NCBI GenBank assembly: GCA_913047695.1
Contig: CAJWUI010000001.1
Location: forward strand, 186,001 to 250,000
DNA: 64,000 bases
Reading direction: 5' to 3'
Source of the DNA: an uncultured Bacteroidota bacterium
GTDB lineage: Bacteria; Bacteroidota; Bacteroidia; Flavobacteriales; Flavobacteriaceae
Below, piece by piece: positions 1-64,000 of this stretch (position 1 is its first letter; every line of letters starts with the position of its first letter). Both the position numbers and the translations under genes were made by a program. The notes below the pieces were generated by a model that was given only the letters and a program-made list of their open reading frames with translations, was not told the origin of the DNA and made no database searches.

Positions 1-365
1 AGACCTATGGAAATAGATGAAAAATCAATATTTCTTCCTTTACTGAAAGTTTGAATAGGATAAAAAACTCCTCTGCGGCTTTGTTTTATTTTATTTATTG
101 AGATACATCCTGAAGTGTGAACGACAAAAGAATTTTTAGGAAGAATATTTGAAACTTTTTCGATAGCATTATCTGAAACTGCAAGAATATAAATATCAGT
201 TTGTTTTAGTTTTTTAGCATCATTGGTTATCGTTATACCCTCATTAGTTTTATTTTTTTTTGATGAGCGGATATACCATTGTACAAATTGAATTTCTTCA
301 ATATATGTAAGTTTCGCATATAGCTGCGTACCTAATTTTCCTGCACCAACAAGAGTTACTTTCAT
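1..365 (-). CDS. DUF2520 / Rossmann-like oxidoreductase, N-terminal part (cut by window edge)
   Basis: Reading the minus strand from the ATG at 365 gives an open frame that runs off the window start, so only about 121 N-terminal residues are seen. It opens with a dinucleotide-binding fingerprint (MKVTLVGAGKLGTQL) and continues with the alternating beta/alpha pattern of an NADP-oxidoreductase-like Rossmann fold, including a strand ending ILAVSDNAI and a following FVVHTSG segment. This order is typical of the 'Rossmann-like and DUF2520 domain' proteins of Bacteroidota. The substrate is unknown for the family. It is divergent from ccsBA, with 138 bases between the two starts. A -7 element lies only eight bases upstream of its ATG, which implies a nearly leaderless mRNA. 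The DUF2520 C-terminal half is outside the window, so the family assignment rests on the first domain. Confidence 0.75.
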   Translation of the reverse strand, partial: MKVTLVGAGKLGTQLYAKLTYIEEIQFVQWYIRSSKKNKTNEGITITNDAKKLKQTDIYILAVSDNAIEKVSNILPKNSFVVHTSGCISINKIKQSRRGVFYPIQTFSKGRNIDFSSISIG

Positions 366-373
366 ATAGTATG

Positions 374-381
374 CAAAAATA
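374..381 (-). promoter_or_regulatory. -7 promoter element (TATTTTTG) of the DUF2520 gene
   Basis: On the minus strand this octamer matches the Bacteroidota -7 consensus TAnnTTTG. Its last base is eight bases before the ATG at 365, so the transcript would have a leader of only a few bases. No TTG -33 element is seen at the usual 17-23 base spacing, so this is a consensus match only. Confidence 0.45.
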
Positions 382-472
382 CAAAAACGCAAGTTTCATT
401 TTGTTTAAAAGAGCGAGATGTGTCTATAAAATTTTTTAATCCAAAAGCAAGTAATAATTTGCTATTCAAGTG

Positions 473-480
473 TATATTTG
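473..480 (+). promoter_or_regulatory. -7 promoter element (TATATTTG) of ccsBA
   Basis: A perfect TAnnTTTG octamer lies 23 bases upstream of the ATG at 504. No TTG -33 box is visible at 17-23 bases. The same TATATTTG form recurs upstream of gyrB, secDF, folE and the TerB-like gene, which supports it as a real promoter element of this genome. Confidence 0.5.
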
Positions 481-503
481 CAATCTGAATGATGATGATG
501 TAA

Positions 504-3500
504 ATGATTAAAGGCAGGATATTAGACTTTCTATTTTCTAATCGACTTACTGCCCTCCTTTTCATATTATACCCCTCAGCCATGGCTATTGGTACTTTTA
601 TTGAAAGTTGGTATAGTACAGATACTGCCAAAATTTGGATTTACAATGCCTGGTGGTTCGAGTTTTTAATGCTCCTTATGGGTATTAATTTTATTGGTAA
701 TATTTTTAAATACAGATTACTTAGAAAGGAAAAATGGGCTGTTCTATTGCTCCATATTTCATTTCTGATGATACTAACTGGAGCCTTTATTACTAGATAT
801 ATTGGATATGAGGGTGTTATGCCAATTAGAGAGGGTGCAACAGAAAATGAAATTCTTTCTGAGAAAACTTACCTTACTGTTTTAATAGACGGTGAAATCA
901 ATGGAGAACTCCGCAGAAAAAAATTGGAAGATGATTTGTTACTATCAGAACATGTTAATAATCAGTTTGAGTGGTCAAGCGATTTTAATAGTCAGCCATT
1001 TCAAATTAATTATGTTGATTACATCGAAAATGTTACTGAGGGCTTAGTTTTAGATGATAAGGGGAATAGATATCTTAAAATTGTCGAAGCCGGTGATGGT
1101 ACACGACACGATCATTATATAAAAGAAGGTGAAATAGCAAATATTCATAACATTCTATTTACACTAAATAGCTATCAAAGTGGGGCTATAAATATTACTC
1201 TCAAAGATGGATTATATTCAATTAACTCACCTTTTTCAGGAGAGTTTATAAGAATGTCAGATCAATTTCGAGGAAATTTGAAATCTGACATTGAGACCCC
1301 TTTGCAATTTCGCTCTCTTTATTCAATTCCAAACTTTCAATTTGTAATACCTGAACCTGCTCTTCGTGGCAAACTTGATATTGTAAAAGCTGACACTCAA
1401 GGAGAATCAATTCAGAACGCACTTCGTCTGGAAATACAATCTAATGGGGAAAGCCAGTCTATTACATTATTAGGTGGAAAAGGAATTACAAACAACCCTA
1501 AGAAAGCTTCTGTTGGAGGGCTTGATTTTTATTTAAAATTTGGTTCTCTACCGATTAAACTCCCGTTTGCATTAAAACTAGATGATTTTATCGCAGAAAA
1601 GTATCCTGGGACTGAAAAAAGTTATTCTTCATTTATGAGTAAAGTCAGAGTTGAAGATACAGAATCCTTCGACTATGATATTTATATGAATCATGTATTG
1701 GATCACAAAGGCTATCGGTTTTTCCAAGCATCGTTTAATCCTGATGAAAAGGGAACAATTCTATCTGTAAATCATGATTGGTGGGGAACATACATTACTT
1801 ATTTTGGCTATATTTTTCTTTATTTAAGTATGATAGGTATTTTTTTTGTTGGAAAAACTCGTTTTCAAGACCTTTCAAAAGCTTTAGACAAAATAAAAAA
1901 GAAAAAGAGTGCTTTAACTACTTTAACTGTTTTGTTAATAATGCAATCTTTTCAGCTTCAATCCCAAAACTTAGAGAATTTTGAAAAGAATGCTTTTCTT
2001 TTTGATTCGATTATAAAATCTGACGCATTTTCTAAAGAACATTCAAATAAATTTGGTCAATTAATAATTCAAGATACAGGAGGAAGAATGAAACCAGCAA
2101 ACACCTTTTCTTCTGAATTATTGAGAAAAGTCAGTAAAAAAGACAATTATAATGGTTTAAACTCTGACCAGGTCTTACTTTCAATTATGAATAACCCTAC
2201 AATATGGTATAATGTGCCTCTAATCTACCTAAAAAGGGGAAATGACAGCATAAGAAAGATTATAGGTTTAAATACAGACATCAAATATGCTCCTTTACTT
2301 TCATTTTTTGATAAAAAAGGTAATTACAAATTGGCGATACCTTTAGAACAGGCTTACAGAGCTTCTGTTCCAAATCAGTTTCAAAAAGACTTTATCGAAT
2401 TAGACCGCAGAGTAAATCTATTATATTCAGCTCTCGAGGGTAAAGTAATGAGAATTTTTCCAATACCGGGTGATGTCAATAATAAATGGGTCTCTTACCC
2501 AGAATTATCAGATTCAAATTTTAGTGGAAAAGATTCATTATATGTTCGTAATATCTTACCCCTTTATTTTCAATCTCTACGGTTAGCACAAAAGGATAAT
2601 GATTACGATCAAGCTAATAATTTATTGGAAAGTATATCAGGATTTCAAAAAAGATTTGGTGGTTCTATATTACCCTCTAAGGATAAGATAAAATCAGAAA
2701 TACTTTACAATAAATATGATATTTTCAAAAAGCTTTTTAGTTGGTATATATATGCGGGTACTTTATTTTTTATCGTCTTAATTATTCAGATTTTTAAGTC
2801 TAACAAGCTAATTAAGTTGTTGGTTAATGTATTCAAATTCACATTATTATTTTTATTCTCATTGCACACGATTGGACTTATTGCTAGATGGTTTATATCA
2901 GGACATGCCCCGTGGGGAGACGCCTATGAATCGATGATTTACGCGGCATGGGCAACTCAATTTTTTGGATTGATCTTTGGACGAAAATCATCTTTAACTT
3001 TGGCTTCTACAGCCTTTGTTTCGGGTATGATTTTGATGATTGCTCATTGGAATTGGATGGATCCCTCAATCGCTAATCTTGTCCCAGTTCTAGACAGCTA
3101 TTGGTTAATGATCCATGTTGCAGTAATAGTTGGTAGTTATGGACCATTTGCTTTGAGCATGATTATTGGAACTGTAGCTTTACTTTTAATGTTATTAGCT
3201 TCCAAAAAAAATAGTCAAAAAATTAAATTACAGATTAAAGAACTAACAATTATAAATGAACTCTCACTAACCGTTGGTCTAATAATGCTTACAATAGGTA
3301 ACTTCTTGGGTGGAATGTGGGCTAATGAAAGCTGGGGTCGCTATTGGGGTTGGGATCCAAAAGAAACATGGGCTCTTATCAGTATTATGATTTATGCTTT
3401 TGTTATACACATGCGATTAATACCAGGCCTCAGAGGGACTTGGATTTTTAATTTAATGAGCGTAATTGCATTCGCAAGTATCTTGATGACTTATTTTGGT

Positions 3501-3641
3501 GTAAATTTTTATTTAGTCGGTTTGCACTCTTATGCTAGTGGGGATAAAATAATTACTCCAAATTTTGTTTACTATTCAATAATTTTAATATTCTTATTAG
3601 GTCTCGCTTCTTATTTGAAGTCAAGAAAGCTATATTCATAA
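504..3641 (+). CDS. ccsBA: Fused cytochrome c biogenesis protein CcsBA (system II haem lyase)
   Basis: System II cytochrome c maturation: exports haem and attaches it to CXXCH motifs of periplasmic apocytochromes. The 1045-residue protein is the fused ResB/CcsB + CcsA form usual in Bacteroidota. Residues about 10-100 hold three membrane segments. A large extracytoplasmic region follows to about 430, then a membrane segment at about 431-455 and another near 468-482, then a second soluble region. From about 750 to 1040 there is a multi-spanning CcsA domain. The haem-handling tryptophan-rich WWD motif is visible at about 936-957 (WGRYWGWDPKETWAL). Candidate histidine ligands are in SGHAPWGD (about 799), near 870 (IHVAVIVGSYG) and near 1005 (LHSYASG). 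The start at 504 places charged residues before the first membrane segment. A client in this window could be the diheme cytochrome at 34008-35027. Confidence 0.95.
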   Translation: MIKGRILDFLFSNRLTALLFILYPSAMAIGTFIESWYSTDTAKIWIYNAWWFEFLMLLMGINFIGNIFKYRLLRKEKWAVLLLHISFLMILTGAFITRYIGYEGVMPIREGATENEILSEKTYLTVLIDGEINGELRRKKLEDDLLLSEHVNNQFEWSSDFNSQPFQINYVDYIENVTEGLVLDDKGNRYLKIVEAGDGTRHDHYIKEGEIANIHNILFTLNSYQSGAINITLKDGLYSINSPFSGEFIRMSDQFRGNLKSDIETPLQFRSLYSIPNFQFVIPEPALRGKLDIVKADTQGESIQNALRLEIQSNGESQSITLLGGKGITNNPKKASVGGLDFYLKFGSLPIKLPFALKLDDFIAEKYPGTEKSYSSFMSKVRVEDTESFDYDIYMNHVLDHKGYRFFQASFNPDEKGTILSVNHDWWGTYITYFGYIFLYLSMIGIFFVGKTRFQDLSKALDKIKKKKSALTTLTVLLIMQSFQLQSQNLENFEKNAFLFDSIIKSDAFSKEHSNKFGQLIIQDTGGRMKPANTFSSELLRKVSKKDNYNGLNSDQVLLSIMNNPTIWYNVPLIYLKRGNDSIRKIIGLNTDIKYAPLLSFFDKKGNYKLAIPLEQAYRASVPNQFQKDFIELDRRVNLLYSALEGKVMRIFPIPGDVNNKWVSYPELSDSNFSGKDSLYVRNILPLYFQSLRLAQKDNDYDQANNLLESISGFQKRFGGSILPSKDKIKSEILYNKYDIFKKLFSWYIYAGTLFFIVLIIQIFKSNKLIKLLVNVFKFTLLFLFSLHTIGLIARWFISGHAPWGDAYESMIYAAWATQFFGLIFGRKSSLTLASTAFVSGMILMIAHWNWMDPSIANLVPVLDSYWLMIHVAVIVGSYGPFALSMIIGTVALLLMLLASKKNSQKIKLQIKELTIINELSLTVGLIMLTIGNFLGGMWANESWGRYWGWDPKETWALISIMIYAFVIHMRLIPGLRGTWIFNLMSVIAFASILMTYFGVNFYLVGLHSYASGDKIITPNFVYYSIILIFLLGLASYLKSRKLYS

Positions 3642-3707
3642 TAATCAGGTATTTAGTTTTAAATAAATTTCTTATGTTTTCAATTAAAACTAACTTTAAA
3701 ATAAAAA

Positions 3708-3917
3708 ATGATACTTAAATGGCTTTTTTATTCAATTACAGGTTTGTTACTATGTGGATTTGGATTATCGCTCTTGGGTGAGGCAATTATATTTAAAATT
3801 GAAAAAAACTTCGATTGGTTTTATTTGGGAACTCTTGCCCTAGTGGTATTTAATTCAGGAATATGCTTAGTTGGTAAAGCGATAATAGTTAGAATTGAAA
3901 TTAAAAGGCAGCGATAA
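3708..3917 (+). CDS. Small two-span membrane protein, function unknown
   Basis: A 69-residue protein with two hydrophobic segments (about residues 3-26 and 38-62), a charged loop between them and a basic C-terminus (RIEIKRQR). I do not recognise a named family. It follows ccsBA by 66 bases on the same strand. Its 3' end overlaps the tail of the convergent TerB-like gene by 17 bases. Its membrane topology and clean start argue that it is real rather than a chance frame. A role next to cytochrome maturation is only suggested by position. Confidence 0.55.
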   Translation: MILKWLFYSITGLLLCGFGLSLLGEAIIFKIEKNFDWFYLGTLALVVFNSGICLVGKAIIVRIEIKRQR

Positions 3918-4317
3918 ATTCATCTTCATCACTTCCTTTAATAATTTCTTTGAAGGACTTTTCTATTATTGAATTTGCCTCATTCTGCTCAAAACCTAAT
4001 CCAATAACAAGGCGGTGCATTAACTCTTTTTCTGCTTCATCTGCAATATTGTCAGCAAAGACCATACGTGAGAGATCATAGAGACGCTCTAGGCGTTCAC
4101 GTTTTAAAACAGGAGGATTGATTTTATATGAGTCAATATTTTCAATTATATGTTTAACCTCGTCTTCATCTATTTCAAGATTTATAGCAGTACGATTGAT
4201 AAAAGCTTGTTCCTCTTTAGTTATCTTTCCATCGGCGAGTGCTAGGCGTACTATTGCGGCAAAATGATCACGATTTTTAGATTTAAATTTTTGAGTATAT
4301 AATTCTGAAATAGACAT
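3901..4317 (-). CDS. TerB-like (tellurite resistance TerB family) protein
   Basis: A 138-residue all-alpha acidic soluble protein with the TerB-type pattern: RDHFAAIVRLALADGKITKEEQAFI near the N-terminus, then a second helical repeat (LSRMVFADNIADEAEKELMHRLV) and an acidic tail. TerB-like proteins bind divalent metal through Asp/Glu residues. The physiological role in flavobacteria is unknown and 'tellurite resistance' is only a family name. I chose the ATG at 4317 (MSISELY) over the ATG at 4335 because a perfect -7 element occupies 4333-4340 and would overlap the longer start. The gene stands alone and converges on the small membrane protein gene. Confidence 0.8.
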   Translation of the reverse strand: MSISELYTQKFKSKNRDHFAAIVRLALADGKITKEEQAFINRTAINLEIDEDEVKHIIENIDSYKINPPVLKRERLERLYDLSRMVFADNIADEAEKELMHRLVIGLGFEQNEANSIIEKSFKEIIKGSDEDEFIAAF

Positions 4318-4332
4318 AGTTAAAAGTTTTGT

Positions 4333-4340
4333 CAAATATA
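4333..4340 (-). promoter_or_regulatory. -7 promoter element (TATATTTG) of the TerB-like gene
   Basis: A perfect TAnnTTTG on the minus strand, 15 bases upstream of the ATG at 4317. It decides the start of the TerB-like gene, because the upstream ATG at 4335 lies inside this element. No -33 TTG was found. Confidence 0.5.
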
Positions 4341-4382
4341 AAAAATGGAATTGGTAAGGAAAATTTAATCATAATTTTCATT

Positions 4383-6743
4383 CTATTTATGTCGTTTAAC
4401 TTCGATCATCCTTTTTAAATACTCATAATGATCTTTATTTTTTAAGTTTGATGTTCTTGTAGATTTCTTTACATTCTTATAAATTAAATTTTGGATGTTT
4501 AAAAGTCCAGATTTTAAACTAGGATTAAGTTTCGTTTCTTCTATTAGATTATTTAGTTTCTCTAAAAAACGAATTTGTAGAACCATAAGTGAATTATCTA
4601 ATTTTTTATTTATATCATATAATGATAGATAGAGTTGATAAACTAGTTCACTGGGATCTAGTGCTTTACCTTTAAGGGTATTACTAGTAGATAGTATTCT
4701 ATTTAATTTAGAATATTCTAATAAGTTATTTAAGGCGCTGTATTGAATATTCTGAATTCTTTCTAGAATGCCATCTTGTTTTATTTTAGAAATTAAGTCA
4801 GGCTCCATTAACCATCTTTGTGTAGACCAAAGGTTCTTATCAAGAAAAATTAATGCACTGATTTGTTTATTGTAGTCGACATTTATAAAAGGTATTCCGT
4901 TTTGACCCTTAAAAAGGAGAGTTTCATTAACTCCCCCAATAATTCTAACAACATGAAAAATATATCGTTTATAGACAGATAACATCTCATTATATAACTC
5001 ATTTAGGTCGTTATATGAATTTCCCTCTTTTGTTGTCCATTCGTCTAGTTTTGAAGCAACAATTTTTAAATTATTTAACCCATAATTGCTCGCTTTTATT
5101 GGATTATCGCCGATATTTTCTGTTTGTACATTTGGATCAATACCACTTGTACCATACATAAAGATTGGGTTTAAACTCTTTTTATCCACAAATTTTTTTA
5201 AAAAAACTTTTTCCGTTTCTAAAGTTTCCTTTGGGAAAAATCTATATCCCCACCCTATAGCATAATCATCATAAGGTCCTAATTTTCTTATGAATAATTT
5301 GTTATTATCATTAGGCTGTGAAACGTAATTGAACCTTGCGTAATCCATTATTGTCGGAGCAATACCCATTTTTTTGGTAAAGTTGTCTGACCTAAGTGAA
5401 TCAACTGGATATGCAGAACTTGATTTCATGTTATGTGGTAAACCTAGGGCGTGGCCTACCTCGTGAGAAATAACTCTTCTTATCATAAGACCTATGTCTT
5501 TTTCATCTGTATCTAAAGTCCTTGCTTTTGGATTCGAAGCCCCAGTTTCTAGTAAATATCTATTTCGATAAGATTTGAGATTGTTGTGATACCATATTAC
5601 ATCACTTTGAATTATCTCACCAGATCTTGGATCCACAATACTTAATCCCCTTGCATTTCTTGTAGTTGAAGCAACATAATGAATTATTGAGTAACGAATA
5701 TCCTCCAAACTAAAATCTTCATTTTCTTCAAGGCTTGGTGAATCTTTTGCCACAATGGCGTTTTTAAAACCAGCATTTTCAAATACACTATTCCAATCCT
5801 CAACTCCCAATTTAAAATATGGTCTCCATTTCAAAGGTGTAGATTTGTCTAAATAAAATGTGATTGGTTTAATAGGTTCGACTAGTTCTCCACGCATATA
5901 TGCATTAAGATCGGAGGGTTCTAAACGCCATCTTTTAATTATTTTTATTTCGGTTGACTTTAAGTCTTGACTACTATAATCATATTTTTTTATGTTTAGC
6001 CAACCTATTCTATCATCTGCATATCTCAAACTCATTGGCCTGTTAGGCAGTAAAATAATTGAGTGATTTATTTGAAAGCTTATAGTATTTGTAAAATTAT
6101 TCCTAGGTGGTTTTGAAGATTTAAAAGTAAGTGTGTGCCTTATCTCTAAATTTTTAGGATAACTTTTTATTGTATCTAAAAAACTTCTTTTCTGATCAAT
6201 TCCTCCAATTGCATATTGTTTTTTCTCTGAGGAACTTAAAATATTAAATCCGGGAGAATCCTTATTAAAATAATTGGTAACGTCAATTAAATATTTTTTT
6301 CGCTCTAAATTCTTAATTTGAAAAGCGGCCAAAATCGGAGAGAAGTTATTTTTGGTTACACTTTGTGAAATAGGGTCTTTTTCATCAGCAATATTTAAAT
6401 AGCTTTTTTGAGTTAATAAAATTTTTTCTTTTTTTTTGATAAATTGAATAAGTTGTTCACTAGTTTTAGAGCCTGCATTTTTATATGCCTGAAAATCTGA
6501 GGGTGATTTTACAATACGTGTTACCATTAATAGATCCTTAGTTAGCAAACTATCATTTATTTCAAAATAAACCTTCTCTTTGTTTTTATAAACTATTATT
6601 AAACCATTTAACTTTTCAAAATTTACAGTTAAAGAGTCAATAGATTTATTTGTATTTTTTTTATCAGAGTCAGCAACTTGTGACATTGAAATAAAAAAAC
6701 TTAGATGACTGACTACGATTAATAGTTTAAAAAATTTCATCAC
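4383..6743 (-). CDS. Secreted zinc-dependent metalloprotease (DUF5117/DUF5118 type)
   Basis: A 786-residue protein with an N-terminal signal peptide (MMKFFKLLIVVSHLSFFISM), so it is expected in the periplasm or outside the cell. The zinc site is the extended metzincin-like motif HEVGHALGLPHN at about residues 425-436. It is followed by a Met-containing turn (PTIMDYARFNY) that may be the Met-turn. The N-terminal half (DUF5117-like, with FQINHSIILLPNRPM) and the long helical C-terminus match the large zinc-dependent metalloproteases of Bacteroidota. The length is normal for the group. Substrate is unknown. It is divergent from the VPS10-type gene at 6831 with 87 bases between them. The methionine one codon later is an equally possible start. 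Confidence 0.9.
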   Translation of the reverse strand: MMKFFKLLIVVSHLSFFISMSQVADSDKKNTNKSIDSLTVNFEKLNGLIIVYKNKEKVYFEINDSLLTKDLLMVTRIVKSPSDFQAYKNAGSKTSEQLIQFIKKKEKILLTQKSYLNIADEKDPISQSVTKNNFSPILAAFQIKNLERKKYLIDVTNYFNKDSPGFNILSSSEKKQYAIGGIDQKRSFLDTIKSYPKNLEIRHTLTFKSSKPPRNNFTNTISFQINHSIILLPNRPMSLRYADDRIGWLNIKKYDYSSQDLKSTEIKIIKRWRLEPSDLNAYMRGELVEPIKPITFYLDKSTPLKWRPYFKLGVEDWNSVFENAGFKNAIVAKDSPSLEENEDFSLEDIRYSIIHYVASTTRNARGLSIVDPRSGEIIQSDVIWYHNNLKSYRNRYLLETGASNPKARTLDTDEKDIGLMIRRVISHEVGHALGLPHNMKSSSAYPVDSLRSDNFTKKMGIAPTIMDYARFNYVSQPNDNNKLFIRKLGPYDDYAIGWGYRFFPKETLETEKVFLKKFVDKKSLNPIFMYGTSGIDPNVQTENIGDNPIKASNYGLNNLKIVASKLDEWTTKEGNSYNDLNELYNEMLSVYKRYIFHVVRIIGGVNETLLFKGQNGIPFINVDYNKQISALIFLDKNLWSTQRWLMEPDLISKIKQDGILERIQNIQYSALNNLLEYSKLNRILSTSNTLKGKALDPSELVYQLYLSLYDINKKLDNSLMVLQIRFLEKLNNLIEETKLNPSLKSGLLNIQNLIYKNVKKSTRTSNLKNKDHYEYLKRMIEVKRHK

Positions 6744-6830
6744 TTTTTCTTATGTATTATCAGAAAAAAATATATCTAATCGATTGATTTTAAGTAAGCT
6801 TATATGTATTTTTAATTTAAACAAATACTT

Positions 6831-9800
6831 ATGAAACCAAATCTATCTATTATCATTTGCATTTTTTTTCTGTTTTTATCTACAACATTTGGACAGAAAA
6901 GTAAGACAAAAAAATCAAAATCTATCCAAGAAGTGTCTTTAGATGCTTTTAAATTAAGAAATGTAGGACCTGCTTTTTTGTCAGGAAGAATAGCTGACAT
7001 TAAAATACATCCTTTAAATAAAAATATATGGTATGTGGCTGTGGGATCTGGTGGCGTTTGGAAAACAGAAAATGCAGGAACAACGTGGAAACCTATTTTT
7101 GATGATGAAACTTCATATAGTACGGGCTGTGTAACTATAGACCCAATAAACCCTGATATTATTTGGGTTGGTACAGGTGAAAACGTGGGGGGCAGACACG
7201 TGGGGTATGGTGATGGAATTTATAAAAGCCTAAATGGAGGAAAAACTTGGGAAAACATGGGTCTTTTTAAGTCTGAACATATTTCAGAAATAATTGTTCA
7301 TCCTGATAATTCCAATATAGTTTGGGTCGCAGCACAAGGACCACTTTGGACTAAAGGTGGTGACAGAGGTCTCTACAAAACAATAGATGGGGGTAAAACA
7401 TGGAAAAAAACACTTGGAAATAGTAAATGGACAGGTGTTACTGATATTATGTTGGATCCAAGAGATCCTGACGTAATATATGCAGCAACTTGGGATAGAC
7501 ACAGAACTGTTGCAGCGTTAATTGATGGGGGTCCAGGAACTGCAATTTATAGATCTGATAATGGAGGAGAAAGTTGGTCAGTTTTAAAGAGTGGTTTACC
7601 CAATAATCCTGATTCAAACGATGATGGAGTCGTAGACGATGATGACTCACCAACAAAAAATATGGGTAAAATTGGTCTTGCAATTTCTCCTCAAAATCCT
7701 GATGTAGTGTATGCTGCGATTGAATTAGATAGGTCTACAGGTGGTGTTTACCGGTCGGAGAATAGAGGTGAATCATGGAAAAAAATGTCGAATACTGTAT
7801 CAGGTGCTACAGGACCGCATTACTATCAAGAATTATATGCAAGTCCGCATAAATTTGACAGACTTTACTTAATGAATGTAAGAGTACTAACCTCTGAAGA
7901 TGGTGGTGAAACCTTTGAACAGTTGAAGGAGCGAGATAAGCATTCTGACAATCATGCGATTGTTTTTAGAGATGATGACCCAAATTATATAATGATTGGA
8001 ACCGACGCAGGTATATATGAAACCTTTGATTTGGCTGAAACATGGAAATACCACAAAAATTTACCTCTTACCCAATTTTATAAAGTTGCTGTAAACGACG
8101 CTAAACCTTTCTATCATATTTTTGGAGGAACTCAAGATAATGGATCTGCTGGAGGGCCCTCTGCTACTGACGAAATAGAGGGTATAGCCAATAAACATTG
8201 GTACAAAACACTATTTGCTGATGGTCATCAATCAGCAACAGATCCGGTTTACAATAATATTGTCTATGCTGAAACCCAGCAGGGAGGTTTGTATCGGATT
8301 GATTTGACTAGTGGAGAAAAAGTCTCAATCCAACCACAAGCAAGTGATGGTGAACTGCATGAAAGATTTAACTGGGATGCTCCAATACTTGTAAGTCCGC
8401 ACAAGCCTTCAAGGTTGTATTTTGCTTCCTACCGAGTCTGGAAGTCAGAAAATAGGGGAGACGATTGGATTCCAATTTCGGGAGATTTGACTCGAAATGA
8501 AAATAGAATTGAACTTCCAATAATGGGAAGAAAACAGGGATGGAATAACGCGTGGGATGTTGGTGCGATGTCAAATTATAACACTATAACATCTTTGGCG
8601 GAGTCTCCAGTGGAGGAAGGTCTTCTTTATGCTGGGACTGATGATGGATTCATACAAATTTCAGAAAATGGGGGTAAAAGTTGGAGAAAAATACCTGTTA
8701 CTAATTTAGGTCTTGCCCCAAGAACTTTTATAAATGATATAAAAGCTGATTTATTTGATGCTAATACCGTTTATGTTGCATTAGATAACCATAAGGAGGG
8801 AGATTACAGTCCATATCTATTTAAAAGTACTGATAGGGGTTTAACATGGAGATCTATTTCTGGAAATATTCCTTACAGAACCTTAGTTTGGAGAATGGTG
8901 CAAGATCCAGTTAAAGAAAACCTCCTCTTCGCAGCAACTGAGTATGGTATTTACACTTCTTTAAATAGTGGTAGCTCTTGGCAAATTTTAGAGGGTTCAC
9001 CAACAATTTCATTCCGTGATCTTACAATTCAAAAACGTGAAAACGATCTTGTAGCTGCATCTTTTGGTCGTGGATTTTTTGTATTAGATGATTACAGCGC
9101 TTTACGGGAGTTCAGTGAAACAAATCTCGATAAAAAAGGAAAATTATTTAAACCTAGGCCAGCTAAATGGTATATACCAAAAAGTATAATTGGAAACACG
9201 GGATCAGACTACTATTTCGCTAAAAATCCTACCTACGGTGCAGTCTTCACTTATCATCTATCTAATGATTACAAATCAAGAAGAGAGCTTAGAGAAACCA
9301 AAGAAATGGAATTAAACAAAAAAAATGTTAACATACCATTTGTAGGATGGGAAAATTTGGATTCTGAGCAAATTGAGATCGAACCACACGTAATATTGAC
9401 AATCAAAGATGTTGAGGGTAATATCATTAATAAAATTACCAAAATAGCATCAAAAGGGAGTCACAGAATATCCTGGAATATGCAACATTTCAATCCATTT
9501 TCAGTTTCTCCTAATGGTGTTTCTGGTTCAATTTATGGTGGTGGTGCTATGGCAACACCGGGTAAATACGTCGCCGATTTACACTTAAACGTTGATAACA
9601 AAATTACCCATCTTGATGGTCCAGTAGAGTTTGATGTAGTACCCATAAGAGAAGGCGTTTTAAAAGGTGTTTCTTACCAAGAATATAATTCTTTTAGAGA
9701 ATCAATGGGAAAACTTACACGTGAAATAAATGAGTTTCAGGATATTTTCACAAGCGCTAAAAACAAAACAGAGGCATTCTCAATAGCTCTGAAGAATACA

Positions 9801-10136
9801 GCTTCCTTACCTGGAAACATTGAAAAAAACCTCAAACAGCTTCAAAAAGAAATTTTTACTTTAGACGTCAAGGTTAATGGAAGCCCTTCAAGGGCAGAAA
9901 TGGGTGAGAAGAACCCACCAAACATTAGAACTTTTTTCTATAATGCAATGAATGGCTTACGAAGTACATATGGACCAACAGGTTTACATAAAAGTAGTTT
10001 AGTAAAGGCTAACTCTTCTCTTGAAAAGCTTAGAGCCCAAGTTGATGAAATTAATAACGGATTAATGGCTGATATTGAAAAAGAATTAAAAAACTCAAAC
10101 TCTCCATTTATTTCGACAAAACTTTCAACTTGGTAA
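6831..10136 (+). CDS. VPS10/BNR Asp-box repeat beta-propeller protein (secreted)
   Basis: A 1101-residue exported protein (signal peptide at about 1-21, ending TTFGQ). The first 750 residues are a sialidase/sortilin-like propeller with ten recognisable Asp boxes (S/T-x-D/N-x-G-x-T/S-W), for example TENAGTTW, SLNGGKTW, TIDGGKTW, SDNGGESW, SENGGKSW, STDRGLTW and SLNSGSSW. The C-terminal about 300 residues form a separate alpha/beta region with an immunoglobulin-like part and a coiled helical end. Such proteins are often labelled 'glycosyl hydrolase' because of the BNR repeats, but no catalytic sialidase residues can be assigned. Sortilin-type peptide binding or processing is the more cautious expectation. 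The divergent metalloprotease hints at peptide handling, by position only. Confidence 0.88.
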   Translation: MKPNLSIIICIFFLFLSTTFGQKSKTKKSKSIQEVSLDAFKLRNVGPAFLSGRIADIKIHPLNKNIWYVAVGSGGVWKTENAGTTWKPIFDDETSYSTGCVTIDPINPDIIWVGTGENVGGRHVGYGDGIYKSLNGGKTWENMGLFKSEHISEIIVHPDNSNIVWVAAQGPLWTKGGDRGLYKTIDGGKTWKKTLGNSKWTGVTDIMLDPRDPDVIYAATWDRHRTVAALIDGGPGTAIYRSDNGGESWSVLKSGLPNNPDSNDDGVVDDDDSPTKNMGKIGLAISPQNPDVVYAAIELDRSTGGVYRSENRGESWKKMSNTVSGATGPHYYQELYASPHKFDRLYLMNVRVLTSEDGGETFEQLKERDKHSDNHAIVFRDDDPNYIMIGTDAGIYETFDLAETWKYHKNLPLTQFYKVAVNDAKPFYHIFGGTQDNGSAGGPSATDEIEGIANKHWYKTLFADGHQSATDPVYNNIVYAETQQGGLYRIDLTSGEKVSIQPQASDGELHERFNWDAPILVSPHKPSRLYFASYRVWKSENRGDDWIPISGDLTRNENRIELPIMGRKQGWNNAWDVGAMSNYNTITSLAESPVEEGLLYAGTDDGFIQISENGGKSWRKIPVTNLGLAPRTFINDIKADLFDANTVYVALDNHKEGDYSPYLFKSTDRGLTWRSISGNIPYRTLVWRMVQDPVKENLLFAATEYGIYTSLNSGSSWQILEGSPTISFRDLTIQKRENDLVAASFGRGFFVLDDYSALREFSETNLDKKGKLFKPRPAKWYIPKSIIGNTGSDYYFAKNPTYGAVFTYHLSNDYKSRRELRETKEMELNKKNVNIPFVGWENLDSEQIEIEPHVILTIKDVEGNIINKITKIASKGSHRISWNMQHFNPFSVSPNGVSGSIYGGGAMATPGKYVADLHLNVDNKITHLDGPVEFDVVPIREGVLKGVSYQEYNSFRESMGKLTREINEFQDIFTSAKNKTEAFSIALKNTASLPGNIEKNLKQLQKEIFTLDVKVNGSPSRAEMGEKNPPNIRTFFYNAMNGLRSTYGPTGLHKSSLVKANSSLEKLRAQVDEINNGLMADIEKELKNSNSPFISTKLSTW

Positions 10137-10151
10137 TTAATGTTAAAAATA

Positions 10152-11408
10152 TTATCTAGGCCTCTCAGTAATAGTGGAGGTAAGTTCAAAGCATTCTAAA
10201 TCAAAATATGAGATAGATGCCAATAAATGGTCAAAAATATCTGAGGTTATTCTTTCATAATTAACCCAGGCTTTGTCATTACTGAAGGCATAAATTTCAA
10301 TTGGTATACCTTGTGTAGTTGGAGACAATTGTCTGCACATTATTGTCATTTCTGTGTTAATATTTTGATGTGAGTGAAGATAACTTTCTGCGTAGTATCT
10401 AAAGAGTCCCAAATTAGTAAGATTTCTTCCATTTACAAGGACACTTTTATCAATCTTTTTCTGTTTATTAAAGGATTCAATATCATTTTTCTTTTTTATA
10501 ATTAAATTTTTAATCAATTCAATTTTTGCAAGTGAATCTACTTCCTTCATATTGAGAAATCGTATACTGCTAATCTTAATTAATATGGAGCGTTTTATTC
10601 TTCTGCCTGAGGACTCATTCATACCTCTCCAATTTATAAAAGAGTCTGAAATTAATTTGTATGTTGGTATCGATGTAATTGTTTTATCAAAGTTTTGTAC
10701 TTGAACGGTAGAAAGACTTATTGATATAACGTCGCCATCGGCATTATTACCTGGCATACTTATCCAATCACCAATTCTTACTGTATCATTCACAGCAATT
10801 TGGACACTAGCTACAAAACCCAAAATGGTATCTTTAAAAACAAATAACAAAACTGCTGAAAGAGCTCCGAGAGCAGTTACAAAACTCCAAACATCTTTTC
10901 CAGTTAAAATTGATAGAATCAAAATAACTCCGATAAACCAAAGAAATATCATGACTACCTGAAGATAACTTTCCAGTGGTTTATCTTTTAGTGCAGGAAT
11001 TGTCTTAAGGTAATCGCTAATTGCCCTTAATAATGCCCTTACAATGACAATTAACACAATTATTGAAATTGCTTCTATAATATTTCTTGTCGCTACAAAA
11101 ACTCCATTATATGAATTCTCAAAAATGCTAGGCATATTTATATAAAGGAAAAGAAGAAAAGGTATATAGGATAATAATCTAGGAGCTTTATTCTTTATGA
11201 GAAAGTCATCAAAAGATGACTTAGTCTTTTTTGCTAGCTTATTAAAAATTAATATTATGATTTTTTTAGCTATTAGAAAGATAATTGTTGCTAAAACTAA
11301 GATTGAAAAAGACAATAGTAATAATGTGAAATTTTTTGACCACAAGTCAGAGAGGCCTTGACTTTGGAATAATTTTATTAAATAACTTTCAATCTTTAGG
11401 AAATCCAT
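10152..11408 (-). CDS. Mechanosensitive ion channel of the MscS/YbdG type
   Basis: A 418-residue inner-membrane channel. There are about five membrane segments in residues 20-215, ending in the Ala/Gly-rich pore helix region (TALGALSAVLLFVFKDTILG). A cytoplasmic beta domain follows with IGDWISMPGNNADGDV, and then the hallmark of the YbdG subgroup, WRGMNESSGRRIKRS. It releases solutes on hypo-osmotic shock. It is downstream of the PLP-decarboxylase gene with 13 bases between stop and start, so the two are probably co-transcribed. Its 3' end converges on the VPS10-type gene with 15 bases between the stops. Confidence 0.92.
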   Translation of the reverse strand: MDFLKIESYLIKLFQSQGLSDLWSKNFTLLLLSFSILVLATIIFLIAKKIIILIFNKLAKKTKSSFDDFLIKNKAPRLLSYIPFLLFLYINMPSIFENSYNGVFVATRNIIEAISIIVLIVIVRALLRAISDYLKTIPALKDKPLESYLQVVMIFLWFIGVILILSILTGKDVWSFVTALGALSAVLLFVFKDTILGFVASVQIAVNDTVRIGDWISMPGNNADGDVISISLSTVQVQNFDKTITSIPTYKLISDSFINWRGMNESSGRRIKRSILIKISSIRFLNMKEVDSLAKIELIKNLIIKKKNDIESFNKQKKIDKSVLVNGRNLTNLGLFRYYAESYLHSHQNINTEMTIMCRQLSPTTQGIPIEIYAFSNDKAWVNYERITSDIFDHLLASISYFDLECFELTSTITERPR

Positions 11409-11421
11409 TTTTTAAAAACCT

Positions 11422-12891
11422 TTATTTTAGAATTTTAGTCTTTCTTCTTTTTAAGATCAATTCACCTTTTTTTTCTATTGCCCTAGCTAAAGCCTTAAAA
11501 TCTCTTTCATCAGTTAGAGGATTCATAAGAACTGTTCTTAGATATCTTTTTCCTCTAAATATACAGGATGTAATATAGAATTCCCCCGAGTTAATTAAAT
11601 CATAACGTATTGCAAGTTGTTCTTGATTATTAATAATTTCAGGTTTGTATTGAAAGCAAAGTATGTTAGACTCAGGTATGTATGGACAATGGAAACCGTC
11701 ATAATCTTTTAAATAACTGTATAGATCCTTGGCCTGCTTAAAACTATTCTCTATAAAATTTATAAGAGCTTGTTGGCCTTCAATTGCAAATGTCCAAAAT
11801 AGTTTAGTCCCTAATGCAGATTTTGTGCATTCTATCGTAAAAGGCATGGAATCCATTCCAACAACATCATTTTCATGAAAAACATAACTACCCTTCTGTT
11901 GGAAGCTTTTCCACATTTTTTTTTGATCTTTAAAAAGAACTGCTGTACATAAAGAAGGAACTCTTAACATTTTGTGTGCATCCCAAATGAGTGAATCTGC
12001 TTTTTTTAAGCCCTTCAGTTTATGATCATGTTTTTTTGAAAGTAATGCAACACTTCCATGAGCACCATCTACATGAAACCATATTTTATGTTTTTTACAG
12101 AAATTAGCCATTTCATCTATAGGGTCAAAAAGTCCTGTAGAAGTGGCACAGGCATTTGCAATCAGTGCCATAACTCGATTACCCTTATTTTTTGTACGAG
12201 TAAAAACTTTTTCTAATTCAGAAATAATAATTTTCTCATTCTCGTCAACTGGAACAGGTACAAATGCTTTTTTCCCCATACCCATAATTGAAAGAGCTCG
12301 TGAAATAGAATAATGTGAAGAACTTGGTCCCATAACAACCAAATCATTTGGATTTCCTTTATCCCAAGCTTCTGGTGCGATAGCCGCTCTGGCTGAAGAC
12401 AAGGCTGTTAAATTAGCAATTGATCCACCATGAGTGAGTATGCCGCTTCCATTTTTGGCTAATCTACCAAATTCATAAAGATCATTTCCTTTAAACCAAC
12501 CTACTTTAGAAAGCATCCAATTTATCATAAAACTTTCAAGTGTAGATCCTGCAGGCCCCATTTCATAGAGTGAGCTAGGATTATTTATAGTCCCATGAAT
12601 CCAATCTGGAATTCCTGCTAAATCATGCGGAACTGCAACTTGATGTCCCATGTACCTTGAACTTTTTAAATGATTAGTGTTTTTAAGATAATTATACACG
12701 AAGTTTTTTAGGTCATTTTCATCCTTAAAACCCTTTTCAAATAGGTGCTTTACTTTTAAGGATTTCGCAATCAGTTCAGGTTTATTTTGGTTTAAAACAG
12801 AGGTTTCTGTTGAAATACTTTCAATTATATATTTTTTTAACGCATTTGCGACAATTTCTTTTGCTCTAGTGAAATTTAAATTATTCCTCAT
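11422..12891 (-). CDS. PLP-dependent group II amino-acid decarboxylase
   Basis: A 489-residue fold-type I PLP enzyme. The Schiff-base lysine is in WDAHKML (about residue 309), preceded by the conserved FHVDGAHGS stretch whose Asp contacts the pyridine nitrogen. The N-terminal YMGHQVAVPHDLAG and ASTLESFMINWM segments (in the form GSTLESFM) are typical of the aromatic-L-amino-acid / 2,4-diaminobutyrate / glutamate decarboxylase superfamily. The substrate cannot be told from sequence by eye. It is first of a two-gene unit with the MscS channel. A -7 element starts eight bases upstream of the ATG. It is separated from dctM by 64 bases, so it is probably not part of the uronate operon. Confidence 0.9.
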   Translation of the reverse strand: MRNNLNFTRAKEIVANALKKYIIESISTETSVLNQNKPELIAKSLKVKHLFEKGFKDENDLKNFVYNYLKNTNHLKSSRYMGHQVAVPHDLAGIPDWIHGTINNPSSLYEMGPAGSTLESFMINWMLSKVGWFKGNDLYEFGRLAKNGSGILTHGGSIANLTALSSARAAIAPEAWDKGNPNDLVVMGPSSSHYSISRALSIMGMGKKAFVPVPVDENEKIIISELEKVFTRTKNKGNRVMALIANACATSTGLFDPIDEMANFCKKHKIWFHVDGAHGSVALLSKKHDHKLKGLKKADSLIWDAHKMLRVPSLCTAVLFKDQKKMWKSFQQKGSYVFHENDVVGMDSMPFTIECTKSALGTKLFWTFAIEGQQALINFIENSFKQAKDLYSYLKDYDGFHCPYIPESNILCFQYKPEIINNQEQLAIRYDLINSGEFYITSCIFRGKRYLRTVLMNPLTDERDFKALARAIEKKGELILKRRKTKILK

Positions 12892-12899
12892 TTCTAAAG

Positions 12900-12907
12900 C
12901 AAAATTA
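12900..12907 (-). promoter_or_regulatory. -7 promoter element (TAATTTTG) of the decarboxylase-mscS unit
   Basis: On the minus strand TAATTTTG fits TAnnTTTG. The last G is eight bases from the ATG at 12891, implying a very short leader. No correctly spaced TTG is seen. Confidence 0.4.
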
Positions 12908-12955
12908 ATCTAAAACAATTTTTAAATAAAAATATTTGATGGTAAAATGATTTTA

Positions 12956-14251
12956 TTAGAATCCAAATTGCCGCGGTAGCCAAAGTGTAATTTGTGGAAA
13001 AAAAGTAATTAGCATCAAGGACAGAATCATTGCAATAAAAAGTGGTAAAAGTGGCTTAATAACCTTTTCGATACTAGTTTTGACAACACCAATACCTACA
13101 AATAAAACTGATCCCACAGGAGGTGTGCACAATCCAATACATAAATTTAACACCATCATTATTCCAAATTGTATAGGATCAATTCCAATAGATTTGATAA
13201 TTGGAAGAAATATGGGAGTGAAAATTAATACAGCAGGAGTTATATCCATAAATATTCCGACAAATAGTAATATTAGATTAATCATCAGTAATACAATTAA
13301 TTTATTTCCACTAATGTTTAATATAAAAAGACTTAGAGCTTGTGGAATATTCTCAAAAGACATTACCCATGACATACATATCGAACAAGTAACCAAAAGC
13401 AAAACGATGGAGCTAGTTTTTGTTGAACTTAAAATAATACTTGATAGTTCATTAATTTTAATTTCATTATAGATGATCCCGAGCACTAGAGCGTACAAAA
13501 CTGCAATAGCTGAAGCTTCGGTTGCAGTAAAAAGACCCATTACAATTCCACCTATTACAATCAATAGTAACAACAAACTTGGTAAAGCATCAATAAAACT
13601 TGAAACAACATCTTTAATATTACTTTTATTAGAGGTTGGATATCCCTTTTTTTTGGCCCAAAAGAAAGCTACAACCATTAGAAAAAGACCAGTCAAAATG
13701 CCTGGGATGTAGCCTGCAAGAAATAGTGCTGCAATTGAGACTCCACCACTAGCCAAAGAATAAATTATCAATACATTGCTTGGAGGAATAATTAACCCAA
13801 TTGTAGATGATGTGATATTCACTGCAGCACCATACTCTTTATCATATCCTTCCTTTTTCATTTCAGGGCCAAGTATACTTCCCATTGCTGACGCTGAGGC
13901 CATTGCAGATCCTGCAATAGCACCCATTAGCATTGCTGAAATAATATTAATCAATGCCAAACCACCAGGTAAACTACCTACGAGTGTTTTAGCAAAGCGT
14001 ATTAGACGATGTGCAATTCCACCATTTGACATTAATTGACCAGCAAGAATAAAGAAAGGAATTGCAAGTAATGCAAAACTATCCAATGCTGTTGCCATGC
14101 GTTGTGCAATTGTTGTAGCGGTTATTATGCTTGGTAAGCTTACAAATAATGATAAAAAAGATGAGATTACAATACTCCACGCTATGGGTGTTCCCAAACC
14201 TATAAATAATAAAAAAGATATAGTAAGAACAAATACTCCTAAAAACTCCAT
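12956..14251 (-). CDS. dctM: TRAP transporter large membrane subunit (DctM family)
   Basis: A 431-residue hydrophobic protein with about 12 membrane helices and DctM hallmarks: LALLAIPFFILAGQLMSNGG near residue 60, SSTIGLIIPPSNVLIIYS near 150, and a late GLCTPPVGSVLFVGIG. It is the sodium-driven channel half of a tripartite periplasmic transporter. It is the last gene of the tight operon DUF1080-Gfo/Idh-uxaC-dctP-dctQ-dctM, three bases after dctQ. Linkage to uxaC makes hexuronate the expected substrate. Confidence 0.95.
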   Translation of the reverse strand: MEFLGVFVLTISFLLFIGLGTPIAWSIVISSFLSLFVSLPSIITATTIAQRMATALDSFALLAIPFFILAGQLMSNGGIAHRLIRFAKTLVGSLPGGLALINIISAMLMGAIAGSAMASASAMGSILGPEMKKEGYDKEYGAAVNITSSTIGLIIPPSNVLIIYSLASGGVSIAALFLAGYIPGILTGLFLMVVAFFWAKKKGYPTSNKSNIKDVVSSFIDALPSLLLLLIVIGGIVMGLFTATEASAIAVLYALVLGIIYNEIKINELSSIILSSTKTSSIVLLLVTCSICMSWVMSFENIPQALSLFILNISGNKLIVLLMINLILLFVGIFMDITPAVLIFTPIFLPIIKSIGIDPIQFGIMMVLNLCIGLCTPPVGSVLFVGIGVVKTSIEKVIKPLLPLFIAMILSLMLITFFPQITLWLPRQFGF

Positions 14252-14254
14252 AAC

Positions 14255-14713
14255 CTAAAATTCAATGTTTGATATTTTGTAGAAAATAATTAGTATGCCA
14301 CTCACGGGAATAATTGTGTAAACTAAACCTAAAGGTATTTGAAGTGATGGTGAATACTGTTCTAATTTTAAAGTGATATATACTAAAAATAGTCCTCCTA
14401 CAACCATGACAAAAAAAGAAAAAATTATTATTGAGAAACTGATGCACTTATATATAATTTTCTGATACTTAGAACTAAGTTTCCTTGAAAAATAGTCAAT
14501 TGAAACATGCTCATTTCTACCTGAAACATATGCTGCTCCAAGGATTCCTAGCCAAATCATAGAATATCTTGCAAGTTCATCTGTAAATGAGCTTGGATTT
14601 ATCAAAATATGACGAGCAAAAATTTGCCAAATAACATTTATGACCATTATTCCGAAAATAAAAATCAAAAGTTTTTCAACAACCTTATTTATTTTGTTTC
14701 TAACCTGCCTCAT
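14255..14713 (-). CDS. dctQ: TRAP transporter small membrane subunit (DctQ family)
   Basis: A 152-residue four-helix membrane protein with the usual DctQ pattern: a first helix ending in WQIFARHILINPSSFTDELARY (here split around the conserved R), WLGILGAAYVSGRNEHVSIDYF after the second helix, and two further helices. It scaffolds DctM. Its start overlaps the 3' end of dctP by 14 bases, which indicates translational coupling, and dctM follows three bases after its stop. Confidence 0.93.
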   Translation of the reverse strand: MRQVRNKINKVVEKLLIFIFGIMVINVIWQIFARHILINPSSFTDELARYSMIWLGILGAAYVSGRNEHVSIDYFSRKLSSKYQKIIYKCISFSIIIFSFFVMVVGGLFLVYITLKLEQYSPSLQIPLGLVYTIIPVSGILIIFYKISNIEF

Positions 14714-15701
14714 TACTAATTCTTTCTATTAACTGAGCCATTGTAGAGTCTTTTTCAAAAATTTTATAAATCTTTTTGGTTAATTTTTGAAAAGCTTTTT
14801 TCTCGGGATAAGAAACCTTTACTCCTGCGTCAATAACTGCTTTTAATGCATTTTTTTCTGCCTTTTCCCAAAGTTCCCTCTGATAAGATACCGATTTATT
14901 GACTGCCTCTTTAAGCCAATTTTTTTCTTCTTTATCTAGGCGATTCCACATATTCACACTAATAATTAAAATATCTGGTATCATGGTATGCTGATCTATA
15001 GAATAAAATTTGCATATTTCGTAGTGTTTTGATAAGTAAAAACTAGGGGAATTATTTTCTGCTCCATCTACTACGCCTTGCTGTAAAGCTGTGTACAATT
15101 CGCCCCATGAAATTGGAGTTGGTGAGCCACCTAAATTTTTTACCATATTAATTGCTGTAACACTTTCTTGAACCCTGATTTTTAGACCCTTTAAGTCTTT
15201 AGGTTCTGTTACCGGATGATTTTTAGTATAAAAACTTCTACTACCTGAATCGTAATAGCATAGACCCTTTAAAAAATATTTTTCCATTTCTTTTAATAGT
15301 TCTGTTCCTATTTGACCATCAAGAACTTTAAAAAGATGTTTTTTATCATCAAATAAAAAGGGTAAACTAAAAATTTTCAATTTAGGTGCAAAGTTTTCTA
15401 GTACTGCTGCAGAGACTTTGGTCATATCTAAACTTCCGATTTGAAGAAGTTCTAAACATTCACGTTCACTTCCAAGTTGTTGATTTGGATAGATCTTAAT
15501 TTGTAATTTTCCCTTAGAAAGTTTTTTAAGATTTGAATTTATATTCAACATAGCAAGGTGAACTGAATGATTAACATCTAGTCCATGAGCTAAACGAATT
15601 GTTTTTACGTTTAATTTTTTTTGGCAGCTTATAAAGCATGTAATGAATATAAACAGAACAAAATAAAAGATATTAGTAATAAAGATTCTGCGATATCTCA
15701 A
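14700..15701 (-). CDS. dctP: TRAP substrate-binding protein (DctP family), predicted lipoprotein, likely uronate-binding
   Basis: A 333-residue solute-binding protein of the TRAP DctP family. The binding-site arginine that salt-bridges a carboxylate is in KGLKIRVQ (R176), and the pocket motif VDGAENN is at 211-217. The DGAENN form recalls the uronate-binding branch, but that is memory of the family, not a search. The N-terminus has a long hydrophobic stretch ending FISC, a lipobox placing the lipidated Cys at 26. It is therefore predicted to be membrane-anchored rather than freely periplasmic. Its ATG overlaps the uxaC stop by four bases. Confidence 0.92.
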   Translation of the reverse strand: MRYRRIFITNIFYFVLFIFITCFISCQKKLNVKTIRLAHGLDVNHSVHLAMLNINSNLKKLSKGKLQIKIYPNQQLGSERECLELLQIGSLDMTKVSAAVLENFAPKLKIFSLPFLFDDKKHLFKVLDGQIGTELLKEMEKYFLKGLCYYDSGSRSFYTKNHPVTEPKDLKGLKIRVQESVTAINMVKNLGGSPTPISWGELYTALQQGVVDGAENNSPSFYLSKHYEICKFYSIDQHTMIPDILIISVNMWNRLDKEEKNWLKEAVNKSVSYQRELWEKAEKNALKAVIDAGVKVSYPEKKAFQKLTKKIYKIFEKDSTMAQLIERISNEAG

Positions 15702-17113
15702 AGAGTAAAATAATTTTTAGCATTATAGTAACTTAGATCGGAAACAATTTTTCCTATCATAGAATAATCTCTAGGTAAATGACCTCTTTCAATATCATTA
15801 CCAAATAAATTACATATTAACCTTCGAAAATATTCATGTCTTGGAAAAGATAAAAAGCTTCTCGAATCGGTTAACATGCCAATAAAACAACTTATCATTC
15901 CAATATTTGATAAGGTATTAATTTGATCTGTCATACCTTCTATTTGATCTAAAAACCACCAAGCAGAACCCCATTGTATTTTACCTTTAATGCTACCATC
16001 ATTAAAGTTTCCCAACATTGTTGCCATAACCTCATTATCTGCAGGATTTAAATTGTAAAGAATAGTTTTTGAAAGTTGGTTTTTTTGATCTAGGGCATCC
16101 AAAAATTTTGATAAAGTATTTGCTATTGGGTATTGCCCAATTGAATCCCAGCCACTATCAGCTCCAAGCAAGTTATACATTCGACTATTATTATTCCGCA
16201 TAGCTCCTAGGTGAAATTGTTGAACCCAATTAAATTTGTGATATTGTTCACATAAAAACGTAAGAATTGCAGTTTGAAACTTTTCAACTTCTTCCAACTC
16301 TAATATTTTCTTATTCCTACTTTTTTTGAAAATATTTTCAATTTCAGAAAGACTTGTCTTTTTATAAGGTAAGTATTCTAATCCATGGTCAGATAATCTA
16401 CATCCATGCACATTAAAAAAATTTATTCTTATTTCCAGAGCCTCGCATAAATGTTCAAAACTTCTTATTTTAATCATTGCAGAAGTTTCAAGATCATCTA
16501 GATATTTATTAAAGTTTACATTTTGGATATGAATAAATTTATCAGGGCGAAATGTTGGACTCATTTTGGTATAATGATCTGTTTTGCTGTATTCTATGTG
16601 ATATTTTAAGTTATCTTGAGGTTCATCAGTTGTGCAAACTTGTTCAACTTTCATTTTTTTTAGTAAAGACAGACAGCTAAATTCAGATGAGGTTGTCATT
16701 TTATTCGTTTGATGAAAAATTTCCTCTGCATTTTTTGCAGAAATTAAATTTGAAACGCCAAAATACCGGTAAAGTTCTAAATGGCTCCAATGATACAAGG
16801 GATTTCTTATCATTTGTGGAATTGTAGAACAATATTTCAAAAACTTTTCTTTTTGAGAGGCATTCCCAGTAATATATTTTTCACTAATTCCAAGAGTTCG
16901 AAGCGCCCTCCATTTATAATGGTCTCCTTCTAACCAGAGAGAGGTAATCGAATCATAAATTTTATCCTCACAAATTGCTTTAGGGGATAAGTGATTATGG
17001 TAGTCAATTATAGGTGAATCTTTTGCATAGTCGTGATAAAGTATTTTAGCACTTTTTGATTCTAAGAGAAAATCTTCATTTATGAAAACCTGATTAGTTA
17101 GAGATTCACTCAT
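15698..17113 (-). CDS. uxaC: Glucuronate (uronate) isomerase
   Basis: Converts D-glucuronate to D-fructuronate (and D-galacturonate to D-tagaturonate), the entry step of hexuronate catabolism, in the cytoplasm. The amidohydrolase-fold metal motif is DYHNHLSP (H39, H41), followed by the family's DHYKWRALRTLG segment and, in the C-terminal part, LTDSRSFLSFPRHEYFRR. The start at 17113 (MSESLTNQ) gives 471 residues, the usual length. An in-frame ATG at 17146 would extend 19 bases into the end of the upstream oxidoreductase gene and adds 11 residues unlike the family. It is third in the operon between the oxidoreductase gene (14-base gap) and dctP. Confidence 0.96.
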   Translation of the reverse strand: MSESLTNQVFINEDFLLESKSAKILYHDYAKDSPIIDYHNHLSPKAICEDKIYDSITSLWLEGDHYKWRALRTLGISEKYITGNASQKEKFLKYCSTIPQMIRNPLYHWSHLELYRYFGVSNLISAKNAEEIFHQTNKMTTSSEFSCLSLLKKMKVEQVCTTDEPQDNLKYHIEYSKTDHYTKMSPTFRPDKFIHIQNVNFNKYLDDLETSAMIKIRSFEHLCEALEIRINFFNVHGCRLSDHGLEYLPYKKTSLSEIENIFKKSRNKKILELEEVEKFQTAILTFLCEQYHKFNWVQQFHLGAMRNNNSRMYNLLGADSGWDSIGQYPIANTLSKFLDALDQKNQLSKTILYNLNPADNEVMATMLGNFNDGSIKGKIQWGSAWWFLDQIEGMTDQINTLSNIGMISCFIGMLTDSRSFLSFPRHEYFRRLICNLFGNDIERGHLPRDYSMIGKIVSDLSYYNAKNYFTL

Positions 17114-17127
17114 TTTAAAATTTTGAG

Positions 17128-18450
17128 TTAGACTTTTGGTTCCCATCCGGGAGCATATTCACGCTTCCAGTAATTGTCCACAATACTATTTAATATTTTT
17201 CCTGTTTTTGTGTCAATTTGAAGTGTCTTTCCTGAGTCTTGAGCCAAGTTTGCTAAATGACATAAGTGAGTTGATATACTAGCATCTTTTATCTCGGCAT
17301 TTAATGACTTATTATAACGAATAGAATCGAATAAATTTCCAACATGATTTTCATCTAAACCACCTTGTCCTCTTGTATCAATAGTTTTACTAACTGCACC
17401 TTCTTTTTCATGCTTTATTAAATTCCCACCCAAATCATACAATTTGTAAAAATTACGATCTAATTGAATACTACCTTTACTACCATAAATTGTAACCCCC
17501 CTACCTGGCTGTTTGGGTTGAATTAATCCTCGACTATGGCCGGTCCATGTAATAAACTTCCCATCTTGATATTTGAAAGTAACTTGCTGATTATCAACAA
17601 ATTCCCAGTCATCTTGGTAAGAATATTTTCCTCCAAATGAGGTTACGCTTTTAGGATAATTAACTCCTAATGCCCATCTGCAAATGTCGATTTCGTGAGT
17701 TCCATTATTGTGTACTTCTCCTGTTCCCCAATTTCGAAACCAGTGCCAATTATAGGGGTGTATATTATCCTTGTATGGAACTCTTGGAGCTGGTCCTTGC
17801 CAAAGGTCCCAATCTAAAAATTTAGGAACTTGGACTATTTTACCTATGCCAATTGATCCTCTATTATTTGAATAATATGCCTCGCCTTTATATACATCAC
17901 CAATTATACCATTTCTTATCTCATCAATTGCTAGAATACTTGTAATGGCTGACCTTTGTTGATTACCCATTTGAATTTTAGTGCCATACTTTTTTTGGGC
18001 GACTCCTAATAATTCGTTTTCATATAGATTGTGGCTACATGGTTTTTCAATATAAACATGTTTACCTGCTTGCGAAGCCATAATTGTCATGTGAGCATGC
18101 CAATGTTCAGGTGTTGCAATAAATACAGCATCTAAATCTTTATTTTCAATCAGTTTTCTGAAGTCCTTCTCAATTTTTGGAACATAACCAATATTCTTTT
18201 TACACCATTTATTGTTATCTTCAATGATTATATCGTCAACGTCACAATTAAAAATTATTTTTGAATTATTTTGACTATTTATTGCAGCAGCATGAGCTTT
18301 TCCTCTGCTTCTAACCCCAACTACCGCACAATTTATTCTATCATTTGCTCCAAGAATATTTTTACCGATAAAGAAATTAGAACTCGAGCTTGTTAATCCT
18401 ATTGTTCCTAAAGAGGTTTTTTTTATGAAATTCCTTCTTGTATTGCCCAT
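17128..18450 (-). CDS. Tat-exported Gfo/Idh/MocA family oxidoreductase (operon with uxaC)
   Basis: A 440-residue NAD(P)-dependent sugar oxidoreductase. The N-terminus has a twin-arginine signal (TRRNFIKKTS at 4-13) and a modest hydrophobic stretch. It is therefore expected in the periplasm with its nicotinamide cofactor pre-bound, as for known Tat-exported members. The Rossmann fingerprint is CAVVGVRSRGKAHAA (about 41-55) and the family motif EKP is in YIEKPCSHN. GEVHNNGTHEIDICRW supplies catalytic His/Asp candidates. It starts immediately after the DUF1080 stop (no gap) and precedes uxaC. The context suggests it oxidises a glucuronoside or related sugar, possibly at C3. That is inference, since the family has many substrates. 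Confidence 0.9.
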   Translation of the reverse strand: MGNTRRNFIKKTSLGTIGLTSSSSNFFIGKNILGANDRINCAVVGVRSRGKAHAAAINSQNNSKIIFNCDVDDIIIEDNNKWCKKNIGYVPKIEKDFRKLIENKDLDAVFIATPEHWHAHMTIMASQAGKHVYIEKPCSHNLYENELLGVAQKKYGTKIQMGNQQRSAITSILAIDEIRNGIIGDVYKGEAYYSNNRGSIGIGKIVQVPKFLDWDLWQGPAPRVPYKDNIHPYNWHWFRNWGTGEVHNNGTHEIDICRWALGVNYPKSVTSFGGKYSYQDDWEFVDNQQVTFKYQDGKFITWTGHSRGLIQPKQPGRGVTIYGSKGSIQLDRNFYKLYDLGGNLIKHEKEGAVSKTIDTRGQGGLDENHVGNLFDSIRYNKSLNAEIKDASISTHLCHLANLAQDSGKTLQIDTKTGKILNSIVDNYWKREYAPGWEPKV

Positions 18451-19842
18451 TTATAAATACCTGATTTTAATATTTTTAAATGAAACTTGGTCACCATGAT
18501 CTTGAAGGAGAATAACGCCTTCTGACCAGAGACCAAAATTGTCCCAAATTTTGTATTTACTTTTTTCAACCAAAGCCTGAAAGGATTGACTAAACCTGTC
18601 AAACTCAACAATTTTCACATGATTAAGCCAATGTTGTACATTACCATTATTTACTACAATACGGGCATTATTCCATTTACCTACACCTTTAAAATCTTTC
18701 ACACTCTCTCCAGGAACTCTATTTTCTGCTCTAATTAGGTCATATAAAGAACCAAGAGCTCTATTACCATTAACTCCGAGCTTGGCGTCCTCATGCCTTT
18801 GATCGTCAAGTATTTGAAATTCTAGTCCAATTGCAGAGCCATCTTCTTTATTAAGTTCTGGCTTGACTAAATATTTTATACCACTATTAGCACCTTCTGA
18901 GATTAAAAAATCTACACTTAATTCAAAATTTCTGAATTTTTCAATTGTAATAATATCTCCACCATTTCTAGCTTCTTTTCCATCGGAGGCTTCTACTGTA
19001 ATTATTCCATTGTTTATTTTCCAACCATTTTTAGGAAATGAACTTAATTTTGCTCCTCGCCAACCATTTGTTGTTTTACCATCCCATAACATTTTGAATC
19101 CTAAATTTTTTTCTTCTTCAGTAAGCATTCCATCTAAGTAACTTATTTGAGGTGCTTTATTATCTGCTGACATTCTATTTATTTCAAGATTTTCTGTGAG
19201 TATCCTAACATTTTTCCAACGCACTTTTTTTCCTACTTGATCAGAATTAGATATGCTATGCACTTGAAAAGCAATAAATCCTTTTAATGTAGTTTCATCG
19301 ACTAGATTAGAAATTTCTATGCCATTAATGAAAGACTTTATTTGATTTCCAATAGCTTCAATACGATATGAATTCCATGTCCCGTTTATAAATGCATTTT
19401 TACCAGTTGGGTTTCTTGATAAAGGGTAAAGCCAGCCTCTTCGAGCTTCATCGTATATGCCACCTGCCCACTTTCTTTGACTAGTTTCAATCTCACATTG
19501 ATATCCGTGGACTCTACCATTCATATAACTTTTAATGCTTTCACTTCGAAATTGAACCCCAGAATTTAGCCCATAATCTAGAAGAACATCAAATTCGAGT
19601 ATAAAGTCGTCATATTCAGCCTTAGTGGCTAAAAAACTATTAGGTGTATTGAGTTTTGATATTCCTGTAAGAATACCATTTTCTAATTTAAAGTCTGCTT
19701 TGCCATTAAGTTTGACGAATTGTTTTAAACTATTGTCTTTAAATAGATACTTCCATTCTGATTCCTGTGCATAAAGGGTAGAAACAAAATTAAATAAGAA
19801 TAAAAGTAAAAAAAGATGATATTTACTTAGTATTACGTTCAA
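18451..19842 (-). CDS. Tandem DUF1080 (3-keto-disaccharide hydrolase-type) protein, exported
   Basis: A 463-residue protein with a signal peptide (about 1-25, ending TLYAQ) and two DUF1080 / 3-keto-disaccharide hydrolase domains. These are concanavalin-like sandwiches at about 27-210 and 232-463. Each begins with a W-K-x-L-F or FKMLWDG strand and has the N-S-G-V/I-x-x-R/K core (LNSGVQFRSE in the first, GANSGIKYLV in the second). A DQVSFKNIKIRYL-type last strand closes the second. Recent work ties such proteins to cleavage of 3-keto-glycosides made by Gfo/Idh/MocA enzymes. It is first in the operon and abuts the oxidoreductase gene, an arrangement that fits that two-step chemistry. Domain duplication within one chain is less common than the single-domain form at 33064. 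Confidence 0.88.
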   Translation of the reverse strand: MNVILSKYHLFLLLFLFNFVSTLYAQESEWKYLFKDNSLKQFVKLNGKADFKLENGILTGISKLNTPNSFLATKAEYDDFILEFDVLLDYGLNSGVQFRSESIKSYMNGRVHGYQCEIETSQRKWAGGIYDEARRGWLYPLSRNPTGKNAFINGTWNSYRIEAIGNQIKSFINGIEISNLVDETTLKGFIAFQVHSISNSDQVGKKVRWKNVRILTENLEINRMSADNKAPQISYLDGMLTEEEKNLGFKMLWDGKTTNGWRGAKLSSFPKNGWKINNGIITVEASDGKEARNGGDIITIEKFRNFELSVDFLISEGANSGIKYLVKPELNKEDGSAIGLEFQILDDQRHEDAKLGVNGNRALGSLYDLIRAENRVPGESVKDFKGVGKWNNARIVVNNGNVQHWLNHVKIVEFDRFSQSFQALVEKSKYKIWDNFGLWSEGVILLQDHGDQVSFKNIKIRYL

Positions 19843-19945
19843 ATTGTTTAGTGTGAGTTATATAATTTAACAACCTAATATAGCAAAAGTTTTTTGTTAA
19901 ATTGCAGATACCAAAAACTGTAATTTATTCTAACTATTTCAAACA

Positions 19946-21139
19946 ATGGACTCTCGAAGAGACTTTTTAAAAAAAACTGCGCCAGCTATTGCTTTTCCAT
20001 TAGTGAGCTCTAACTCTCAGTTGTTTTCAATTTTTAAGAAATTTCCTTCAAATAGACTCAATATTGGTGTTATTGGTACAGGAGACAGGGGCCAAGGTTT
20101 GATGAGATTAATAAAAAATATAGATGGTATCGAATTAGTTGCATTTTGTGACATACTACCATTTAGAATTAAACAAGCTTCTGCAATAGCTCCAAAAGCA
20201 AAAAAATATAAAAGTCATTTAAAGTTGTTGTCGCATAAAAATTTAGATGCAGTAATTATAAGCACCCCACTAAATACGCATTGTAGCATTGCTTCAGATG
20301 CTGTTGACGCCTCAATGAACATTTATTGTGAGAAGACAATGGTTAAAGGTGATAATGAAACTATTGAGCTACTGAAAAAAGTCAAAAATAACCACAACAA
20401 AATATTTCAGACAGGACACCAATATCATAGTTCAAGACTATATTCTTATTTAGTTGAAATGATTCAGGCTGGCGAAATTGGCAAGGTTAGTTCAATTCAA
20501 GCTCAATGGAATAGAAATGGAAATTGGCGTAGACCAGTTTCAAATTCAAAATATGAGCGTCAAATAAACTGGCGTATGTATAGAGAATACTCCTATGGAC
20601 TTACAGCTGAATTGAGTTCGCATCAAATTGATTTTAGTAATTGGCTCTTAAAAAGTAGTCCACACAAAGTTGCAGGATTTGGTGGAATTGATTTTTGGAA
20701 AGATGGTAGAGAGACCTATGACAATATTCACTTAGTTTATTCATATCCAAATGGAGTAAAAGCTTCATTTACTTGCCTAACTTCAAATGCGAAAGATGAT
20801 TATCAAATAAAGGTCATGGGGGAAAATGCTACGATCCTGATTGATCACCAGAATGCTTGGAAATACCCAGAAGGAAAATACAATAAAATAATTAGTGATG
20901 TTGACGGAGTGTCTGGAGCTACAGCAAGCTGGGAAGAAGGAAAAGGGAATAAAATTAATTACAATCATAAGGATCCTACAATTCAGGCTCTGGAAGATTT
21001 TCGCTCATCTATAATTAATAATACGACACCTTTATCTAACGTTAATACAGGTGCCGCTGTATCCTTCGCAGTTCAAATGGGAATTGATGCTATGGATAAA
21101 GAGCAAGTTATTTCATGGAACACAAAATATAATATTTAG
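19946..21139 (+). CDS. Tat-exported Gfo/Idh/MocA family oxidoreductase (operon with uxuA)
   Basis: A 397-residue oxidoreductase with an N-terminal twin-arginine motif (SRRDFLKKTAP at 3-13), a Rossmann fingerprint (NIGVIGTGDRGQGLM, about 40-54) and the family's EK-containing motif as YCEKTMVKG, with T where P is usual. The segment AELSSHQIDFSNWLL carries the catalytic His/Asp region. It is only moderately similar by eye to the minus-strand oxidoreductase, so it is a distinct member, not a duplicate. It starts the plus-strand operon, and the SDR gene begins one base after its stop. The two divergent oxidoreductases may act in opposite directions (oxidise, then re-reduce) on one sugar, which is a guess from context. 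Confidence 0.9.
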   Translation: MDSRRDFLKKTAPAIAFPLVSSNSQLFSIFKKFPSNRLNIGVIGTGDRGQGLMRLIKNIDGIELVAFCDILPFRIKQASAIAPKAKKYKSHLKLLSHKNLDAVIISTPLNTHCSIASDAVDASMNIYCEKTMVKGDNETIELLKKVKNNHNKIFQTGHQYHSSRLYSYLVEMIQAGEIGKVSSIQAQWNRNGNWRRPVSNSKYERQINWRMYREYSYGLTAELSSHQIDFSNWLLKSSPHKVAGFGGIDFWKDGRETYDNIHLVYSYPNGVKASFTCLTSNAKDDYQIKVMGENATILIDHQNAWKYPEGKYNKIISDVDGVSGATASWEEGKGNKINYNHKDPTIQALEDFRSSIINNTTPLSNVNTGAAVSFAVQMGIDAMDKEQVISWNTKYNI

Positions 21140-21140
21140 A

Positions 21141-21944
21141 ATGTTTGATTTAAAAGATAAAGTGATTGTTTTAACTGGATCTACCGGTGTATTAGCTTCC
21201 GCTCTAGCAATAAGTTTAGCCAAAGCGAAAGTAAAGCTTTTTATTTTAGGTAGAAATAAGAATTTGTTACTTGAATTAAAAAAATCAATTGAGAGATATA
21301 CGGTTGTTGAATATTATGTTGCTGATGTTTTAGAAAGATCTGAATTAGAAACAGTTTGTGCTTCTATTGTAAAAAAAACAGGACGCATAGATGTTTTGAT
21401 TAATGCTGTTGGAGGAAATCTTCCTGGAGCTGTAATACCTGACGAAAAATCTATCTTTGATTTATCTGAAAAAGATTTTGATAATGTTGTAGACTTAAAC
21501 TTGAAAGGTACCATATTACCTTCAATTGTTTTTGGAGAAGTTTTATCCAAGCAGGGTAGTGGAAGTATAATTAATTATTCTTCTATGACGGTTGATAGAG
21601 TAATTACAAGAGTTGTTGGTTATTCTGCCGCAAAAGCTGCAATGGAAAATTTTACAAAATGGATGGCAGTTGAAATGGCATTAAAATTTGGTGACGGGAT
21701 AAGAGTTAATGCAATAGCTCCTGGTTTTTTTATAGGAAAGCAAAATAAAAGTCTTTTGTTAAATGAAGATGGAAGTCTAACTGAACGTGGTGAAAAAATT
21801 ATTAAGAATACACCCATGAAAAGATTTGGAAAACCTGAAGAATTAAATGGTGCTATTCATTTTTTATGTAGTGATAGCTCAAAATTTGTTACTGGTATCG
21901 TTTTGCCAGTTGATGGAGGATTTAGCGCATATAGTGGTGTTTAA
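21141..21944 (+). CDS. uxuB: SDR-family D-mannonate oxidoreductase / fructuronate reductase
   Basis: Predicted to interconvert D-fructuronate and D-mannonate with NAD(P)H, between UxaC and UxuA. The 267-residue protein is a classical short-chain dehydrogenase. The cofactor motif is TGSTGVLAS (about 12-20), with Ala where the last Gly is usual. NAVGGN follows strand 4, the catalytic Ser is in NYSSMTVD, and YSAAK gives the Tyr/Lys pair. A C-terminal FVTGIVLPVDGG strand is typical. It is the SDR form of UxuB, not the long-chain mannitol-dehydrogenase form. The start at 21141 is one base after the preceding stop. An in-frame ATG at 21051 lies inside the oxidoreductase gene and is rejected. uxuA follows 13 bases later. 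Confidence 0.85.
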   Translation: MFDLKDKVIVLTGSTGVLASALAISLAKAKVKLFILGRNKNLLLELKKSIERYTVVEYYVADVLERSELETVCASIVKKTGRIDVLINAVGGNLPGAVIPDEKSIFDLSEKDFDNVVDLNLKGTILPSIVFGEVLSKQGSGSIINYSSMTVDRVITRVVGYSAAKAAMENFTKWMAVEMALKFGDGIRVNAIAPGFFIGKQNKSLLLNEDGSLTERGEKIIKNTPMKRFGKPEELNGAIHFLCSDSSKFVTGIVLPVDGGFSAYSGV

Positions 21945-21957
21945 TTTTATCTAATAA

Positions 21958-23136
21958 ATGAAAGAATCTTTTAGATGGTATGGGCCTGATGATCCTGTTG
22001 GATTGAGCGACATAATACAATCTGGTGCAACGAATGTTGTTTCAGCACTTCATCAAGTTCCAAATGGATCCGTTTGGGAAAAAGATTCTATCAAAGCATA
22101 CAAGGAAATCGTCGTTAAAGCTGGACTTGACTGGGAAGTTGTTGAGTCAGTCCCTATCCATGAGGATATTAAACGCCGTGTAGGCAAATATAAGCAACAT
22201 ATTGAAAATTATAAGAAAACAATTGAAAACCTTTCGAAATGTGGTATATACAATATTTGCTACAATTTCATGCCAGTTCTAGATTGGACACGGACACATT
22301 TACACTACCACATGAAAGATGGCTCAACAGCATTATACCTTGATAAAACTGCTTTAGCTGCATTCGATTTATTTATTGTAAAAAGAAAAAACGCAGAAAA
22401 GCAATATAATGAAAATAAAATTTTAGAGGCAAAAAAATATTATGATATCCTCACCAAAGAGGAGGTCGAAACACTTTCGATGAGTATTATAGCTGGTTTA
22501 CCTGGTTCAGAAGAGAAATATTCTCTAGAAAAATTTAGAAATCAATTAGAATATTATGAATCAGTTAGCAAGTCTGATTTACAAAAAAATTTAATCTACT
22601 TTTTAGAAGAGATTATACCGACTGCAGAAAAATTTGGTGTAAGGATGTGTATTCATCCAGATGACCCTCCATTTGATTTGTTCGGAATACCAAGAGTTGT
22701 AAGTACTTATGAAGATTTAAATTTCATTTTTAAAGCTATTCCTTCACTTTCAAACGGCTTAACATTTTGTACGGGTTCACTAGGAGTTCGTCCTGACAAC
22801 AATCTGATAGAAATTTTTCACAAATTCGCGGAACGAATACACTTTCTTCATCTAAGAAGTACAAAACGAGATGATAAAGGTAACTTTTATGAAGCTAACC
22901 ATTTAGAGGGTGATTTAGATATGTTTCAAATAGTCAGAGCAATTTTAATTGAAGAAAAAAAGAGAAAAAAAGTTAATCGATCAGACTGGAAAATTCCAAT
23001 GAGACCAGATCATGGGCATCAAATGTTAGATGATTTAAATAAAAAAACAAATCCTGGGTATTCTGCGATAGGAAGGTTAAGAGGATTGGCTGAAATCCGA
23101 GGACTAGCTCTAGGAATTGATAAAACATTATTTTAA
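21958..23136 (+). CDS. uxuA: D-mannonate dehydratase
   Basis: Dehydrates D-mannonate to 2-keto-3-deoxy-D-gluconate in the cytoplasm, using Fe(II) or Mn(II). The 392-residue length is normal. Family hallmarks are visible: FRWYGPDDPVGLSDI at the N-terminus, YNFMPVLDWTRT, the metal site CIHPDDPPFDLFGIPR (about 230-245) and the terminal MRPDHGHQMLDD. It sits 13 bases after the SDR gene. No kinase or aldolase for its product is adjacent. The PfkB kinase at 31423 looks like a fructokinase rather than KdgK, so the next steps are presumably encoded elsewhere. Confidence 0.97.
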   Translation: MKESFRWYGPDDPVGLSDIIQSGATNVVSALHQVPNGSVWEKDSIKAYKEIVVKAGLDWEVVESVPIHEDIKRRVGKYKQHIENYKKTIENLSKCGIYNICYNFMPVLDWTRTHLHYHMKDGSTALYLDKTALAAFDLFIVKRKNAEKQYNENKILEAKKYYDILTKEEVETLSMSIIAGLPGSEEKYSLEKFRNQLEYYESVSKSDLQKNLIYFLEEIIPTAEKFGVRMCIHPDDPPFDLFGIPRVVSTYEDLNFIFKAIPSLSNGLTFCTGSLGVRPDNNLIEIFHKFAERIHFLHLRSTKRDDKGNFYEANHLEGDLDMFQIVRAILIEEKKRKKVNRSDWKIPMRPDHGHQMLDDLNKKTNPGYSAIGRLRGLAEIRGLALGIDKTLF

Positions 23137-23201
23137 TCAAGGTTATTGAGTAAGTGAGGAAATTAAGGTGGATTTTTGTATTTTAATTTAAACTTTTAGC
23201 T

Positions 23202-23942
23202 ATGAAGAAAAATTTATTAATATTAATCTTTTTTATAAATCTAATTGGGTTTGCTCAAAACCAGTATTATGAAATCCGCAAATACGAACTCCCATTTAAT
23301 TCTTCCGAGGATAAACTTCATGAATATTTTTCAAAAGTTTTAATACCAGCTTTAAACCGTTACGGCGTCAAAAATATTGGTGTTTTTAAAACTCTAGGCG
23401 ATCCCATACCCAAGGAAATTTATCTATTTATTCCCTATAAAAATGTCTTACATTATGGAAATATCTTAAAAGAATTAAGTAAGGATAGAACCTACTTGAA
23501 CTCACGTAAAATTTATGACGGAGTACCAGAAAGTAAAAAAGTTTACAACCGATATCATGTATCTTTTTTGACAGCGATTGATGGACTTCCAAAGCTGATA
23601 AAACCTAAACGGGGATCTAATTTATTTGAATTGAGGATTTATGAAGGTTATAGTGAGGATGCTGTTAGAAGAAAAATAGAAATGTTTAATAAAGATGAAC
23701 TAAAAATTTTTGATGATACAGGATTATATTCTGTTTTTTTTGGAGAGCAAATTTCAGGGCCATTAATGCCCTCACTTACTTATATGCTAGCTTTTGAATC
23801 TATGGAGGAGAGAAATACTAATTGGAAAAAATTTTCAGCAGATCCGAATTGGAAAAGGATTTCTAATTTAGACAAATATTCAAAAACAGTTTCAGATATC
23901 AAACGCACTTTTTTGATACCATTAGATTACTCACAGTTGTAA
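23202..23942 (+). CDS. NIPSNAP family protein, exported
   Basis: A 246-residue protein with a signal peptide (about 1-19, ending IGFAQ) and two ferredoxin-like NIPSNAP repeats. The first begins QYYEIRKYELP (about 21-31) and the second LFELRIYEGYSEDAVRRKIEMF (in two parts), each an alpha/beta dimeric barrel half. NIPSNAP proteins frequently accompany sugar-catabolic genes in Bacteroidota, but their biochemical role is not established. It follows uxuA by 65 bases on the same strand and could be the last gene of that operon. It converges on the inositol oxygenase gene with four bases between the stops. Confidence 0.85.
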   Translation: MKKNLLILIFFINLIGFAQNQYYEIRKYELPFNSSEDKLHEYFSKVLIPALNRYGVKNIGVFKTLGDPIPKEIYLFIPYKNVLHYGNILKELSKDRTYLNSRKIYDGVPESKKVYNRYHVSFLTAIDGLPKLIKPKRGSNLFELRIYEGYSEDAVRRKIEMFNKDELKIFDDTGLYSVFFGEQISGPLMPSLTYMLAFESMEERNTNWKKFSADPNWKRISNLDKYSKTVSDIKRTFLIPLDYSQL

Positions 23943-23946
23943 AAAA

Positions 23947-24810
23947 TTAAAATTTTAGAGTTTTGGGGAGATATTTAGATACTAAATCCTCATAGTAAGG
24001 TCTTAATGCATTACTATCAGGAGGTACAGGTGCTTTAGAATACAAATCGTAGGCATTGAACTTTCTTACCCAATCAAACATTTTTAGATCAGTATCACTC
24101 ATAAGATAATCGTATGCATGTTCTTTGTGTTGAGCATAAAATGAATGATATCTTATCATATATAGAGCTTCTTGGGGAAGATAATCCTTTACGATTTGGT
24201 ATAAATATTCATCATGACCCCAGCTCATTTTCACATTATCTAATCCACAATTTTCTTTGTAAATACCGAATTTTGTATTGTATTCGGTATTACTGCTGTC
24301 TGGATTTAATGAAAAATATTCTGAATGAACAATTGATTTTGAGAATGAGCAACCAACGGGAAAAGTATCACCAACAACTGCCCACTGTGGTTCGCCAAAA
24401 AGACAGAGTACTTTACCAACGTCATGCAGAAATCCAGTCAAGACAAACCAATCAGGATGACCGTCAGATCTAATTGCTTCAGAGGTTTGCAACAAGTGTT
24501 GTAATTGGTCTAATTCTATATCAGGGTCACTATCATCAATTAAAGTATTTAAAAACTCTACTGCATCCCATAGTGACATTTCTCGCTCTTTGAATTGTAG
24601 AAATCTATTTTCTTTTTCACAAACAAAATCATAGGATTGATATTTATGGTTGAGTTTATAAAACTGTCTTACAGTTTCTGCTCTTTCAGAGTTTTGATAA
24701 TCTCTGAATTCCTTATGAGATTTTTCATTTTTATTTTCAGGATAACGTTTGATCAAGTCATCTTCCCAATGTTCTATGCTTCCAAGGGGGTTCAAGTTAT
24801 TTAAATCCAT
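23947..24810 (-). CDS. Myo-inositol oxygenase
   Basis: Non-haem di-iron enzyme that cleaves myo-inositol with O2 to D-glucuronate. The 287-residue length matches animal and plant MIOX. All six iron ligands known from mouse MIOX align with residues here: H105 (LQHLLQTSEAIR), H129 and D130 (FLHDVGK), H199 (SWGHDEYLY), H222 (IRYHSFYAQH) and D255 (FNAYDLYSK). Substrate-contact segments such as GHPDWF and GDTFPVGC are also present. There is no signal peptide, so it is cytoplasmic. Its product is the substrate of UxaC encoded 7 kb away in the same locus, making a complete route from inositol to KDG. It is transcribed alone, convergent with the uxuA operon. Confidence 0.95.
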   Translation of the reverse strand: MDLNNLNPLGSIEHWEDDLIKRYPENKNEKSHKEFRDYQNSERAETVRQFYKLNHKYQSYDFVCEKENRFLQFKEREMSLWDAVEFLNTLIDDSDPDIELDQLQHLLQTSEAIRSDGHPDWFVLTGFLHDVGKVLCLFGEPQWAVVGDTFPVGCSFSKSIVHSEYFSLNPDSSNTEYNTKFGIYKENCGLDNVKMSWGHDEYLYQIVKDYLPQEALYMIRYHSFYAQHKEHAYDYLMSDTDLKMFDWVRKFNAYDLYSKAPVPPDSNALRPYYEDLVSKYLPKTLKF

Positions 24811-24873
24811 ATCTAAAATTACAAAAATTAATACATATTAAATAATTCAAATTTCATGTCAACTTTAAAATTG

Positions 24874-24881
24874 TATTTTTG
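24874..24881 (+). promoter_or_regulatory. -7 promoter element (TATTTTTG) of the DUF4249-TonB receptor unit
   Basis: Fits TAnnTTTG. It ends 17 bases before the TTG proposed as the start of the DUF4249 gene. No correctly spaced TTG -33 is seen. It supports translation beginning near 24899 rather than at the first ATG (24962), though a longer leader is possible. Confidence 0.4.
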
Positions 24882-24898
24882 CAATTGAAAAAATTGTT

Positions 24899-26521
24899 TT
24901 GAATTTATCATTCCGCCTCAAGAAAGACATTCTATATAGGTTTAGTTGTTTATTTATAAGCATGATAATATACTCCTGTATTGATCCAATTGAGCCTATT
25001 TTTGACTTTCAAAGTGATTTACTTATCATTAATGGTTTAGCATCTACAGCTCCAGGTTCAACCTCAGTTAAGGTAGAAAAAACTAAAATTGAATTTGGGG
25101 ATTATGTAAGTGAATTTGTTTCAGGATGTAGAATAAGACTTATAAATTCTTTAACAAAAGAAGAAATAACTTTTGTAGAGGAAGATCAACTGTATAGGGT
25201 TTCGGATGTCTTTAAAATAAAACCTGGGTCAAAGTGGGAATTAGAAGTCACCCTGCCAAACGGTAATTTATATAAATCAACTTCTGAGGTTACCCCTTTT
25301 GAAGTTCCTATACTAAGTATAAAAGAAAATTTTAATTTGGAGATGACCTACGATGAAGGGATAGGTGGATATCTTCCAGGAAATGAAATATCTATCGACT
25401 TTCAAGACCCACCTGATGATGAAAACTTTTTTCTTTATCAATATAAAGCTTATGAAAACGAAATATATTGTAAAGTTTGCGAATACGGAGTATTACGAAA
25501 CGGGGAATGTTTGTCTCAATTTGATAATCCTCGACTTACTAAAGATTATTATACCTATACATGTAACTCTAGATGTTGGAAAGTTACTTACAATGACGAA
25601 ATTATTGTCTACAGTGATAAATTTACAAATGGAAAGAAAATTTCAAACCTTATAGTAGGTAAATTACCATATACTTCAAAACAAAATGTTCTAGTTGAAA
25701 TTCAAAAACTAAATATTTCTGAGGACTCATACAAATATTATAAAACAATTAAGGATTTAGTGGATAATAATGGTAGCCTTAACTCCCCACTACCAACTGC
25801 ATTAATTGGAAACTTTACTAGTATTTCCAATCCTGATGAAACGGTTTTAGGGAGATTTATTGCTGCTTCAGCTGTTACTAAATCAATTTTCATAAAACGT
25901 GACAACAGAACAGAAAGAGTCTATGGCAACTTTCTGGAGCTACAACCAGAGGTGCTTGGTGATCCGATACCAAGTCCTCTTACTTATGAGTATAGTTGTG
26001 ATGAATCACTATTCAGAACAAAAAATCTAGATTCAAAATTTTTAGAATATTTTGAAATTAGCAGTTTGGTTAATGACGATATTGATGGAGACGGAATTGA
26101 AAATAATTCAGATAATTGTATTTCCACATCCAATTCGGACCAAAGGGATTTAGATTTTGATGGAATTGGAGATGAATGCGACAATGATGCAGATGGTGAT
26201 GGATATATTTTATATTATGAAAATTTTTGCGGGTCAAGTGACTTTGACTTTCAAATTACCCCAGATGATAATGATATAGATTTAATACCTGACTGTATTG
26301 ATGAGGATGATGACAATGATGGCTATATAGATGAACATGAAATTTTTTCAGATTCTGATCCCTTAGATCAGAACAGCTTACCACTAGACAGTGATAATGA
26401 CTATTTACCTGATATTGTTGAGAGACAGATTACGAGAACTAATCCAAATAATCCCGATACAGATGGTGACGGATATATTGATGGTCGCGAGTGTTGTCCT
26501 AGAAACCCTAATAGAAACTAA
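24899..26521 (+). CDS. DUF4249 lipoprotein fused to thrombospondin type 3 calcium-binding repeats
   Basis: A 540-residue surface lipoprotein. I take the TTG at 24899 as start because only this gives a complete lipoprotein signal: basic n-region, hydrophobic segment, then IIYSC with Cys27. The first ATG (24962) would leave five residues before that Cys. Residues about 28-380 match DUF4249, a family that accompanies TonB-dependent receptors in Bacteroidota. Residues about 393-540 are Asp-rich thrombospondin type 3 repeats (DIDGDGIENNSDNC, DLDFDGIGDECDND, DDDNDGYIDEHE, DTDGDGYIDGRECC), which should bind several calcium ions. This tail is not part of usual DUF4249 proteins. The receptor gene starts 13 bases downstream. 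Confidence 0.82.
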   Translation: MNLSFRLKKDILYRFSCLFISMIIYSCIDPIEPIFDFQSDLLIINGLASTAPGSTSVKVEKTKIEFGDYVSEFVSGCRIRLINSLTKEEITFVEEDQLYRVSDVFKIKPGSKWELEVTLPNGNLYKSTSEVTPFEVPILSIKENFNLEMTYDEGIGGYLPGNEISIDFQDPPDDENFFLYQYKAYENEIYCKVCEYGVLRNGECLSQFDNPRLTKDYYTYTCNSRCWKVTYNDEIIVYSDKFTNGKKISNLIVGKLPYTSKQNVLVEIQKLNISEDSYKYYKTIKDLVDNNGSLNSPLPTALIGNFTSISNPDETVLGRFIAASAVTKSIFIKRDNRTERVYGNFLELQPEVLGDPIPSPLTYEYSCDESLFRTKNLDSKFLEYFEISSLVNDDIDGDGIENNSDNCISTSNSDQRDLDFDGIGDECDNDADGDGYILYYENFCGSSDFDFQITPDDNDIDLIPDCIDEDDDNDGYIDEHEIFSDSDPLDQNSLPLDSDNDYLPDIVERQITRTNPNNPDTDGDGYIDGRECCPRNPNRN

Positions 26522-26534
26522 ATTTATAAAAAAA

Positions 26535-28940
26535 GTGAAATTTTTAAACTTTACATTGTGCATAATATTCTTATCCATCTCAACTTTTATGTATGGACAA
26601 GATTATGCTTTAACAGTTAAAGTTGTTGATGTATCGGATAATTCGCCTTTGGATGGAGTCACGATTCTTTTAGATCCATGTAATTGTGGAGGCATAACTA
26701 ATGCAAATGGTATATTTTCAAAAAAACTCAAAAAGGATAGCTATAGTCTTCAAATTGACTATCTGGGCTATGGATCAGTTTTAATTAAGAAGAATTTATT
26801 CAAAAATGAGACAATATTGATTTCGATGGAAGTGCAAGAAGAAGAACTTTCAGAGGTTGTTCTTCTAGCTCAAAAGAGATTTCAAAGTACAGAGACCCCT
26901 CAGATGGGTGTAATTGAATTGAACAGCAGAGAATTGGTAAAAATTCCCACAGCTTTAGGTGAATTTGATGTTCTTAAAAGTTTAACACTAATGGCAGGTG
27001 TAAACAATACTGGTGATGTTAGTAATGGTGTTTCAATAAGAGGAGGGTCTTTAGATCAAAATCTACTGTTATTTGATTCAGCACCTGTATTTAATCCAAC
27101 TCATTTATTTGGTTTATTTTCTGTTTTTACACCAGACTTAATTTCTTCAGTGAATATTTACAGAGCTAACATTCCTGCTAAATATGGAGGAAGAATAGCT
27201 TCAATTCTAGGTATAAAAGCAAAAACTCCTTATTCTGATAAATTTAAATTAGAAGGTGGAATTGGTTTAGTGTCTAGTCGTCTTTCAATAACGACACCTA
27301 TAATTAGCGATAAGTTGATGATTATTGCTGGCGGAAGAGTTGGATTTAGTGATTTGTTTTTTCCTATTATTATTCCAAGATTAAAAAACACAAAGGCTAA
27401 TTTCAATGATACTACTGTTAAATTATTGTACATACCGAATTCAAATAATCAATTTACTTACACTAATTTCACGAGTAACGATTTTTATCAACTTGACTTA
27501 ATCTCATCTGTTGAGAATATAATATCGTCTTCAAATCAATATGATTTTGGAACTAGAAACCATACTTTGAAATGGCTACATACCTTTAAAAATGAAACTA
27601 ATCTTGCAGGGACTTTAGTTCAAAGCTTGTATAGACCTAAAAACTTATTCCCTGAGATTGATTCTGACAATGTAATTAGTTTTGAATCTAAGATAGATTT
27701 CACGAGTGTTAAGTTAGAATATCTAAACAATAAAAAGACAGACTTTAATTTTTATTCAGGCATAGAAGTTAATAGATATCAAGTTTTCCCAGGTAACTTA
27801 AACCCTGGATTTGGCAATAGTATAAATCCTGTCAGCCTAAGTAAAGAGGACGGATATGAGACATCTTTTTACTCTAATTTAAATTTTAATTTGGGTCAAA
27901 GGATTAGTTTATCATCTGGGATACGACTGACTCAATTTTCGTTGTTAGGTCCATATGCTGAATCTCAATATGATAGTAATAACCTAGCTATTACAACAAA
28001 TTTTTTTGATAATAATGAGCTAGTAGTGAGTTATTTTAATCCTGAGCCAAGGTTTGGATTGAATTATAAATTAGGTGAGAATAGCTCTATTAAGGCCAGC
28101 TACGCACGTCTTTTTCAATATATTCAAAACATATACAACACAAATACTCCTCTCCCAACATCAAGATGGAAAATTTCAGACCGTTATATTCTTCCTCAAA
28201 AAAATGATACTTATGGATTAGGTATTTATAAAAATTATCCTAAGTTCTTTATTGAGCTATCTCTGGAGAGTTACTATAGAAAGACTGAAAATAATCTCAC
28301 TTATAGACCCGGGGCTGATTTTTTTCTATCTGAATTTTTAGAAAGAGAAATAAGTCAAGCAAATGGTAATTCCTATGGTATTGAGCTTAGCTTTAAAAAG
28401 ACGTTAGGAAAATTTAATGGTGTTATAAATTATTCTTGGTCCAGAAGTTTATTAAAGACAAATGAGACAAGGCCAGAGTATAAAATAAATAATAATGATT
28501 GGTTTATTTCAGATTTTGATAGACCGCACACTGTGAATGCTTCTATAAATTTTGAAAATGATAAATACAATTCAATTAGTTTTAATTTTGTTGGTCAGTC
28601 AGGAAGACCTTACACCATTGCGAATGGAATTTTCGATAGACAGAATGTACAAATACCTATTTATCTGAGTAGAAATAATTCAAGATTACCAACATACCAT
28701 AGACTCGATTTTTCTTGGAAAATATCGTACAGTAAAAACCCTAATCGAAAATTCAAGGGGGATTGGATTTTTACAGTCTACAATTTATATGGAAGAAAAA
28801 ACCCGTTTAACATTTATTATACACAACGAAACGGAATAGTTGATGCGGATGTTTTTCTAGGTAGCCCACTTGGCTCTTATGAGTTGTCAGTACTAAGAAG
28901 TCCTCTTGTTTCCCTTACATATAACTTTAAATTTCAATAG
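26535..28940 (+). CDS. TonB-dependent outer-membrane receptor with N-terminal carboxypeptidase-like domain
   Basis: An 801-residue receptor that imports an unknown ligand using TonB energy. I use the GTG at 26535, which gives a clean signal peptide (KFLNFTLCIIFLSISTFMYGQ with the initiating Met, about 1-21). In-frame ATGs from 26391 lie inside the DUF4249 gene and yield a non-signal N-terminus. Residues about 24-105 form a CarbopepD-like beta sandwich. The plug domain follows with NGVSIRGGSLDQNLLLFDSA and AKYGGRIASILGI. The rest is a 22-strand-type barrel ending in the aromatic YNFKF signature. It is shorter than SusC receptors and no SusD follows, so the DUF4249 protein is the likely partner. 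Confidence 0.88.
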   Translation: MKFLNFTLCIIFLSISTFMYGQDYALTVKVVDVSDNSPLDGVTILLDPCNCGGITNANGIFSKKLKKDSYSLQIDYLGYGSVLIKKNLFKNETILISMEVQEEELSEVVLLAQKRFQSTETPQMGVIELNSRELVKIPTALGEFDVLKSLTLMAGVNNTGDVSNGVSIRGGSLDQNLLLFDSAPVFNPTHLFGLFSVFTPDLISSVNIYRANIPAKYGGRIASILGIKAKTPYSDKFKLEGGIGLVSSRLSITTPIISDKLMIIAGGRVGFSDLFFPIIIPRLKNTKANFNDTTVKLLYIPNSNNQFTYTNFTSNDFYQLDLISSVENIISSSNQYDFGTRNHTLKWLHTFKNETNLAGTLVQSLYRPKNLFPEIDSDNVISFESKIDFTSVKLEYLNNKKTDFNFYSGIEVNRYQVFPGNLNPGFGNSINPVSLSKEDGYETSFYSNLNFNLGQRISLSSGIRLTQFSLLGPYAESQYDSNNLAITTNFFDNNELVVSYFNPEPRFGLNYKLGENSSIKASYARLFQYIQNIYNTNTPLPTSRWKISDRYILPQKNDTYGLGIYKNYPKFFIELSLESYYRKTENNLTYRPGADFFLSEFLEREISQANGNSYGIELSFKKTLGKFNGVINYSWSRSLLKTNETRPEYKINNNDWFISDFDRPHTVNASINFENDKYNSISFNFVGQSGRPYTIANGIFDRQNVQIPIYLSRNNSRLPTYHRLDFSWKISYSKNPNRKFKGDWIFTVYNLYGRKNPFNIYYTQRNGIVDADVFLGSPLGSYELSVLRSPLVSLTYNFKFQ

Positions 28941-28970
28941 ACAATTCTATTTTTTAAAAAGTCAACACAA

Positions 28971-31325
28971 TTAAAATTCGATTTCAGTTGGAACATTAGC
29001 TTTTAAATTTATAAATTTCTCAGTTCCATTATAAATTACCTTTTTTTGTGAATCATCTTTTGATATCAAATCTAGTTTTTTAAGGCTATTGTTTTCCCAT
29101 TCTATGCTAACTGTTATATTTCCTCTTGCTTTTAAACCCCTTACAATTCCGTTTTCCCAACTATTTGGTAGTGCAGGTAAGATTCTAATTATATCCGATT
29201 CGTGTGATTGCAATAGTGATTCAGTAACACCAGCTGTATATCCAAAATTTCCATCGATTTGAAACGGTGGGTGTGCATCAAAAAGATTAGGGTAAATAGA
29301 TTTTTTTAAAAGCAGTTCTATATGTTCTTGTGTCATTTTCTTATCCATTAAACGAGCTGCGCAATTAATTAACCATGCCCGACTCCAACCTGTACCAGCA
29401 CCTCCATTTTCTAGTCTGTATTCTAAAGTTTTTCGAACGGCTTTGAACAAAGCTGGTGTTTTTGTTAATGTGACTTGATCGCCCGGATGAAAACCATAAA
29501 GGTGAGACATATGTCTATGGCCTGGCTCTAACTCTTTGTATTCTCGATCCCATTCTAAAATTCTACCATCTGTTCCTAACTGAAAGCCAGATCTTAGTAT
29601 CTTAAGCTGCTTTTTAATTTTTAATGCTAACTCATCATTAATGCTTAGCATTTTACTTGCTTCGAGATAGTTTGTAAAAACCTCATTAATAACCTGCTGA
29701 TCCATGGCAGTTCCGAGACAACTTGCCACAGCGACCCCATTTTTATTGATATATCTATTTTCTGGTGAGGTGGAAGGAGCTGAAATTAAGCTTCCATCTC
29801 TTTGATCTTCAATTAGCCAATCGCTATAAAAGAGCGCAACTGATCTTATGACAGGGTAAGCCCGATTTTTTAAAAAATTGAAATCTTTTGTAAACAAATA
29901 GTGCTGCCAATAGTGTTGGGCCATCCAACCTCCAGCACCAAAGGAAACACCCCAATATGCAGTTGGAGCTCTAAGCCATGTTGGACCCCATATATCGGTA
30001 GCATGAGGTAAAAATGATCCTCTAGTACCGAAATTTTTTCTTGCTGTTTCTTTGCCATTTTGAATAAGACGATCTACAAAATCAAATAAAGGCATGTTTA
30101 ATTCATCTAGTTGAGTTAGGTTTGCTAACCAATAGTTCATTTGAAGATTAATATTTAAATGATAATCTGCATTCCAAGGAGCATTGATATGTGGGTTCCA
30201 AAGACCTTGAAGATTCGCAGGCAGGGTGCCTGATCTAGATGATGATATAAGCAAATACCTTCCAAAGTGAAATAATGTTTCTTGTAGCTCTATATCTGAG
30301 CCCCCATTTTTTATTGCCTCTAATCTCTTGTCTGTAGGAATTTTTTGTAAACTATTATCCGTAACTATATCGAAAATCACTCTATTAAAAAACAACTGGT
30401 GGTCTTTAACATGCCTTAACTCTAATTCGTTAAGACTAAAACCCTCTAAATTTTTTAGTTGTTTGATGTTTTGAATTTGATAGCTATCGTGATAATATGA
30501 TGAATTAGAGACTATGAATAGCTTAAGTTCTTTTACTCCCTTAAAAGAAACAGATTCTCCTTGAGCTTTAAGCGTTCCTCCAATATTTTCTGCCTTTAAT
30601 TTAGTCTCAAACTTAACGCCTTTAGTGATAGGCGCAGCTTTTGAGTCAAATCTCCCTTCACGCTGAGTTATCTCACCATTCATTATTAACAAACTGTCTT
30701 TAACAAAAGTTATTGCTGTTGGAAACCCTTTGTCATTTCTTCTTCCAAGTTTCACCTCTCCATTTAAACCATTTGGATGATCGCTTTTGATGAAATAAAC
30801 AATGGCTTGATCTTTTGCTGAAATAAAAACTTTTTGTGAAACTGGATACCCGTCAGCTTTATATTTTACACTTGCAATAGCTTTATTTAAATTCAAAGAG
30901 CGTTTATATTCAGTAATGTCGTTATGCTCGAAATTTATTATTAAATCGCCAAGGGTTTGATGAGATCGAACTATTGTCTTGTTTGAGAATTTTTTTACTA
31001 GCATAGAGTCAGCTTTCTGATTTTCGTAATTGAAAAGCATTTCTCTGATTTCTTTAAGGTCATCAGCATTCCCTTTTGGATGCTCCCATCCCATATCTTT
31101 GGGCCACAATGAATCGTCATTTAATTGGATCTTTTCATTTTTGGGATTGCCAAAAACCATAGCCCCTAATCTCCCATTTCCAATTGGTAAGGCCTCCTCC
31201 CATTCGTCAGCAGCTTTCTCAAACCAAATGATTTGTTCTTTCTCATAAAGATTATCACTTTTATTTTGGCATCCTCCAAAAAATAAAACAATTAATAATA
31301 AAAAGTGATAAAAAAAATTTTTCAT
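28971..31325 (-). CDS. GH95 family glycosidase (alpha-L-fucosidase / galactosidase type), lipoprotein
   Basis: A 784-residue lipoprotein (signal ending FFGGC, Cys19). The protein aligns along its length with GH95: an N-terminal beta-sandwich (WEEALPIGNGRLGAMVFG at about 37-54), then an (alpha/alpha)6 barrel. Catalytic-site segments of the family are visible: WNADYHLNINLQMNYW, SAPSTSPENRY with the general-acid Glu, and FQIDGNFGYTAGVTE with the conserved Asp. GH95 enzymes release alpha-1,2-L-fucose or alpha-L-galactose by inversion, and the specificity cannot be decided here. It converges on the TonB receptor gene and is divergent from the PfkB kinase gene. It is about 4 kb from the GH29 gene. 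Confidence 0.93.
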   Translation of the reverse strand: MKNFFYHFLLLIVLFFGGCQNKSDNLYEKEQIIWFEKAADEWEEALPIGNGRLGAMVFGNPKNEKIQLNDDSLWPKDMGWEHPKGNADDLKEIREMLFNYENQKADSMLVKKFSNKTIVRSHQTLGDLIINFEHNDITEYKRSLNLNKAIASVKYKADGYPVSQKVFISAKDQAIVYFIKSDHPNGLNGEVKLGRRNDKGFPTAITFVKDSLLIMNGEITQREGRFDSKAAPITKGVKFETKLKAENIGGTLKAQGESVSFKGVKELKLFIVSNSSYYHDSYQIQNIKQLKNLEGFSLNELELRHVKDHQLFFNRVIFDIVTDNSLQKIPTDKRLEAIKNGGSDIELQETLFHFGRYLLISSSRSGTLPANLQGLWNPHINAPWNADYHLNINLQMNYWLANLTQLDELNMPLFDFVDRLIQNGKETARKNFGTRGSFLPHATDIWGPTWLRAPTAYWGVSFGAGGWMAQHYWQHYLFTKDFNFLKNRAYPVIRSVALFYSDWLIEDQRDGSLISAPSTSPENRYINKNGVAVASCLGTAMDQQVINEVFTNYLEASKMLSINDELALKIKKQLKILRSGFQLGTDGRILEWDREYKELEPGHRHMSHLYGFHPGDQVTLTKTPALFKAVRKTLEYRLENGGAGTGWSRAWLINCAARLMDKKMTQEHIELLLKKSIYPNLFDAHPPFQIDGNFGYTAGVTESLLQSHESDIIRILPALPNSWENGIVRGLKARGNITVSIEWENNSLKKLDLISKDDSQKKVIYNGTEKFINLKANVPTEIEF

Positions 31326-31422
31326 AAAACGTGACTTGACATAATTATTAAAGTTATATTAAAAAATTAGAATTTATATGTAGACAAATTTTTAAATATT
31401 TAAACGTATTTTGAATGTATTA

Positions 31423-32322
31423 ATGGAAAAAATGGGGTCAAAAAAAATTATTTGTTTTGGTGAGGTCCTTTGGGATCATTTTCCAGATGGTAAAAAATTG
31501 GGGGGAGCTCCCTTTAATGTTACAAATTCACTCAAAAATTTTGGGGCTGATGTTGATTTTATTAGTAGGGTAGGAGATGATGATTTAGGCAATGAAATAC
31601 TAAAACTCATGCAAAATAATAACATCTGTACAGACTACATACAAGTTGATCCTTACCATGTGACTGGAAAAGTTGCGGTAAGTTTAGATAGCAGTGGTTC
31701 TGCAAAATATAATATAATTAGTGATGTTGCATGGGACTTTATCGAGCCTAAGGAGGAGATTTTTGAATTAGTTAAAAATTCCTATGCCCTTATTTATGGG
31801 AGTTTAGCTGCAAGATCTGATTCATTCAAAACATTAGACTCTCTATTAGATTTGGCAAAGTTCTCTGTTTTTGATTTGAATCTGAGAGCTCCACACTATA
31901 ATCTAATTTTAATAGAAAATTTAATGAAGCGCTCAGATATGCTCAAGTTTAATGATCAAGAACTTTTGTTTGTAGCTGATTCAATGAATTCACCCTTCAG
32001 CTCAATTAAAGAACATGTGAAATTTATTTCAGAAAAAACTAATACGGATATAATCTGCGTTACAATGGGAAGTAAAGGAGCTATTCTGTATCATACTGGG
32101 GAGTGGTTTAATTGCAATGGATTTAAAGTTAATGTTGTTGATACTGTGGGCGCAGGAGATTCATTTTTGGCAACACTTGTATTTAATTTAATTTGTGAAA
32201 ATAATTTGAATGATGCACTGGAGAAGGCTTGTGCAATGGGTGCACTTGTTTCATCACATTCTGGTGCAAATACAAAAATTTCCGAAGATGATTTATATGA
32301 ATTTATCGATAAAGGTTTATAG
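31423..32322 (+). CDS. PfkB-family carbohydrate kinase, fructokinase-like
   Basis: A roughly 299-residue ribokinase-fold sugar kinase. N-terminal ICFGEVLWDHFPDGKKLGGAPFNV (in two parts around KK) and DFISRVGDDDLG are of the fructokinase type. The catalytic signature DTVGAGDSF is near residue 243. 2-keto-3-deoxygluconate kinases normally show a different GGAELN-type substrate loop, so fructose or a close relative is the better guess. Starts at 31411 (TTG), 31423 (ATG) and 31432 (ATG) are all in frame. The family usually begins just before KKIICFGE, so 31423 or 31432 is likely. It is divergent from the GH95 gene. Confidence 0.85.
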   Translation: MEKMGSKKIICFGEVLWDHFPDGKKLGGAPFNVTNSLKNFGADVDFISRVGDDDLGNEILKLMQNNNICTDYIQVDPYHVTGKVAVSLDSSGSAKYNIISDVAWDFIEPKEEIFELVKNSYALIYGSLAARSDSFKTLDSLLDLAKFSVFDLNLRAPHYNLILIENLMKRSDMLKFNDQELLFVADSMNSPFSSIKEHVKFISEKTNTDIICVTMGSKGAILYHTGEWFNCNGFKVNVVDTVGAGDSFLATLVFNLICENNLNDALEKACAMGALVSSHSGANTKISEDDLYEFIDKGL

Positions 32323-32352
32323 GTTTAATTTGCTTAATATTGCTTCTTTCTT

Positions 32353-33063
32353 ATGAATAGAGTATTAATAGTTTTTTTAGTTTGTTTTTCATTTTCACAG
32401 ATAAATTCACAAGACTTTAACGGAAAAGAATTGTTGGAAAAAGCAATTTCTTATCACGATCCTTTTTCAAATTGGGGCTTGTTTAGTGCTGATTTTGTTG
32501 TTAATATGGAATCACCGAATCACCCAAAAAGAAAAAGTAAAATAAAGATTAATTTACCATCTGAAATTTTTAGACTTGAAGTTCATCAAAATGACAACAT
32601 TCGAATTTCAAAGCTCGAACAGGGTAGGTGTTATTTAGAACTCAACGGTAAATCGGATTTAACTAGTGAAATAAAAGAAAGCCATAATTTAGATTGTAAA
32701 AGAGCAATTTATTTTCGTGACTATTATACCTTCTTATACGGTTTACCAATGAAGCTCAAGGATCCAGGTGCAATAGTTGACCCATTTGTTGGGGAAAAAA
32801 AAATTGGTCAAAAGGAGTTTTGGGTTTTGAAAGTTACATATGATAAGTCTGTTGGAACAGATACATGGTATTTTTTATTTGACAAGAAAACTTTTGCATT
32901 GAAGCAATATCAATTTTTTCACGACGAATTAAAAAATGACGGAGAATATATAATCTTAGAAGATGAAATTATTGTTGGAGGAATAAAAATGCCAAAAAAT
33001 AGGAGTTGGTTTTTAAATTCGAACAATCAATTTTTAGGTATTGATAGGTTGAGTATTAATTAA
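32353..33063 (+). CDS. DUF6503 family exported protein
   Basis: A 236-residue protein with a signal peptide (about 1-19, ending INSQ) and the flavobacterial DUF6503 layout: a start GKELLEKAISYHDPFSNW, two Cys (in EQGRCYLE and HNLDCKRA), a YTFLYGLPMKLKDPGA segment and repeated beta-strands like a lipoprotein-carrier (LolA-like) half barrel. Function is unknown. It lies 30 bases after the kinase gene and immediately before the DUF1080 gene (no gap), so it is probably in an operon with both. Confidence 0.75.
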   Translation: MNRVLIVFLVCFSFSQINSQDFNGKELLEKAISYHDPFSNWGLFSADFVVNMESPNHPKRKSKIKINLPSEIFRLEVHQNDNIRISKLEQGRCYLELNGKSDLTSEIKESHNLDCKRAIYFRDYYTFLYGLPMKLKDPGAIVDPFVGEKKIGQKEFWVLKVTYDKSVGTDTWYFLFDKKTFALKQYQFFHDELKNDGEYIILEDEIIVGGIKMPKNRSWFLNSNNQFLGIDRLSIN

Positions 33064-34005
33064 ATGAATAAAAAAATGAAAAATATAATAAATAATAAAA
33101 GGTTTTTTATGCTCATTTTAATGAGTATAAACACACTAATTTCTCAAGAAATTGTTGGTAAATGGGACCTTGATGTGGAAATGGATAAAGGTATACTTCC
33201 TTCATGGTTAGAGGTGAAAGAATCAGGAACAAAAGCTTTAGTTGGCTATTTCGTCGCACATAACGGAAGTGCACGTCCTATATCTGAGGTCTTTTTTCAT
33301 AATGGGATTATTGACTTTAGCATTCCCCCTCAATTTGACGGTCTAAATGACTTACATTTTCAAGGAATTTTAAAACAAGGTAAACTAAGTGGTGTAATTT
33401 TAGATAGTCAAGGTGGGGTTAATAAGTTTAGTGGAGTAAGAGCTCCAAAACTTATTCGATCAATGGATGTGAATTGGGGCAAGTCTATTTCATTATTTAA
33501 TGGCTATAATTTAGATGGTTGGAAATCCTCTGATCCTGAAAAGAAAAATCAGTGGACAGTTAAAAAAGGTGTTTTACTAAACCCTAAGTCAGGGGTAAAT
33601 CTTATTACTGACAAAAAATTTGAAGATTTTAAATTGAGTATTGAATTTAGATACCCAAAAGGAAGCAATTCTGGAATATATCTTAGAGGTAGATATGAGG
33701 TCCAAGTAGAAGACAATTACGGTTTGGAACCTGAATCTACATTATTTGGAGGTATATATGGATTTTTAAAACCGAATCAGATGGCAGCTAAGCCTGCAGG
33801 GGAGTGGCAGAGATACGAAATTACTTTAATCGGTAGAAGAGTAAGTGTTGTAGCAAATGATAAGAAGATCATTAATGATCAAATAATACCTGGTATTACT
33901 GGTGGAGCTCTTGACAGCAAGGAGGCACTGCCAGGGCCTATCATGCTCCAGGGAGATCATGGAATAATTGAATACCGTAATATTAAAATCCAACTCCCTT
34001 ATTAA
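33064..34005 (+). CDS. Single-domain DUF1080 (3-keto-disaccharide hydrolase-type) protein, exported
   Basis: A 313-residue exported protein with a late hydrophobic signal (about 14-27, ending TLISQ). A small N-terminal beta domain (about 28-130) resembles the barrel that often precedes DUF1080. The DUF1080 sandwich itself (about 135-313) opens with ISLFNGYNLDGWKSS. It contains KGSNSGIYLRGRYEVQVED and closes with GPIMLQGDHGIIEYRNIKIQLP. The conserved QGDHG segment matches the equivalent DHGDQVSF region of the protein at 18451. It abuts DUF6503. A possible partner is the Gfo/Idh/MocA pair 12 kb away. The ATG five codons downstream (MKNI) is an alternative start. Confidence 0.85.
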   Translation: MNKKMKNIINNKRFFMLILMSINTLISQEIVGKWDLDVEMDKGILPSWLEVKESGTKALVGYFVAHNGSARPISEVFFHNGIIDFSIPPQFDGLNDLHFQGILKQGKLSGVILDSQGGVNKFSGVRAPKLIRSMDVNWGKSISLFNGYNLDGWKSSDPEKKNQWTVKKGVLLNPKSGVNLITDKKFEDFKLSIEFRYPKGSNSGIYLRGRYEVQVEDNYGLEPESTLFGGIYGFLKPNQMAAKPAGEWQRYEITLIGRRVSVVANDKKIINDQIIPGITGGALDSKEALPGPIMLQGDHGIIEYRNIKIQLPY

Positions 34006-34007
34006 GC

Positions 34008-35027
34008 CTATTTAGTTTTCTTAATTCCATATTTTTCTTCATAAAATTTATAAATCTGAGGATATGGGCCGTATTTATGTTGTTTGGGACTAAAATTATC
34101 CTTCCAAGGACCATAAGGTGTTGACATTGGTTTTAATTTTTTATCCGGATAATCATACTCCTTATTTATTTTTTGGGGTCTGGGAAAACTATTAATGTAG
34201 CCTGCAACATGGAAAGCCTCCCTATCGGTGAGTTTTGGATTCTCCCAAGTTGCTTGTTGGTATGGCATATTATTTTTTATAAAAGCTGCAGCAGTAAGAA
34301 CTCGATTCATTCCTGCTCCATCATTGTATGAATCAGATCCCCATAGTGGTGGATATTGGTACCCTTTTTTTTCATTTTGATACATTACACCCTGTCCATT
34401 TTCGCCGTGACAAACCACACATTCTTTAAGATATATTGATTTTCCTTTTTCTAAATTTACTGCTACAGAAGGAAATTCGATTTTAGGATACCCTTTAAAA
34501 TTTTTTGAGTTAAGTTTTGGTAAGCCATAATCTAACCATTTCATGTATGCCAAAATATATCTCATTTGGACTGATTCTTCAGGAAGTGCTTTACCATTCA
34601 TGCTCCTTTCCATACATCCATTTATTCTTTCAACAAGACTGCCAGACTTGTTCTCTCTACCACTGAATTGAGGGAATCTTTTATAAATACCAATCCATGA
34701 AGCTGCTCCTGATAAAGTACCTCCATTTAAGTGACAATTTGTACAAGACAGATTGTTTCCTGCATATTTAAATTCATTATTTCTGTTTAGCGGGCCAATA
34801 AAATTTGAAGTAGAGTCTAGAATAAGAAACCCCTTTTTTACCTCACTACTAGCAGTTGGATTATTTAATACGACAATGTTGGGGTCCCATTCAACAATTT
34901 CTTCTTCAGAAATTGGCTGCCAAATTTCATCAAAATAAATTGATCCAATTAAAAGTGAAATTATTAGTAAAAACAAAACTCCTATAAGAAGCAAAAGATT
35001 TTTAATTAGGCCTTGAATTAATTCCAT
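34008..35027 (-). CDS. Membrane-anchored diheme c-type cytochrome, TsdA-like (thiosulfate dehydrogenase family)
   Basis: A 339-residue cytochrome with an N-terminal membrane anchor (about 8-31) and two class I haem domains: CTNCH (95-99) and CVVCH (203-207). The first domain has the TsdA-type sequence CTNCHLNGGT, then RINGCMERSMNGKALP. Cys138, 39 residues after the haem His99, fits the unusual axial cysteine ligand of TsdA. In the second domain K251 and M254 in IKNNMPYQ are in the place of the TsdA Lys/Met ligand region. TsdA enzymes oxidise thiosulfate to tetrathionate or the reverse. Most are soluble, so the anchor is a variation. It converges on the DUF1080 gene. No sox genes are nearby. 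Confidence 0.78.
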   Translation of the reverse strand: MELIQGLIKNLLLLIGVLFLLIISLLIGSIYFDEIWQPISEEEIVEWDPNIVVLNNPTASSEVKKGFLILDSTSNFIGPLNRNNEFKYAGNNLSCTNCHLNGGTLSGAASWIGIYKRFPQFSGRENKSGSLVERINGCMERSMNGKALPEESVQMRYILAYMKWLDYGLPKLNSKNFKGYPKIEFPSVAVNLEKGKSIYLKECVVCHGENGQGVMYQNEKKGYQYPPLWGSDSYNDGAGMNRVLTAAAFIKNNMPYQQATWENPKLTDREAFHVAGYINSFPRPQKINKEYDYPDKKLKPMSTPYGPWKDNFSPKQHKYGPYPQIYKFYEEKYGIKKTK

Positions 35028-35283
35028 TTAAAATAATAACTGAATTCTAATATATTTTTTTGTAGAATCAGAAGAGTAGTATTTGATTTATAATTTTAAT
35101 TAATTTATTTGTCGTTCCGAAAATATAAAAATATGAAAATTGAAGGATAGATTTTGATACCTATTTGAACAGAGGTTATTTTGATAAAAACCTAAATTTA
35201 AATTTAAGTAACGAAAAATTAGTAGTTTTAATTTGACAGTTAATTATACAATTAACTTATAAATTTAATTCAGCAACCATTAT

Positions 35284-37089
35284 ATGAAGAAAATCTTACT
35301 TGTTTTTTTTGCAGTTTTTTCAATAAAAACTAATTGTCAAAACCTCCTAAATGACAGAGCCGAATGGTTCGTAAATGATCGTTTTGGAATGTTTATTCAT
35401 TGGGGACTTTATAGCGGTGCAGAAGGAAACTGGAAGGGTGAAAAAGTCAGATATGATAATGACTACGCTGAATGGATTCAATACAGAAATCAAATTGATA
35501 AACGTGAATATGTAAAACTTTCAAAAAGGTTTGATTGGAACAAAATTGATCCAGAAGAATGGGTTCTTTTAGCCAAGAAAGCAGGAATGAAATATATCAC
35601 TATTACTGCTAAACATCACGATGGATTTGCAATTTGGAATAGTAGAGCGAGTGATTTTAACATTTACAACTATAGTAATCCTAAAAGGGATATCATAAAA
35701 GACTTGTCTGAAGCATGCAAAAAGCATAATATGAAGCTTGGTTTTTATTATTCACATTGGACTGATTGGGAACACCCCTTTGCTTGGGATAATTCAAAAG
35801 AAATTTATTGGCTTGATAAAGATAAGTTTGATATTTATTGGCAAGAAAAAGTAATACCTCAGATGAAAGAGCTTTTATCAAATTATGGAGAAATTAGCAT
35901 GATTTGGTTTGATATGTGGCTCCACCATGACCAAACTATTGTTACAAAAGATCAATTACTGCAACTAAAAAATTTAATCAGAGAAATGCAACCTAATTGT
36001 CTGATTAATTCACGCTTGGGTTTATCTATTGAAGAAGATGATGATGTTGATTTTAGAACACTTGGTGACAATCAGCTGGGAGAATATAAATTAGATTATC
36101 CATGGCAAACCCCTGCCACTGTAGCGCATTCTTGGGGTTACAGTAAAAATGAAAATGAATGGAAATCTACTACATCAATTTTAAGATCATTAATTGGGAA
36201 TGTTAGCCTGAATGGTAATCTGATGCTAAATATCGGTCCAACATCTGATGGATCAGTACCTTACGAGATAAGAAAAAGATTTAGTGAGATAGGGGAATGG
36301 TTGAAATTTTATGGTAAATCTGTATATGGTGCTGAAGCTTTTGACCTACGACGTAATTTGCATGACTGGGGACTTATCACCTACAAAGATAACAAGCAAG
36401 GCAAGCATAATGTCTTTTTAAATATTTTTGATATAAAACCAGGAAACAGACTTAATGTTACTGGTATTACACAAAAACCGTTGAATGCTTTCCTTATTTC
36501 AAAAAAATCAAAGATTAAATTGAACTTTGAATTCAATAAAGCTTTTTTACAAATTAAACTCCCAACTGACTTACCCGATCCTTATGTTAATTTAATAGAA
36601 TTAGAATATGCTAAAAGACCGTCTGTTGATATCGACCTAGTTGCTAAGGCAAAATTTAATGGTTATTCCTTAAAATTGTCAAATTCAAAATCACATGAAG
36701 GGAATTTTATTTCAATCAAATCAAAAAGAGAGGGATCCATTCCAGCTAACATACAAGTAAATGATTCACTTAAAATTTCGTGGAAAATTTTTATAGATCG
36801 ACCATCAAAATTTAATATCGATACTTCCTACAATTTTCAAAAGAAAATTACTGAGGGATATATGACAGTAACTATGAATGAAAAGTCATACAAACACCGA
36901 TTTAATTATACAGGTAAAACAGTCGGAGAGCCAATTGAAGATTATATAATAGACAAATTTAAATCATCCACAATAGGAATGATCAACTTTGATAATGTAG
37001 GATTTTATGATGTAGAATTAAAAATTAAAACCTCTACTCAAAATCCTATACAATGGCAGTGGCTATGGCTTGAGAAAGTGACTGATTAA
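35284..37089 (+). CDS. GH29 alpha-L-fucosidase, exported
   Basis: A 601-residue retaining alpha-L-fucosidase with a short signal peptide (about 1-18, ending TNCQ). The (beta/alpha)8 domain shows the family landmarks: FGMFIHWGLYS near the start, YITITAKHHDGFAIW (about 105-119) and KLGFYYSHWTDW. The nucleophile segment is ISMIWFDMW, with Asp about residue 209. A C-terminal beta-sandwich follows from about 350, and a further about 150-residue region (from about 455) is longer than in minimal GH29 enzymes. It releases terminal alpha-L-fucose from glycans in the periplasm. It stands alone after a 256-base gap in which I see nothing but A+T-rich sequence. Confidence 0.94.
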   Translation: MKKILLVFFAVFSIKTNCQNLLNDRAEWFVNDRFGMFIHWGLYSGAEGNWKGEKVRYDNDYAEWIQYRNQIDKREYVKLSKRFDWNKIDPEEWVLLAKKAGMKYITITAKHHDGFAIWNSRASDFNIYNYSNPKRDIIKDLSEACKKHNMKLGFYYSHWTDWEHPFAWDNSKEIYWLDKDKFDIYWQEKVIPQMKELLSNYGEISMIWFDMWLHHDQTIVTKDQLLQLKNLIREMQPNCLINSRLGLSIEEDDDVDFRTLGDNQLGEYKLDYPWQTPATVAHSWGYSKNENEWKSTTSILRSLIGNVSLNGNLMLNIGPTSDGSVPYEIRKRFSEIGEWLKFYGKSVYGAEAFDLRRNLHDWGLITYKDNKQGKHNVFLNIFDIKPGNRLNVTGITQKPLNAFLISKKSKIKLNFEFNKAFLQIKLPTDLPDPYVNLIELEYAKRPSVDIDLVAKAKFNGYSLKLSNSKSHEGNFISIKSKREGSIPANIQVNDSLKISWKIFIDRPSKFNIDTSYNFQKKITEGYMTVTMNEKSYKHRFNYTGKTVGEPIEDYIIDKFKSSTIGMINFDNVGFYDVELKIKTSTQNPIQWQWLWLEKVTD

Positions 37090-37184
37090 TTTTATTTTAA
37101 TTTATGCTTTAATCAGATTTCCCAGGTATGTATTTATTTGTCATAAAAAGTATATTTTTTTTAGGTGCCTATATTGGTTAAGCT

Positions 37185-38726
37185 CTAATGAAAAATAATG
37201 TGTAGTATAAATAAACTTATGGCCAAAAACCATCCCAATCTCTTGGTCATTGAATTAGCAGGTTGAAATAGAGAAAATAATGAATTCAGAGCACCATTAC
37301 TTCCAACAAATGCAAACGTTAGTCCAGATAGAATAACCAAAAAAGCCCGGACGAAATAATTCATATTAGGAAATAAAACTTCTAAACCTATATTTGTTGG
37401 AAGTGTCAAAAGAAATGCAGCAAGTACTGATTTTAAATTTGGACGTATAAATAAAACAGCACTGCAAATCAACACCACAATACCACAATTAATGTAGTAT
37501 CTCAAATTATTTAAAGTGTGTGTAAAAGCTGAATTTGGGTTGTCGAATTTTAAGTAAAGTAAGATGAGTCCCATTAATAGAGCAGTGGCCAGGCTAAATA
37601 AAATGGCTTTTCGACCAGCAGAAATTTTCTCTTGGTCATTAGCTTCAGGCTTAATATACATTGCATAAATGTCAGTAGACCACAAAGTTGCAATGGAGTT
37701 AAACGTAGAATCTACCGTACTCATTAGTGAAGCAAACAAACCACAAAGAATAACGCCTTTTACACCAACGGGTAAATAGGTTTTTACTAGATATGGGAAA
37801 GCAAGGTCTGGTTCCACTAAACCATCTCTTAAAATACCATAAAGAGCAATACCTGGAACAATTATAATCACGGCCATCAAGTATTTTATCAAACCACCTA
37901 CCATAAGACCTGTTTGCGCGTGACTTACACTTTTTGCAGCTAATGCACGTTGCATAATTGTTTGATTAGCACACCAATAGTTAATGTTCAAAAAAAATAA
38001 ACCGAAAAGATGTGTCCAAGGCAGGGTTAGATGATTGGCGGGGAGATGTAAATGCATTTTATTAGGTGTTATTGTATATAATTTATCCCAGCCTCCTAGA
38101 TAACTAATGGCAGTGAAACAAACAAAAATACCTCCAACTAGAAGCACACTAAACTGTATAATATCTGTTCTAACTACTGCACTTAGACCACCAAAATAGG
38201 TGTAGATAGCAGAGAAAACTCCCAAAAAAATAATCAACAACCCTATACGGATTATTCGGTTGCTATGTAGAAAAAGAAACTGTTCCTCAAAAACTATATC
38301 TGCCGCATAAGCCCCCCAAAATAGGGCAGCTCCAAGGGTTACTGTAGCAAAGAGCACCATGTTGGTCAGGGAATAAAACAAGGCAATACGATTGCCTAAT
38401 TTTTTTGCTATGAACTGTGTAATGGTGGTGATTTTTTCACGAAGAAAGAGTGGTACAAAAACGAGAGCACCCAGCAGTATACCTTGTACTGAATTAATCT
38501 CAAGATTTGCTTGGGCTAGTCCATACAAGTAAGCTGAGCCCATCATACCCAAAAATTGATACCCCTGAATGTTGGTGGCAACAGTAGAAAGTGCTATAGA
38601 ATACCAGGGTAAATTCCGAGAGCTTAAAAAGTATTCATCCGCTGTGCTTTCAGAACGAATTTCCCCTCTCAGAGCAACATACATGATGACAACAAAGTAT
38701 AAAAGTACTATAAGAAAATCGATCAT
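37185..38726 (-). CDS. Sodium:solute symporter (SSS family)
   Basis: A 513-residue Na+-coupled transporter with about 13 membrane helices. Family features are STADEYFLSSRNLPWYSIALS after the first helix, followed by the TNIQGYQFLGM substrate/sodium helix, and IILGVFSAIYTYFGGLSAVVRTD-type helix 5 sequence. GLFASLMSTVDSTFNSIATLW carries the conserved Na+-site serines. The start at 38726 (MIDFLIVLLYF) lies four bases after the SsuD-like stop. An earlier in-frame ATG at 38789 would overlap that gene by 59 bases. Substrate unknown: coupling to the SsuD-like gene suggests an organosulfonate, while sugars or inositol are the usual cargo of related symporters. G+C content is above that of the neighbours. 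Confidence 0.92.
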   Translation of the reverse strand: MIDFLIVLLYFVVIMYVALRGEIRSESTADEYFLSSRNLPWYSIALSTVATNIQGYQFLGMMGSAYLYGLAQANLEINSVQGILLGALVFVPLFLREKITTITQFIAKKLGNRIALFYSLTNMVLFATVTLGAALFWGAYAADIVFEEQFLFLHSNRIIRIGLLIIFLGVFSAIYTYFGGLSAVVRTDIIQFSVLLVGGIFVCFTAISYLGGWDKLYTITPNKMHLHLPANHLTLPWTHLFGLFFLNINYWCANQTIMQRALAAKSVSHAQTGLMVGGLIKYLMAVIIIVPGIALYGILRDGLVEPDLAFPYLVKTYLPVGVKGVILCGLFASLMSTVDSTFNSIATLWSTDIYAMYIKPEANDQEKISAGRKAILFSLATALLMGLILLYLKFDNPNSAFTHTLNNLRYYINCGIVVLICSAVLFIRPNLKSVLAAFLLTLPTNIGLEVLFPNMNYFVRAFLVILSGLTFAFVGSNGALNSLFSLFQPANSMTKRLGWFLAISLFILHIIFH

Positions 38727-38730
38727 GACT

Positions 38731-39879
38731 TTAATTTCTTGGACCCCTTCCAAGGGGACTTTTTGGGGTATCTTTTGGAATACGTCCAAAAACTTCAGGC
38801 AGGGATACAGTTTTTAGTCGTGGCAAAACGTATTGTGCAAAGAGTTCACATTCTTTTTTATGAGGATAACCAGAAAGAATAAAGGAGTGAATGCCCATTT
38901 CAATATAACGCTCTAATTTGGCAACAATTTGACCAGGGTCGCCTACCAATGCTGCACCACAACCTGAGCGAGCCAAACCTATACCTGTCCAAAGGTTGGG
39001 TTCAGCATAATATTTTTTGTCAGCCTGCGCACGAAGTTGGGATTGGCGTGCTACTCCTAATGAATTCGAATCTTGCGATCGATTGCGAAGATCATTCCCA
39101 AGATTAAGATCAAGCTTTGACAATAGTCCATCGGCATATGCACAGGCTTCTTTTTCTGTTTCACGAACAATGACATGCACTCTTAGCCCAAATTGAACTG
39201 TTCGCTCATAGAGTGCAGCTTTTTCACGCATATTGTCCATTAATTCTTTCAGTTTTTCTTCAGTTTCTGGCCACATTAAGTAAACATCACAATGTTCCGC
39301 ACATAAATCAACACCTTCAGAAGAATAGCCTCCAAAATAAAGTAATGGGCCACCGTTTTGCTGATAAGTCTTTATTGGTGCCGTAGGTAATTTAAATTTA
39401 TAATAATCACCTTGAAAATCAATTTGATCTTGTTTCCAGGCTTGCTTTAAGATTTCAATAACCTCTCTTGAGCGTGCATATCGTTGATTTGAATTCAATT
39501 TTGTTCCTGGTAAATCAGAGGAAATAATATTGATCGTTAGTCGCCCTTTAAGCATATGATCTAGCGTGGCGATACTTCTCGCTAGCATAGGAGGATGTAA
39601 TTCTCCACAACGAACAGCAGCTAAAAAATTAATTTGCTCAGTTAAAGGAGCCATACCTGCCACAAATGCTAAAGCGTCTTGTCCTACTTGATAGGAAGAT
39701 GGACATAATATATTTCGATAACCTAATTGATCTGCTGTTTTGACAATGGATGAAGTATTTTCCCAGCTACTTTTATATGCAGAGTTTCGGTTTCCTAAAA
39801 AATCGTCATCTCCATCGCACAAGGGCGCAAACCAAGAAATTTCTGCTCCATCAATTTGAAATGGGATATTTAAGTTCAT
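38731..39879 (-). CDS. SsuD-like FMNH2-dependent alkanesulfonate monooxygenase (LLM family)
   Basis: A 382-residue bacterial-luciferase-like monooxygenase, close in length and sequence to SsuD, which releases sulfite from sulfonates using FMNH2 and O2. SsuD-like segments are LYFGGYSSEGVDLCAEHCDVYLMW (in two parts), LRVHVIVRET with R233 and H235 matching the catalytic Arg/His of SsuD, PNLWTGIGLARSG and FILSGYPH with the active-site Tyr. The region of SsuD Cys54 is replaced (PSSYQVGQDA), so this residue is absent. No SsuE reductase or SsuABC transporter is adjacent. Instead a symporter gene follows by four bases. Hand count of 38941-39180 gives 109/240 G+C (45%) against 85/240 (35%) at 40501-40740 in the sulfatase gene. 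Confidence 0.9.
   Translation of the reverse strand: MNLNIPFQIDGAEISWFAPLCDGDDDFLGNRNSAYKSSWENTSSIVKTADQLGYRNILCPSSYQVGQDALAFVAGMAPLTEQINFLAAVRCGELHPPMLARSIATLDHMLKGRLTINIISSDLPGTKLNSNQRYARSREVIEILKQAWKQDQIDFQGDYYKFKLPTAPIKTYQQNGGPLLYFGGYSSEGVDLCAEHCDVYLMWPETEEKLKELMDNMREKAALYERTVQFGLRVHVIVRETEKEACAYADGLLSKLDLNLGNDLRNRSQDSNSLGVARQSQLRAQADKKYYAEPNLWTGIGLARSGCGAALVGDPGQIVAKLERYIEMGIHSFILSGYPHKKECELFAQYVLPRLKTVSLPEVFGRIPKDTPKSPLGRGPRN
38744..38757. repeat. 14-base perfect inverted repeat at the ssuD-like/symporter junction
   Basis: The sequence CCCCTTCCAAGGGG is its own reverse complement apart from pairing constraints in the loop. In the minus-strand mRNA it forms five G-C-rich pairs, about 18-31 bases upstream of the symporter ATG and inside the last codons of the SsuD-like gene. 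It could affect coupled translation of the symporter. It could also be chance in a G+C-richer segment. Confidence 0.4.
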
Positions 39880-40026
39880 TCGAACAAGGTTAATGAAAAT
39901 TGGCCTTTTCTCAAAAGCTTAAATAAGAATACTTCTAGATAGAGCATAATTTTAAAAGTTACAAATGCTAATTTATACAAATGCAGATATGACTTAGTGT
40001 TATCAAATATGTACTTCGAAATTTTT

Positions 40027-41409
40027 CTATGGTTGTTCTAATTGATATTCTTTGTCATACAAATCCAACTGATTTCGTCTCCATCTTGCACCTTCTAAGA
40101 ATAGAATATGAGGTGTTGAAACATCCCAACCTCCTAATTCTTTAAGCATCGATTTTACCAAATCCGAGTTTTCTATAGCTATGTTGTCTTGTTCTGAAGG
40201 GTCATTGTCTAAATTGAATAATAATGGTAATCGGTCTGGTAAGCGAATCAACTTCCAACTTCCTTTTCTTAAGCCTGCACTAATAGTAAAACGCCACATC
40301 ATGGTTTGATGGGGTAGTCCTTGAATTTCTTTGTTGACATATGGAAAAATATTTACTCCATCTAATTTATCTTTCTTGTTGATTTTTCCTCCTGCCAATT
40401 CAATAAAAGTTGGCATTAAATCTAAAGATGTGATTGGATTGTTATAAATACCTTTTTTTAATTTTTCAGGATAAGAGATAACAAATGGGACACGAATCCC
40501 ACCTTCTAACAAAATCCCTTTGCCACCATTAAAGGGAGCATTGATAGAACCATTATTTTTAGTTGGTCCACCGTTATCACTAAGGAAAACGATTACGGTG
40601 TTCTCGTAGATCCCTTGTTTTTTTAATTCCCTTACAATTCTACCCACATTTACATCCAAACGATGGATCATTGCTGCATAAGTTCTTCTTTTTTTATCTT
40701 TTATGTGAGCATAAATCTTCAAATCTTCATCAATGGCTTGCATAGGAGTATGGGGTGCATTGAAAGAGGCGTATAAAAAGAAAGTCTTGTCTTTATGCCT
40801 TTTTATAAAGGCCACACACTCATCGCCTTTATCGTCTGTTAAATAAGTTAAGGTTTGAGGTTTTTTATAGTTTGAGATAATTGGTTTATCATACTTTGCT
40901 CCTCTATATTCTGATGGAAAATAGTTATGTCCACCTCCTAGATATCCCCAAAACTCGTCAAATCCTCTATTAGTAGGATAGAATTGCTCCTTTTCTCCCA
41001 AATGCCATTTACCAATCATTCCATTTATATACCCTAACTCAGAAAGTCTATCAGCGATAGTTTTTTCAGAGACTGGGAGGCCTGAATATTCAGGATTAAA
41101 TTGAGGAAGTACAGTAGTTAAATTATTATCATATCCAAAATTCACTTGATTTCTCCCTGTAATTAAGCCTGCTCTAGAAGGAGCACATACTGGAGCAGAA
41201 ACGTAAGCTTTTGTGAAGATCATACCAGAATCTGCTAAAGCGTCAATATGCGGTGTTTTGATTTGAGTACTTCCTGTAAATCCTAGGTCTCCATAGCCTA
41301 AATCGTCTGCTAAAATAATTATGAAATTAGGTTTTGTTTCTTCATTTTGCTGGGCTTTAACCCATCCGCTTAATAGCATTAAAATTATTAATACTCTCCT
41401 AATATTCAT
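40027..41409 (-). CDS. S1 family sulfatase, exported
   Basis: A 460-residue type I sulfatase. The start at 41409 (MNIRRVLIILMLLSG) gives a signal peptide ending WVKAQ. The ATG at 41463 would bury it behind 18 polar residues. Metal-binding DD35-36 is in ILADDLGYGD and the maturation motif is CAPSR with Cys75, to be converted to formylglycine. GKWHLGE and NAPHTPM supply further active-site residues, and FLSDNGGPT the second metal pair. No formylglycine-generating enzyme is in the window. Substrate is a sulfated glycan, probably algal; the S1 subfamily cannot be read by eye. Neighbouring fucosidase genes fit sulfated fucose-containing glycans. Confidence 0.93.
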   Translation of the reverse strand: MNIRRVLIILMLLSGWVKAQQNEETKPNFIIILADDLGYGDLGFTGSTQIKTPHIDALADSGMIFTKAYVSAPVCAPSRAGLITGRNQVNFGYDNNLTTVLPQFNPEYSGLPVSEKTIADRLSELGYINGMIGKWHLGEKEQFYPTNRGFDEFWGYLGGGHNYFPSEYRGAKYDKPIISNYKKPQTLTYLTDDKGDECVAFIKRHKDKTFFLYASFNAPHTPMQAIDEDLKIYAHIKDKKRRTYAAMIHRLDVNVGRIVRELKKQGIYENTVIVFLSDNGGPTKNNGSINAPFNGGKGILLEGGIRVPFVISYPEKLKKGIYNNPITSLDLMPTFIELAGGKINKKDKLDGVNIFPYVNKEIQGLPHQTMMWRFTISAGLRKGSWKLIRLPDRLPLLFNLDNDPSEQDNIAIENSDLVKSMLKELGGWDVSTPHILFLEGARWRRNQLDLYDKEYQLEQP

Positions 41410-41589
41410 ATATATAATTTCTAAGGAATCGTTACCTATATTTTTTTGATCATTATAATTCAAATTTATGACTGATTAATTTAAATTGCATATCGAATTT
41501 TATAAATAAAACAAGATTCCAAAATGGTCTCTACTGTGAAAAAGAAAATAATTTAGGTAGAGATTATCTCTTCTTTTCTTGATAATAAG

Positions 41590-41613
41590 AAACTTCAACA
41601 GGGTGTTGAGTTT
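41590..41613 (-). terminator. Possible hairpin terminator of the tmRNA gene
   Basis: Starting seven bases past the mature tmRNA 3' end, the minus strand reads AAACTCAACA-CCC-TGTTGAAGTTT, a ten-pair stem with a one-base bulge and a three-base loop. The following tract is only T-rich (CTTATTATC), so this is a weak intrinsic terminator or a processing hairpin. Confidence 0.4.
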
Positions 41614-41620
41614 GATTTTG

Positions 41621-42015
41621 TGGAGTCGGCGGGATTCGAACCCGCGTCCAAACAAGTGATAAAAAAGCTTTCTACAAGTTTAGATTTCGTTTAATTTTCG
41701 AATCTGCACTGACCGAAAACCACCCATACAGATCTTAGCATCACAATTGAAAAATGCTGTTGATGCTCCAGCATTTCGATGTTGACCTTTATGGTGCCTC
41801 ATGACAAATCGCCGTCAACAAGGGCTATTTAGAGACATCTTGCTTTCCAGCCTTGCTGGAACTTGGCATTAACTTACTATGATTCAGTTATTATGCAGCT
41901 AGAGCGTAGTTATTCTCGCCATTTAAAATTGTGAAATATGAGATTTACGAGCTATAATTCAGCGCTCGACCTGCTTACTCTTTAATTCGACTCGCTGTCA
42001 ATACCAGTCGACCCC
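41621..42015 (-). ncRNA. ssrA: Transfer-messenger RNA (tmRNA)
   Basis: One-piece tmRNA of about 395 bases, releasing ribosomes stalled on broken mRNAs. On the minus strand the 5' end GGGGTCG pairs with CGACTCC at the 3' end to form the acceptor stem. The tRNA-like 3' half has the T-arm GCGGGTTCGAATCCCGC, and the 5' GGTATTGACAGCGAG segment is typical. The mRNA-like part at 41891-41920 encodes GENNYALAA followed by TAA TAA, the form of tag seen in Bacteroidota. The CCA end is not encoded (discriminator A is followed by CAA), so it is added afterwards. Pseudoknot regions were not folded in detail. Confidence 0.96.
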
Positions 42016-42042
42016 TGAGTTTTCAATGAACTTTTGAAAAAA

Positions 42043-42050
42043 CAAAATTA
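42043..42050 (-). promoter_or_regulatory. -7 promoter element (TAATTTTG) of ssrA
   Basis: Fits TAnnTTTG on the minus strand, 27 bases before the mature tmRNA 5' end. This leaves a short 5' leader for RNase P removal. No -33 TTG at standard spacing. Confidence 0.4.
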
Positions 42051-42116
42051 CAAATATTAAGACAAAAATCATTTTCTAAATGACCTAATTATTGATTTCA
42101 AGAAATTTTTAAAAAT

Positions 42117-42785
42117 CTAATTTTTAGCAACTACCTCTTCAAGTTTACCGTTTGCACATTGAAAAATTTTTCCTGGAAATTTTACGATCATATTGTAATC
42201 GTGTGTTGCCATGATTATTCCAATACCTCCCTTGTGCAATTCTTGAAAAACTCTCATGATTTCTTGACTTGTTTCAGGATCTAGATTTCCGGTTGGTTCA
42301 TCTGCCAAAATTAAATCAGGATGGTTGAGTAATGCTCTTGCAATAGCAACTCTTTGTTGTTCGCCACCAGAAAGTTCGAAAGGGAATTTATTTTTATTTG
42401 ATTTTACATTCACCATTTCAAGGACTTCATTTATTCTTTCAGAAATTTTTCTTTTCTCCTTCCATCCTGTTGCTTTTAGAACAAAGGACAAGTTATCATA
42501 TAAGCTTCTATCATTTAAAAGCTTAAAATCTTGAAATACAACTCCTAGTTTTCTTCTTAAATCTGGGATTTGTTTTTCCTTTAATCTGTTGAGATCGAAT
42601 CCTATGATCGATCCTTGTCCTTCAAATAGTTCCAGATCACCATAAAGAATTTTTAAAAGGCTACTTTTCCCTGTACCAGTTCTGCCAATTAAAAAAACAA
42701 ATTCACCTTTCTCTACACTAAAATTTATGTTAGAAAGGATAATATTATCGTCGTTTTTGATAGTTACATTTTTAAGACTTACCAT
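42117..42785 (-). CDS. ftsE: Cell-division ABC transporter ATP-binding protein FtsE
   Basis: ATPase of the FtsEX complex, which controls septal peptidoglycan hydrolysis at the division site from the cytoplasmic side. The 222 residues are an ABC nucleotide-binding domain: Walker [10 protein letters not shown] (34-42), Q-loop near 85 (VVFQDFKLL), signature LSGGEQQR (138-145), Walker B LILADEP (158-164) and switch His195 (ATHD). FtsE-type features are the short length and the [16 protein letters not shown] region. Its membrane partner FtsX is not in the window; in flavobacteria the two are commonly unlinked. It lies 101 bases upstream of ssrA on the same strand. Confidence 0.92.
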
Positions 42786-42908
42786 TATTTGATTATTGAA
42801 AGTAAATTTAATTTATTTGAATTATTCTTCATTACATTGTGAATAAATAAACATATATATAAAGAATCAAGCTTTTAGATAATTAGTTAATAATTTAACT
42901 TTATAATT

Positions 42909-45900
42909 ATGAATGGATCAACTAATTTTTTAAAAAAATTTAGACTGTGCCTACTATTCATTTCCGTTCAAATTCAAAGTCAGATTTATAATGATCAACT
43001 AAATTTAGAATTATCAAGTCATTTTTTTGGACTTGAGTATTTTACAGCCTCTTGGCAGGCTAGTGTTTTTGAAGAAGATTTTTATTTACCCCACCTTGCC
43101 CAAGAGAAAATAGAATTTAGCAAGCTTTCGAATTCATTAAGATTGAATTATTCTGGTGCTGAAAAAATGCTTTCGCTTTACAAAGAGGAATTCCCCAACA
43201 GTAGTTTAAATGACAATATAGATCTAGACATAGCAAACTTTTATTTTAAAAATGAAAAATATCGTTATGCATTAAAATGGTTTAATAGAATTTCTGAAAA
43301 ATCTGTGCTTAAGTTAGATCGTGCGGATTTTAACTTTAATAAAGGGTATTCACTTTTTTCAGCTAAAAAATATAAGGAAGCAAGACCATTTTTCGAAAAA
43401 GTTAAAGATGATAAAAAATATCAGTCTGATTCACATTATTATTTAGGATACATTGCATACCAATTAGAAGATTTTGACTCTGCTTTGTCCTCTTTTGGTA
43501 GAATCTCGGATCCTACTAAAAAAGAGGATTTAGACTATTTTCAAGCAGACATGAATTTTCGTTTGGGTCGATTTAATAATGCAATTGATTTAGCTAAAAA
43601 AGCCCTAAAAAATGCTAATAGGCAAGAAAAATCACAGCTTTCAAAAATAATTGGAGAAAGTTATTTTAATCTTGGACTTTATTCTGAAGCTATCCCTTTT
43701 TTAGAATCTTATAAAGGTAAAAAAGGGAAAATTAGAAGTACTGATTTGTACCAGCTAGGTTACGCATATTTCAAGGAAAAAGAGTTCATAAAAGCAATAA
43801 GTGAATTCAATCAAATTATTGGTGAAAATAATGCACTTTCGCAAAACTCTTACTACAACCTTGCAGAATGTTATTTAAATACAAATAATAAATCTGCTGC
43901 TTTAAATGCTTTTAAAATTGCATCTAATATGTCATTTAACCCTGATATAAGTGAAGATGCTTTTTTGAATTACGCTAAACTGAGCTATGAGATAGGTAAT
44001 CCATTTGAAGATCCTCCAAAGGTTATTGTCAATTTCCTTAAACTATATCCAAAAAATGAAAATCAAGGTCTTTTAAGAGAGTTATTGATAAGTTCTTATA
44101 CAAGAGCAGGAAATTTTAATGCAGCAATTGAAATTTTAGAAAACGACAATAGTTTCAAAAATAATAATACTTTTCAAAGAGTATTAATCCTAAACGCAGT
44201 TAATAAATATAAAAACGCAAGTTATTCTGAAGCAAGTCAATTACTTAGGCGATCTTTAAAATTGAAAGAAAACAAAAATTTAGAAGCATATGCTTTGTAT
44301 TGGCTAGGAAGATCAGAATATGAGTTGAATGAGTTTGATAAAGCATTAGATACATTCAAACAGTTTAAAAGAAATCCAAAAAAAGAAACGGTACCCAGTT
44401 TTAAACGACTTAACTACGATATGGCCTATGTCTATTTTAAATTGAAAGAATATGATTATGCACTTCAATATTTTAAAAATTTTGATTTGGCCAATAGTTC
44501 ATTTGATCCATCTTACCAAAGAGATACTTATTTGCGGATAGCTGATTGCCATTTTGCTTTGAAGCAATATTGGCCTGCAATGGAAAACTATAATACGTCT
44601 ATTGCCTTAAATCAAAAATTAGGTGCTTACCCAAATTTTCAAAAAGCCATTAGTTATGGATTTGTAGATCGAAATTTTAAAAAAATATCTACTCTAGAAA
44701 TGTTAATAACAGCTTACCCAAACGATGATTTAATTGATGACGCTTTATTTGAGTTAGCCTTAGTATATAGCGAAGAAAAGCAAGAGGAAAAATCAATATC
44801 AACTTATGATCAATTAATAGAGAGTCATAAAATCAGTCCTTACATAGGTAAAGCTGCACTTAATAAAGGCCTTATTCTATATAATCAAGAAAAATATGAA
44901 CTAGCTGTAAGAGTTTTAGAAGATGTGGCATTATCTTTCACTAAATATGAAATAGGCCAGCAAGCAATAACTACACTTAAAGAAATTGCTATTGATCAAG
45001 CAAAGGTAAAGGATTTTAATAATTGGATTAAAAACAATAATCTAAATCAATTTAGTGATATTGAGCTTGAAAAAATACAATTCATTTCAGCAGAAAAACA
45101 ATTTCTAGATGGTAATAAAAAAAATGCTTTTAAATTATTTGAAGAATATTTAGAAATCTATCCAAAAGGAGCTTATGTAAGAGGAGCCTCCTACTATTTG
45201 GCAGAGTTGAATTTTGAAAATGGACTCAATGATAGGGCTTTGTTTTTTTATAAAACATTAATTGAGGATAAAGTTTCAGCTTACACAGAAAAAGCTCTTG
45301 TTAGAATTATTAATATTCTTAAGGATGATTCAAAGGAATCTGAAGCAATATTTTATATGGAAAGATTATCCAATATAGCCTCATTTAAACAAAATAAGCG
45401 TTTTGCAAAATTAAATTTGATGAAAGCATATTTTGCTACTAAAGAATATCAAAAGTCTTTGGAAGCCTCTGACAATGTATTGGATTTCGATGATTTAGAA
45501 AATCCTATTAAATGGGATGCATTAACAATTAAAGCTCGTTCCTCATTATTTCTAAAAGACAGCGTAGGAGCTTCTAATATTTACTTAATTTTAGAAAAGT
45601 CACCAGATGAGCTTGTTGTCGCTGAAGCATTATATTTTAGGGCAAACCTTTTAAATATAGAAGGAAAATATGACCTTTCTAATGATGTAATTTCACAAAT
45701 ATCTGTCTCTACTAATCAGAGTTCAGTTTGGAATGCTAAATCCCTTTTATTACTTGCAAAAAACTATTATTTATTGAATGATCCTTTTCAGGCAATTTTT
45801 GTTCTTGATTCATTAATAAAAAACTTTGAAACGTATGATCAGATTGTCTCTGAAGCTTTACTTCTAAAGACTAAATTTGAAGGTTTATTGAAAAATAAAA

Positions 45901-45920
45901 ATCAAAGTGATGATGGATAG
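42909..45920 (+). CDS. Large exported tetratricopeptide repeat protein
   Basis: A 1003-residue protein made almost wholly of TPR-like helical pairs, with a signal peptide (about 1-26, ending QIQSQ). Repeats such as LDIANFYFKNEKYRYALKWF, SHYYLGYIAYQLEDFDSALSSF, DLYQLGYAYFKEKEFIKAIS and AYALYWLGRSEYELNEFDKALDTF (each shown in part) recur about every 34-37 residues. It probably forms a long periplasmic superhelical scaffold for protein contacts. It overlaps the start of the barrel protein gene by about 11 bases, so the two are probably translated together and may form one envelope complex. Not recognised as a named gliding or secretion component. Confidence 0.85.
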   Translation: MNGSTNFLKKFRLCLLFISVQIQSQIYNDQLNLELSSHFFGLEYFTASWQASVFEEDFYLPHLAQEKIEFSKLSNSLRLNYSGAEKMLSLYKEEFPNSSLNDNIDLDIANFYFKNEKYRYALKWFNRISEKSVLKLDRADFNFNKGYSLFSAKKYKEARPFFEKVKDDKKYQSDSHYYLGYIAYQLEDFDSALSSFGRISDPTKKEDLDYFQADMNFRLGRFNNAIDLAKKALKNANRQEKSQLSKIIGESYFNLGLYSEAIPFLESYKGKKGKIRSTDLYQLGYAYFKEKEFIKAISEFNQIIGENNALSQNSYYNLAECYLNTNNKSAALNAFKIASNMSFNPDISEDAFLNYAKLSYEIGNPFEDPPKVIVNFLKLYPKNENQGLLRELLISSYTRAGNFNAAIEILENDNSFKNNNTFQRVLILNAVNKYKNASYSEASQLLRRSLKLKENKNLEAYALYWLGRSEYELNEFDKALDTFKQFKRNPKKETVPSFKRLNYDMAYVYFKLKEYDYALQYFKNFDLANSSFDPSYQRDTYLRIADCHFALKQYWPAMENYNTSIALNQKLGAYPNFQKAISYGFVDRNFKKISTLEMLITAYPNDDLIDDALFELALVYSEEKQEEKSISTYDQLIESHKISPYIGKAALNKGLILYNQEKYELAVRVLEDVALSFTKYEIGQQAITTLKEIAIDQAKVKDFNNWIKNNNLNQFSDIELEKIQFISAEKQFLDGNKKNAFKLFEEYLEIYPKGAYVRGASYYLAELNFENGLNDRALFFYKTLIEDKVSAYTEKALVRIINILKDDSKESEAIFYMERLSNIASFKQNKRFAKLNLMKAYFATKEYQKSLEASDNVLDFDDLENPIKWDALTIKARSSLFLKDSVGASNIYLILEKSPDELVVAEALYFRANLLNIEGKYDLSNDVISQISVSTNQSSVWNAKSLLLLAKNYYLLNDPFQAIFVLDSLIKNFETYDQIVSEALLLKTKFEGLLKNKNQSDDG

Positions 45921-47655
45921 GAATAGATTGATTGTATTTCTTTTTATTTTGTCAATGTCTATTTCTGATGCCCAGAAAAAAGAGAGCTCTATTGAGACGG
46001 AAAAAGTAATTATAGTAAAATCGTTTACACCGAGTCTTTCAGATGCATTTAAAATTAAATCGGATCCATCTATATCTGACTCAATTTCAAATGCCAAGTT
46101 TGAGCTAGTATATGATCTCAAAAAAATTCCTGTAATATCAACCTTTGAGCCAAATAAAGCCACACCACTAAAATTAAAACAAAAGATATTGTATGATCCT
46201 TTTAACACTTTTCTTAGTGGAGCTTTTGGAAATAAAAATCAATTATTTTTTAATATTTCAAGTCTTGTTGAGATAGATCGAAGTCAAAGAATTGGATTTA
46301 GTTTTTATAAAGATGGTTTTGAAAATGACTTAGATAATACAGTACTGAGAAGTAATCAGAATTATAATGAAATTGGTTTTAACCATAACCTTAGAAGTAA
46401 CCAATACAATGTAAATACCCAATTTAAGTTTTCTAAAAGCTTAAATAATTATTTTGGAGTAAATGAAAATGTTTCGAATCAGAGTTTTATTAATTTAATC
46501 GATCCACAAATAAGAAGAAATAACTTAAAAGTAAGATCAAATTGGAATTGGTATGATTATTTTTTTAACAACTTTATTTTGCAAGCTAATTTGTCAACTG
46601 ACAATTTTGATTCAATAGAAAAACAGATTGGTTTAAGTGCAAATTTTGGGTCTGAATTAGCTAGAAGTAACTTCAAAGGTAAAATAAAAATCCAGGGTTT
46701 AAATACAAGATTTGTTAGCTCGTATTTCGAAAAAATTCAAGAAGAATATTCGCAAGCTCTAGGTTCTTTGATTGTATTTTGGCAAAATAATAGTAATGAT
46801 TTCAAATTTAAGATTGGAGCTGGAGTGAGTTATTTATTGGGCATTAATCAAATTTCTAATAACCTTATTTATTATCCTGAAATTGAAATTTTATACCAAA
46901 AAAAAGAAAATAAACTTACTCCATATTTAAATGCCTTTGGGGGAGCAAAATTGAATTCATATAGTTCTCTTTCAGATGTAAACCCTTACTTGGCACCAAC
47001 AACCACTTTAATTCCAATTTTTAATAAGTATAATATTCAACTAGGAATGCGTTCTCGATTAGCTTCGGTATTGAATTTTGATCTTGGATTAATTTTCGAT
47101 GAGGTTGAAAATTTTAATTATTATCAAAGATTACCCTTTGATAATGAAAATGAATTAGAATCTTACCGACTATCCAGTGCGTTTGAAAGCAAATACCTTG
47201 ATTTGAGTTTTTATGGTTTTAATGCTTCAATAATTATAAATATGATAAAGGATAATATTATTCGTTTTGAAGCTAGCTATAGATTTTTTGATACTCAACA
47301 GGGAGAGATTTTGTGGAATATCCCATCACTTCAAGCTAATTGGGAGAGTCAGATTAAATTTAATGATCGCTTGGCGTTTTCCTTTAAAGGTTCTATGTGG
47401 GGAGACCGCAGCGCTTCACTGACACCAATATTTTTAAAGCAAGATTTATCAAATGATTTAATAATAAATGAAGAAATTCTTCCAATCTTTATTAGATCAT
47501 CCGCTCATATCACCTATAAATTAACTAAACAATTTGATCTCTTTTTTAAAGGGAAATTTAATTCAAATGGAATCCATGGCCGATGGTCATATTATCCCGA
47601 GCCGCCACTCCTAATTTTAGGAGGCATAACCTATAAATTTGATTTTCAATATTAA
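45910..47655 (+). CDS. Outer-membrane beta-barrel protein (TonB-receptor-like barrel without obvious plug)
   Basis: A roughly 581-residue protein with a signal peptide (RLIVFLFILSMSISDAQ). A short N-terminal region mentions KVIIVKSFTPSLSDAFKI, typical of flavobacterial barrel proteins encoded behind TPR genes. From about residue 100 alternating amphipathic strands and asparagine-rich loops continue to a C-terminal aromatic strand (GGITYKFDFQY). A canonical TonB plug or carboxypeptidase-like domain is not seen, so transport is unproven. Start candidates are GTG 45907 and ATGs 45910 and 45913, all overlapping the TPR gene end. Confidence 0.8.
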   Translation: MMDRNRLIVFLFILSMSISDAQKKESSIETEKVIIVKSFTPSLSDAFKIKSDPSISDSISNAKFELVYDLKKIPVISTFEPNKATPLKLKQKILYDPFNTFLSGAFGNKNQLFFNISSLVEIDRSQRIGFSFYKDGFENDLDNTVLRSNQNYNEIGFNHNLRSNQYNVNTQFKFSKSLNNYFGVNENVSNQSFINLIDPQIRRNNLKVRSNWNWYDYFFNNFILQANLSTDNFDSIEKQIGLSANFGSELARSNFKGKIKIQGLNTRFVSSYFEKIQEEYSQALGSLIVFWQNNSNDFKFKIGAGVSYLLGINQISNNLIYYPEIEILYQKKENKLTPYLNAFGGAKLNSYSSLSDVNPYLAPTTTLIPIFNKYNIQLGMRSRLASVLNFDLGLIFDEVENFNYYQRLPFDNENELESYRLSSAFESKYLDLSFYGFNASIIINMIKDNIIRFEASYRFFDTQQGEILWNIPSLQANWESQIKFNDRLAFSFKGSMWGDRSASLTPIFLKQDLSNDLIINEEILPIFIRSSAHITYKLTKQFDLFFKGKFNSNGIHGRWSYYPEPPLLILGGITYKFDFQY

Positions 47656-47688
47656 TCTTAAAATTATTAATTTATCGAACTTCTCAAA

Positions 47689-47719
47689 TTGGTAAGTAAG
47701 ATTGATTTTTCTAAATTTG
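47689..47719 (+). promoter_or_regulatory. Bacteroidota promoter (TTG-N20-TAAATTTG) of the amidohydrolase gene
   Basis: TTG at 47689-47691 and TAAATTTG at 47712-47719 are separated by 20 bases, within the 17-23 consensus spacing. The predicted start of transcription is a few bases later, giving a leader of about 30 bases before the ATG at 47757. Confidence 0.6.
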
Positions 47720-47756
47720 GCATTCAATAAAATAATTTATTTCAAAAAATAGATTA

Positions 47757-49394
47757 ATGTTAAAATGCTCACCTTATTATTTGCTAATAATGGCTGTCTT
47801 ATTGCTTATCTCATGCCAAAATGATGCAGACTTGATAGTTCATAATGCATCTATATATACTATGGATGATAAAATGGAAAAAGCCACTGCTTTTGTAGTA
47901 AAAAAAGGAAAATTTATTGATGTAGGTGGGGATGAGATTTTAAAAAAATATTCAGCAAAAAAAATTTTGAATCTTCAGCAGTTACCAGTTTATCCTGGAT
48001 TCATAGACTCTCATTGTCATTTCCTTAGTCTTGGTTTAAGTTTGCAGCAAGTTGATCTTGTTGGTACTAAGAGTTTTGATGATGTTATTAATAGAGTGTT
48101 AAAATATTCAAATGGAAAAAAATTGAAAGCTATTTTAGGAAGAGGTTGGGACCAAAATGATTGGAGAATCAAGGATTTTCCAAATAAAACAATACTCGAT
48201 AAATTATTTCCTAATATTCCAGTTGCTCTGCGAAGGATTGATGGTCATGCATTATTAGTTAATCAAAAAGCTTTAGATCTTGCAGGTATTGATAAAAATA
48301 CATCAATACCTGGAGGAACAATCGTAAAAGAAAAAGGTCTACTCACAGGATTATTGATCGATTCCCCTATGAAATTAATTAATGCTATTTTACCTGAGCC
48401 ATCTACTGAGGCTAAAGTTAAGGCTTTAAAAGAGGCTGCAGAAATAGGTTTTGAAAACGGACTTACAACAGTTTCAGTAGCAGGATTAAATAAAGAAGAC
48501 ATTTATATAATTGACAGCCTTCATGATAATGGAGAATTAGATATGCGGGTATACGCAATGATTTCAAATACAGAAGAAAACATGCAACATTTCTTATCTA
48601 GAGGTCCAATTTTAAAAAGTAAATTGACAGTGCGGTCATTTAAAGTATATGCTGATGGTGCATTGGGATCAAGAGGAGCGGCCTTAAAACACGATTATAG
48701 CGATCTAAAATTACATAAGGGTAAATTCATTACACCAAAAGATTCAATTAAAAAATTAGCAATAAAATTAGCTTCTACACCTTTTCAAATGAATACTCAT
48801 GCTATTGGAGATGATGCAAACAGTATTGTATTGGAAGCTTATAACGAAGCCTTAATTTCATCAGAAGATCCAAGATGGCGAGTAGAACATGCTCAGATAA
48901 TAGATACGGTAGATTTAAAATTGTTCAATAAAAAAATTATTCCTTCTGTTCAACCAACTCATGCAACAAGTGATATGTATTGGGCTAAAGACAGATTAGG
49001 TCAGAAGAGGCTTGTAGGAGCCTATGCATATAAAGTACTTTTAGAAAACTCAGGAACTATAGCCTTGGGTACTGATTTTCCTGTCGAGAAAGTTAGTCCT
49101 ATTTCAACATTTTTTTCAGCGGTTATTAGACAAGATAAATACTCTTATCCAAAAGGAGGGTTTTTACCAGAAAACAAATTATCTAGATTGGATGCATTAA
49201 GGGGAATGACAATTTGGGGAGCTTATGCCAATTTTGAGGATCAACAAAAAGGATCAATAGAAATTGGAAAAGTAGCAGATTTTATCATTCTAGACAGAGA
49301 CATAATTACTGTTCCAAAAAATAGAATTTTAAATACAAGAATAGTAGCTACGGTCCTTAACGGTAATGTTGTTTATAGCAATAGAATTAACTAA
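47757..49394 (+). CDS. YtcJ-like amidohydrolase, predicted lipoprotein
   Basis: A 545-residue metal-dependent hydrolase of the YtcJ / N-substituted formamide deformylase group. Metal-site motifs are GFIDSHCHFLSLG (about 81-93), a central FKVYADGALGSRGA, then NTHAIGD and VEHAQII, and finally ALGTDFPVE. The N-terminus is a lipoprotein signal ending LLISC (Cys20), so it works in the envelope rather than the cytoplasm. Substrate is unknown. It has its own consensus promoter and is not obviously linked to its neighbours. Confidence 0.9.
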   Translation: MLKCSPYYLLIMAVLLLISCQNDADLIVHNASIYTMDDKMEKATAFVVKKGKFIDVGGDEILKKYSAKKILNLQQLPVYPGFIDSHCHFLSLGLSLQQVDLVGTKSFDDVINRVLKYSNGKKLKAILGRGWDQNDWRIKDFPNKTILDKLFPNIPVALRRIDGHALLVNQKALDLAGIDKNTSIPGGTIVKEKGLLTGLLIDSPMKLINAILPEPSTEAKVKALKEAAEIGFENGLTTVSVAGLNKEDIYIIDSLHDNGELDMRVYAMISNTEENMQHFLSRGPILKSKLTVRSFKVYADGALGSRGAALKHDYSDLKLHKGKFITPKDSIKKLAIKLASTPFQMNTHAIGDDANSIVLEAYNEALISSEDPRWRVEHAQIIDTVDLKLFNKKIIPSVQPTHATSDMYWAKDRLGQKRLVGAYAYKVLLENSGTIALGTDFPVEKVSPISTFFSAVIRQDKYSYPKGGFLPENKLSRLDALRGMTIWGAYANFEDQQKGSIEIGKVADFIILDRDIITVPKNRILNTRIVATVLNGNVVYSNRIN

Positions 49395-49559
49395 AGAATA
49401 TCATTAAGTAAATACTATTAATATTTTAGGTTATATTCTAACCAAAAAGTTTAAATTTTTACTAAATAAAGCTAATAAAGTTAATAAAATTAATTATTTA
49501 GTATTTTTAAGTTAAATTTTTAAAATACTTGTACTATTTTTACTTAAAAAAAAATCATT

Positions 49560-51224
49560 ATGTGCGGTATTGTGTGTGCTTTTGATTTAAAACGTAAAAG
49601 CAGTTTACTTAGACCACAAATCTTGAATATGTCTAAAAAATTAAGGCATCGAGGACCAGATTGGTCTGGAATATACGATGACGCTAACGCTATTCTTTCA
49701 CATGAACGCTTAGCTATAGTTGACCCAACATCTGGAAAACAACCTTTAATTAGTCCATCCGGGAAATTAGTCCTTGCAGCAAATGGTGAAATTTATAATC
49801 ATCGCGAATTACGTTTATCTTATGAAAGTGACTATAAATTTAAAACAAAGTCAGATTGCGAGGTTATATTGGCTCTATATGAAAAAGAGGGAAAAGATTT
49901 TGTTGAAAAGTTGAACGGGATTTTTGCTTTCGCAATATATGATACTAGCAAAAACGAATATTTTATAGCAAGAGATCATATTGGCATAATACCACTATAT
50001 ATGGGATGGGATAGTGATGGAACATTTTATGTTTCCTCAGAATTAAAAGCTTTAGAAGGTGTATGTAGTAGGATTGAGTTGTTTCCACCGGGTCACTACT
50101 TATATAGTAATGAAAAGGAGATGATTAATTGGTATAAACCAACTTGGACTGATTATAAAAATGTAAAAGATAATACAACTTCTATAGAGGACCTTCATGA
50201 TGCATTGGCAGATGCAGTTCATCGTCAACTAATGAGTGACGTTCCCTATGGAGTACTCCTCTCTGGTGGTTTAGATTCATCTATTACTTCCGCATTAGCA
50301 AAAAAATTCGCATCAATGCGAGTTGAAACTAATGATATTCAATCCGCATGGTGGCCACAATTACATTCTTTTTCTGTAGGACTAGAGGGCTCTCCAGATC
50401 TCGCTGCTGCTCAAGAAGTAGCTAAAAAAATAGGAACAGTTCATCATGAAATTAAGTTTACAATTCAGGAAGGTCTAGATGCTATAAATGAAGTTATTTA
50501 TCATTTAGAAACTTACGACATTACTACAATTAGAGCATCTACTCCAATGTATCTTATGGCAAGAGCAATTAAATCCTTAGGAATTAAGATGGTCCTCTCA
50601 GGGGAAGGAGCAGACGAACTTTTTGGAGGATATTTATATTTTCATAAAGCTCCGAATTCTAAGGAATTTCACGAAGAAACAGTAAGAAAATTGAACAAAC
50701 TTCATCAATATGACTGCTTAAGGGCTAATAAGTCTCTTGCAGCCTGGGGTATTGAGGGTAGGGTCCCGTTTTTAGATAAAGAATTTATTGAAGTAGCCAT
50801 GAGACTTAATCCCAAGGACAAGATGATAAATTCAAATCGTATGGAAAAATGGGTATTAAGAAAGGCTTTTGAAAAATATTTACCAAAAAGTGTGGCTTGG
50901 AGACAAAAAGAACAATTTTCAGATGGTGTTGGCTATAGTTGGATTGACACATTAAAGGATCTTGTTGAGAAAGAGGTGTCGAACGACCAAATCAATAATG
51001 CCCAGCAGCGTTTTCCAGTCCAAACACCGCAAAATAAGGAAGAATTTTATTATCGAAGTATTTTTGAGTCTCATTTCCCAAGTGATGCTGCAGCACTAAG
51101 TGTTCCTTCAGTCCCTTCCGTGGCTTGTAGTACTCCAATTGCTCTTTCATGGGATAAGGCATTTCAAAATCAAAATGACCCTAGTGGTAGGGCAGTTGCT
51201 AATGTGCATGAAAAAGGATACTAG
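49560..51224 (+). CDS. asnB: Asparagine synthase B (glutamine-hydrolysing)
   Basis: Makes asparagine from aspartate, ATP and glutamine. The 554-residue length matches bacterial AsnB. The start is fixed by the catalytic Cys of MCGIVCAF (Cys2 after Met removal). The glutaminase domain (1-190) has LRHRGPDWSG and AANGEIYNH. The synthetase domain has the ATP-pyrophosphatase loop LLSGGLDSS (about 234-242) and SGEGADELFGGYLYF. The 165-base gap before it is extremely A+T-rich, with short TAATAAAG-like near repeats but no convincing promoter match. Confidence 0.97.
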   Translation: MCGIVCAFDLKRKSSLLRPQILNMSKKLRHRGPDWSGIYDDANAILSHERLAIVDPTSGKQPLISPSGKLVLAANGEIYNHRELRLSYESDYKFKTKSDCEVILALYEKEGKDFVEKLNGIFAFAIYDTSKNEYFIARDHIGIIPLYMGWDSDGTFYVSSELKALEGVCSRIELFPPGHYLYSNEKEMINWYKPTWTDYKNVKDNTTSIEDLHDALADAVHRQLMSDVPYGVLLSGGLDSSITSALAKKFASMRVETNDIQSAWWPQLHSFSVGLEGSPDLAAAQEVAKKIGTVHHEIKFTIQEGLDAINEVIYHLETYDITTIRASTPMYLMARAIKSLGIKMVLSGEGADELFGGYLYFHKAPNSKEFHEETVRKLNKLHQYDCLRANKSLAAWGIEGRVPFLDKEFIEVAMRLNPKDKMINSNRMEKWVLRKAFEKYLPKSVAWRQKEQFSDGVGYSWIDTLKDLVEKEVSNDQINNAQQRFPVQTPQNKEEFYYRSIFESHFPSDAAALSVPSVPSVACSTPIALSWDKAFQNQNDPSGRAVANVHEKGY

Positions 51225-51340
51225 TTGAATTCTAATTTTTAGTTTTAAGCGACAAAAATGCTATCTTTTTGAACACTTTTGTGTTGATAACTTGCTCAAT
51301 AATTACAAGGGATTCCCATCATATTCAAGGTGCTAATAAT

Positions 51341-51348
51341 TATATTTG
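51341..51348 (+). promoter_or_regulatory. -7 promoter element (TATATTTG) of gyrB
   Basis: A perfect TAnnTTTG, 36 bases before the gyrB ATG. No correctly placed TTG is visible. It is followed at once by the hairpin at 51350-51373. Confidence 0.5.
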
Positions 51349-51349
51349 T

Positions 51350-51373
51350 AAAACAACTTTTTAGAGTTGTTTT
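51350..51373 (+). promoter_or_regulatory. Terminator-like hairpin in the gyrB leader
   Basis: AAAACAACT (51350-51358) pairs with AGTTGTTTT (51365-51373) across a six-base loop and is followed by three more T. It looks like an intrinsic terminator. It lies between the -7 element and the gyrB ATG at 51385, so it would fold at the extreme 5' end of the gyrB mRNA. Alternatively it terminates asnB transcription arriving from upstream. Confidence 0.45.
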
Positions 51374-51378
51374 TTTGA

Positions 51379-53328
<1,950 letters not shown>

Positions 53329-53362
53329 ATTTTTGAGTAAATAAACCTTATATTTAAAATAA

Positions 53363-54295
53363 ATGAAAGTTACAGTTATAGGTGCTGGGAATGTAGGTGC
53401 TTCTTGCGCAGAATATATTTCACAAAAGGAAATAGCCAGCAAAGTAGTAATTCTTGATATTAAAGAGGGGTTTGCCGAGGGTAAAGCTTTAGACCTTTAC
53501 CAGACAGCTACTACACTAGGTTTCAACACATCAATTAAAGGTGTAACTAATGATTATTCTGAAACTAGAGGAAGTGATGTAGTGGTAGTCACCTCTGGAG
53601 TACCTCGTAAGCCAGGAATGACTCGTGAAGAATTGATTGGAATTAATGCAGGCATAGTTCAAAAGGTTTCTGAAAACGTATTAGAACACTCACCCAACGC
53701 AATTATTGTAGTTGTATCTAATCCAATGGATACGTTGACCTATTTAGCTTTGAAGGCAACAGGTTTGCCTAAAAACAGGATTATTGGAATGGGCGGCGCT
53801 TTAGATAGTTCTCGTTTTAAAACATATCTTTCCCTAGCTTTGGACAAACCTGCTAACGATATTCAAGCAATGGTAATAGGTGGACATGGTGATACAACGA
53901 TGATTCCACTTCATAGGCTAGCTACCTATAATGGCATTCCTATTTCACAATTTTTAAAAGAAAAAGTTATTCAAAAAGTCGTTACAGATACAATGGTAGG
54001 TGGAGCTACATTAACAAAATTACTGGGTACTTCGGCTTGGTATGCCCCAGGTGCATCTGTAGCTTATTTAGTTGATAGTATTCTAAATGATTATAAAAAA
54101 ATTATTCCATGCTCTGTATTTTTGGATGGAGAATATAATTTGGAAGATATATGTATTGGAGTCCCATGCATTATTGGTGCTAATGGTGTAGAATCAATTA
54201 TTGATATTAAATTGAGTCATTCTGAGCAAAATTTATTAAACGAAAGTGCAATCAGGGTTAAGGAAATGAATTCTGCTCTTTCAAATTTTATTTGA
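53363..54295 (+). CDS. mdh: Malate dehydrogenase (LDH-like type)
   Basis: NAD-dependent oxidation of malate to oxaloacetate in the TCA cycle. The 310-residue enzyme is of the LDH-like MDH3 class. It has VIGAGNVGAS (4-13), the substrate-binding loop VTSGVPRKPGMTRE with arginines, VVSNPMDTLTYLA, and the catalytic His in GGHGDTTMIP (about 173). The Arg in the loop favours malate over lactate. It is co-oriented with gyrB and secDF. Confidence 0.97.
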   Translation: MKVTVIGAGNVGASCAEYISQKEIASKVVILDIKEGFAEGKALDLYQTATTLGFNTSIKGVTNDYSETRGSDVVVVTSGVPRKPGMTREELIGINAGIVQKVSENVLEHSPNAIIVVVSNPMDTLTYLALKATGLPKNRIIGMGGALDSSRFKTYLSLALDKPANDIQAMVIGGHGDTTMIPLHRLATYNGIPISQFLKEKVIQKVVTDTMVGGATLTKLLGTSAWYAPGASVAYLVDSILNDYKKIIPCSVFLDGEYNLEDICIGVPCIIGANGVESIIDIKLSHSEQNLLNESAIRVKEMNSALSNFI

Positions 54296-54332
54296 AAAGG
54301 AAAATAAATTATTTCATTAATATTTATATGAG

Positions 54333-54363
54333 TTGCCAATTCATAGGTTTAGTCATATATTTG
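54333..54363 (+). promoter_or_regulatory. Bacteroidota promoter (TTG-N20-TATATTTG) of secDF
   Basis: TTG at 54333-54335 and TATATTTG at 54356-54363 are spaced by 20 bases, an ideal match to the TTG/TAnnTTTG promoter. The ATG of secDF is 30 bases downstream of the -7 element. Confidence 0.65.
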
Positions 54364-54392
54364 CACGCCTCATATTAAAAATGTAAACACGT

Positions 54393-57356
54393 ATGCAAAA
54401 CAATTCGTTGGTAAGAGTATTCGGTATTTTATTTGCCCTTGTAAGTATCTACCAACTCTCTTTTACATTTATTACGAGCAGTATTGAGGAAAAAGCTGAA
54501 ACCTTTTCTAAAGAACAGGTTTCGGAAAGCACTCCTAACTATCTTGAATTACGTGATCAAAAGGCTATATCATATTTAGACTCAATTGGTAATAATCCTA
54601 TTTATGGATTTACAAGTTATAATGACGCTAAAGAAAAGGAATTAAATAAAGGTTTAGATCTAAAAGGCGGTATTAATGTTATACTACAAATATCCATAAG
54701 AGATATCCTTAATGGTTTAGCTGAAAATTCAAAAGATCCAGTTTTTAATAAGGCATTAGATGAAGCAGATATTTTACAAAAATCTTCTGATGAACCCTAT
54801 GTTGAGTCTTTTTTTAAATCTTTCGAATTAGTTAAAGGTGATTCGAAATTAGCATCACCTAACATGTTTGCCAATCGTACACTTAGTGATGAGATCAATT
54901 TTGAAATGAATGATCAAGAAACCAAGACTGTCATCAGGAAAAAAATTGACGAATCAATTGTTTCAGCTTTTGAAGTTTTAAGAAAAAGAATCGATAAGTT
55001 TGGTGTAACTCAGCCAAATATTCAAAGGCTTGGAAGTACAGGACGTATTCTAGTAGAATTACCTGGGGTAAAGGATGTAGATAGAGTACAATATCTTCTT
55101 CAAAGTACTGCTCAACTTGAATTTTGGGAAACCTATAAAAACGATCAATTAGTTAATTTTTTAATAGAAGCTAATAACTTGTTAGCTAAACAGATAAACA
55201 TTAAGGAACCTAGAAAGGATGGTTCTGAAAGTACCGAAACTTCAGAGATTGACGAACTCCTTGCAGATGTTGCTGCTCAGGACACTATTGCGTCTTCTAT
55301 TAATCCAATTTTAGATAAAGTTGTAGGTCAGGGATTCCAAGGTGGACCTGTTCTAGCTCAATTTTCTACAAGAGACAGAGACATTGTAACAAGCTATCTC
55401 GACAAACCTGAGGTAAGAAGACTTTTACCACAAGAATATCGTTACACGCGATTTGTTTGGGGGAAGCCTCAACAGGATAGTGATGTTATTGAGCTTTTTG
55501 CCCTAAAATCTAATCGATCTAATTCTGCACCGCTCAGTGGAGGTGTAGTAGTAGATGCTCTTCAAACTTTTGATCAATTAGGCAATCCTGCAGTATCCAT
55601 GCAAATGGATTCAAGAGGAGCTCGGATATGGGAAAATATGACAGGAAAGGCATACAATCAGGGAAGTAACATTGCAATAGTTTTAGATGAGATTGTATAT
55701 TCTGCCCCTGGAGTTTCAAATGGAGCAATATCAGGTGGACGATCGGAAATTACGGGAAATTTCACATTAAATGAAGCTACAGATCTGGCAAATGTTTTAA
55801 GAGCTGGAAAGCTGCCTGCCTCAGCAAATATAATTCAGTCTGAAATCGTTGGGCCCTCGCTTGGAAAAGAGGCAGTTCAAGCAGGTATTTATTCGTTTCT
55901 AATTGCATTAATAATTGTTCTTATATGGATGGTTATTTATTATGGAAGCTCTGGAATTTTTGCTGACATAGCTTTACTCCTTAATATACTTCTCATTTTT
56001 GGAATATTAGCCGGTCTAGGAGCAGTACTAACTTTACCAGGAATTGCAGGTATAGTTCTTACTATAGGTATATCTGTAGATGCAAATGTGTTAATTTTTG
56101 AAAGAGTAAGAGAAGAACTAGATAAAGGAAAGGGTATTCGTAAATCAATTTCAGATGGTTTTAACAATGCCCTATCTTCAATATTAGATGCAAATATTAC
56201 AACTGGCTTAACAGCACTAATTTTATTTATTTTTGGTACAGGGCCCATCAAGGGTTTCGCAACAACACTTCTTATAGGGATTGGAACTTCATTATTCACA
56301 GCAATTTTTATAACAAGAATTCTTGTAGATTCAAGAAATGATAAAGGCAAGAGGATATCATTTTCTACAAAATTGACAAAGGGTTTTTTATCTAAAATAA
56401 ATATCTCATTTTTAAAAAGAAGAAAAATAGCCTATATCTGTTCTTCTGTGCTGATTTTTATCAGCTTATTTTCACTTGTTAAAAATGGTTTAAATCAAGG
56501 GGTTGATTTTGTAGGTGGAAGATCTTACACAGTAAGATTTGATCAACCCGTAAATCCTACAGAAATTAACTCTATACTAAATAATACCTTTGGAAGCGCA
56601 GAGGTAAAAACTTTTGGAGAAGAAAATCAGCTTAAAATTACAACTAAATATAAAGTAGATAACGAAGGTGTAACCATTGATGAAGAAATTCAAAATATGC
56701 TTTTTAAGGCTTTGATATCATTTTTACCTCAAAATATATCTTATGACGAATTCGTTAAAGGTAGTTCTGAAAAAAATATTGGAATAATGTCTTCAATAAA
56801 GGTTGGACCGACAATAGCAGATGATATAAAAAATAATTCATTTTTAGCAATTATAGGCTCATTAGTAGTTGTATTTCTATATATTTTAATCAGATTCCGA
56901 AAATGGCAATTTTCTTTGGGAGCAGTTGCAGCAGTTTTTCACGATGTATTAATTGTTCTAGGGATTTTTTCTATGACATATACTTTCATGCCTTTCAACA
57001 TGGAAATTAACCAAGCATTCATTGCAGCCGTGTTAACTGTAATTGGCTATTCACTTAACGATACGGTTGTGGTTTTTGACAGAATAAGGGAATTTTTAGT
57101 TGAAAAAAGTAAATCAAGCTTTGATTTCACTGTAAATAGCGCACTAAATAGTACGCTAAGTAGAACCCTAAACACATCTTTAACCACATTACTAGTTTTA
57201 ATTGCTATTTTTATTTTTGGAGGAGAATCTATAAGGGGATTTATGTTTGCGCTAATTATAGGTGTTATTGTTGGGACATACTCTTCTGTTTTTATTGCGA
57301 CACCGGTTATGTTTGATACTCAAAATAAAAGAATGCTAGATAAGGAAAACAAATAG
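54393..57356 (+). CDS. secDF: Fused protein translocase subunit SecDF
   Basis: Uses the proton gradient to pull secreted proteins through SecYEG. The 987-residue protein fuses SecD (about 1-650) and SecF (about 660-987), giving 12 membrane segments. SecD has the D1 motif DLKGGINVILQ (about 90-100) after the first helix, a large periplasmic P1 domain and GISVDANVLIFERVREEL (about 562). SecF has GVDFVGGRSYTVRF (about 706) and IGYSLNDTVVVFDRIREF (about 884). The SecDF fusion is the usual form in Bacteroidota. It converges on lgt. Confidence 0.97.
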   Translation: MQNNSLVRVFGILFALVSIYQLSFTFITSSIEEKAETFSKEQVSESTPNYLELRDQKAISYLDSIGNNPIYGFTSYNDAKEKELNKGLDLKGGINVILQISIRDILNGLAENSKDPVFNKALDEADILQKSSDEPYVESFFKSFELVKGDSKLASPNMFANRTLSDEINFEMNDQETKTVIRKKIDESIVSAFEVLRKRIDKFGVTQPNIQRLGSTGRILVELPGVKDVDRVQYLLQSTAQLEFWETYKNDQLVNFLIEANNLLAKQINIKEPRKDGSESTETSEIDELLADVAAQDTIASSINPILDKVVGQGFQGGPVLAQFSTRDRDIVTSYLDKPEVRRLLPQEYRYTRFVWGKPQQDSDVIELFALKSNRSNSAPLSGGVVVDALQTFDQLGNPAVSMQMDSRGARIWENMTGKAYNQGSNIAIVLDEIVYSAPGVSNGAISGGRSEITGNFTLNEATDLANVLRAGKLPASANIIQSEIVGPSLGKEAVQAGIYSFLIALIIVLIWMVIYYGSSGIFADIALLLNILLIFGILAGLGAVLTLPGIAGIVLTIGISVDANVLIFERVREELDKGKGIRKSISDGFNNALSSILDANITTGLTALILFIFGTGPIKGFATTLLIGIGTSLFTAIFITRILVDSRNDKGKRISFSTKLTKGFLSKINISFLKRRKIAYICSSVLIFISLFSLVKNGLNQGVDFVGGRSYTVRFDQPVNPTEINSILNNTFGSAEVKTFGEENQLKITTKYKVDNEGVTIDEEIQNMLFKALISFLPQNISYDEFVKGSSEKNIGIMSSIKVGPTIADDIKNNSFLAIIGSLVVVFLYILIRFRKWQFSLGAVAAVFHDVLIVLGIFSMTYTFMPFNMEINQAFIAAVLTVIGYSLNDTVVVFDRIREFLVEKSKSSFDFTVNSALNSTLSRTLNTSLTTLLVLIAIFIFGGESIRGFMFALIIGVIVGTYSSVFIATPVMFDTQNKRMLDKENK

Positions 57357-57408
57357 TTTTAAAACCTAAGTTTTTAATCTGGCTAAATTTTTACACCCCA
57401 AAACGTGT

Positions 57409-58236
57409 TTACTGTTTTATTATCTTTGGTTGTCTAAAAATTAAGTAAAAACCAAAAAGAATCAAAGGGATACTAAGCCATTGACCTGTCGAAAGTAAAC
57501 CCAGTATATCTTCTAAACCTCCTTGACTTTCCTTTAGATATTCTAAAACAAATCGTATAGTAAACATACCAACAAAAAATGATCCAATAAGATATCCCTG
57601 TCTATCTTTTTTATCAGATTTGTATGTTTTCCTTAAAAACAAAAATAAAAAAAGGTAACAAATTGATTCATAAATTTGGGCAGGATGCCTTGGAAGAGTC
57701 TCCCCTCTATTTAGAAATACCACTCCGAAATCTGTATTACTATATTTCCCTACGATTTCTGAATTAAAAAAGTTTCCTAAGCGGACTAAACATGCACCAA
57801 GGCAAACGGGTATGGTAATTCTATCTAATAACCAGAGTAAAGAACGCTTTTTAAATTTCATCTGATAAATATATAGACCAATTAGACTACCTATGACAGC
57901 TCCGTGACTAGCAAGTCCTCTAAATCCAGAGAATTTAAAACCATCTGGTGTTTCTTTTATGGGTAATAAAATTTCAAGTAGGTGATCTTTGTAATAGTCC
58001 CAACTATAAAAGAAAACATCACCAAGTCTTGCACCTAAAAGAATTGATAGTACCATATAAACAAATAGTGATTCCAAGTATTCTTCAGATACATTTTCAT
58101 TTGAGAAGATTTTTTTCATTATGTAATAGCCAAGGCTAAAGGCTATTATAAACATTAAACTGTAGTAATGTATACCAAAGTCCCCAATTTTAAAAAGTGT
58201 TTCACTTGGTGCCCATTCAATTTTTATTAGATGCAT
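57409..58236 (-). CDS. lgt: Prolipoprotein diacylglyceryl transferase
   Basis: First enzyme of lipoprotein maturation: moves diacylglycerol from phosphatidylglycerol to the lipobox cysteine. The 275-residue inner-membrane protein has about seven helices and the family's conserved segments HYYSLMFIIAF, RGLASHGAVIGSLIG and the signature CLVRLGNFFNSEIVG. It serves the many lipoproteins of this window (GH95, DctP, DUF4249, amidohydrolase). It lies 55 bases after yidD in the order folE-cysS-yidD-lgt. Confidence 0.97.
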   Translation of the reverse strand: MHLIKIEWAPSETLFKIGDFGIHYYSLMFIIAFSLGYYIMKKIFSNENVSEEYLESLFVYMVLSILLGARLGDVFFYSWDYYKDHLLEILLPIKETPDGFKFSGFRGLASHGAVIGSLIGLYIYQMKFKKRSLLWLLDRITIPVCLGACLVRLGNFFNSEIVGKYSNTDFGVVFLNRGETLPRHPAQIYESICYLFLFLFLRKTYKSDKKDRQGYLIGSFFVGMFTIRFVLEYLKESQGGLEDILGLLSTGQWLSIPLILFGFYLIFRQPKIIKQ

Positions 58237-58291
58237 AATAAATTATTAAGTAGTAAATTTAGTTAAATCCATAGTCAATCTTGATAAATGA

Positions 58292-58516
58292 TTAAGGAAT
58301 TGGATCATAGCCTGAACCTCCCCAAGGATGGCAATTTACTATTCTTTTAATTGATAAATAAACTCCTTTTATAAGACCATATTTTTTTAGCGATTGTATA
58401 GCATACTCTGAGCAAGTTGGTGAAAATCTACAAGTTGGCGGAAATAAAGGGGAAATAATATTTTGGTAGATTTTAACTAGAAAAAAAGCAGGTAAAATAA
58501 GAATTTTTTTAAGCAT
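58292..58516 (-). CDS. yidD: Membrane protein insertion efficiency factor YidD
   Basis: A 74-residue protein with a single N-terminal hydrophobic segment and the full YidD signature: [23 protein letters not shown] (in two parts) and [14 protein letters not shown]. It assists YidC-dependent membrane insertion. It sits seven bases after cysS and before lgt, and not in the classical rnpA-yidC context. Confidence 0.96.
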
Positions 58517-58523
58517 TTTATGG

Positions 58524-60002
58524 CTAATTTATTTTATAGTTTGTTCCATTTTCAGTATCACTTAATTCAATTTTTAATTCGATTAATGATTTTCTTATGA
58601 AATCCGAAATTTCAAAGTCTTTCTTATCTCTTGCTTTATTTCTGACTTCTACTAGTAAATCCAGAATTTCTTTATTTTTCTCAAACTTAGTATGATTTAT
58701 AGAGGGCTTTGAAATCCTAAAACCTAAAACGTTATGAATGAAATCGTAAATAGATTTTTTAAGAGTCTCTAAATCTGAAACGCTAATACTTTTCTTTTTA
58801 TTTCTTACAGAATTTATAAATTTTACTGCATCAAATAGATGCCCTATTAATAATGGACTATTAAAATCATCATTCATCGATGAATAGCATTTTTCTCTCC
58901 ATGATAAAATATCAAAATTTGTAGTTTTCGATGACGGGGTTATTTTTTCGATTGTGTCTAAAGCACTCAGAAGACGATTATAGCCCTTTTCAGATGCTTC
59001 TAATGCTTCTTCACTTATATCTACTATACTTCTGTAGTGAGCTTGCAACATAAAGAATTTAATTACCATTGGTGAAAATGCTTTTTTAAAAAAAGTATTT
59101 TTTCCATTAAATATTTCATCTGGTAAAATATTATTACCAGTCGATTTAGCCATTTTTTTACCATTAAGAGTAAGCATGTTTGTATGTAACCAGTAATTTA
59201 CTGGTGACTCTTTTTCAATTCCTTCCGCTTGTGCTATTTCGCACTCGTGATGAGGGAATTTAAGGTCCATACCACCTCCGTGGATATCAAATTTTGTACC
59301 TAAATATTTTATACTCATAGCTGTACACTCTAGATGCCACCCAGGAAATCCGTCACTCCAAGGTGAAGGCCACCTCATAATATGAATTGGTTCAGCCTTT
59401 TTCCATAATGCAAAATCTTGGGGATTCTTCTTATCACTTTGACCATCTAAGGCACGCGAGTTATGGATAAGTTCATCAATATTTCTACCACTTAGTTTAC
59501 CATAAGGGGTATCTTTATTAAATCTTTTTACATCAAAATACACTGATCCGTTTATCTCGTATGCATAGTCTTTTTTAACAAGTTTTTTGATTAATTCAAT
59601 TTGTTCTAAAATATGTCCACTTGCAGTTGGTTCAATACTTGGAGATAGAGTATTAAATAACCTCATTATTCTTCTGAAATCCAAAGTGTATCGTTGAACA
59701 ATTTCCATTGGTTCAATTGATTCTAGGCGAGCTCTTTTTGAAATCCTATCTTCACCATCGTCAGAATCATTTTCTAAATGACCTACATCAGTTATATTTC
59801 TAACATATCTAACTTTATAACCTAAATGTATGAGGTAACGATATATTAAATCAAATGATATGAATGTTCTGCAATTACCCAGATGAACATTACTGTAAAC
59901 AGTCGGCCCACAAACATACATACCAACGTGTTTGGGTAAAATAGACTTGAATACTTCTTTTTTTCCACTTAAAGAATTATATACCTGAAGTAAATTACTC
60001 AT
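58524..60002 (-). CDS. cysS: Cysteinyl-tRNA synthetase
   Basis: Class I synthetase of 492 residues. The zinc/adenylate start is [20 protein letters not shown] (in part), where HLGN is the HIGH motif and the Cys of CGPT the first zinc ligand. [11 protein letters not shown] and [13 protein letters not shown] provide the remaining zinc ligands. KMAKSTGN (about 273) replaces KMSKS. The C-terminal helical domain and anticodon end are present, so the gene is complete. Its start overlaps the folE stop by eight bases, indicating coupling. Confidence 0.98.
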
Positions 60003-60681
60003 TAAAATCAGTTTCGAGATTAATATAATCTAAAAACTCACGTTTTTTTTCTTTAATTTTAAAAACTCCGCCAAATTCACTTGTCACAGTGCTACTTAAA
60101 ATATCTCTAATCCCTCTTGAGTTTACACATAAATGTTTTGCATCTACAACACAAGCTACGTCTTTTGTTTTTAATACATTTTGCAGTTCTGTAACAATCT
60201 GTAATGTTAACCGTTCTTGTACTTGAGGGCGTCTGGCGTAATAATCAACAATTCTATTCATTTTTGAAAGTCCAACAACAGTTCCTTTAGAAATGTAAGC
60301 AATATGTGCTCTTCCAATAATTGGAAGTAAATGGTGCTCACATGTTGAGTAGACTATAACATTTTTCTCAACCAACATTTCTCCATATTTATATGAGTTG
60401 TTGAATGTTGACGATTTAGGCTTTCTATCTGGATGCAACCCGCCAAAAATTTCTTTAACATATGCCTTGGCTACCCTTTTGGGTGTACCTTTTATGCTAT
60501 CGTCAGTTAAGTCCATTCCTAGTGTTTCAAGTATAGAGTGAACATGTTTTTGAATAATTAAAATTTTCTCTTCGTCGGTTTTTAAAAAAGCATCATCTCT
60601 AAGCGGTGTATTTACGTTTGAAGAAAAATGGTCTTCTGCAGAATCTTGTTGATTGTCAGGAATTATTTTTTCAATTTTCAT
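59995..60681 (-). CDS. folE: GTP cyclohydrolase I
   Basis: First step of folate (tetrahydropterin) synthesis: GTP to 7,8-dihydroneopterin triphosphate. The 228-residue protein has an N-terminal extension of about 30 residues, then [19 protein letters not shown] (in part). The zinc-site motif is STCEHHLLP (Cys114, His117), and the other ligand Cys is in [32 protein letters not shown] is the usual active-site helix. It has a -7 element 16 bases upstream and leads the folE-cysS-yidD-lgt unit. Confidence 0.97.
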
Positions 60682-60697
60682 AAGCCTAAAATAGCTA

Positions 60698-60705
60698 CAA
60701 ATATA
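60698..60705 (-). promoter_or_regulatory. -7 promoter element (TATATTTG) of folE
   Basis: A perfect TAnnTTTG on the minus strand, 16 bases before the ATG at 60681, giving a short leader. No TTG -33 at proper spacing. Confidence 0.5.
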
Positions 60706-60739
60706 CTGAATTTAAAAGGAAATGAGATTTTTAGTAAGT

Positions 60740-62251
60740 CTAGAATTTTATATTATAACTTAATGTAAGTTCTGTTAATTTATTTTCTAAATCATATTCG
60801 TCTGTCAATCCTGCCGAAAATAATTGCAGATTTTGATTTTGGGTTGACTGAACAAAAGACAAACTAAAATTACTTGATCCAAAATCAAATCCTATTCCAA
60901 AAGAAAATGAATTATCATTTTTAAAAATATTCTTTTTATTATTTGATCTTTGATAGTATCCTGCCCTAATGCTAAGATCTTCTATCCTATATTCACCTCC
61001 AAATTTAATTGTATTAATTGAAGTAAAAGCCTGTTGAAAATCAGAGGTTAATTCATTTAGATATGAGCTAATTGATTCGGAGTCTAATTTAATATTAGAT
61101 AGGTTTTGATTATTATATTCAACAGAAAGTAACCCTTTTTTATTTAAAATATATGCAAAACTTATACTCGACTTTGATGGAACTCTTAATTCATAAATAT
61201 CAAAAGAGTTAATAACATTTGGATCAACTATTTCTTTTATAGACAGTCCTTCGTCAAATCTAAAACTGCTTATTTTTTGTTTAGTCTCGTCAGTAATATT
61301 TATCCATTGCGGACTATCATAGCTCAGGCCTAATCTGAAATTTTCTAAGATAAGAATGCCACCAAGCTGAATGGATATGCCTCGACCAAAACTTAACAAA
61401 GAATTTTCAAAGTTCACGTTACTGACCCCTGAATTCAAATCATGTTCTTTTTCATAAAAATCCTGAAGATTACTGAATTCAATTTTGTGTTGATTGACAT
61501 TAAAGCCTAGATGTAAGAAATCTTTATATAGTCCACTAAAATTAAAGCTAGTTTTTCTATGATAGCCTTCATTTAATTGATTTAAAAGATGATTGAAATT
61601 ATCAGATTTTATATTTGACACATAAGTGATTTCGGAAGAATTATCTGTTAAAGGATCAATTATATAGGATTGATAACCCAGAAAGGCCTGTTGAGCGCCA
61701 AAACCTATTTCTTCACCTAGATAGCTGTAAATATCTGAAATGTTTTCATCACCGTATAACTGAATATCCTCAAGTGCAACCCCATCTGCATAATGAAGAA
61801 AATAATCTGATATACTCTTTTTTCCAGGTCCAACAATTGAGCTCCTTTGATCAAATGTTGTAACCCTATTTACACTTATTGAACCACTTATTTTTTTCCA
61901 TGGACTCTTTTCATTCGTATTATTAAAAACAAATACAGCACCAAATTGATCAAAATAAAAATCTTCACCTTGTAAAGTTCTTGGCTGGTCTGAATAAATT
62001 CCTTTCACATTTCTTGAACTATAATTTATTGAAGCTCCAATTTCGTTGTATAAAAAAACTGATGAGCCTGCGGGGTTATTAGCTATGGAGGATAAGTCAC
62101 CTCCTAAAGCACCAAAAGCACCTGCCATTGATTTATATCTTGCTGAACCATTCAGTGATGATAATGTTAAAAAATTTAAGTCATTTAAAGTTTGGGAGTT
62201 AACTGGATTAAAAAACAGTACACCAAGCCCTACATATAATAAGTTTCGCAT
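60740..62251 (-). CDS. OmpP1/FadL-like outer-membrane transport protein
   Basis: A 503-residue outer-membrane barrel with a signal peptide (about 1-19, ending PVNSQ). The N-terminal part carries the FadL/OmpP1 plug-like signature (SLNGSARYKSMAGAFGALGGDLSSIANNPAGSS, here given in pieces: SARYKSMAGAFGALGGD and IANNPAGSS). Alternating strands then end in an aromatic C-terminal strand (TELTLSYNIKF). Family members move hydrophobic compounds across the outer membrane. It is downstream of the Arg/Ser-rich lipoprotein gene by 18 bases, so it is probably co-transcribed with it. Confidence 0.87.
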   Translation of the reverse strand: MRNLLYVGLGVLFFNPVNSQTLNDLNFLTLSSLNGSARYKSMAGAFGALGGDLSSIANNPAGSSVFLYNEIGASINYSSRNVKGIYSDQPRTLQGEDFYFDQFGAVFVFNNTNEKSPWKKISGSISVNRVTTFDQRSSIVGPGKKSISDYFLHYADGVALEDIQLYGDENISDIYSYLGEEIGFGAQQAFLGYQSYIIDPLTDNSSEITYVSNIKSDNFNHLLNQLNEGYHRKTSFNFSGLYKDFLHLGFNVNQHKIEFSNLQDFYEKEHDLNSGVSNVNFENSLLSFGRGISIQLGGILILENFRLGLSYDSPQWINITDETKQKISSFRFDEGLSIKEIVDPNVINSFDIYELRVPSKSSISFAYILNKKGLLSVEYNNQNLSNIKLDSESISSYLNELTSDFQQAFTSINTIKFGGEYRIEDLSIRAGYYQRSNNKKNIFKNDNSFSFGIGFDFGSSNFSLSFVQSTQNQNLQLFSAGLTDEYDLENKLTELTLSYNIKF

Positions 62252-62269
62252 AAAAAGTATTTCAAATAT

Positions 62270-63670
62270 TTAATGCGTACTTCCCCTTCCCCCAGATGAA
62301 TTACTTCTTCCCGAAGAGGATCTATTAACGCCACCAGAATTAAATGTAGAATTACTTCTACTAGCATTGTAGGATCTGTTGTAAGAGCGATAATTAGTCG
62401 AATTTTGTGGTTTTACTGTATTGTTTCTTCTAACGTTATCATTTCGAATCCTTGTATTATTTCTATTACCTCTATAAGAGCCTTTTTGTATACGTGAGTA
62501 TGAGTATGAGGGACTCCGACTATAGTTATTGGTCTGACTACGAACTTCTTGAGGACTTCTCATAATAATAGAAGGAGTTCTATTTAAATTTCTTTCGACT
62601 AAACGATTTTCTGTTTGTAGTCTTCTTGAACCAACTGATCTTTGATTTGGTGTTTTTAAAATATTTCGATTATTCTGCGAGAGACTAGACGATCTATTTC
62701 TACTTATTGTATTATTGAAATTTCTGGAATTTCTTATTGAGTTATAAGTCAAATTACTTTTTATTCGACTTCTGTCATAACCTATAGATGAAATTCTTCC
62801 GATTGACCCGCTTCTTCTACCAAGATTGAATCTAGTAATTGTTTTTTCGATGTTTTTTTGTCTTGAATTTACTCTATCTGATCTATTAATTAATTGTGAA
62901 TTAGAATTTCTATTAGACCTCTCACCTCGACCAGAGCTAATTCTAGCTATTGTAGTTCTGTATGTACTCGATTCACCTCTTCTTCTGTTATTACCATAAT
63001 AATCATTAAATTGGTTATAGTTATAATATCTATTAAACCAATTATTTCTGCTTCCAAAACCAAATCCTAATCCGTATGGATTGTAGAAGCTGCCAAAGTA
63101 ATTGTATGGGTTATAAAACGTATCGTATCCTCTAAACCTCCAGAAGTCAGCATATCTCCCATAGGGACTCCACATCGGGAAATTTGACCAAGGACTTATA
63201 AATCCATTGAATCCAAATTGGAAGGGAGTGTTAAAGTAATTGTTCCAAAAGGGAGAATAATTAAATGCAAATCCAGATAGACCCCATAAATAATTTGGAT
63301 TATTATTGAACAAGATAACCTCAGTTTGTGATGGATTTTCTCCCCATGGTATTTGACTATTATTCAAGTCAGAATTTTTTTCATTGGGGTACTCATTTGA
63401 GCTATAGGAATCAATATCAGTAAAAAAAGTATTATTTCCATCTGAATTTAAGTATCCACTTTCGGCAGCATCTCTAAAATATTTTTCGTAGTAATCGCCA
63501 TTGTTAGCTGAATTATTTATATTATTTGCTCTACTATTTCTCGATCGATATATACCGTCACTATCATAGTAAGATGAGCCTTGAAAACTTCCACAGCCGC
63601 ATATAATTAAACTTGATACAAGTAATAAATGTTTTTTGCTAATTCCTGAAAATATTTGAAATGTTTTCAT
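62270..63670 (-). CDS. Low-complexity, Arg/Ser/Asn-rich lipoprotein, function unknown
   Basis: A 466-residue protein with a lipoprotein signal (LLLVSSLIICGC, lipid Cys about 26 or 28). Residues about 125-225 are dominated by Tyr, Phe, Trp, Asn and Gly (for example FGSFYNPYGLGFGFGSR). Residues about 230-466 are a strongly basic Arg/Ser/Asn-rich tail without Cys and with almost no hydrophobic core. The whole resembles an intrinsically disordered, possibly self-associating or polyanion-binding surface protein. I know no named family. Neighbouring FadL-like and proS genes are in the order often seen in flavobacteria, which suggests a conserved but undescribed envelope component. Confidence 0.8.
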   Translation of the reverse strand: MKTFQIFSGISKKHLLLVSSLIICGCGSFQGSSYYDSDGIYRSRNSRANNINNSANNGDYYEKYFRDAAESGYLNSDGNNTFFTDIDSYSSNEYPNEKNSDLNNSQIPWGENPSQTEVILFNNNPNYLWGLSGFAFNYSPFWNNYFNTPFQFGFNGFISPWSNFPMWSPYGRYADFWRFRGYDTFYNPYNYFGSFYNPYGLGFGFGSRNNWFNRYYNYNQFNDYYGNNRRRGESSTYRTTIARISSGRGERSNRNSNSQLINRSDRVNSRQKNIEKTITRFNLGRRSGSIGRISSIGYDRSRIKSNLTYNSIRNSRNFNNTISRNRSSSLSQNNRNILKTPNQRSVGSRRLQTENRLVERNLNRTPSIIMRSPQEVRSQTNNYSRSPSYSYSRIQKGSYRGNRNNTRIRNDNVRRNNTVKPQNSTNYRSYNRSYNASRSNSTFNSGGVNRSSSGRSNSSGGRGSTH

Positions 63671-63704
63671 AACGTTTCGTTTAAAATATTTGCTACAAAA
63701 GGTT

Positions 63705-63712
63705 TAATTTTG
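63705..63712 (+). promoter_or_regulatory. -7 promoter element (TAATTTTG) of proS
   Basis: Fits TAnnTTTG, 38 bases before the proS ATG in the 80-base divergent spacer. A TTG occurs at 63690 but only 12 bases away, too close for the standard -33. Confidence 0.4.
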
Positions 63713-63750
63713 TCATGTAATATAACTACACTTTCTTTAATTCAAATTCT

Positions 63751-64000
63751 ATGCCAAAAAAATTAACATCAAGAGATGAAGATTACTCAAAATGGTACAA
63801 TGAGATTGTAATTAAAGCCGACCTTGCCGAAAACTCAAGTGTTAGAGGGTGTATGGTTATTAAACCCTACGGCTATTCTATATGGGAAAAAATGCAGTTT
63901 GAGCTAGATCAAATGTTTAAAAAAACAGGTCATCAAAATGCTTACTTCCCTCTTTTCGTACCTAAAAGTTTATTTGAGGCAGAAGAAAAAAATGCTGAAG
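63751..64000 (+). CDS. proS: Prolyl-tRNA synthetase, N-terminal part (cut by window edge)
   Basis: From the ATG at 63751 an open frame of 83 residues runs to the window end: [60 protein letters not shown] and [14 protein letters not shown]. This is the start of the short, archaeal/eukaryote-like class II ProRS used by Bacteroidota. Motif 1 and the FP(L)F(V)P segment are visible. The catalytic motifs 2 and 3 lie outside the window. It is divergent from the Arg/Ser-rich lipoprotein gene. Confidence 0.95.

Follow-up and report, generated by a model that had tools for sequence, protein, structure and literature searches.

Hydrolases and lyases are usually held responsible for the release of glucuronides, which are widespread among algal polysaccharides, plant glycans and host conjugates. 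The locus described here lies in a window of 64,000 nucleotides from a marine bacterium (assembly about 89% complete) and raises the question of how glucuronate might be freed where GH67, GH115 and GH88 have no match anywhere in that assembly. The initial annotation had reported the first two families as missing from the window, an absence which extends to the whole assembly, and had proposed oxidative cleavage of glucuronosides by exported proteins instead.

The locus includes six minus-strand genes forming one tight operon at 12956-19842, with successive gaps of 0, -19, -4, -14 and 3 bases. The earlier description of six co-directional genes without meaningful gaps was therefore correct, although the span given for them, 15698-19842, holds only the first three. 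The first gene (18451..19842) codes for TD1080, an exported tandem DUF1080 protein of 463 aa with two PF06439 stretches (256.9 bits), a putative 3-keto-glycoside eliminase/hydratase. It is followed by the genes for Gfo1 (17128..18450), a Tat-exported Gfo/Idh/MocA protein and putative glycoside 3-dehydrogenase with the twin-arginine start RRNFIKK and Pfam GFO_IDH_MocA domains, and for the glucuronate isomerase UxaC (15698..17146; PF02614, 652.6 bits; NCBIfam NF002794, 580.8 bits with a cut-off of 387). The remaining three genes encode a TRAP transporter consisting of the hexuronate-type solute-binding protein DctP (14700..15701; PF03480 and nearest solved chains), a DctQ-like small subunit (14255..14713), an ORF product named by its position between DctP and DctM and by the conserved neighbourhood, and the large subunit DctM (12956..14251; PF06808, 409.1 bits). 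The family matches bear out the combination of tandem DUF1080, Tat-exported oxidoreductase, uxaC and TRAP genes that had been recognized initially.

The divergent half of the locus had been overlooked. It is a plus-strand operon located 103 bases from TD1080 and coding for Gfo2, a second Tat-exported Gfo/Idh/MocA protein with Pfam matches (19946..21139), an SDR-type D-mannonate oxidoreductase, i.e. fructuronate reductase (21141..21944; NF006132, 342.4 bits, cut-off 281), the mannonate dehydratase UxuA (21958..23136; TIGR00695, 544.8 bits, cut-off 199.55) and a NIPSNAP-domain protein with a signal-peptide-like start (23202..23942; PF07978). UxaC, the SDR and UxuA all exceed their NCBIfam cut-offs. 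Also overlooked was a minus-strand gene for myo-inositol oxygenase, MIOX (23947..24810; PF05153, 355.4 bits, Pfam cut-off 25), a competing second possible source of glucuronate. UxaC and MIOX each have a single match across the whole assembly.

The solved structure nearest to TD1080 is BT3469 (PDB 4jqt), which shares 56% identity with it over its length, and the C-terminal half of TD1080 resembles 8tda, 8v31, 8rr2 and 9fbe in Foldseek comparison. Solved DUF1080 relatives are titled 3-keto-2-hydroxy-glucal hydratase or 3-keto-glycoside eliminase/hydratase, and this homology supports 3-keto-glycoside elimination and hydration as the probable chemistry of TD1080. The PF06439 domain and the fold of the BT2157/AL2-type eliminase/hydratases are present, but their single-domain architecture is not: since TD1080 has two domains and its nearest full-length match is the tandem 4jqt, it was not filed in that subfamily, though it may well work similarly. 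In the TD1080 alignment Q115 pairs with E341 and E117 with Q343, and matching positions are retained across both domains of the tandem proteins.

Gfo1 is closest in sequence to the solved chains 8tdf and 8tdh, its nearest relative being a glucoside-3-dehydrogenase, a likeness to glycoside 3-dehydrogenases which backs 3-keto chemistry more weakly. The best NCBIfam match of both Gfo1 and Gfo2 is the glycoside 3-dehydrogenase family BT_2158_fam (NF058561), with a cut-off of 750; Gfo1 falls far short of it at 167.2 bits, and Gfo2 is likewise under it at 99.5 bits. The twin-arginine start is retained in 43 of 47 Gfo1, 31 of 33 Gfo2 and all 50 Gfo3 proteins.

The six solved chains nearest to DctP include 4n91 and 4mhf, which the available part of one article names as glucuronate binders (PMC7660916). 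R155, R176 and N216 of DctP correspond to the Arg/Arg/Asn contacts of such binders, the residues having been placed by the solved-chain alignment and by the spacing given in the same available text, not by alignment to the numbered protein. Judging from these matches, DctP is a uronate-type TRAP binder. As it would accept free uronates, and as transient oxidation is possible chemistry for Gfo/Idh/MocA enzymes, TD1080 and the exported oxidoreductases might have free sugar acids as their substrates, epimerizing or dehydrating unusual uronic acids, for instance, via the 3-keto form, with no glycoside being cut. We find this improbable, as it leaves unexplained two eliminase/hydratase-related DUF1080 domains with matching positions retained.

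The exported pair is tied to glucuronate catabolism well beyond this window, a conclusion supported by gene neighbourhoods, by co-occurrence and by the uronate-type TRAP binder. The vicinity of TD1080 contains UxaC or UxuA in 44 of 80 close loci (the best 80 of 270 relatives, the genus of the window included), in six of 40 distant loci (hand-picked, mostly on score, out of 65 genomes) and in none of 40 hand-picked, non-random controls, all with single-domain DUF1080 genes. Neither was present in the region covered in 36 of the 80 close loci, many of them partial, and in 34 of the 40 distant ones. The neighbourhoods recur in differing gene orders, with UxaE likewise among the recurring neighbours, and a Gfo gene directly adjoins TD1080 in 100 of 120 loci. 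By raw counts, in which kinship is ignored, UxaC occurs in 62 of the 65 Bacteroidota genomes with TD1080 and in 73 of 320 without it; in nine of the 62 the two genes are at most 15 kb apart, where 0.44 would be expected. It could be argued that this co-occurrence reflects kinship or a general sugar-eating lifestyle. A quirk of one genus was rejected as the source of the link, which recurs in close and distant loci, as was the idea that any DUF1080 gene adjoins UxaC, given the controls. The frequent retention of this pairing among relatives is suggestive, though not proof, of a route by which sugar acids are cleaved off.

The controls left out three single-domain genes located near a tandem gene, two in other genomes and one encoded in the window at 33064-34005, and are not perfectly clean, as loci L265 and L271 also give matches of at least 40% to the tandem protein. 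For the distant tandem genes, 91 of 190 unlabelled neighbours were scanned. The tandem ORF of L220 was missing from the ORF call and its gene was found by tblastn, and a uronate link was assigned manually to L221 and L223 on account of UxaE, which was confirmed for L221 only. The labels PmoA, LacI, SusC, SusD, KdgK, Eda and RbcL were assigned by eye, not from a family library.

Some distant tandem loci carry genes for neutral-sugar hydrolases, namely GH127, GH43, GH2, GH3 and rhamnosidase, as well as sulfatases, and GH95, GH29-type fucosidase and sulfatase genes are found in the window itself. The exported pair may then be a broad or neutral-sugar 3-keto-glycoside module, either oxidizing a neutral residue linked to uronate, with the uronate as the aglycone, or only co-regulated with uronate use through a shared mixed polysaccharide. 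The characterized relatives are of the glucoside type by their structure titles, and the gut enzyme D3dgpA does not act on a glucuronide, which also speaks for such a module. Taken alone, however, it accounts neither for UxaC in 62 of the 65 genomes with TD1080 nor for the repeated UxaC, UxuA and UxaE neighbours, seen in none of the single-domain controls, and we consider it rather unlikely, if a serious contender. The residues were also inspected for a uronate signature. K323 is present in all 120 tandem proteins and is therefore no marker of the uronate group. In the tree (14 of 120 rows unscored), the basic residues R143, R371 and K427 (TD1080 numbering) separate the uronate-rich part of 92 rows from the other 28, and R380 is typical of most of that part but is S in TD1080; a carboxylate site sought among these separating residues was not revealed, as none of them could be mapped to the pocket.

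MIOX might supply the glucuronate in place of uronides. If the locus served inositol, glucuronate would come from myo-inositol via MIOX and the Gfo enzymes would act on inositols or inositol glycosides, which is in keeping with MIOX being within the cluster and with weak matches to IolG-type models, that for inositol 2-dehydrogenase (TIGR04380) giving 77.0 bits for Gfo1 and 75.0 for Gfo2. These scores are far under the cut-off of 355, the TRAP binder is of the uronate type, and MIOX occurs in only 10 of the 80 close and none of the 40 distant tandem loci, a distribution that led to its rejection as the core of the locus. No tandem DUF1080 gene was found within 20 wider MIOX regions of other genomes. 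We give the inositol explanation little credence. In the literature searched, no article turned up that joins inositol oxygenase and glucuronate isomerase in Bacteroidetes.

The best reading, which we regard as evenly balanced between right and wrong, is an exported oxidation-elimination-hydration-reduction module freeing glucuronate in the periplasm at a glucuronate-catabolizing locus. Gfo1 and/or Gfo2, Tat-exported in folded form with bound NAD, would oxidize C3 of a glucuronoside; TD1080 would then take the C2 proton, so that the aglycone is expelled, and re-hydrate the 2-hydroxy-3-keto-glycal, elimination and hydration perhaps being shared between its two unequal domains. The redox cycle would be completed as a Gfo enzyme turns 3-keto-glucuronate into glucuronate by reduction. 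Glucuronate would be imported via the TRAP transporter and converted by UxaC, the SDR and UxuA to 2-keto-3-deoxygluconate, with MIOX possibly feeding in glucuronate from inositol at this stage. Import and catabolism are strongly indicated by family matches, and homology underlies the type of chemistry proposed for the periplasmic steps. That the substrate is a uronide, how the labour is divided and that there is a redox cycle are all inferred. Of the glucuronoside-cleaving role first proposed, the link to glucuronate catabolism and, by homology, the 3-keto chemistry held up, but the uronoside substrate stays tentative, given the residue analysis and the neutral-sugar hydrolases of the distant loci. 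More tentatively, and with doubt outweighing confidence, tandem DUF1080 proteins may be two-domain eliminase-hydratases which, together with Tat-exported Gfo enzymes, cleave uronosides in the periplasm by 3-keto chemistry, a uronide-dedicated branch distributed throughout Bacteroidota, able to replace classical glucuronidases and handing free uronate to TRAP.

If true, such an oxidative route would be less linkage-bound and overlooked by current enzyme annotation, could act on glucuronides poorly cut by hydrolases and would help explain uronide use by genomes without recognized glucuronidases. As the operon is conserved, the idea is directly testable, with BT3469 as a solved homologue from a laboratory species.

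What appears to be new is a putative uronate-linked tandem variant of already known DUF1080/Gfo 3-keto-glycoside chemistry. Bacteroides BT2157/BT2158 and Alistipes AL2/AL3 (PDB 8tda, 8v31, 8tdf) likewise combine a DUF1080 protein with a Gfo dehydrogenase; TD1080 can be aligned along 8v31/8tda with its C-terminal half, and Gfo1 is nearest to 8tdf by sequence. In contrast to that system, the DUF1080 protein here is tandem rather than single, Gfo1 and Gfo2 fall outside the BT_2158 and BT_2159 families and the module is tied to UxaC, UxuA and TRAP genes. The AL/BT pathway was reportedly described in a 2024 Nature paper, and we know of no uronide activity for it. The initial annotation was aware of no uronate version of 3-keto/DUF1080 cleavage, and none was found in the literature searched, which excluded the substrate list of the 2024 paper. 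BT3469 is also a tandem protein and is known by structure only, titled putative glycosyl hydrolase. The LacABC route of Caulobacter is said to use a GMC-type dehydrogenase, and an Agrobacterium pathway reportedly follows the step order proposed here with a sugar-phosphate-isomerase-like eliminase and hydratase instead of DUF1080, on neutral sugars. According to the available portion of the respective articles, LacABC resembles the present system in that a DUF1080 protein acts after periplasmic oxidation but differs in its neutral disaccharide, lactose, and single DUF1080 (PMC9007349), and the levoglucosan pathway shares the oxidation-elimination-hydration-reduction order but acts on neutral sugars with an eliminase and a hydratase that are sugar-phosphate-isomerase-like, not DUF1080 (PMC10628242). 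Hexuronate TRAP systems such as STM3169 share the binder contacts and the UxuA/UxaC neighbours, with no exported DUF1080/Gfo module described in the accessible text (PMC7660916). The DUF1080 proteins of Thermogutta, proposed for xanthan, are likewise linked to a glucuronate-containing polymer, but the passages available propose them as cutters of the glucan backbone, not of glucuronosyl bonds (PMC5673643).

The genes coding for TD1080, an exported tandem DUF1080 (PF06439) protein (18451-19842), the Tat-exported Gfo/Idh/MocA oxidoreductase Gfo1 (17128-18450), the isomerase UxaC (15698-17146) and the TRAP transporter components DctP, a DctQ-like protein and DctM form a six-gene operon on the minus strand (12956-19842) with intergenic gaps of -19 to 3 bases, which bears out the initial annotation of six genes without meaningful gaps. 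Two features absent from that annotation are a divergent operon 103 bases away, consisting of the genes for a second Tat Gfo protein, Gfo2 (19946-21139, plus strand), an SDR (21141-21944), UxuA (21958-23136) and a NIPSNAP protein, and a myo-inositol oxygenase (MIOX) gene (23947-24810). UxaC, the SDR and UxuA exceed the NCBIfam cut-offs for glucuronate isomerase, D-mannonate oxidoreductase and mannonate dehydratase, respectively. Enzymes of the MIOX family convert inositol to glucuronate, and no signal peptide is visible in MIOX. The whole assembly (1.96 Mb, about 89% complete) contains one match apiece for UxaC and MIOX; of the nine PF06439 stretches found there, TD1080 accounts for two, one per half. 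It is as good as certain that this is a glucuronate locus. The NIPSNAP-domain protein (23202-23942), which looks exported, is kept next to UxuA in 14 same-genus regions including the window. At many loci of the genus the TRAP genes lead, without a change of strand, into genes for a PLP-dependent decarboxylase (PF00282; 11422-12891 in the window) and a putative membrane protein (10152-11408 in the window).

The six solved chains closest to DctP are 4n8y, 4ovr, 4x8r, 4mij, 4mhf and 4n91. Of these, 4n91 is described as a binder of D-glucuronate and 4mhf as one of both D-glucuronate and D-galacturonate, with two Arg and one Asn as common contacts (PMC7660916), which, placed by alignment and spacing, appear to correspond to R155, R176 and N216 of DctP.

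TD1080 shares 56% identity across its length with BT3469 (4jqt), and its C-terminal half (model pLDDT of the protein 82.6) matches 8tda and 8v31, titled 3-keto-2-hydroxy-glucal hydratase, as well as 8rr2 and 9fbe, titled 3-keto-glycoside eliminase/hydratase with 3-keto-glucose or 2-hydroxy-3-keto-glucal. The two halves can be aligned with each other (hhalign probability 94.6), with six paired positions (N93/N319, D131/D368, N157/N391, N173/N407, Q193/Q447 and H195/H449) each conserved in 119-120 of 120 tandem proteins, and a swapped pair, Q115 and E117 of the N-terminal half standing at the places of E341 and Q343, each found in 120/120. The halves may thus share out elimination and hydration. 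In the Agrobacterium and levoglucosan pathways the eliminases are sugar-phosphate-isomerase-like (PMC10628242); two query proteins of that kind, chosen by eye, found none in the window.

By sequence, Gfo1 is closest to the Alistipes glucoside-3-dehydrogenase AL3 (8tdf), which ranks seventh by fold behind DgpA-type and other Gfo enzymes (model pLDDT 73.7). Its top NCBIfam match is the BT_2158 glycoside 3-dehydrogenase, of which it is not a family member because its score of 167 bits falls far short of the cut-off (750). The twin-arginine start is conserved in 43/47 relatives of Gfo1, 31/33 of Gfo2 and 50/50 of Gfo3, a different Tat Gfo. Uronide use cannot be taken for granted in this family, since apigenin-7-O-glucuronide was not a substrate of D3dgpA, a Gfo enzyme from the gut (PMC11239390).

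Among the close relatives of TD1080 (best 80 of 270), UxaC or UxuA is encoded at 44 loci (UxaC at 37, UxuA at 27), DctP at 18 and MIOX at 10, compared with UxaC or UxuA at 6/40 distant tandem loci and 0/40 single-domain controls (distant versus control, Fisher P 0.026). A Gfo gene directly flanks TD1080 at 66/80 close and 34/40 distant loci. Gene order varies: in Maribacter, Kriegella and Aurantibacter, UxaC and TD1080 are divergently oriented, a Saprospiraceae MAG has TD1080-Gfo1-SDR-UxuA-UxaC, and two other loci have DctPQM-TD1080-UxaC and Gfo1-TD1080-SDR-UxaC. In L221, from another family, TD1080-Gfo1 precedes a tagaturonate epimerase family (UxaE) protein, and L223 has a same-size gene at that place; UxaE was matched by 2/91 scanned neighbours. 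Just upstream of the L221 genes lies a GMC oxidoreductase (7075-8811); a flavin-type dehydrogenase may therefore assist the Gfo enzyme at this locus or stand in for it.

The main rival explanation is a module of broader scope that yields uronates incidentally. Neither UxaC nor UxuA is seen within the region covered at 34/40 distant tandem loci, some adjoin GH127, GH43, GH2, GH3, rhamnosidase or sulfatase genes, and GH28 was matched by 4/91 scanned neighbours, all of which counts against a uronide reading. No fewer than 15 changes of the uronate label are required on the tree of the 120 proteins, only three labelled rows fall in its 28-row part, and the Arenibacter loci (11 rows) have no uronate gene within the region covered.

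Same-genus genomes possess two operon forms: that of the window (TD1080, Gfo1, UxaC, TRAP), and one in which TD1080 is followed by Gfo3, PmoA-like, single DUF1080 and LacI genes (the last three labelled by eye) and SusD/SusC, with UxaC past SusC at four loci (L121, L122, L124 and L126). Two hybrids (L143, L145) combine Gfo3 with UxaC and TRAP. Divergent Gfo2-SDR-UxuA is kept at most loci with enough flank, other genes lying there in L079 and L080. Within one genus (L061-L087, L108-L129) the oxidoreductase adjoining TD1080 belongs to one or the other of two unrelated Tat Gfo types that share about 30% identity, and in most cases the downstream genes change with it; in L066 (7474-10189, contig shared with L112) Gfo1 is directly followed by DctP, without uxaC.

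Across 385 Bacteroidota genomes, the tandem protein (E <= 1e-90) was called in 65 and UxaC (E <= 1e-50) in 135, with UxaC in 62/65 tandem genomes versus 73/320 others (Fisher P 1e-29, uncorrected for kinship and a general sugar-eating lifestyle). The two genes lie within 15 kb in 9/62 genomes (0.44 expected for 4.2-Mb genomes) and therefore are not side by side in most of them. In a smaller genome set UxaC was found in 7/7 tandem genomes versus 5/13 in which single-domain proteins were the sole DUF1080 matches above the cut-off (P 0.015). That the exported tandem-DUF1080/Gfo module is linked to uronate use is well supported.

A search for classical glucuronidases covering GH67, GH115, GH88 and GH2 gave no match to the first three families in the assembly, which may lack about a tenth of the genome. 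Of the two GH2 proteins present, one is a LacZ-type beta-galactosidase and the other, 951 aa long, lies under every NCBIfam cut-off listed. Uronoside cleavage by 3-keto chemistry, with glucuronate passing to TRAP, UxaC and UxuA, is the best single reading, to which we would give roughly an even chance. No description of a uronide version of such a module was found in the literature searched, which did not include a key 2024 paper.

Adjoining the glucuronate locus, the region 28971-41463 contains genes coding for GH95, a PfkB-family kinase, DUF6503, a single-domain DUF1080 protein (33064-34005), cytochrome c, an alpha-L-fucosidase, an SSF transporter, a luciferase-like protein and a sulfatase, and is possibly a fucose-rich glycan region.
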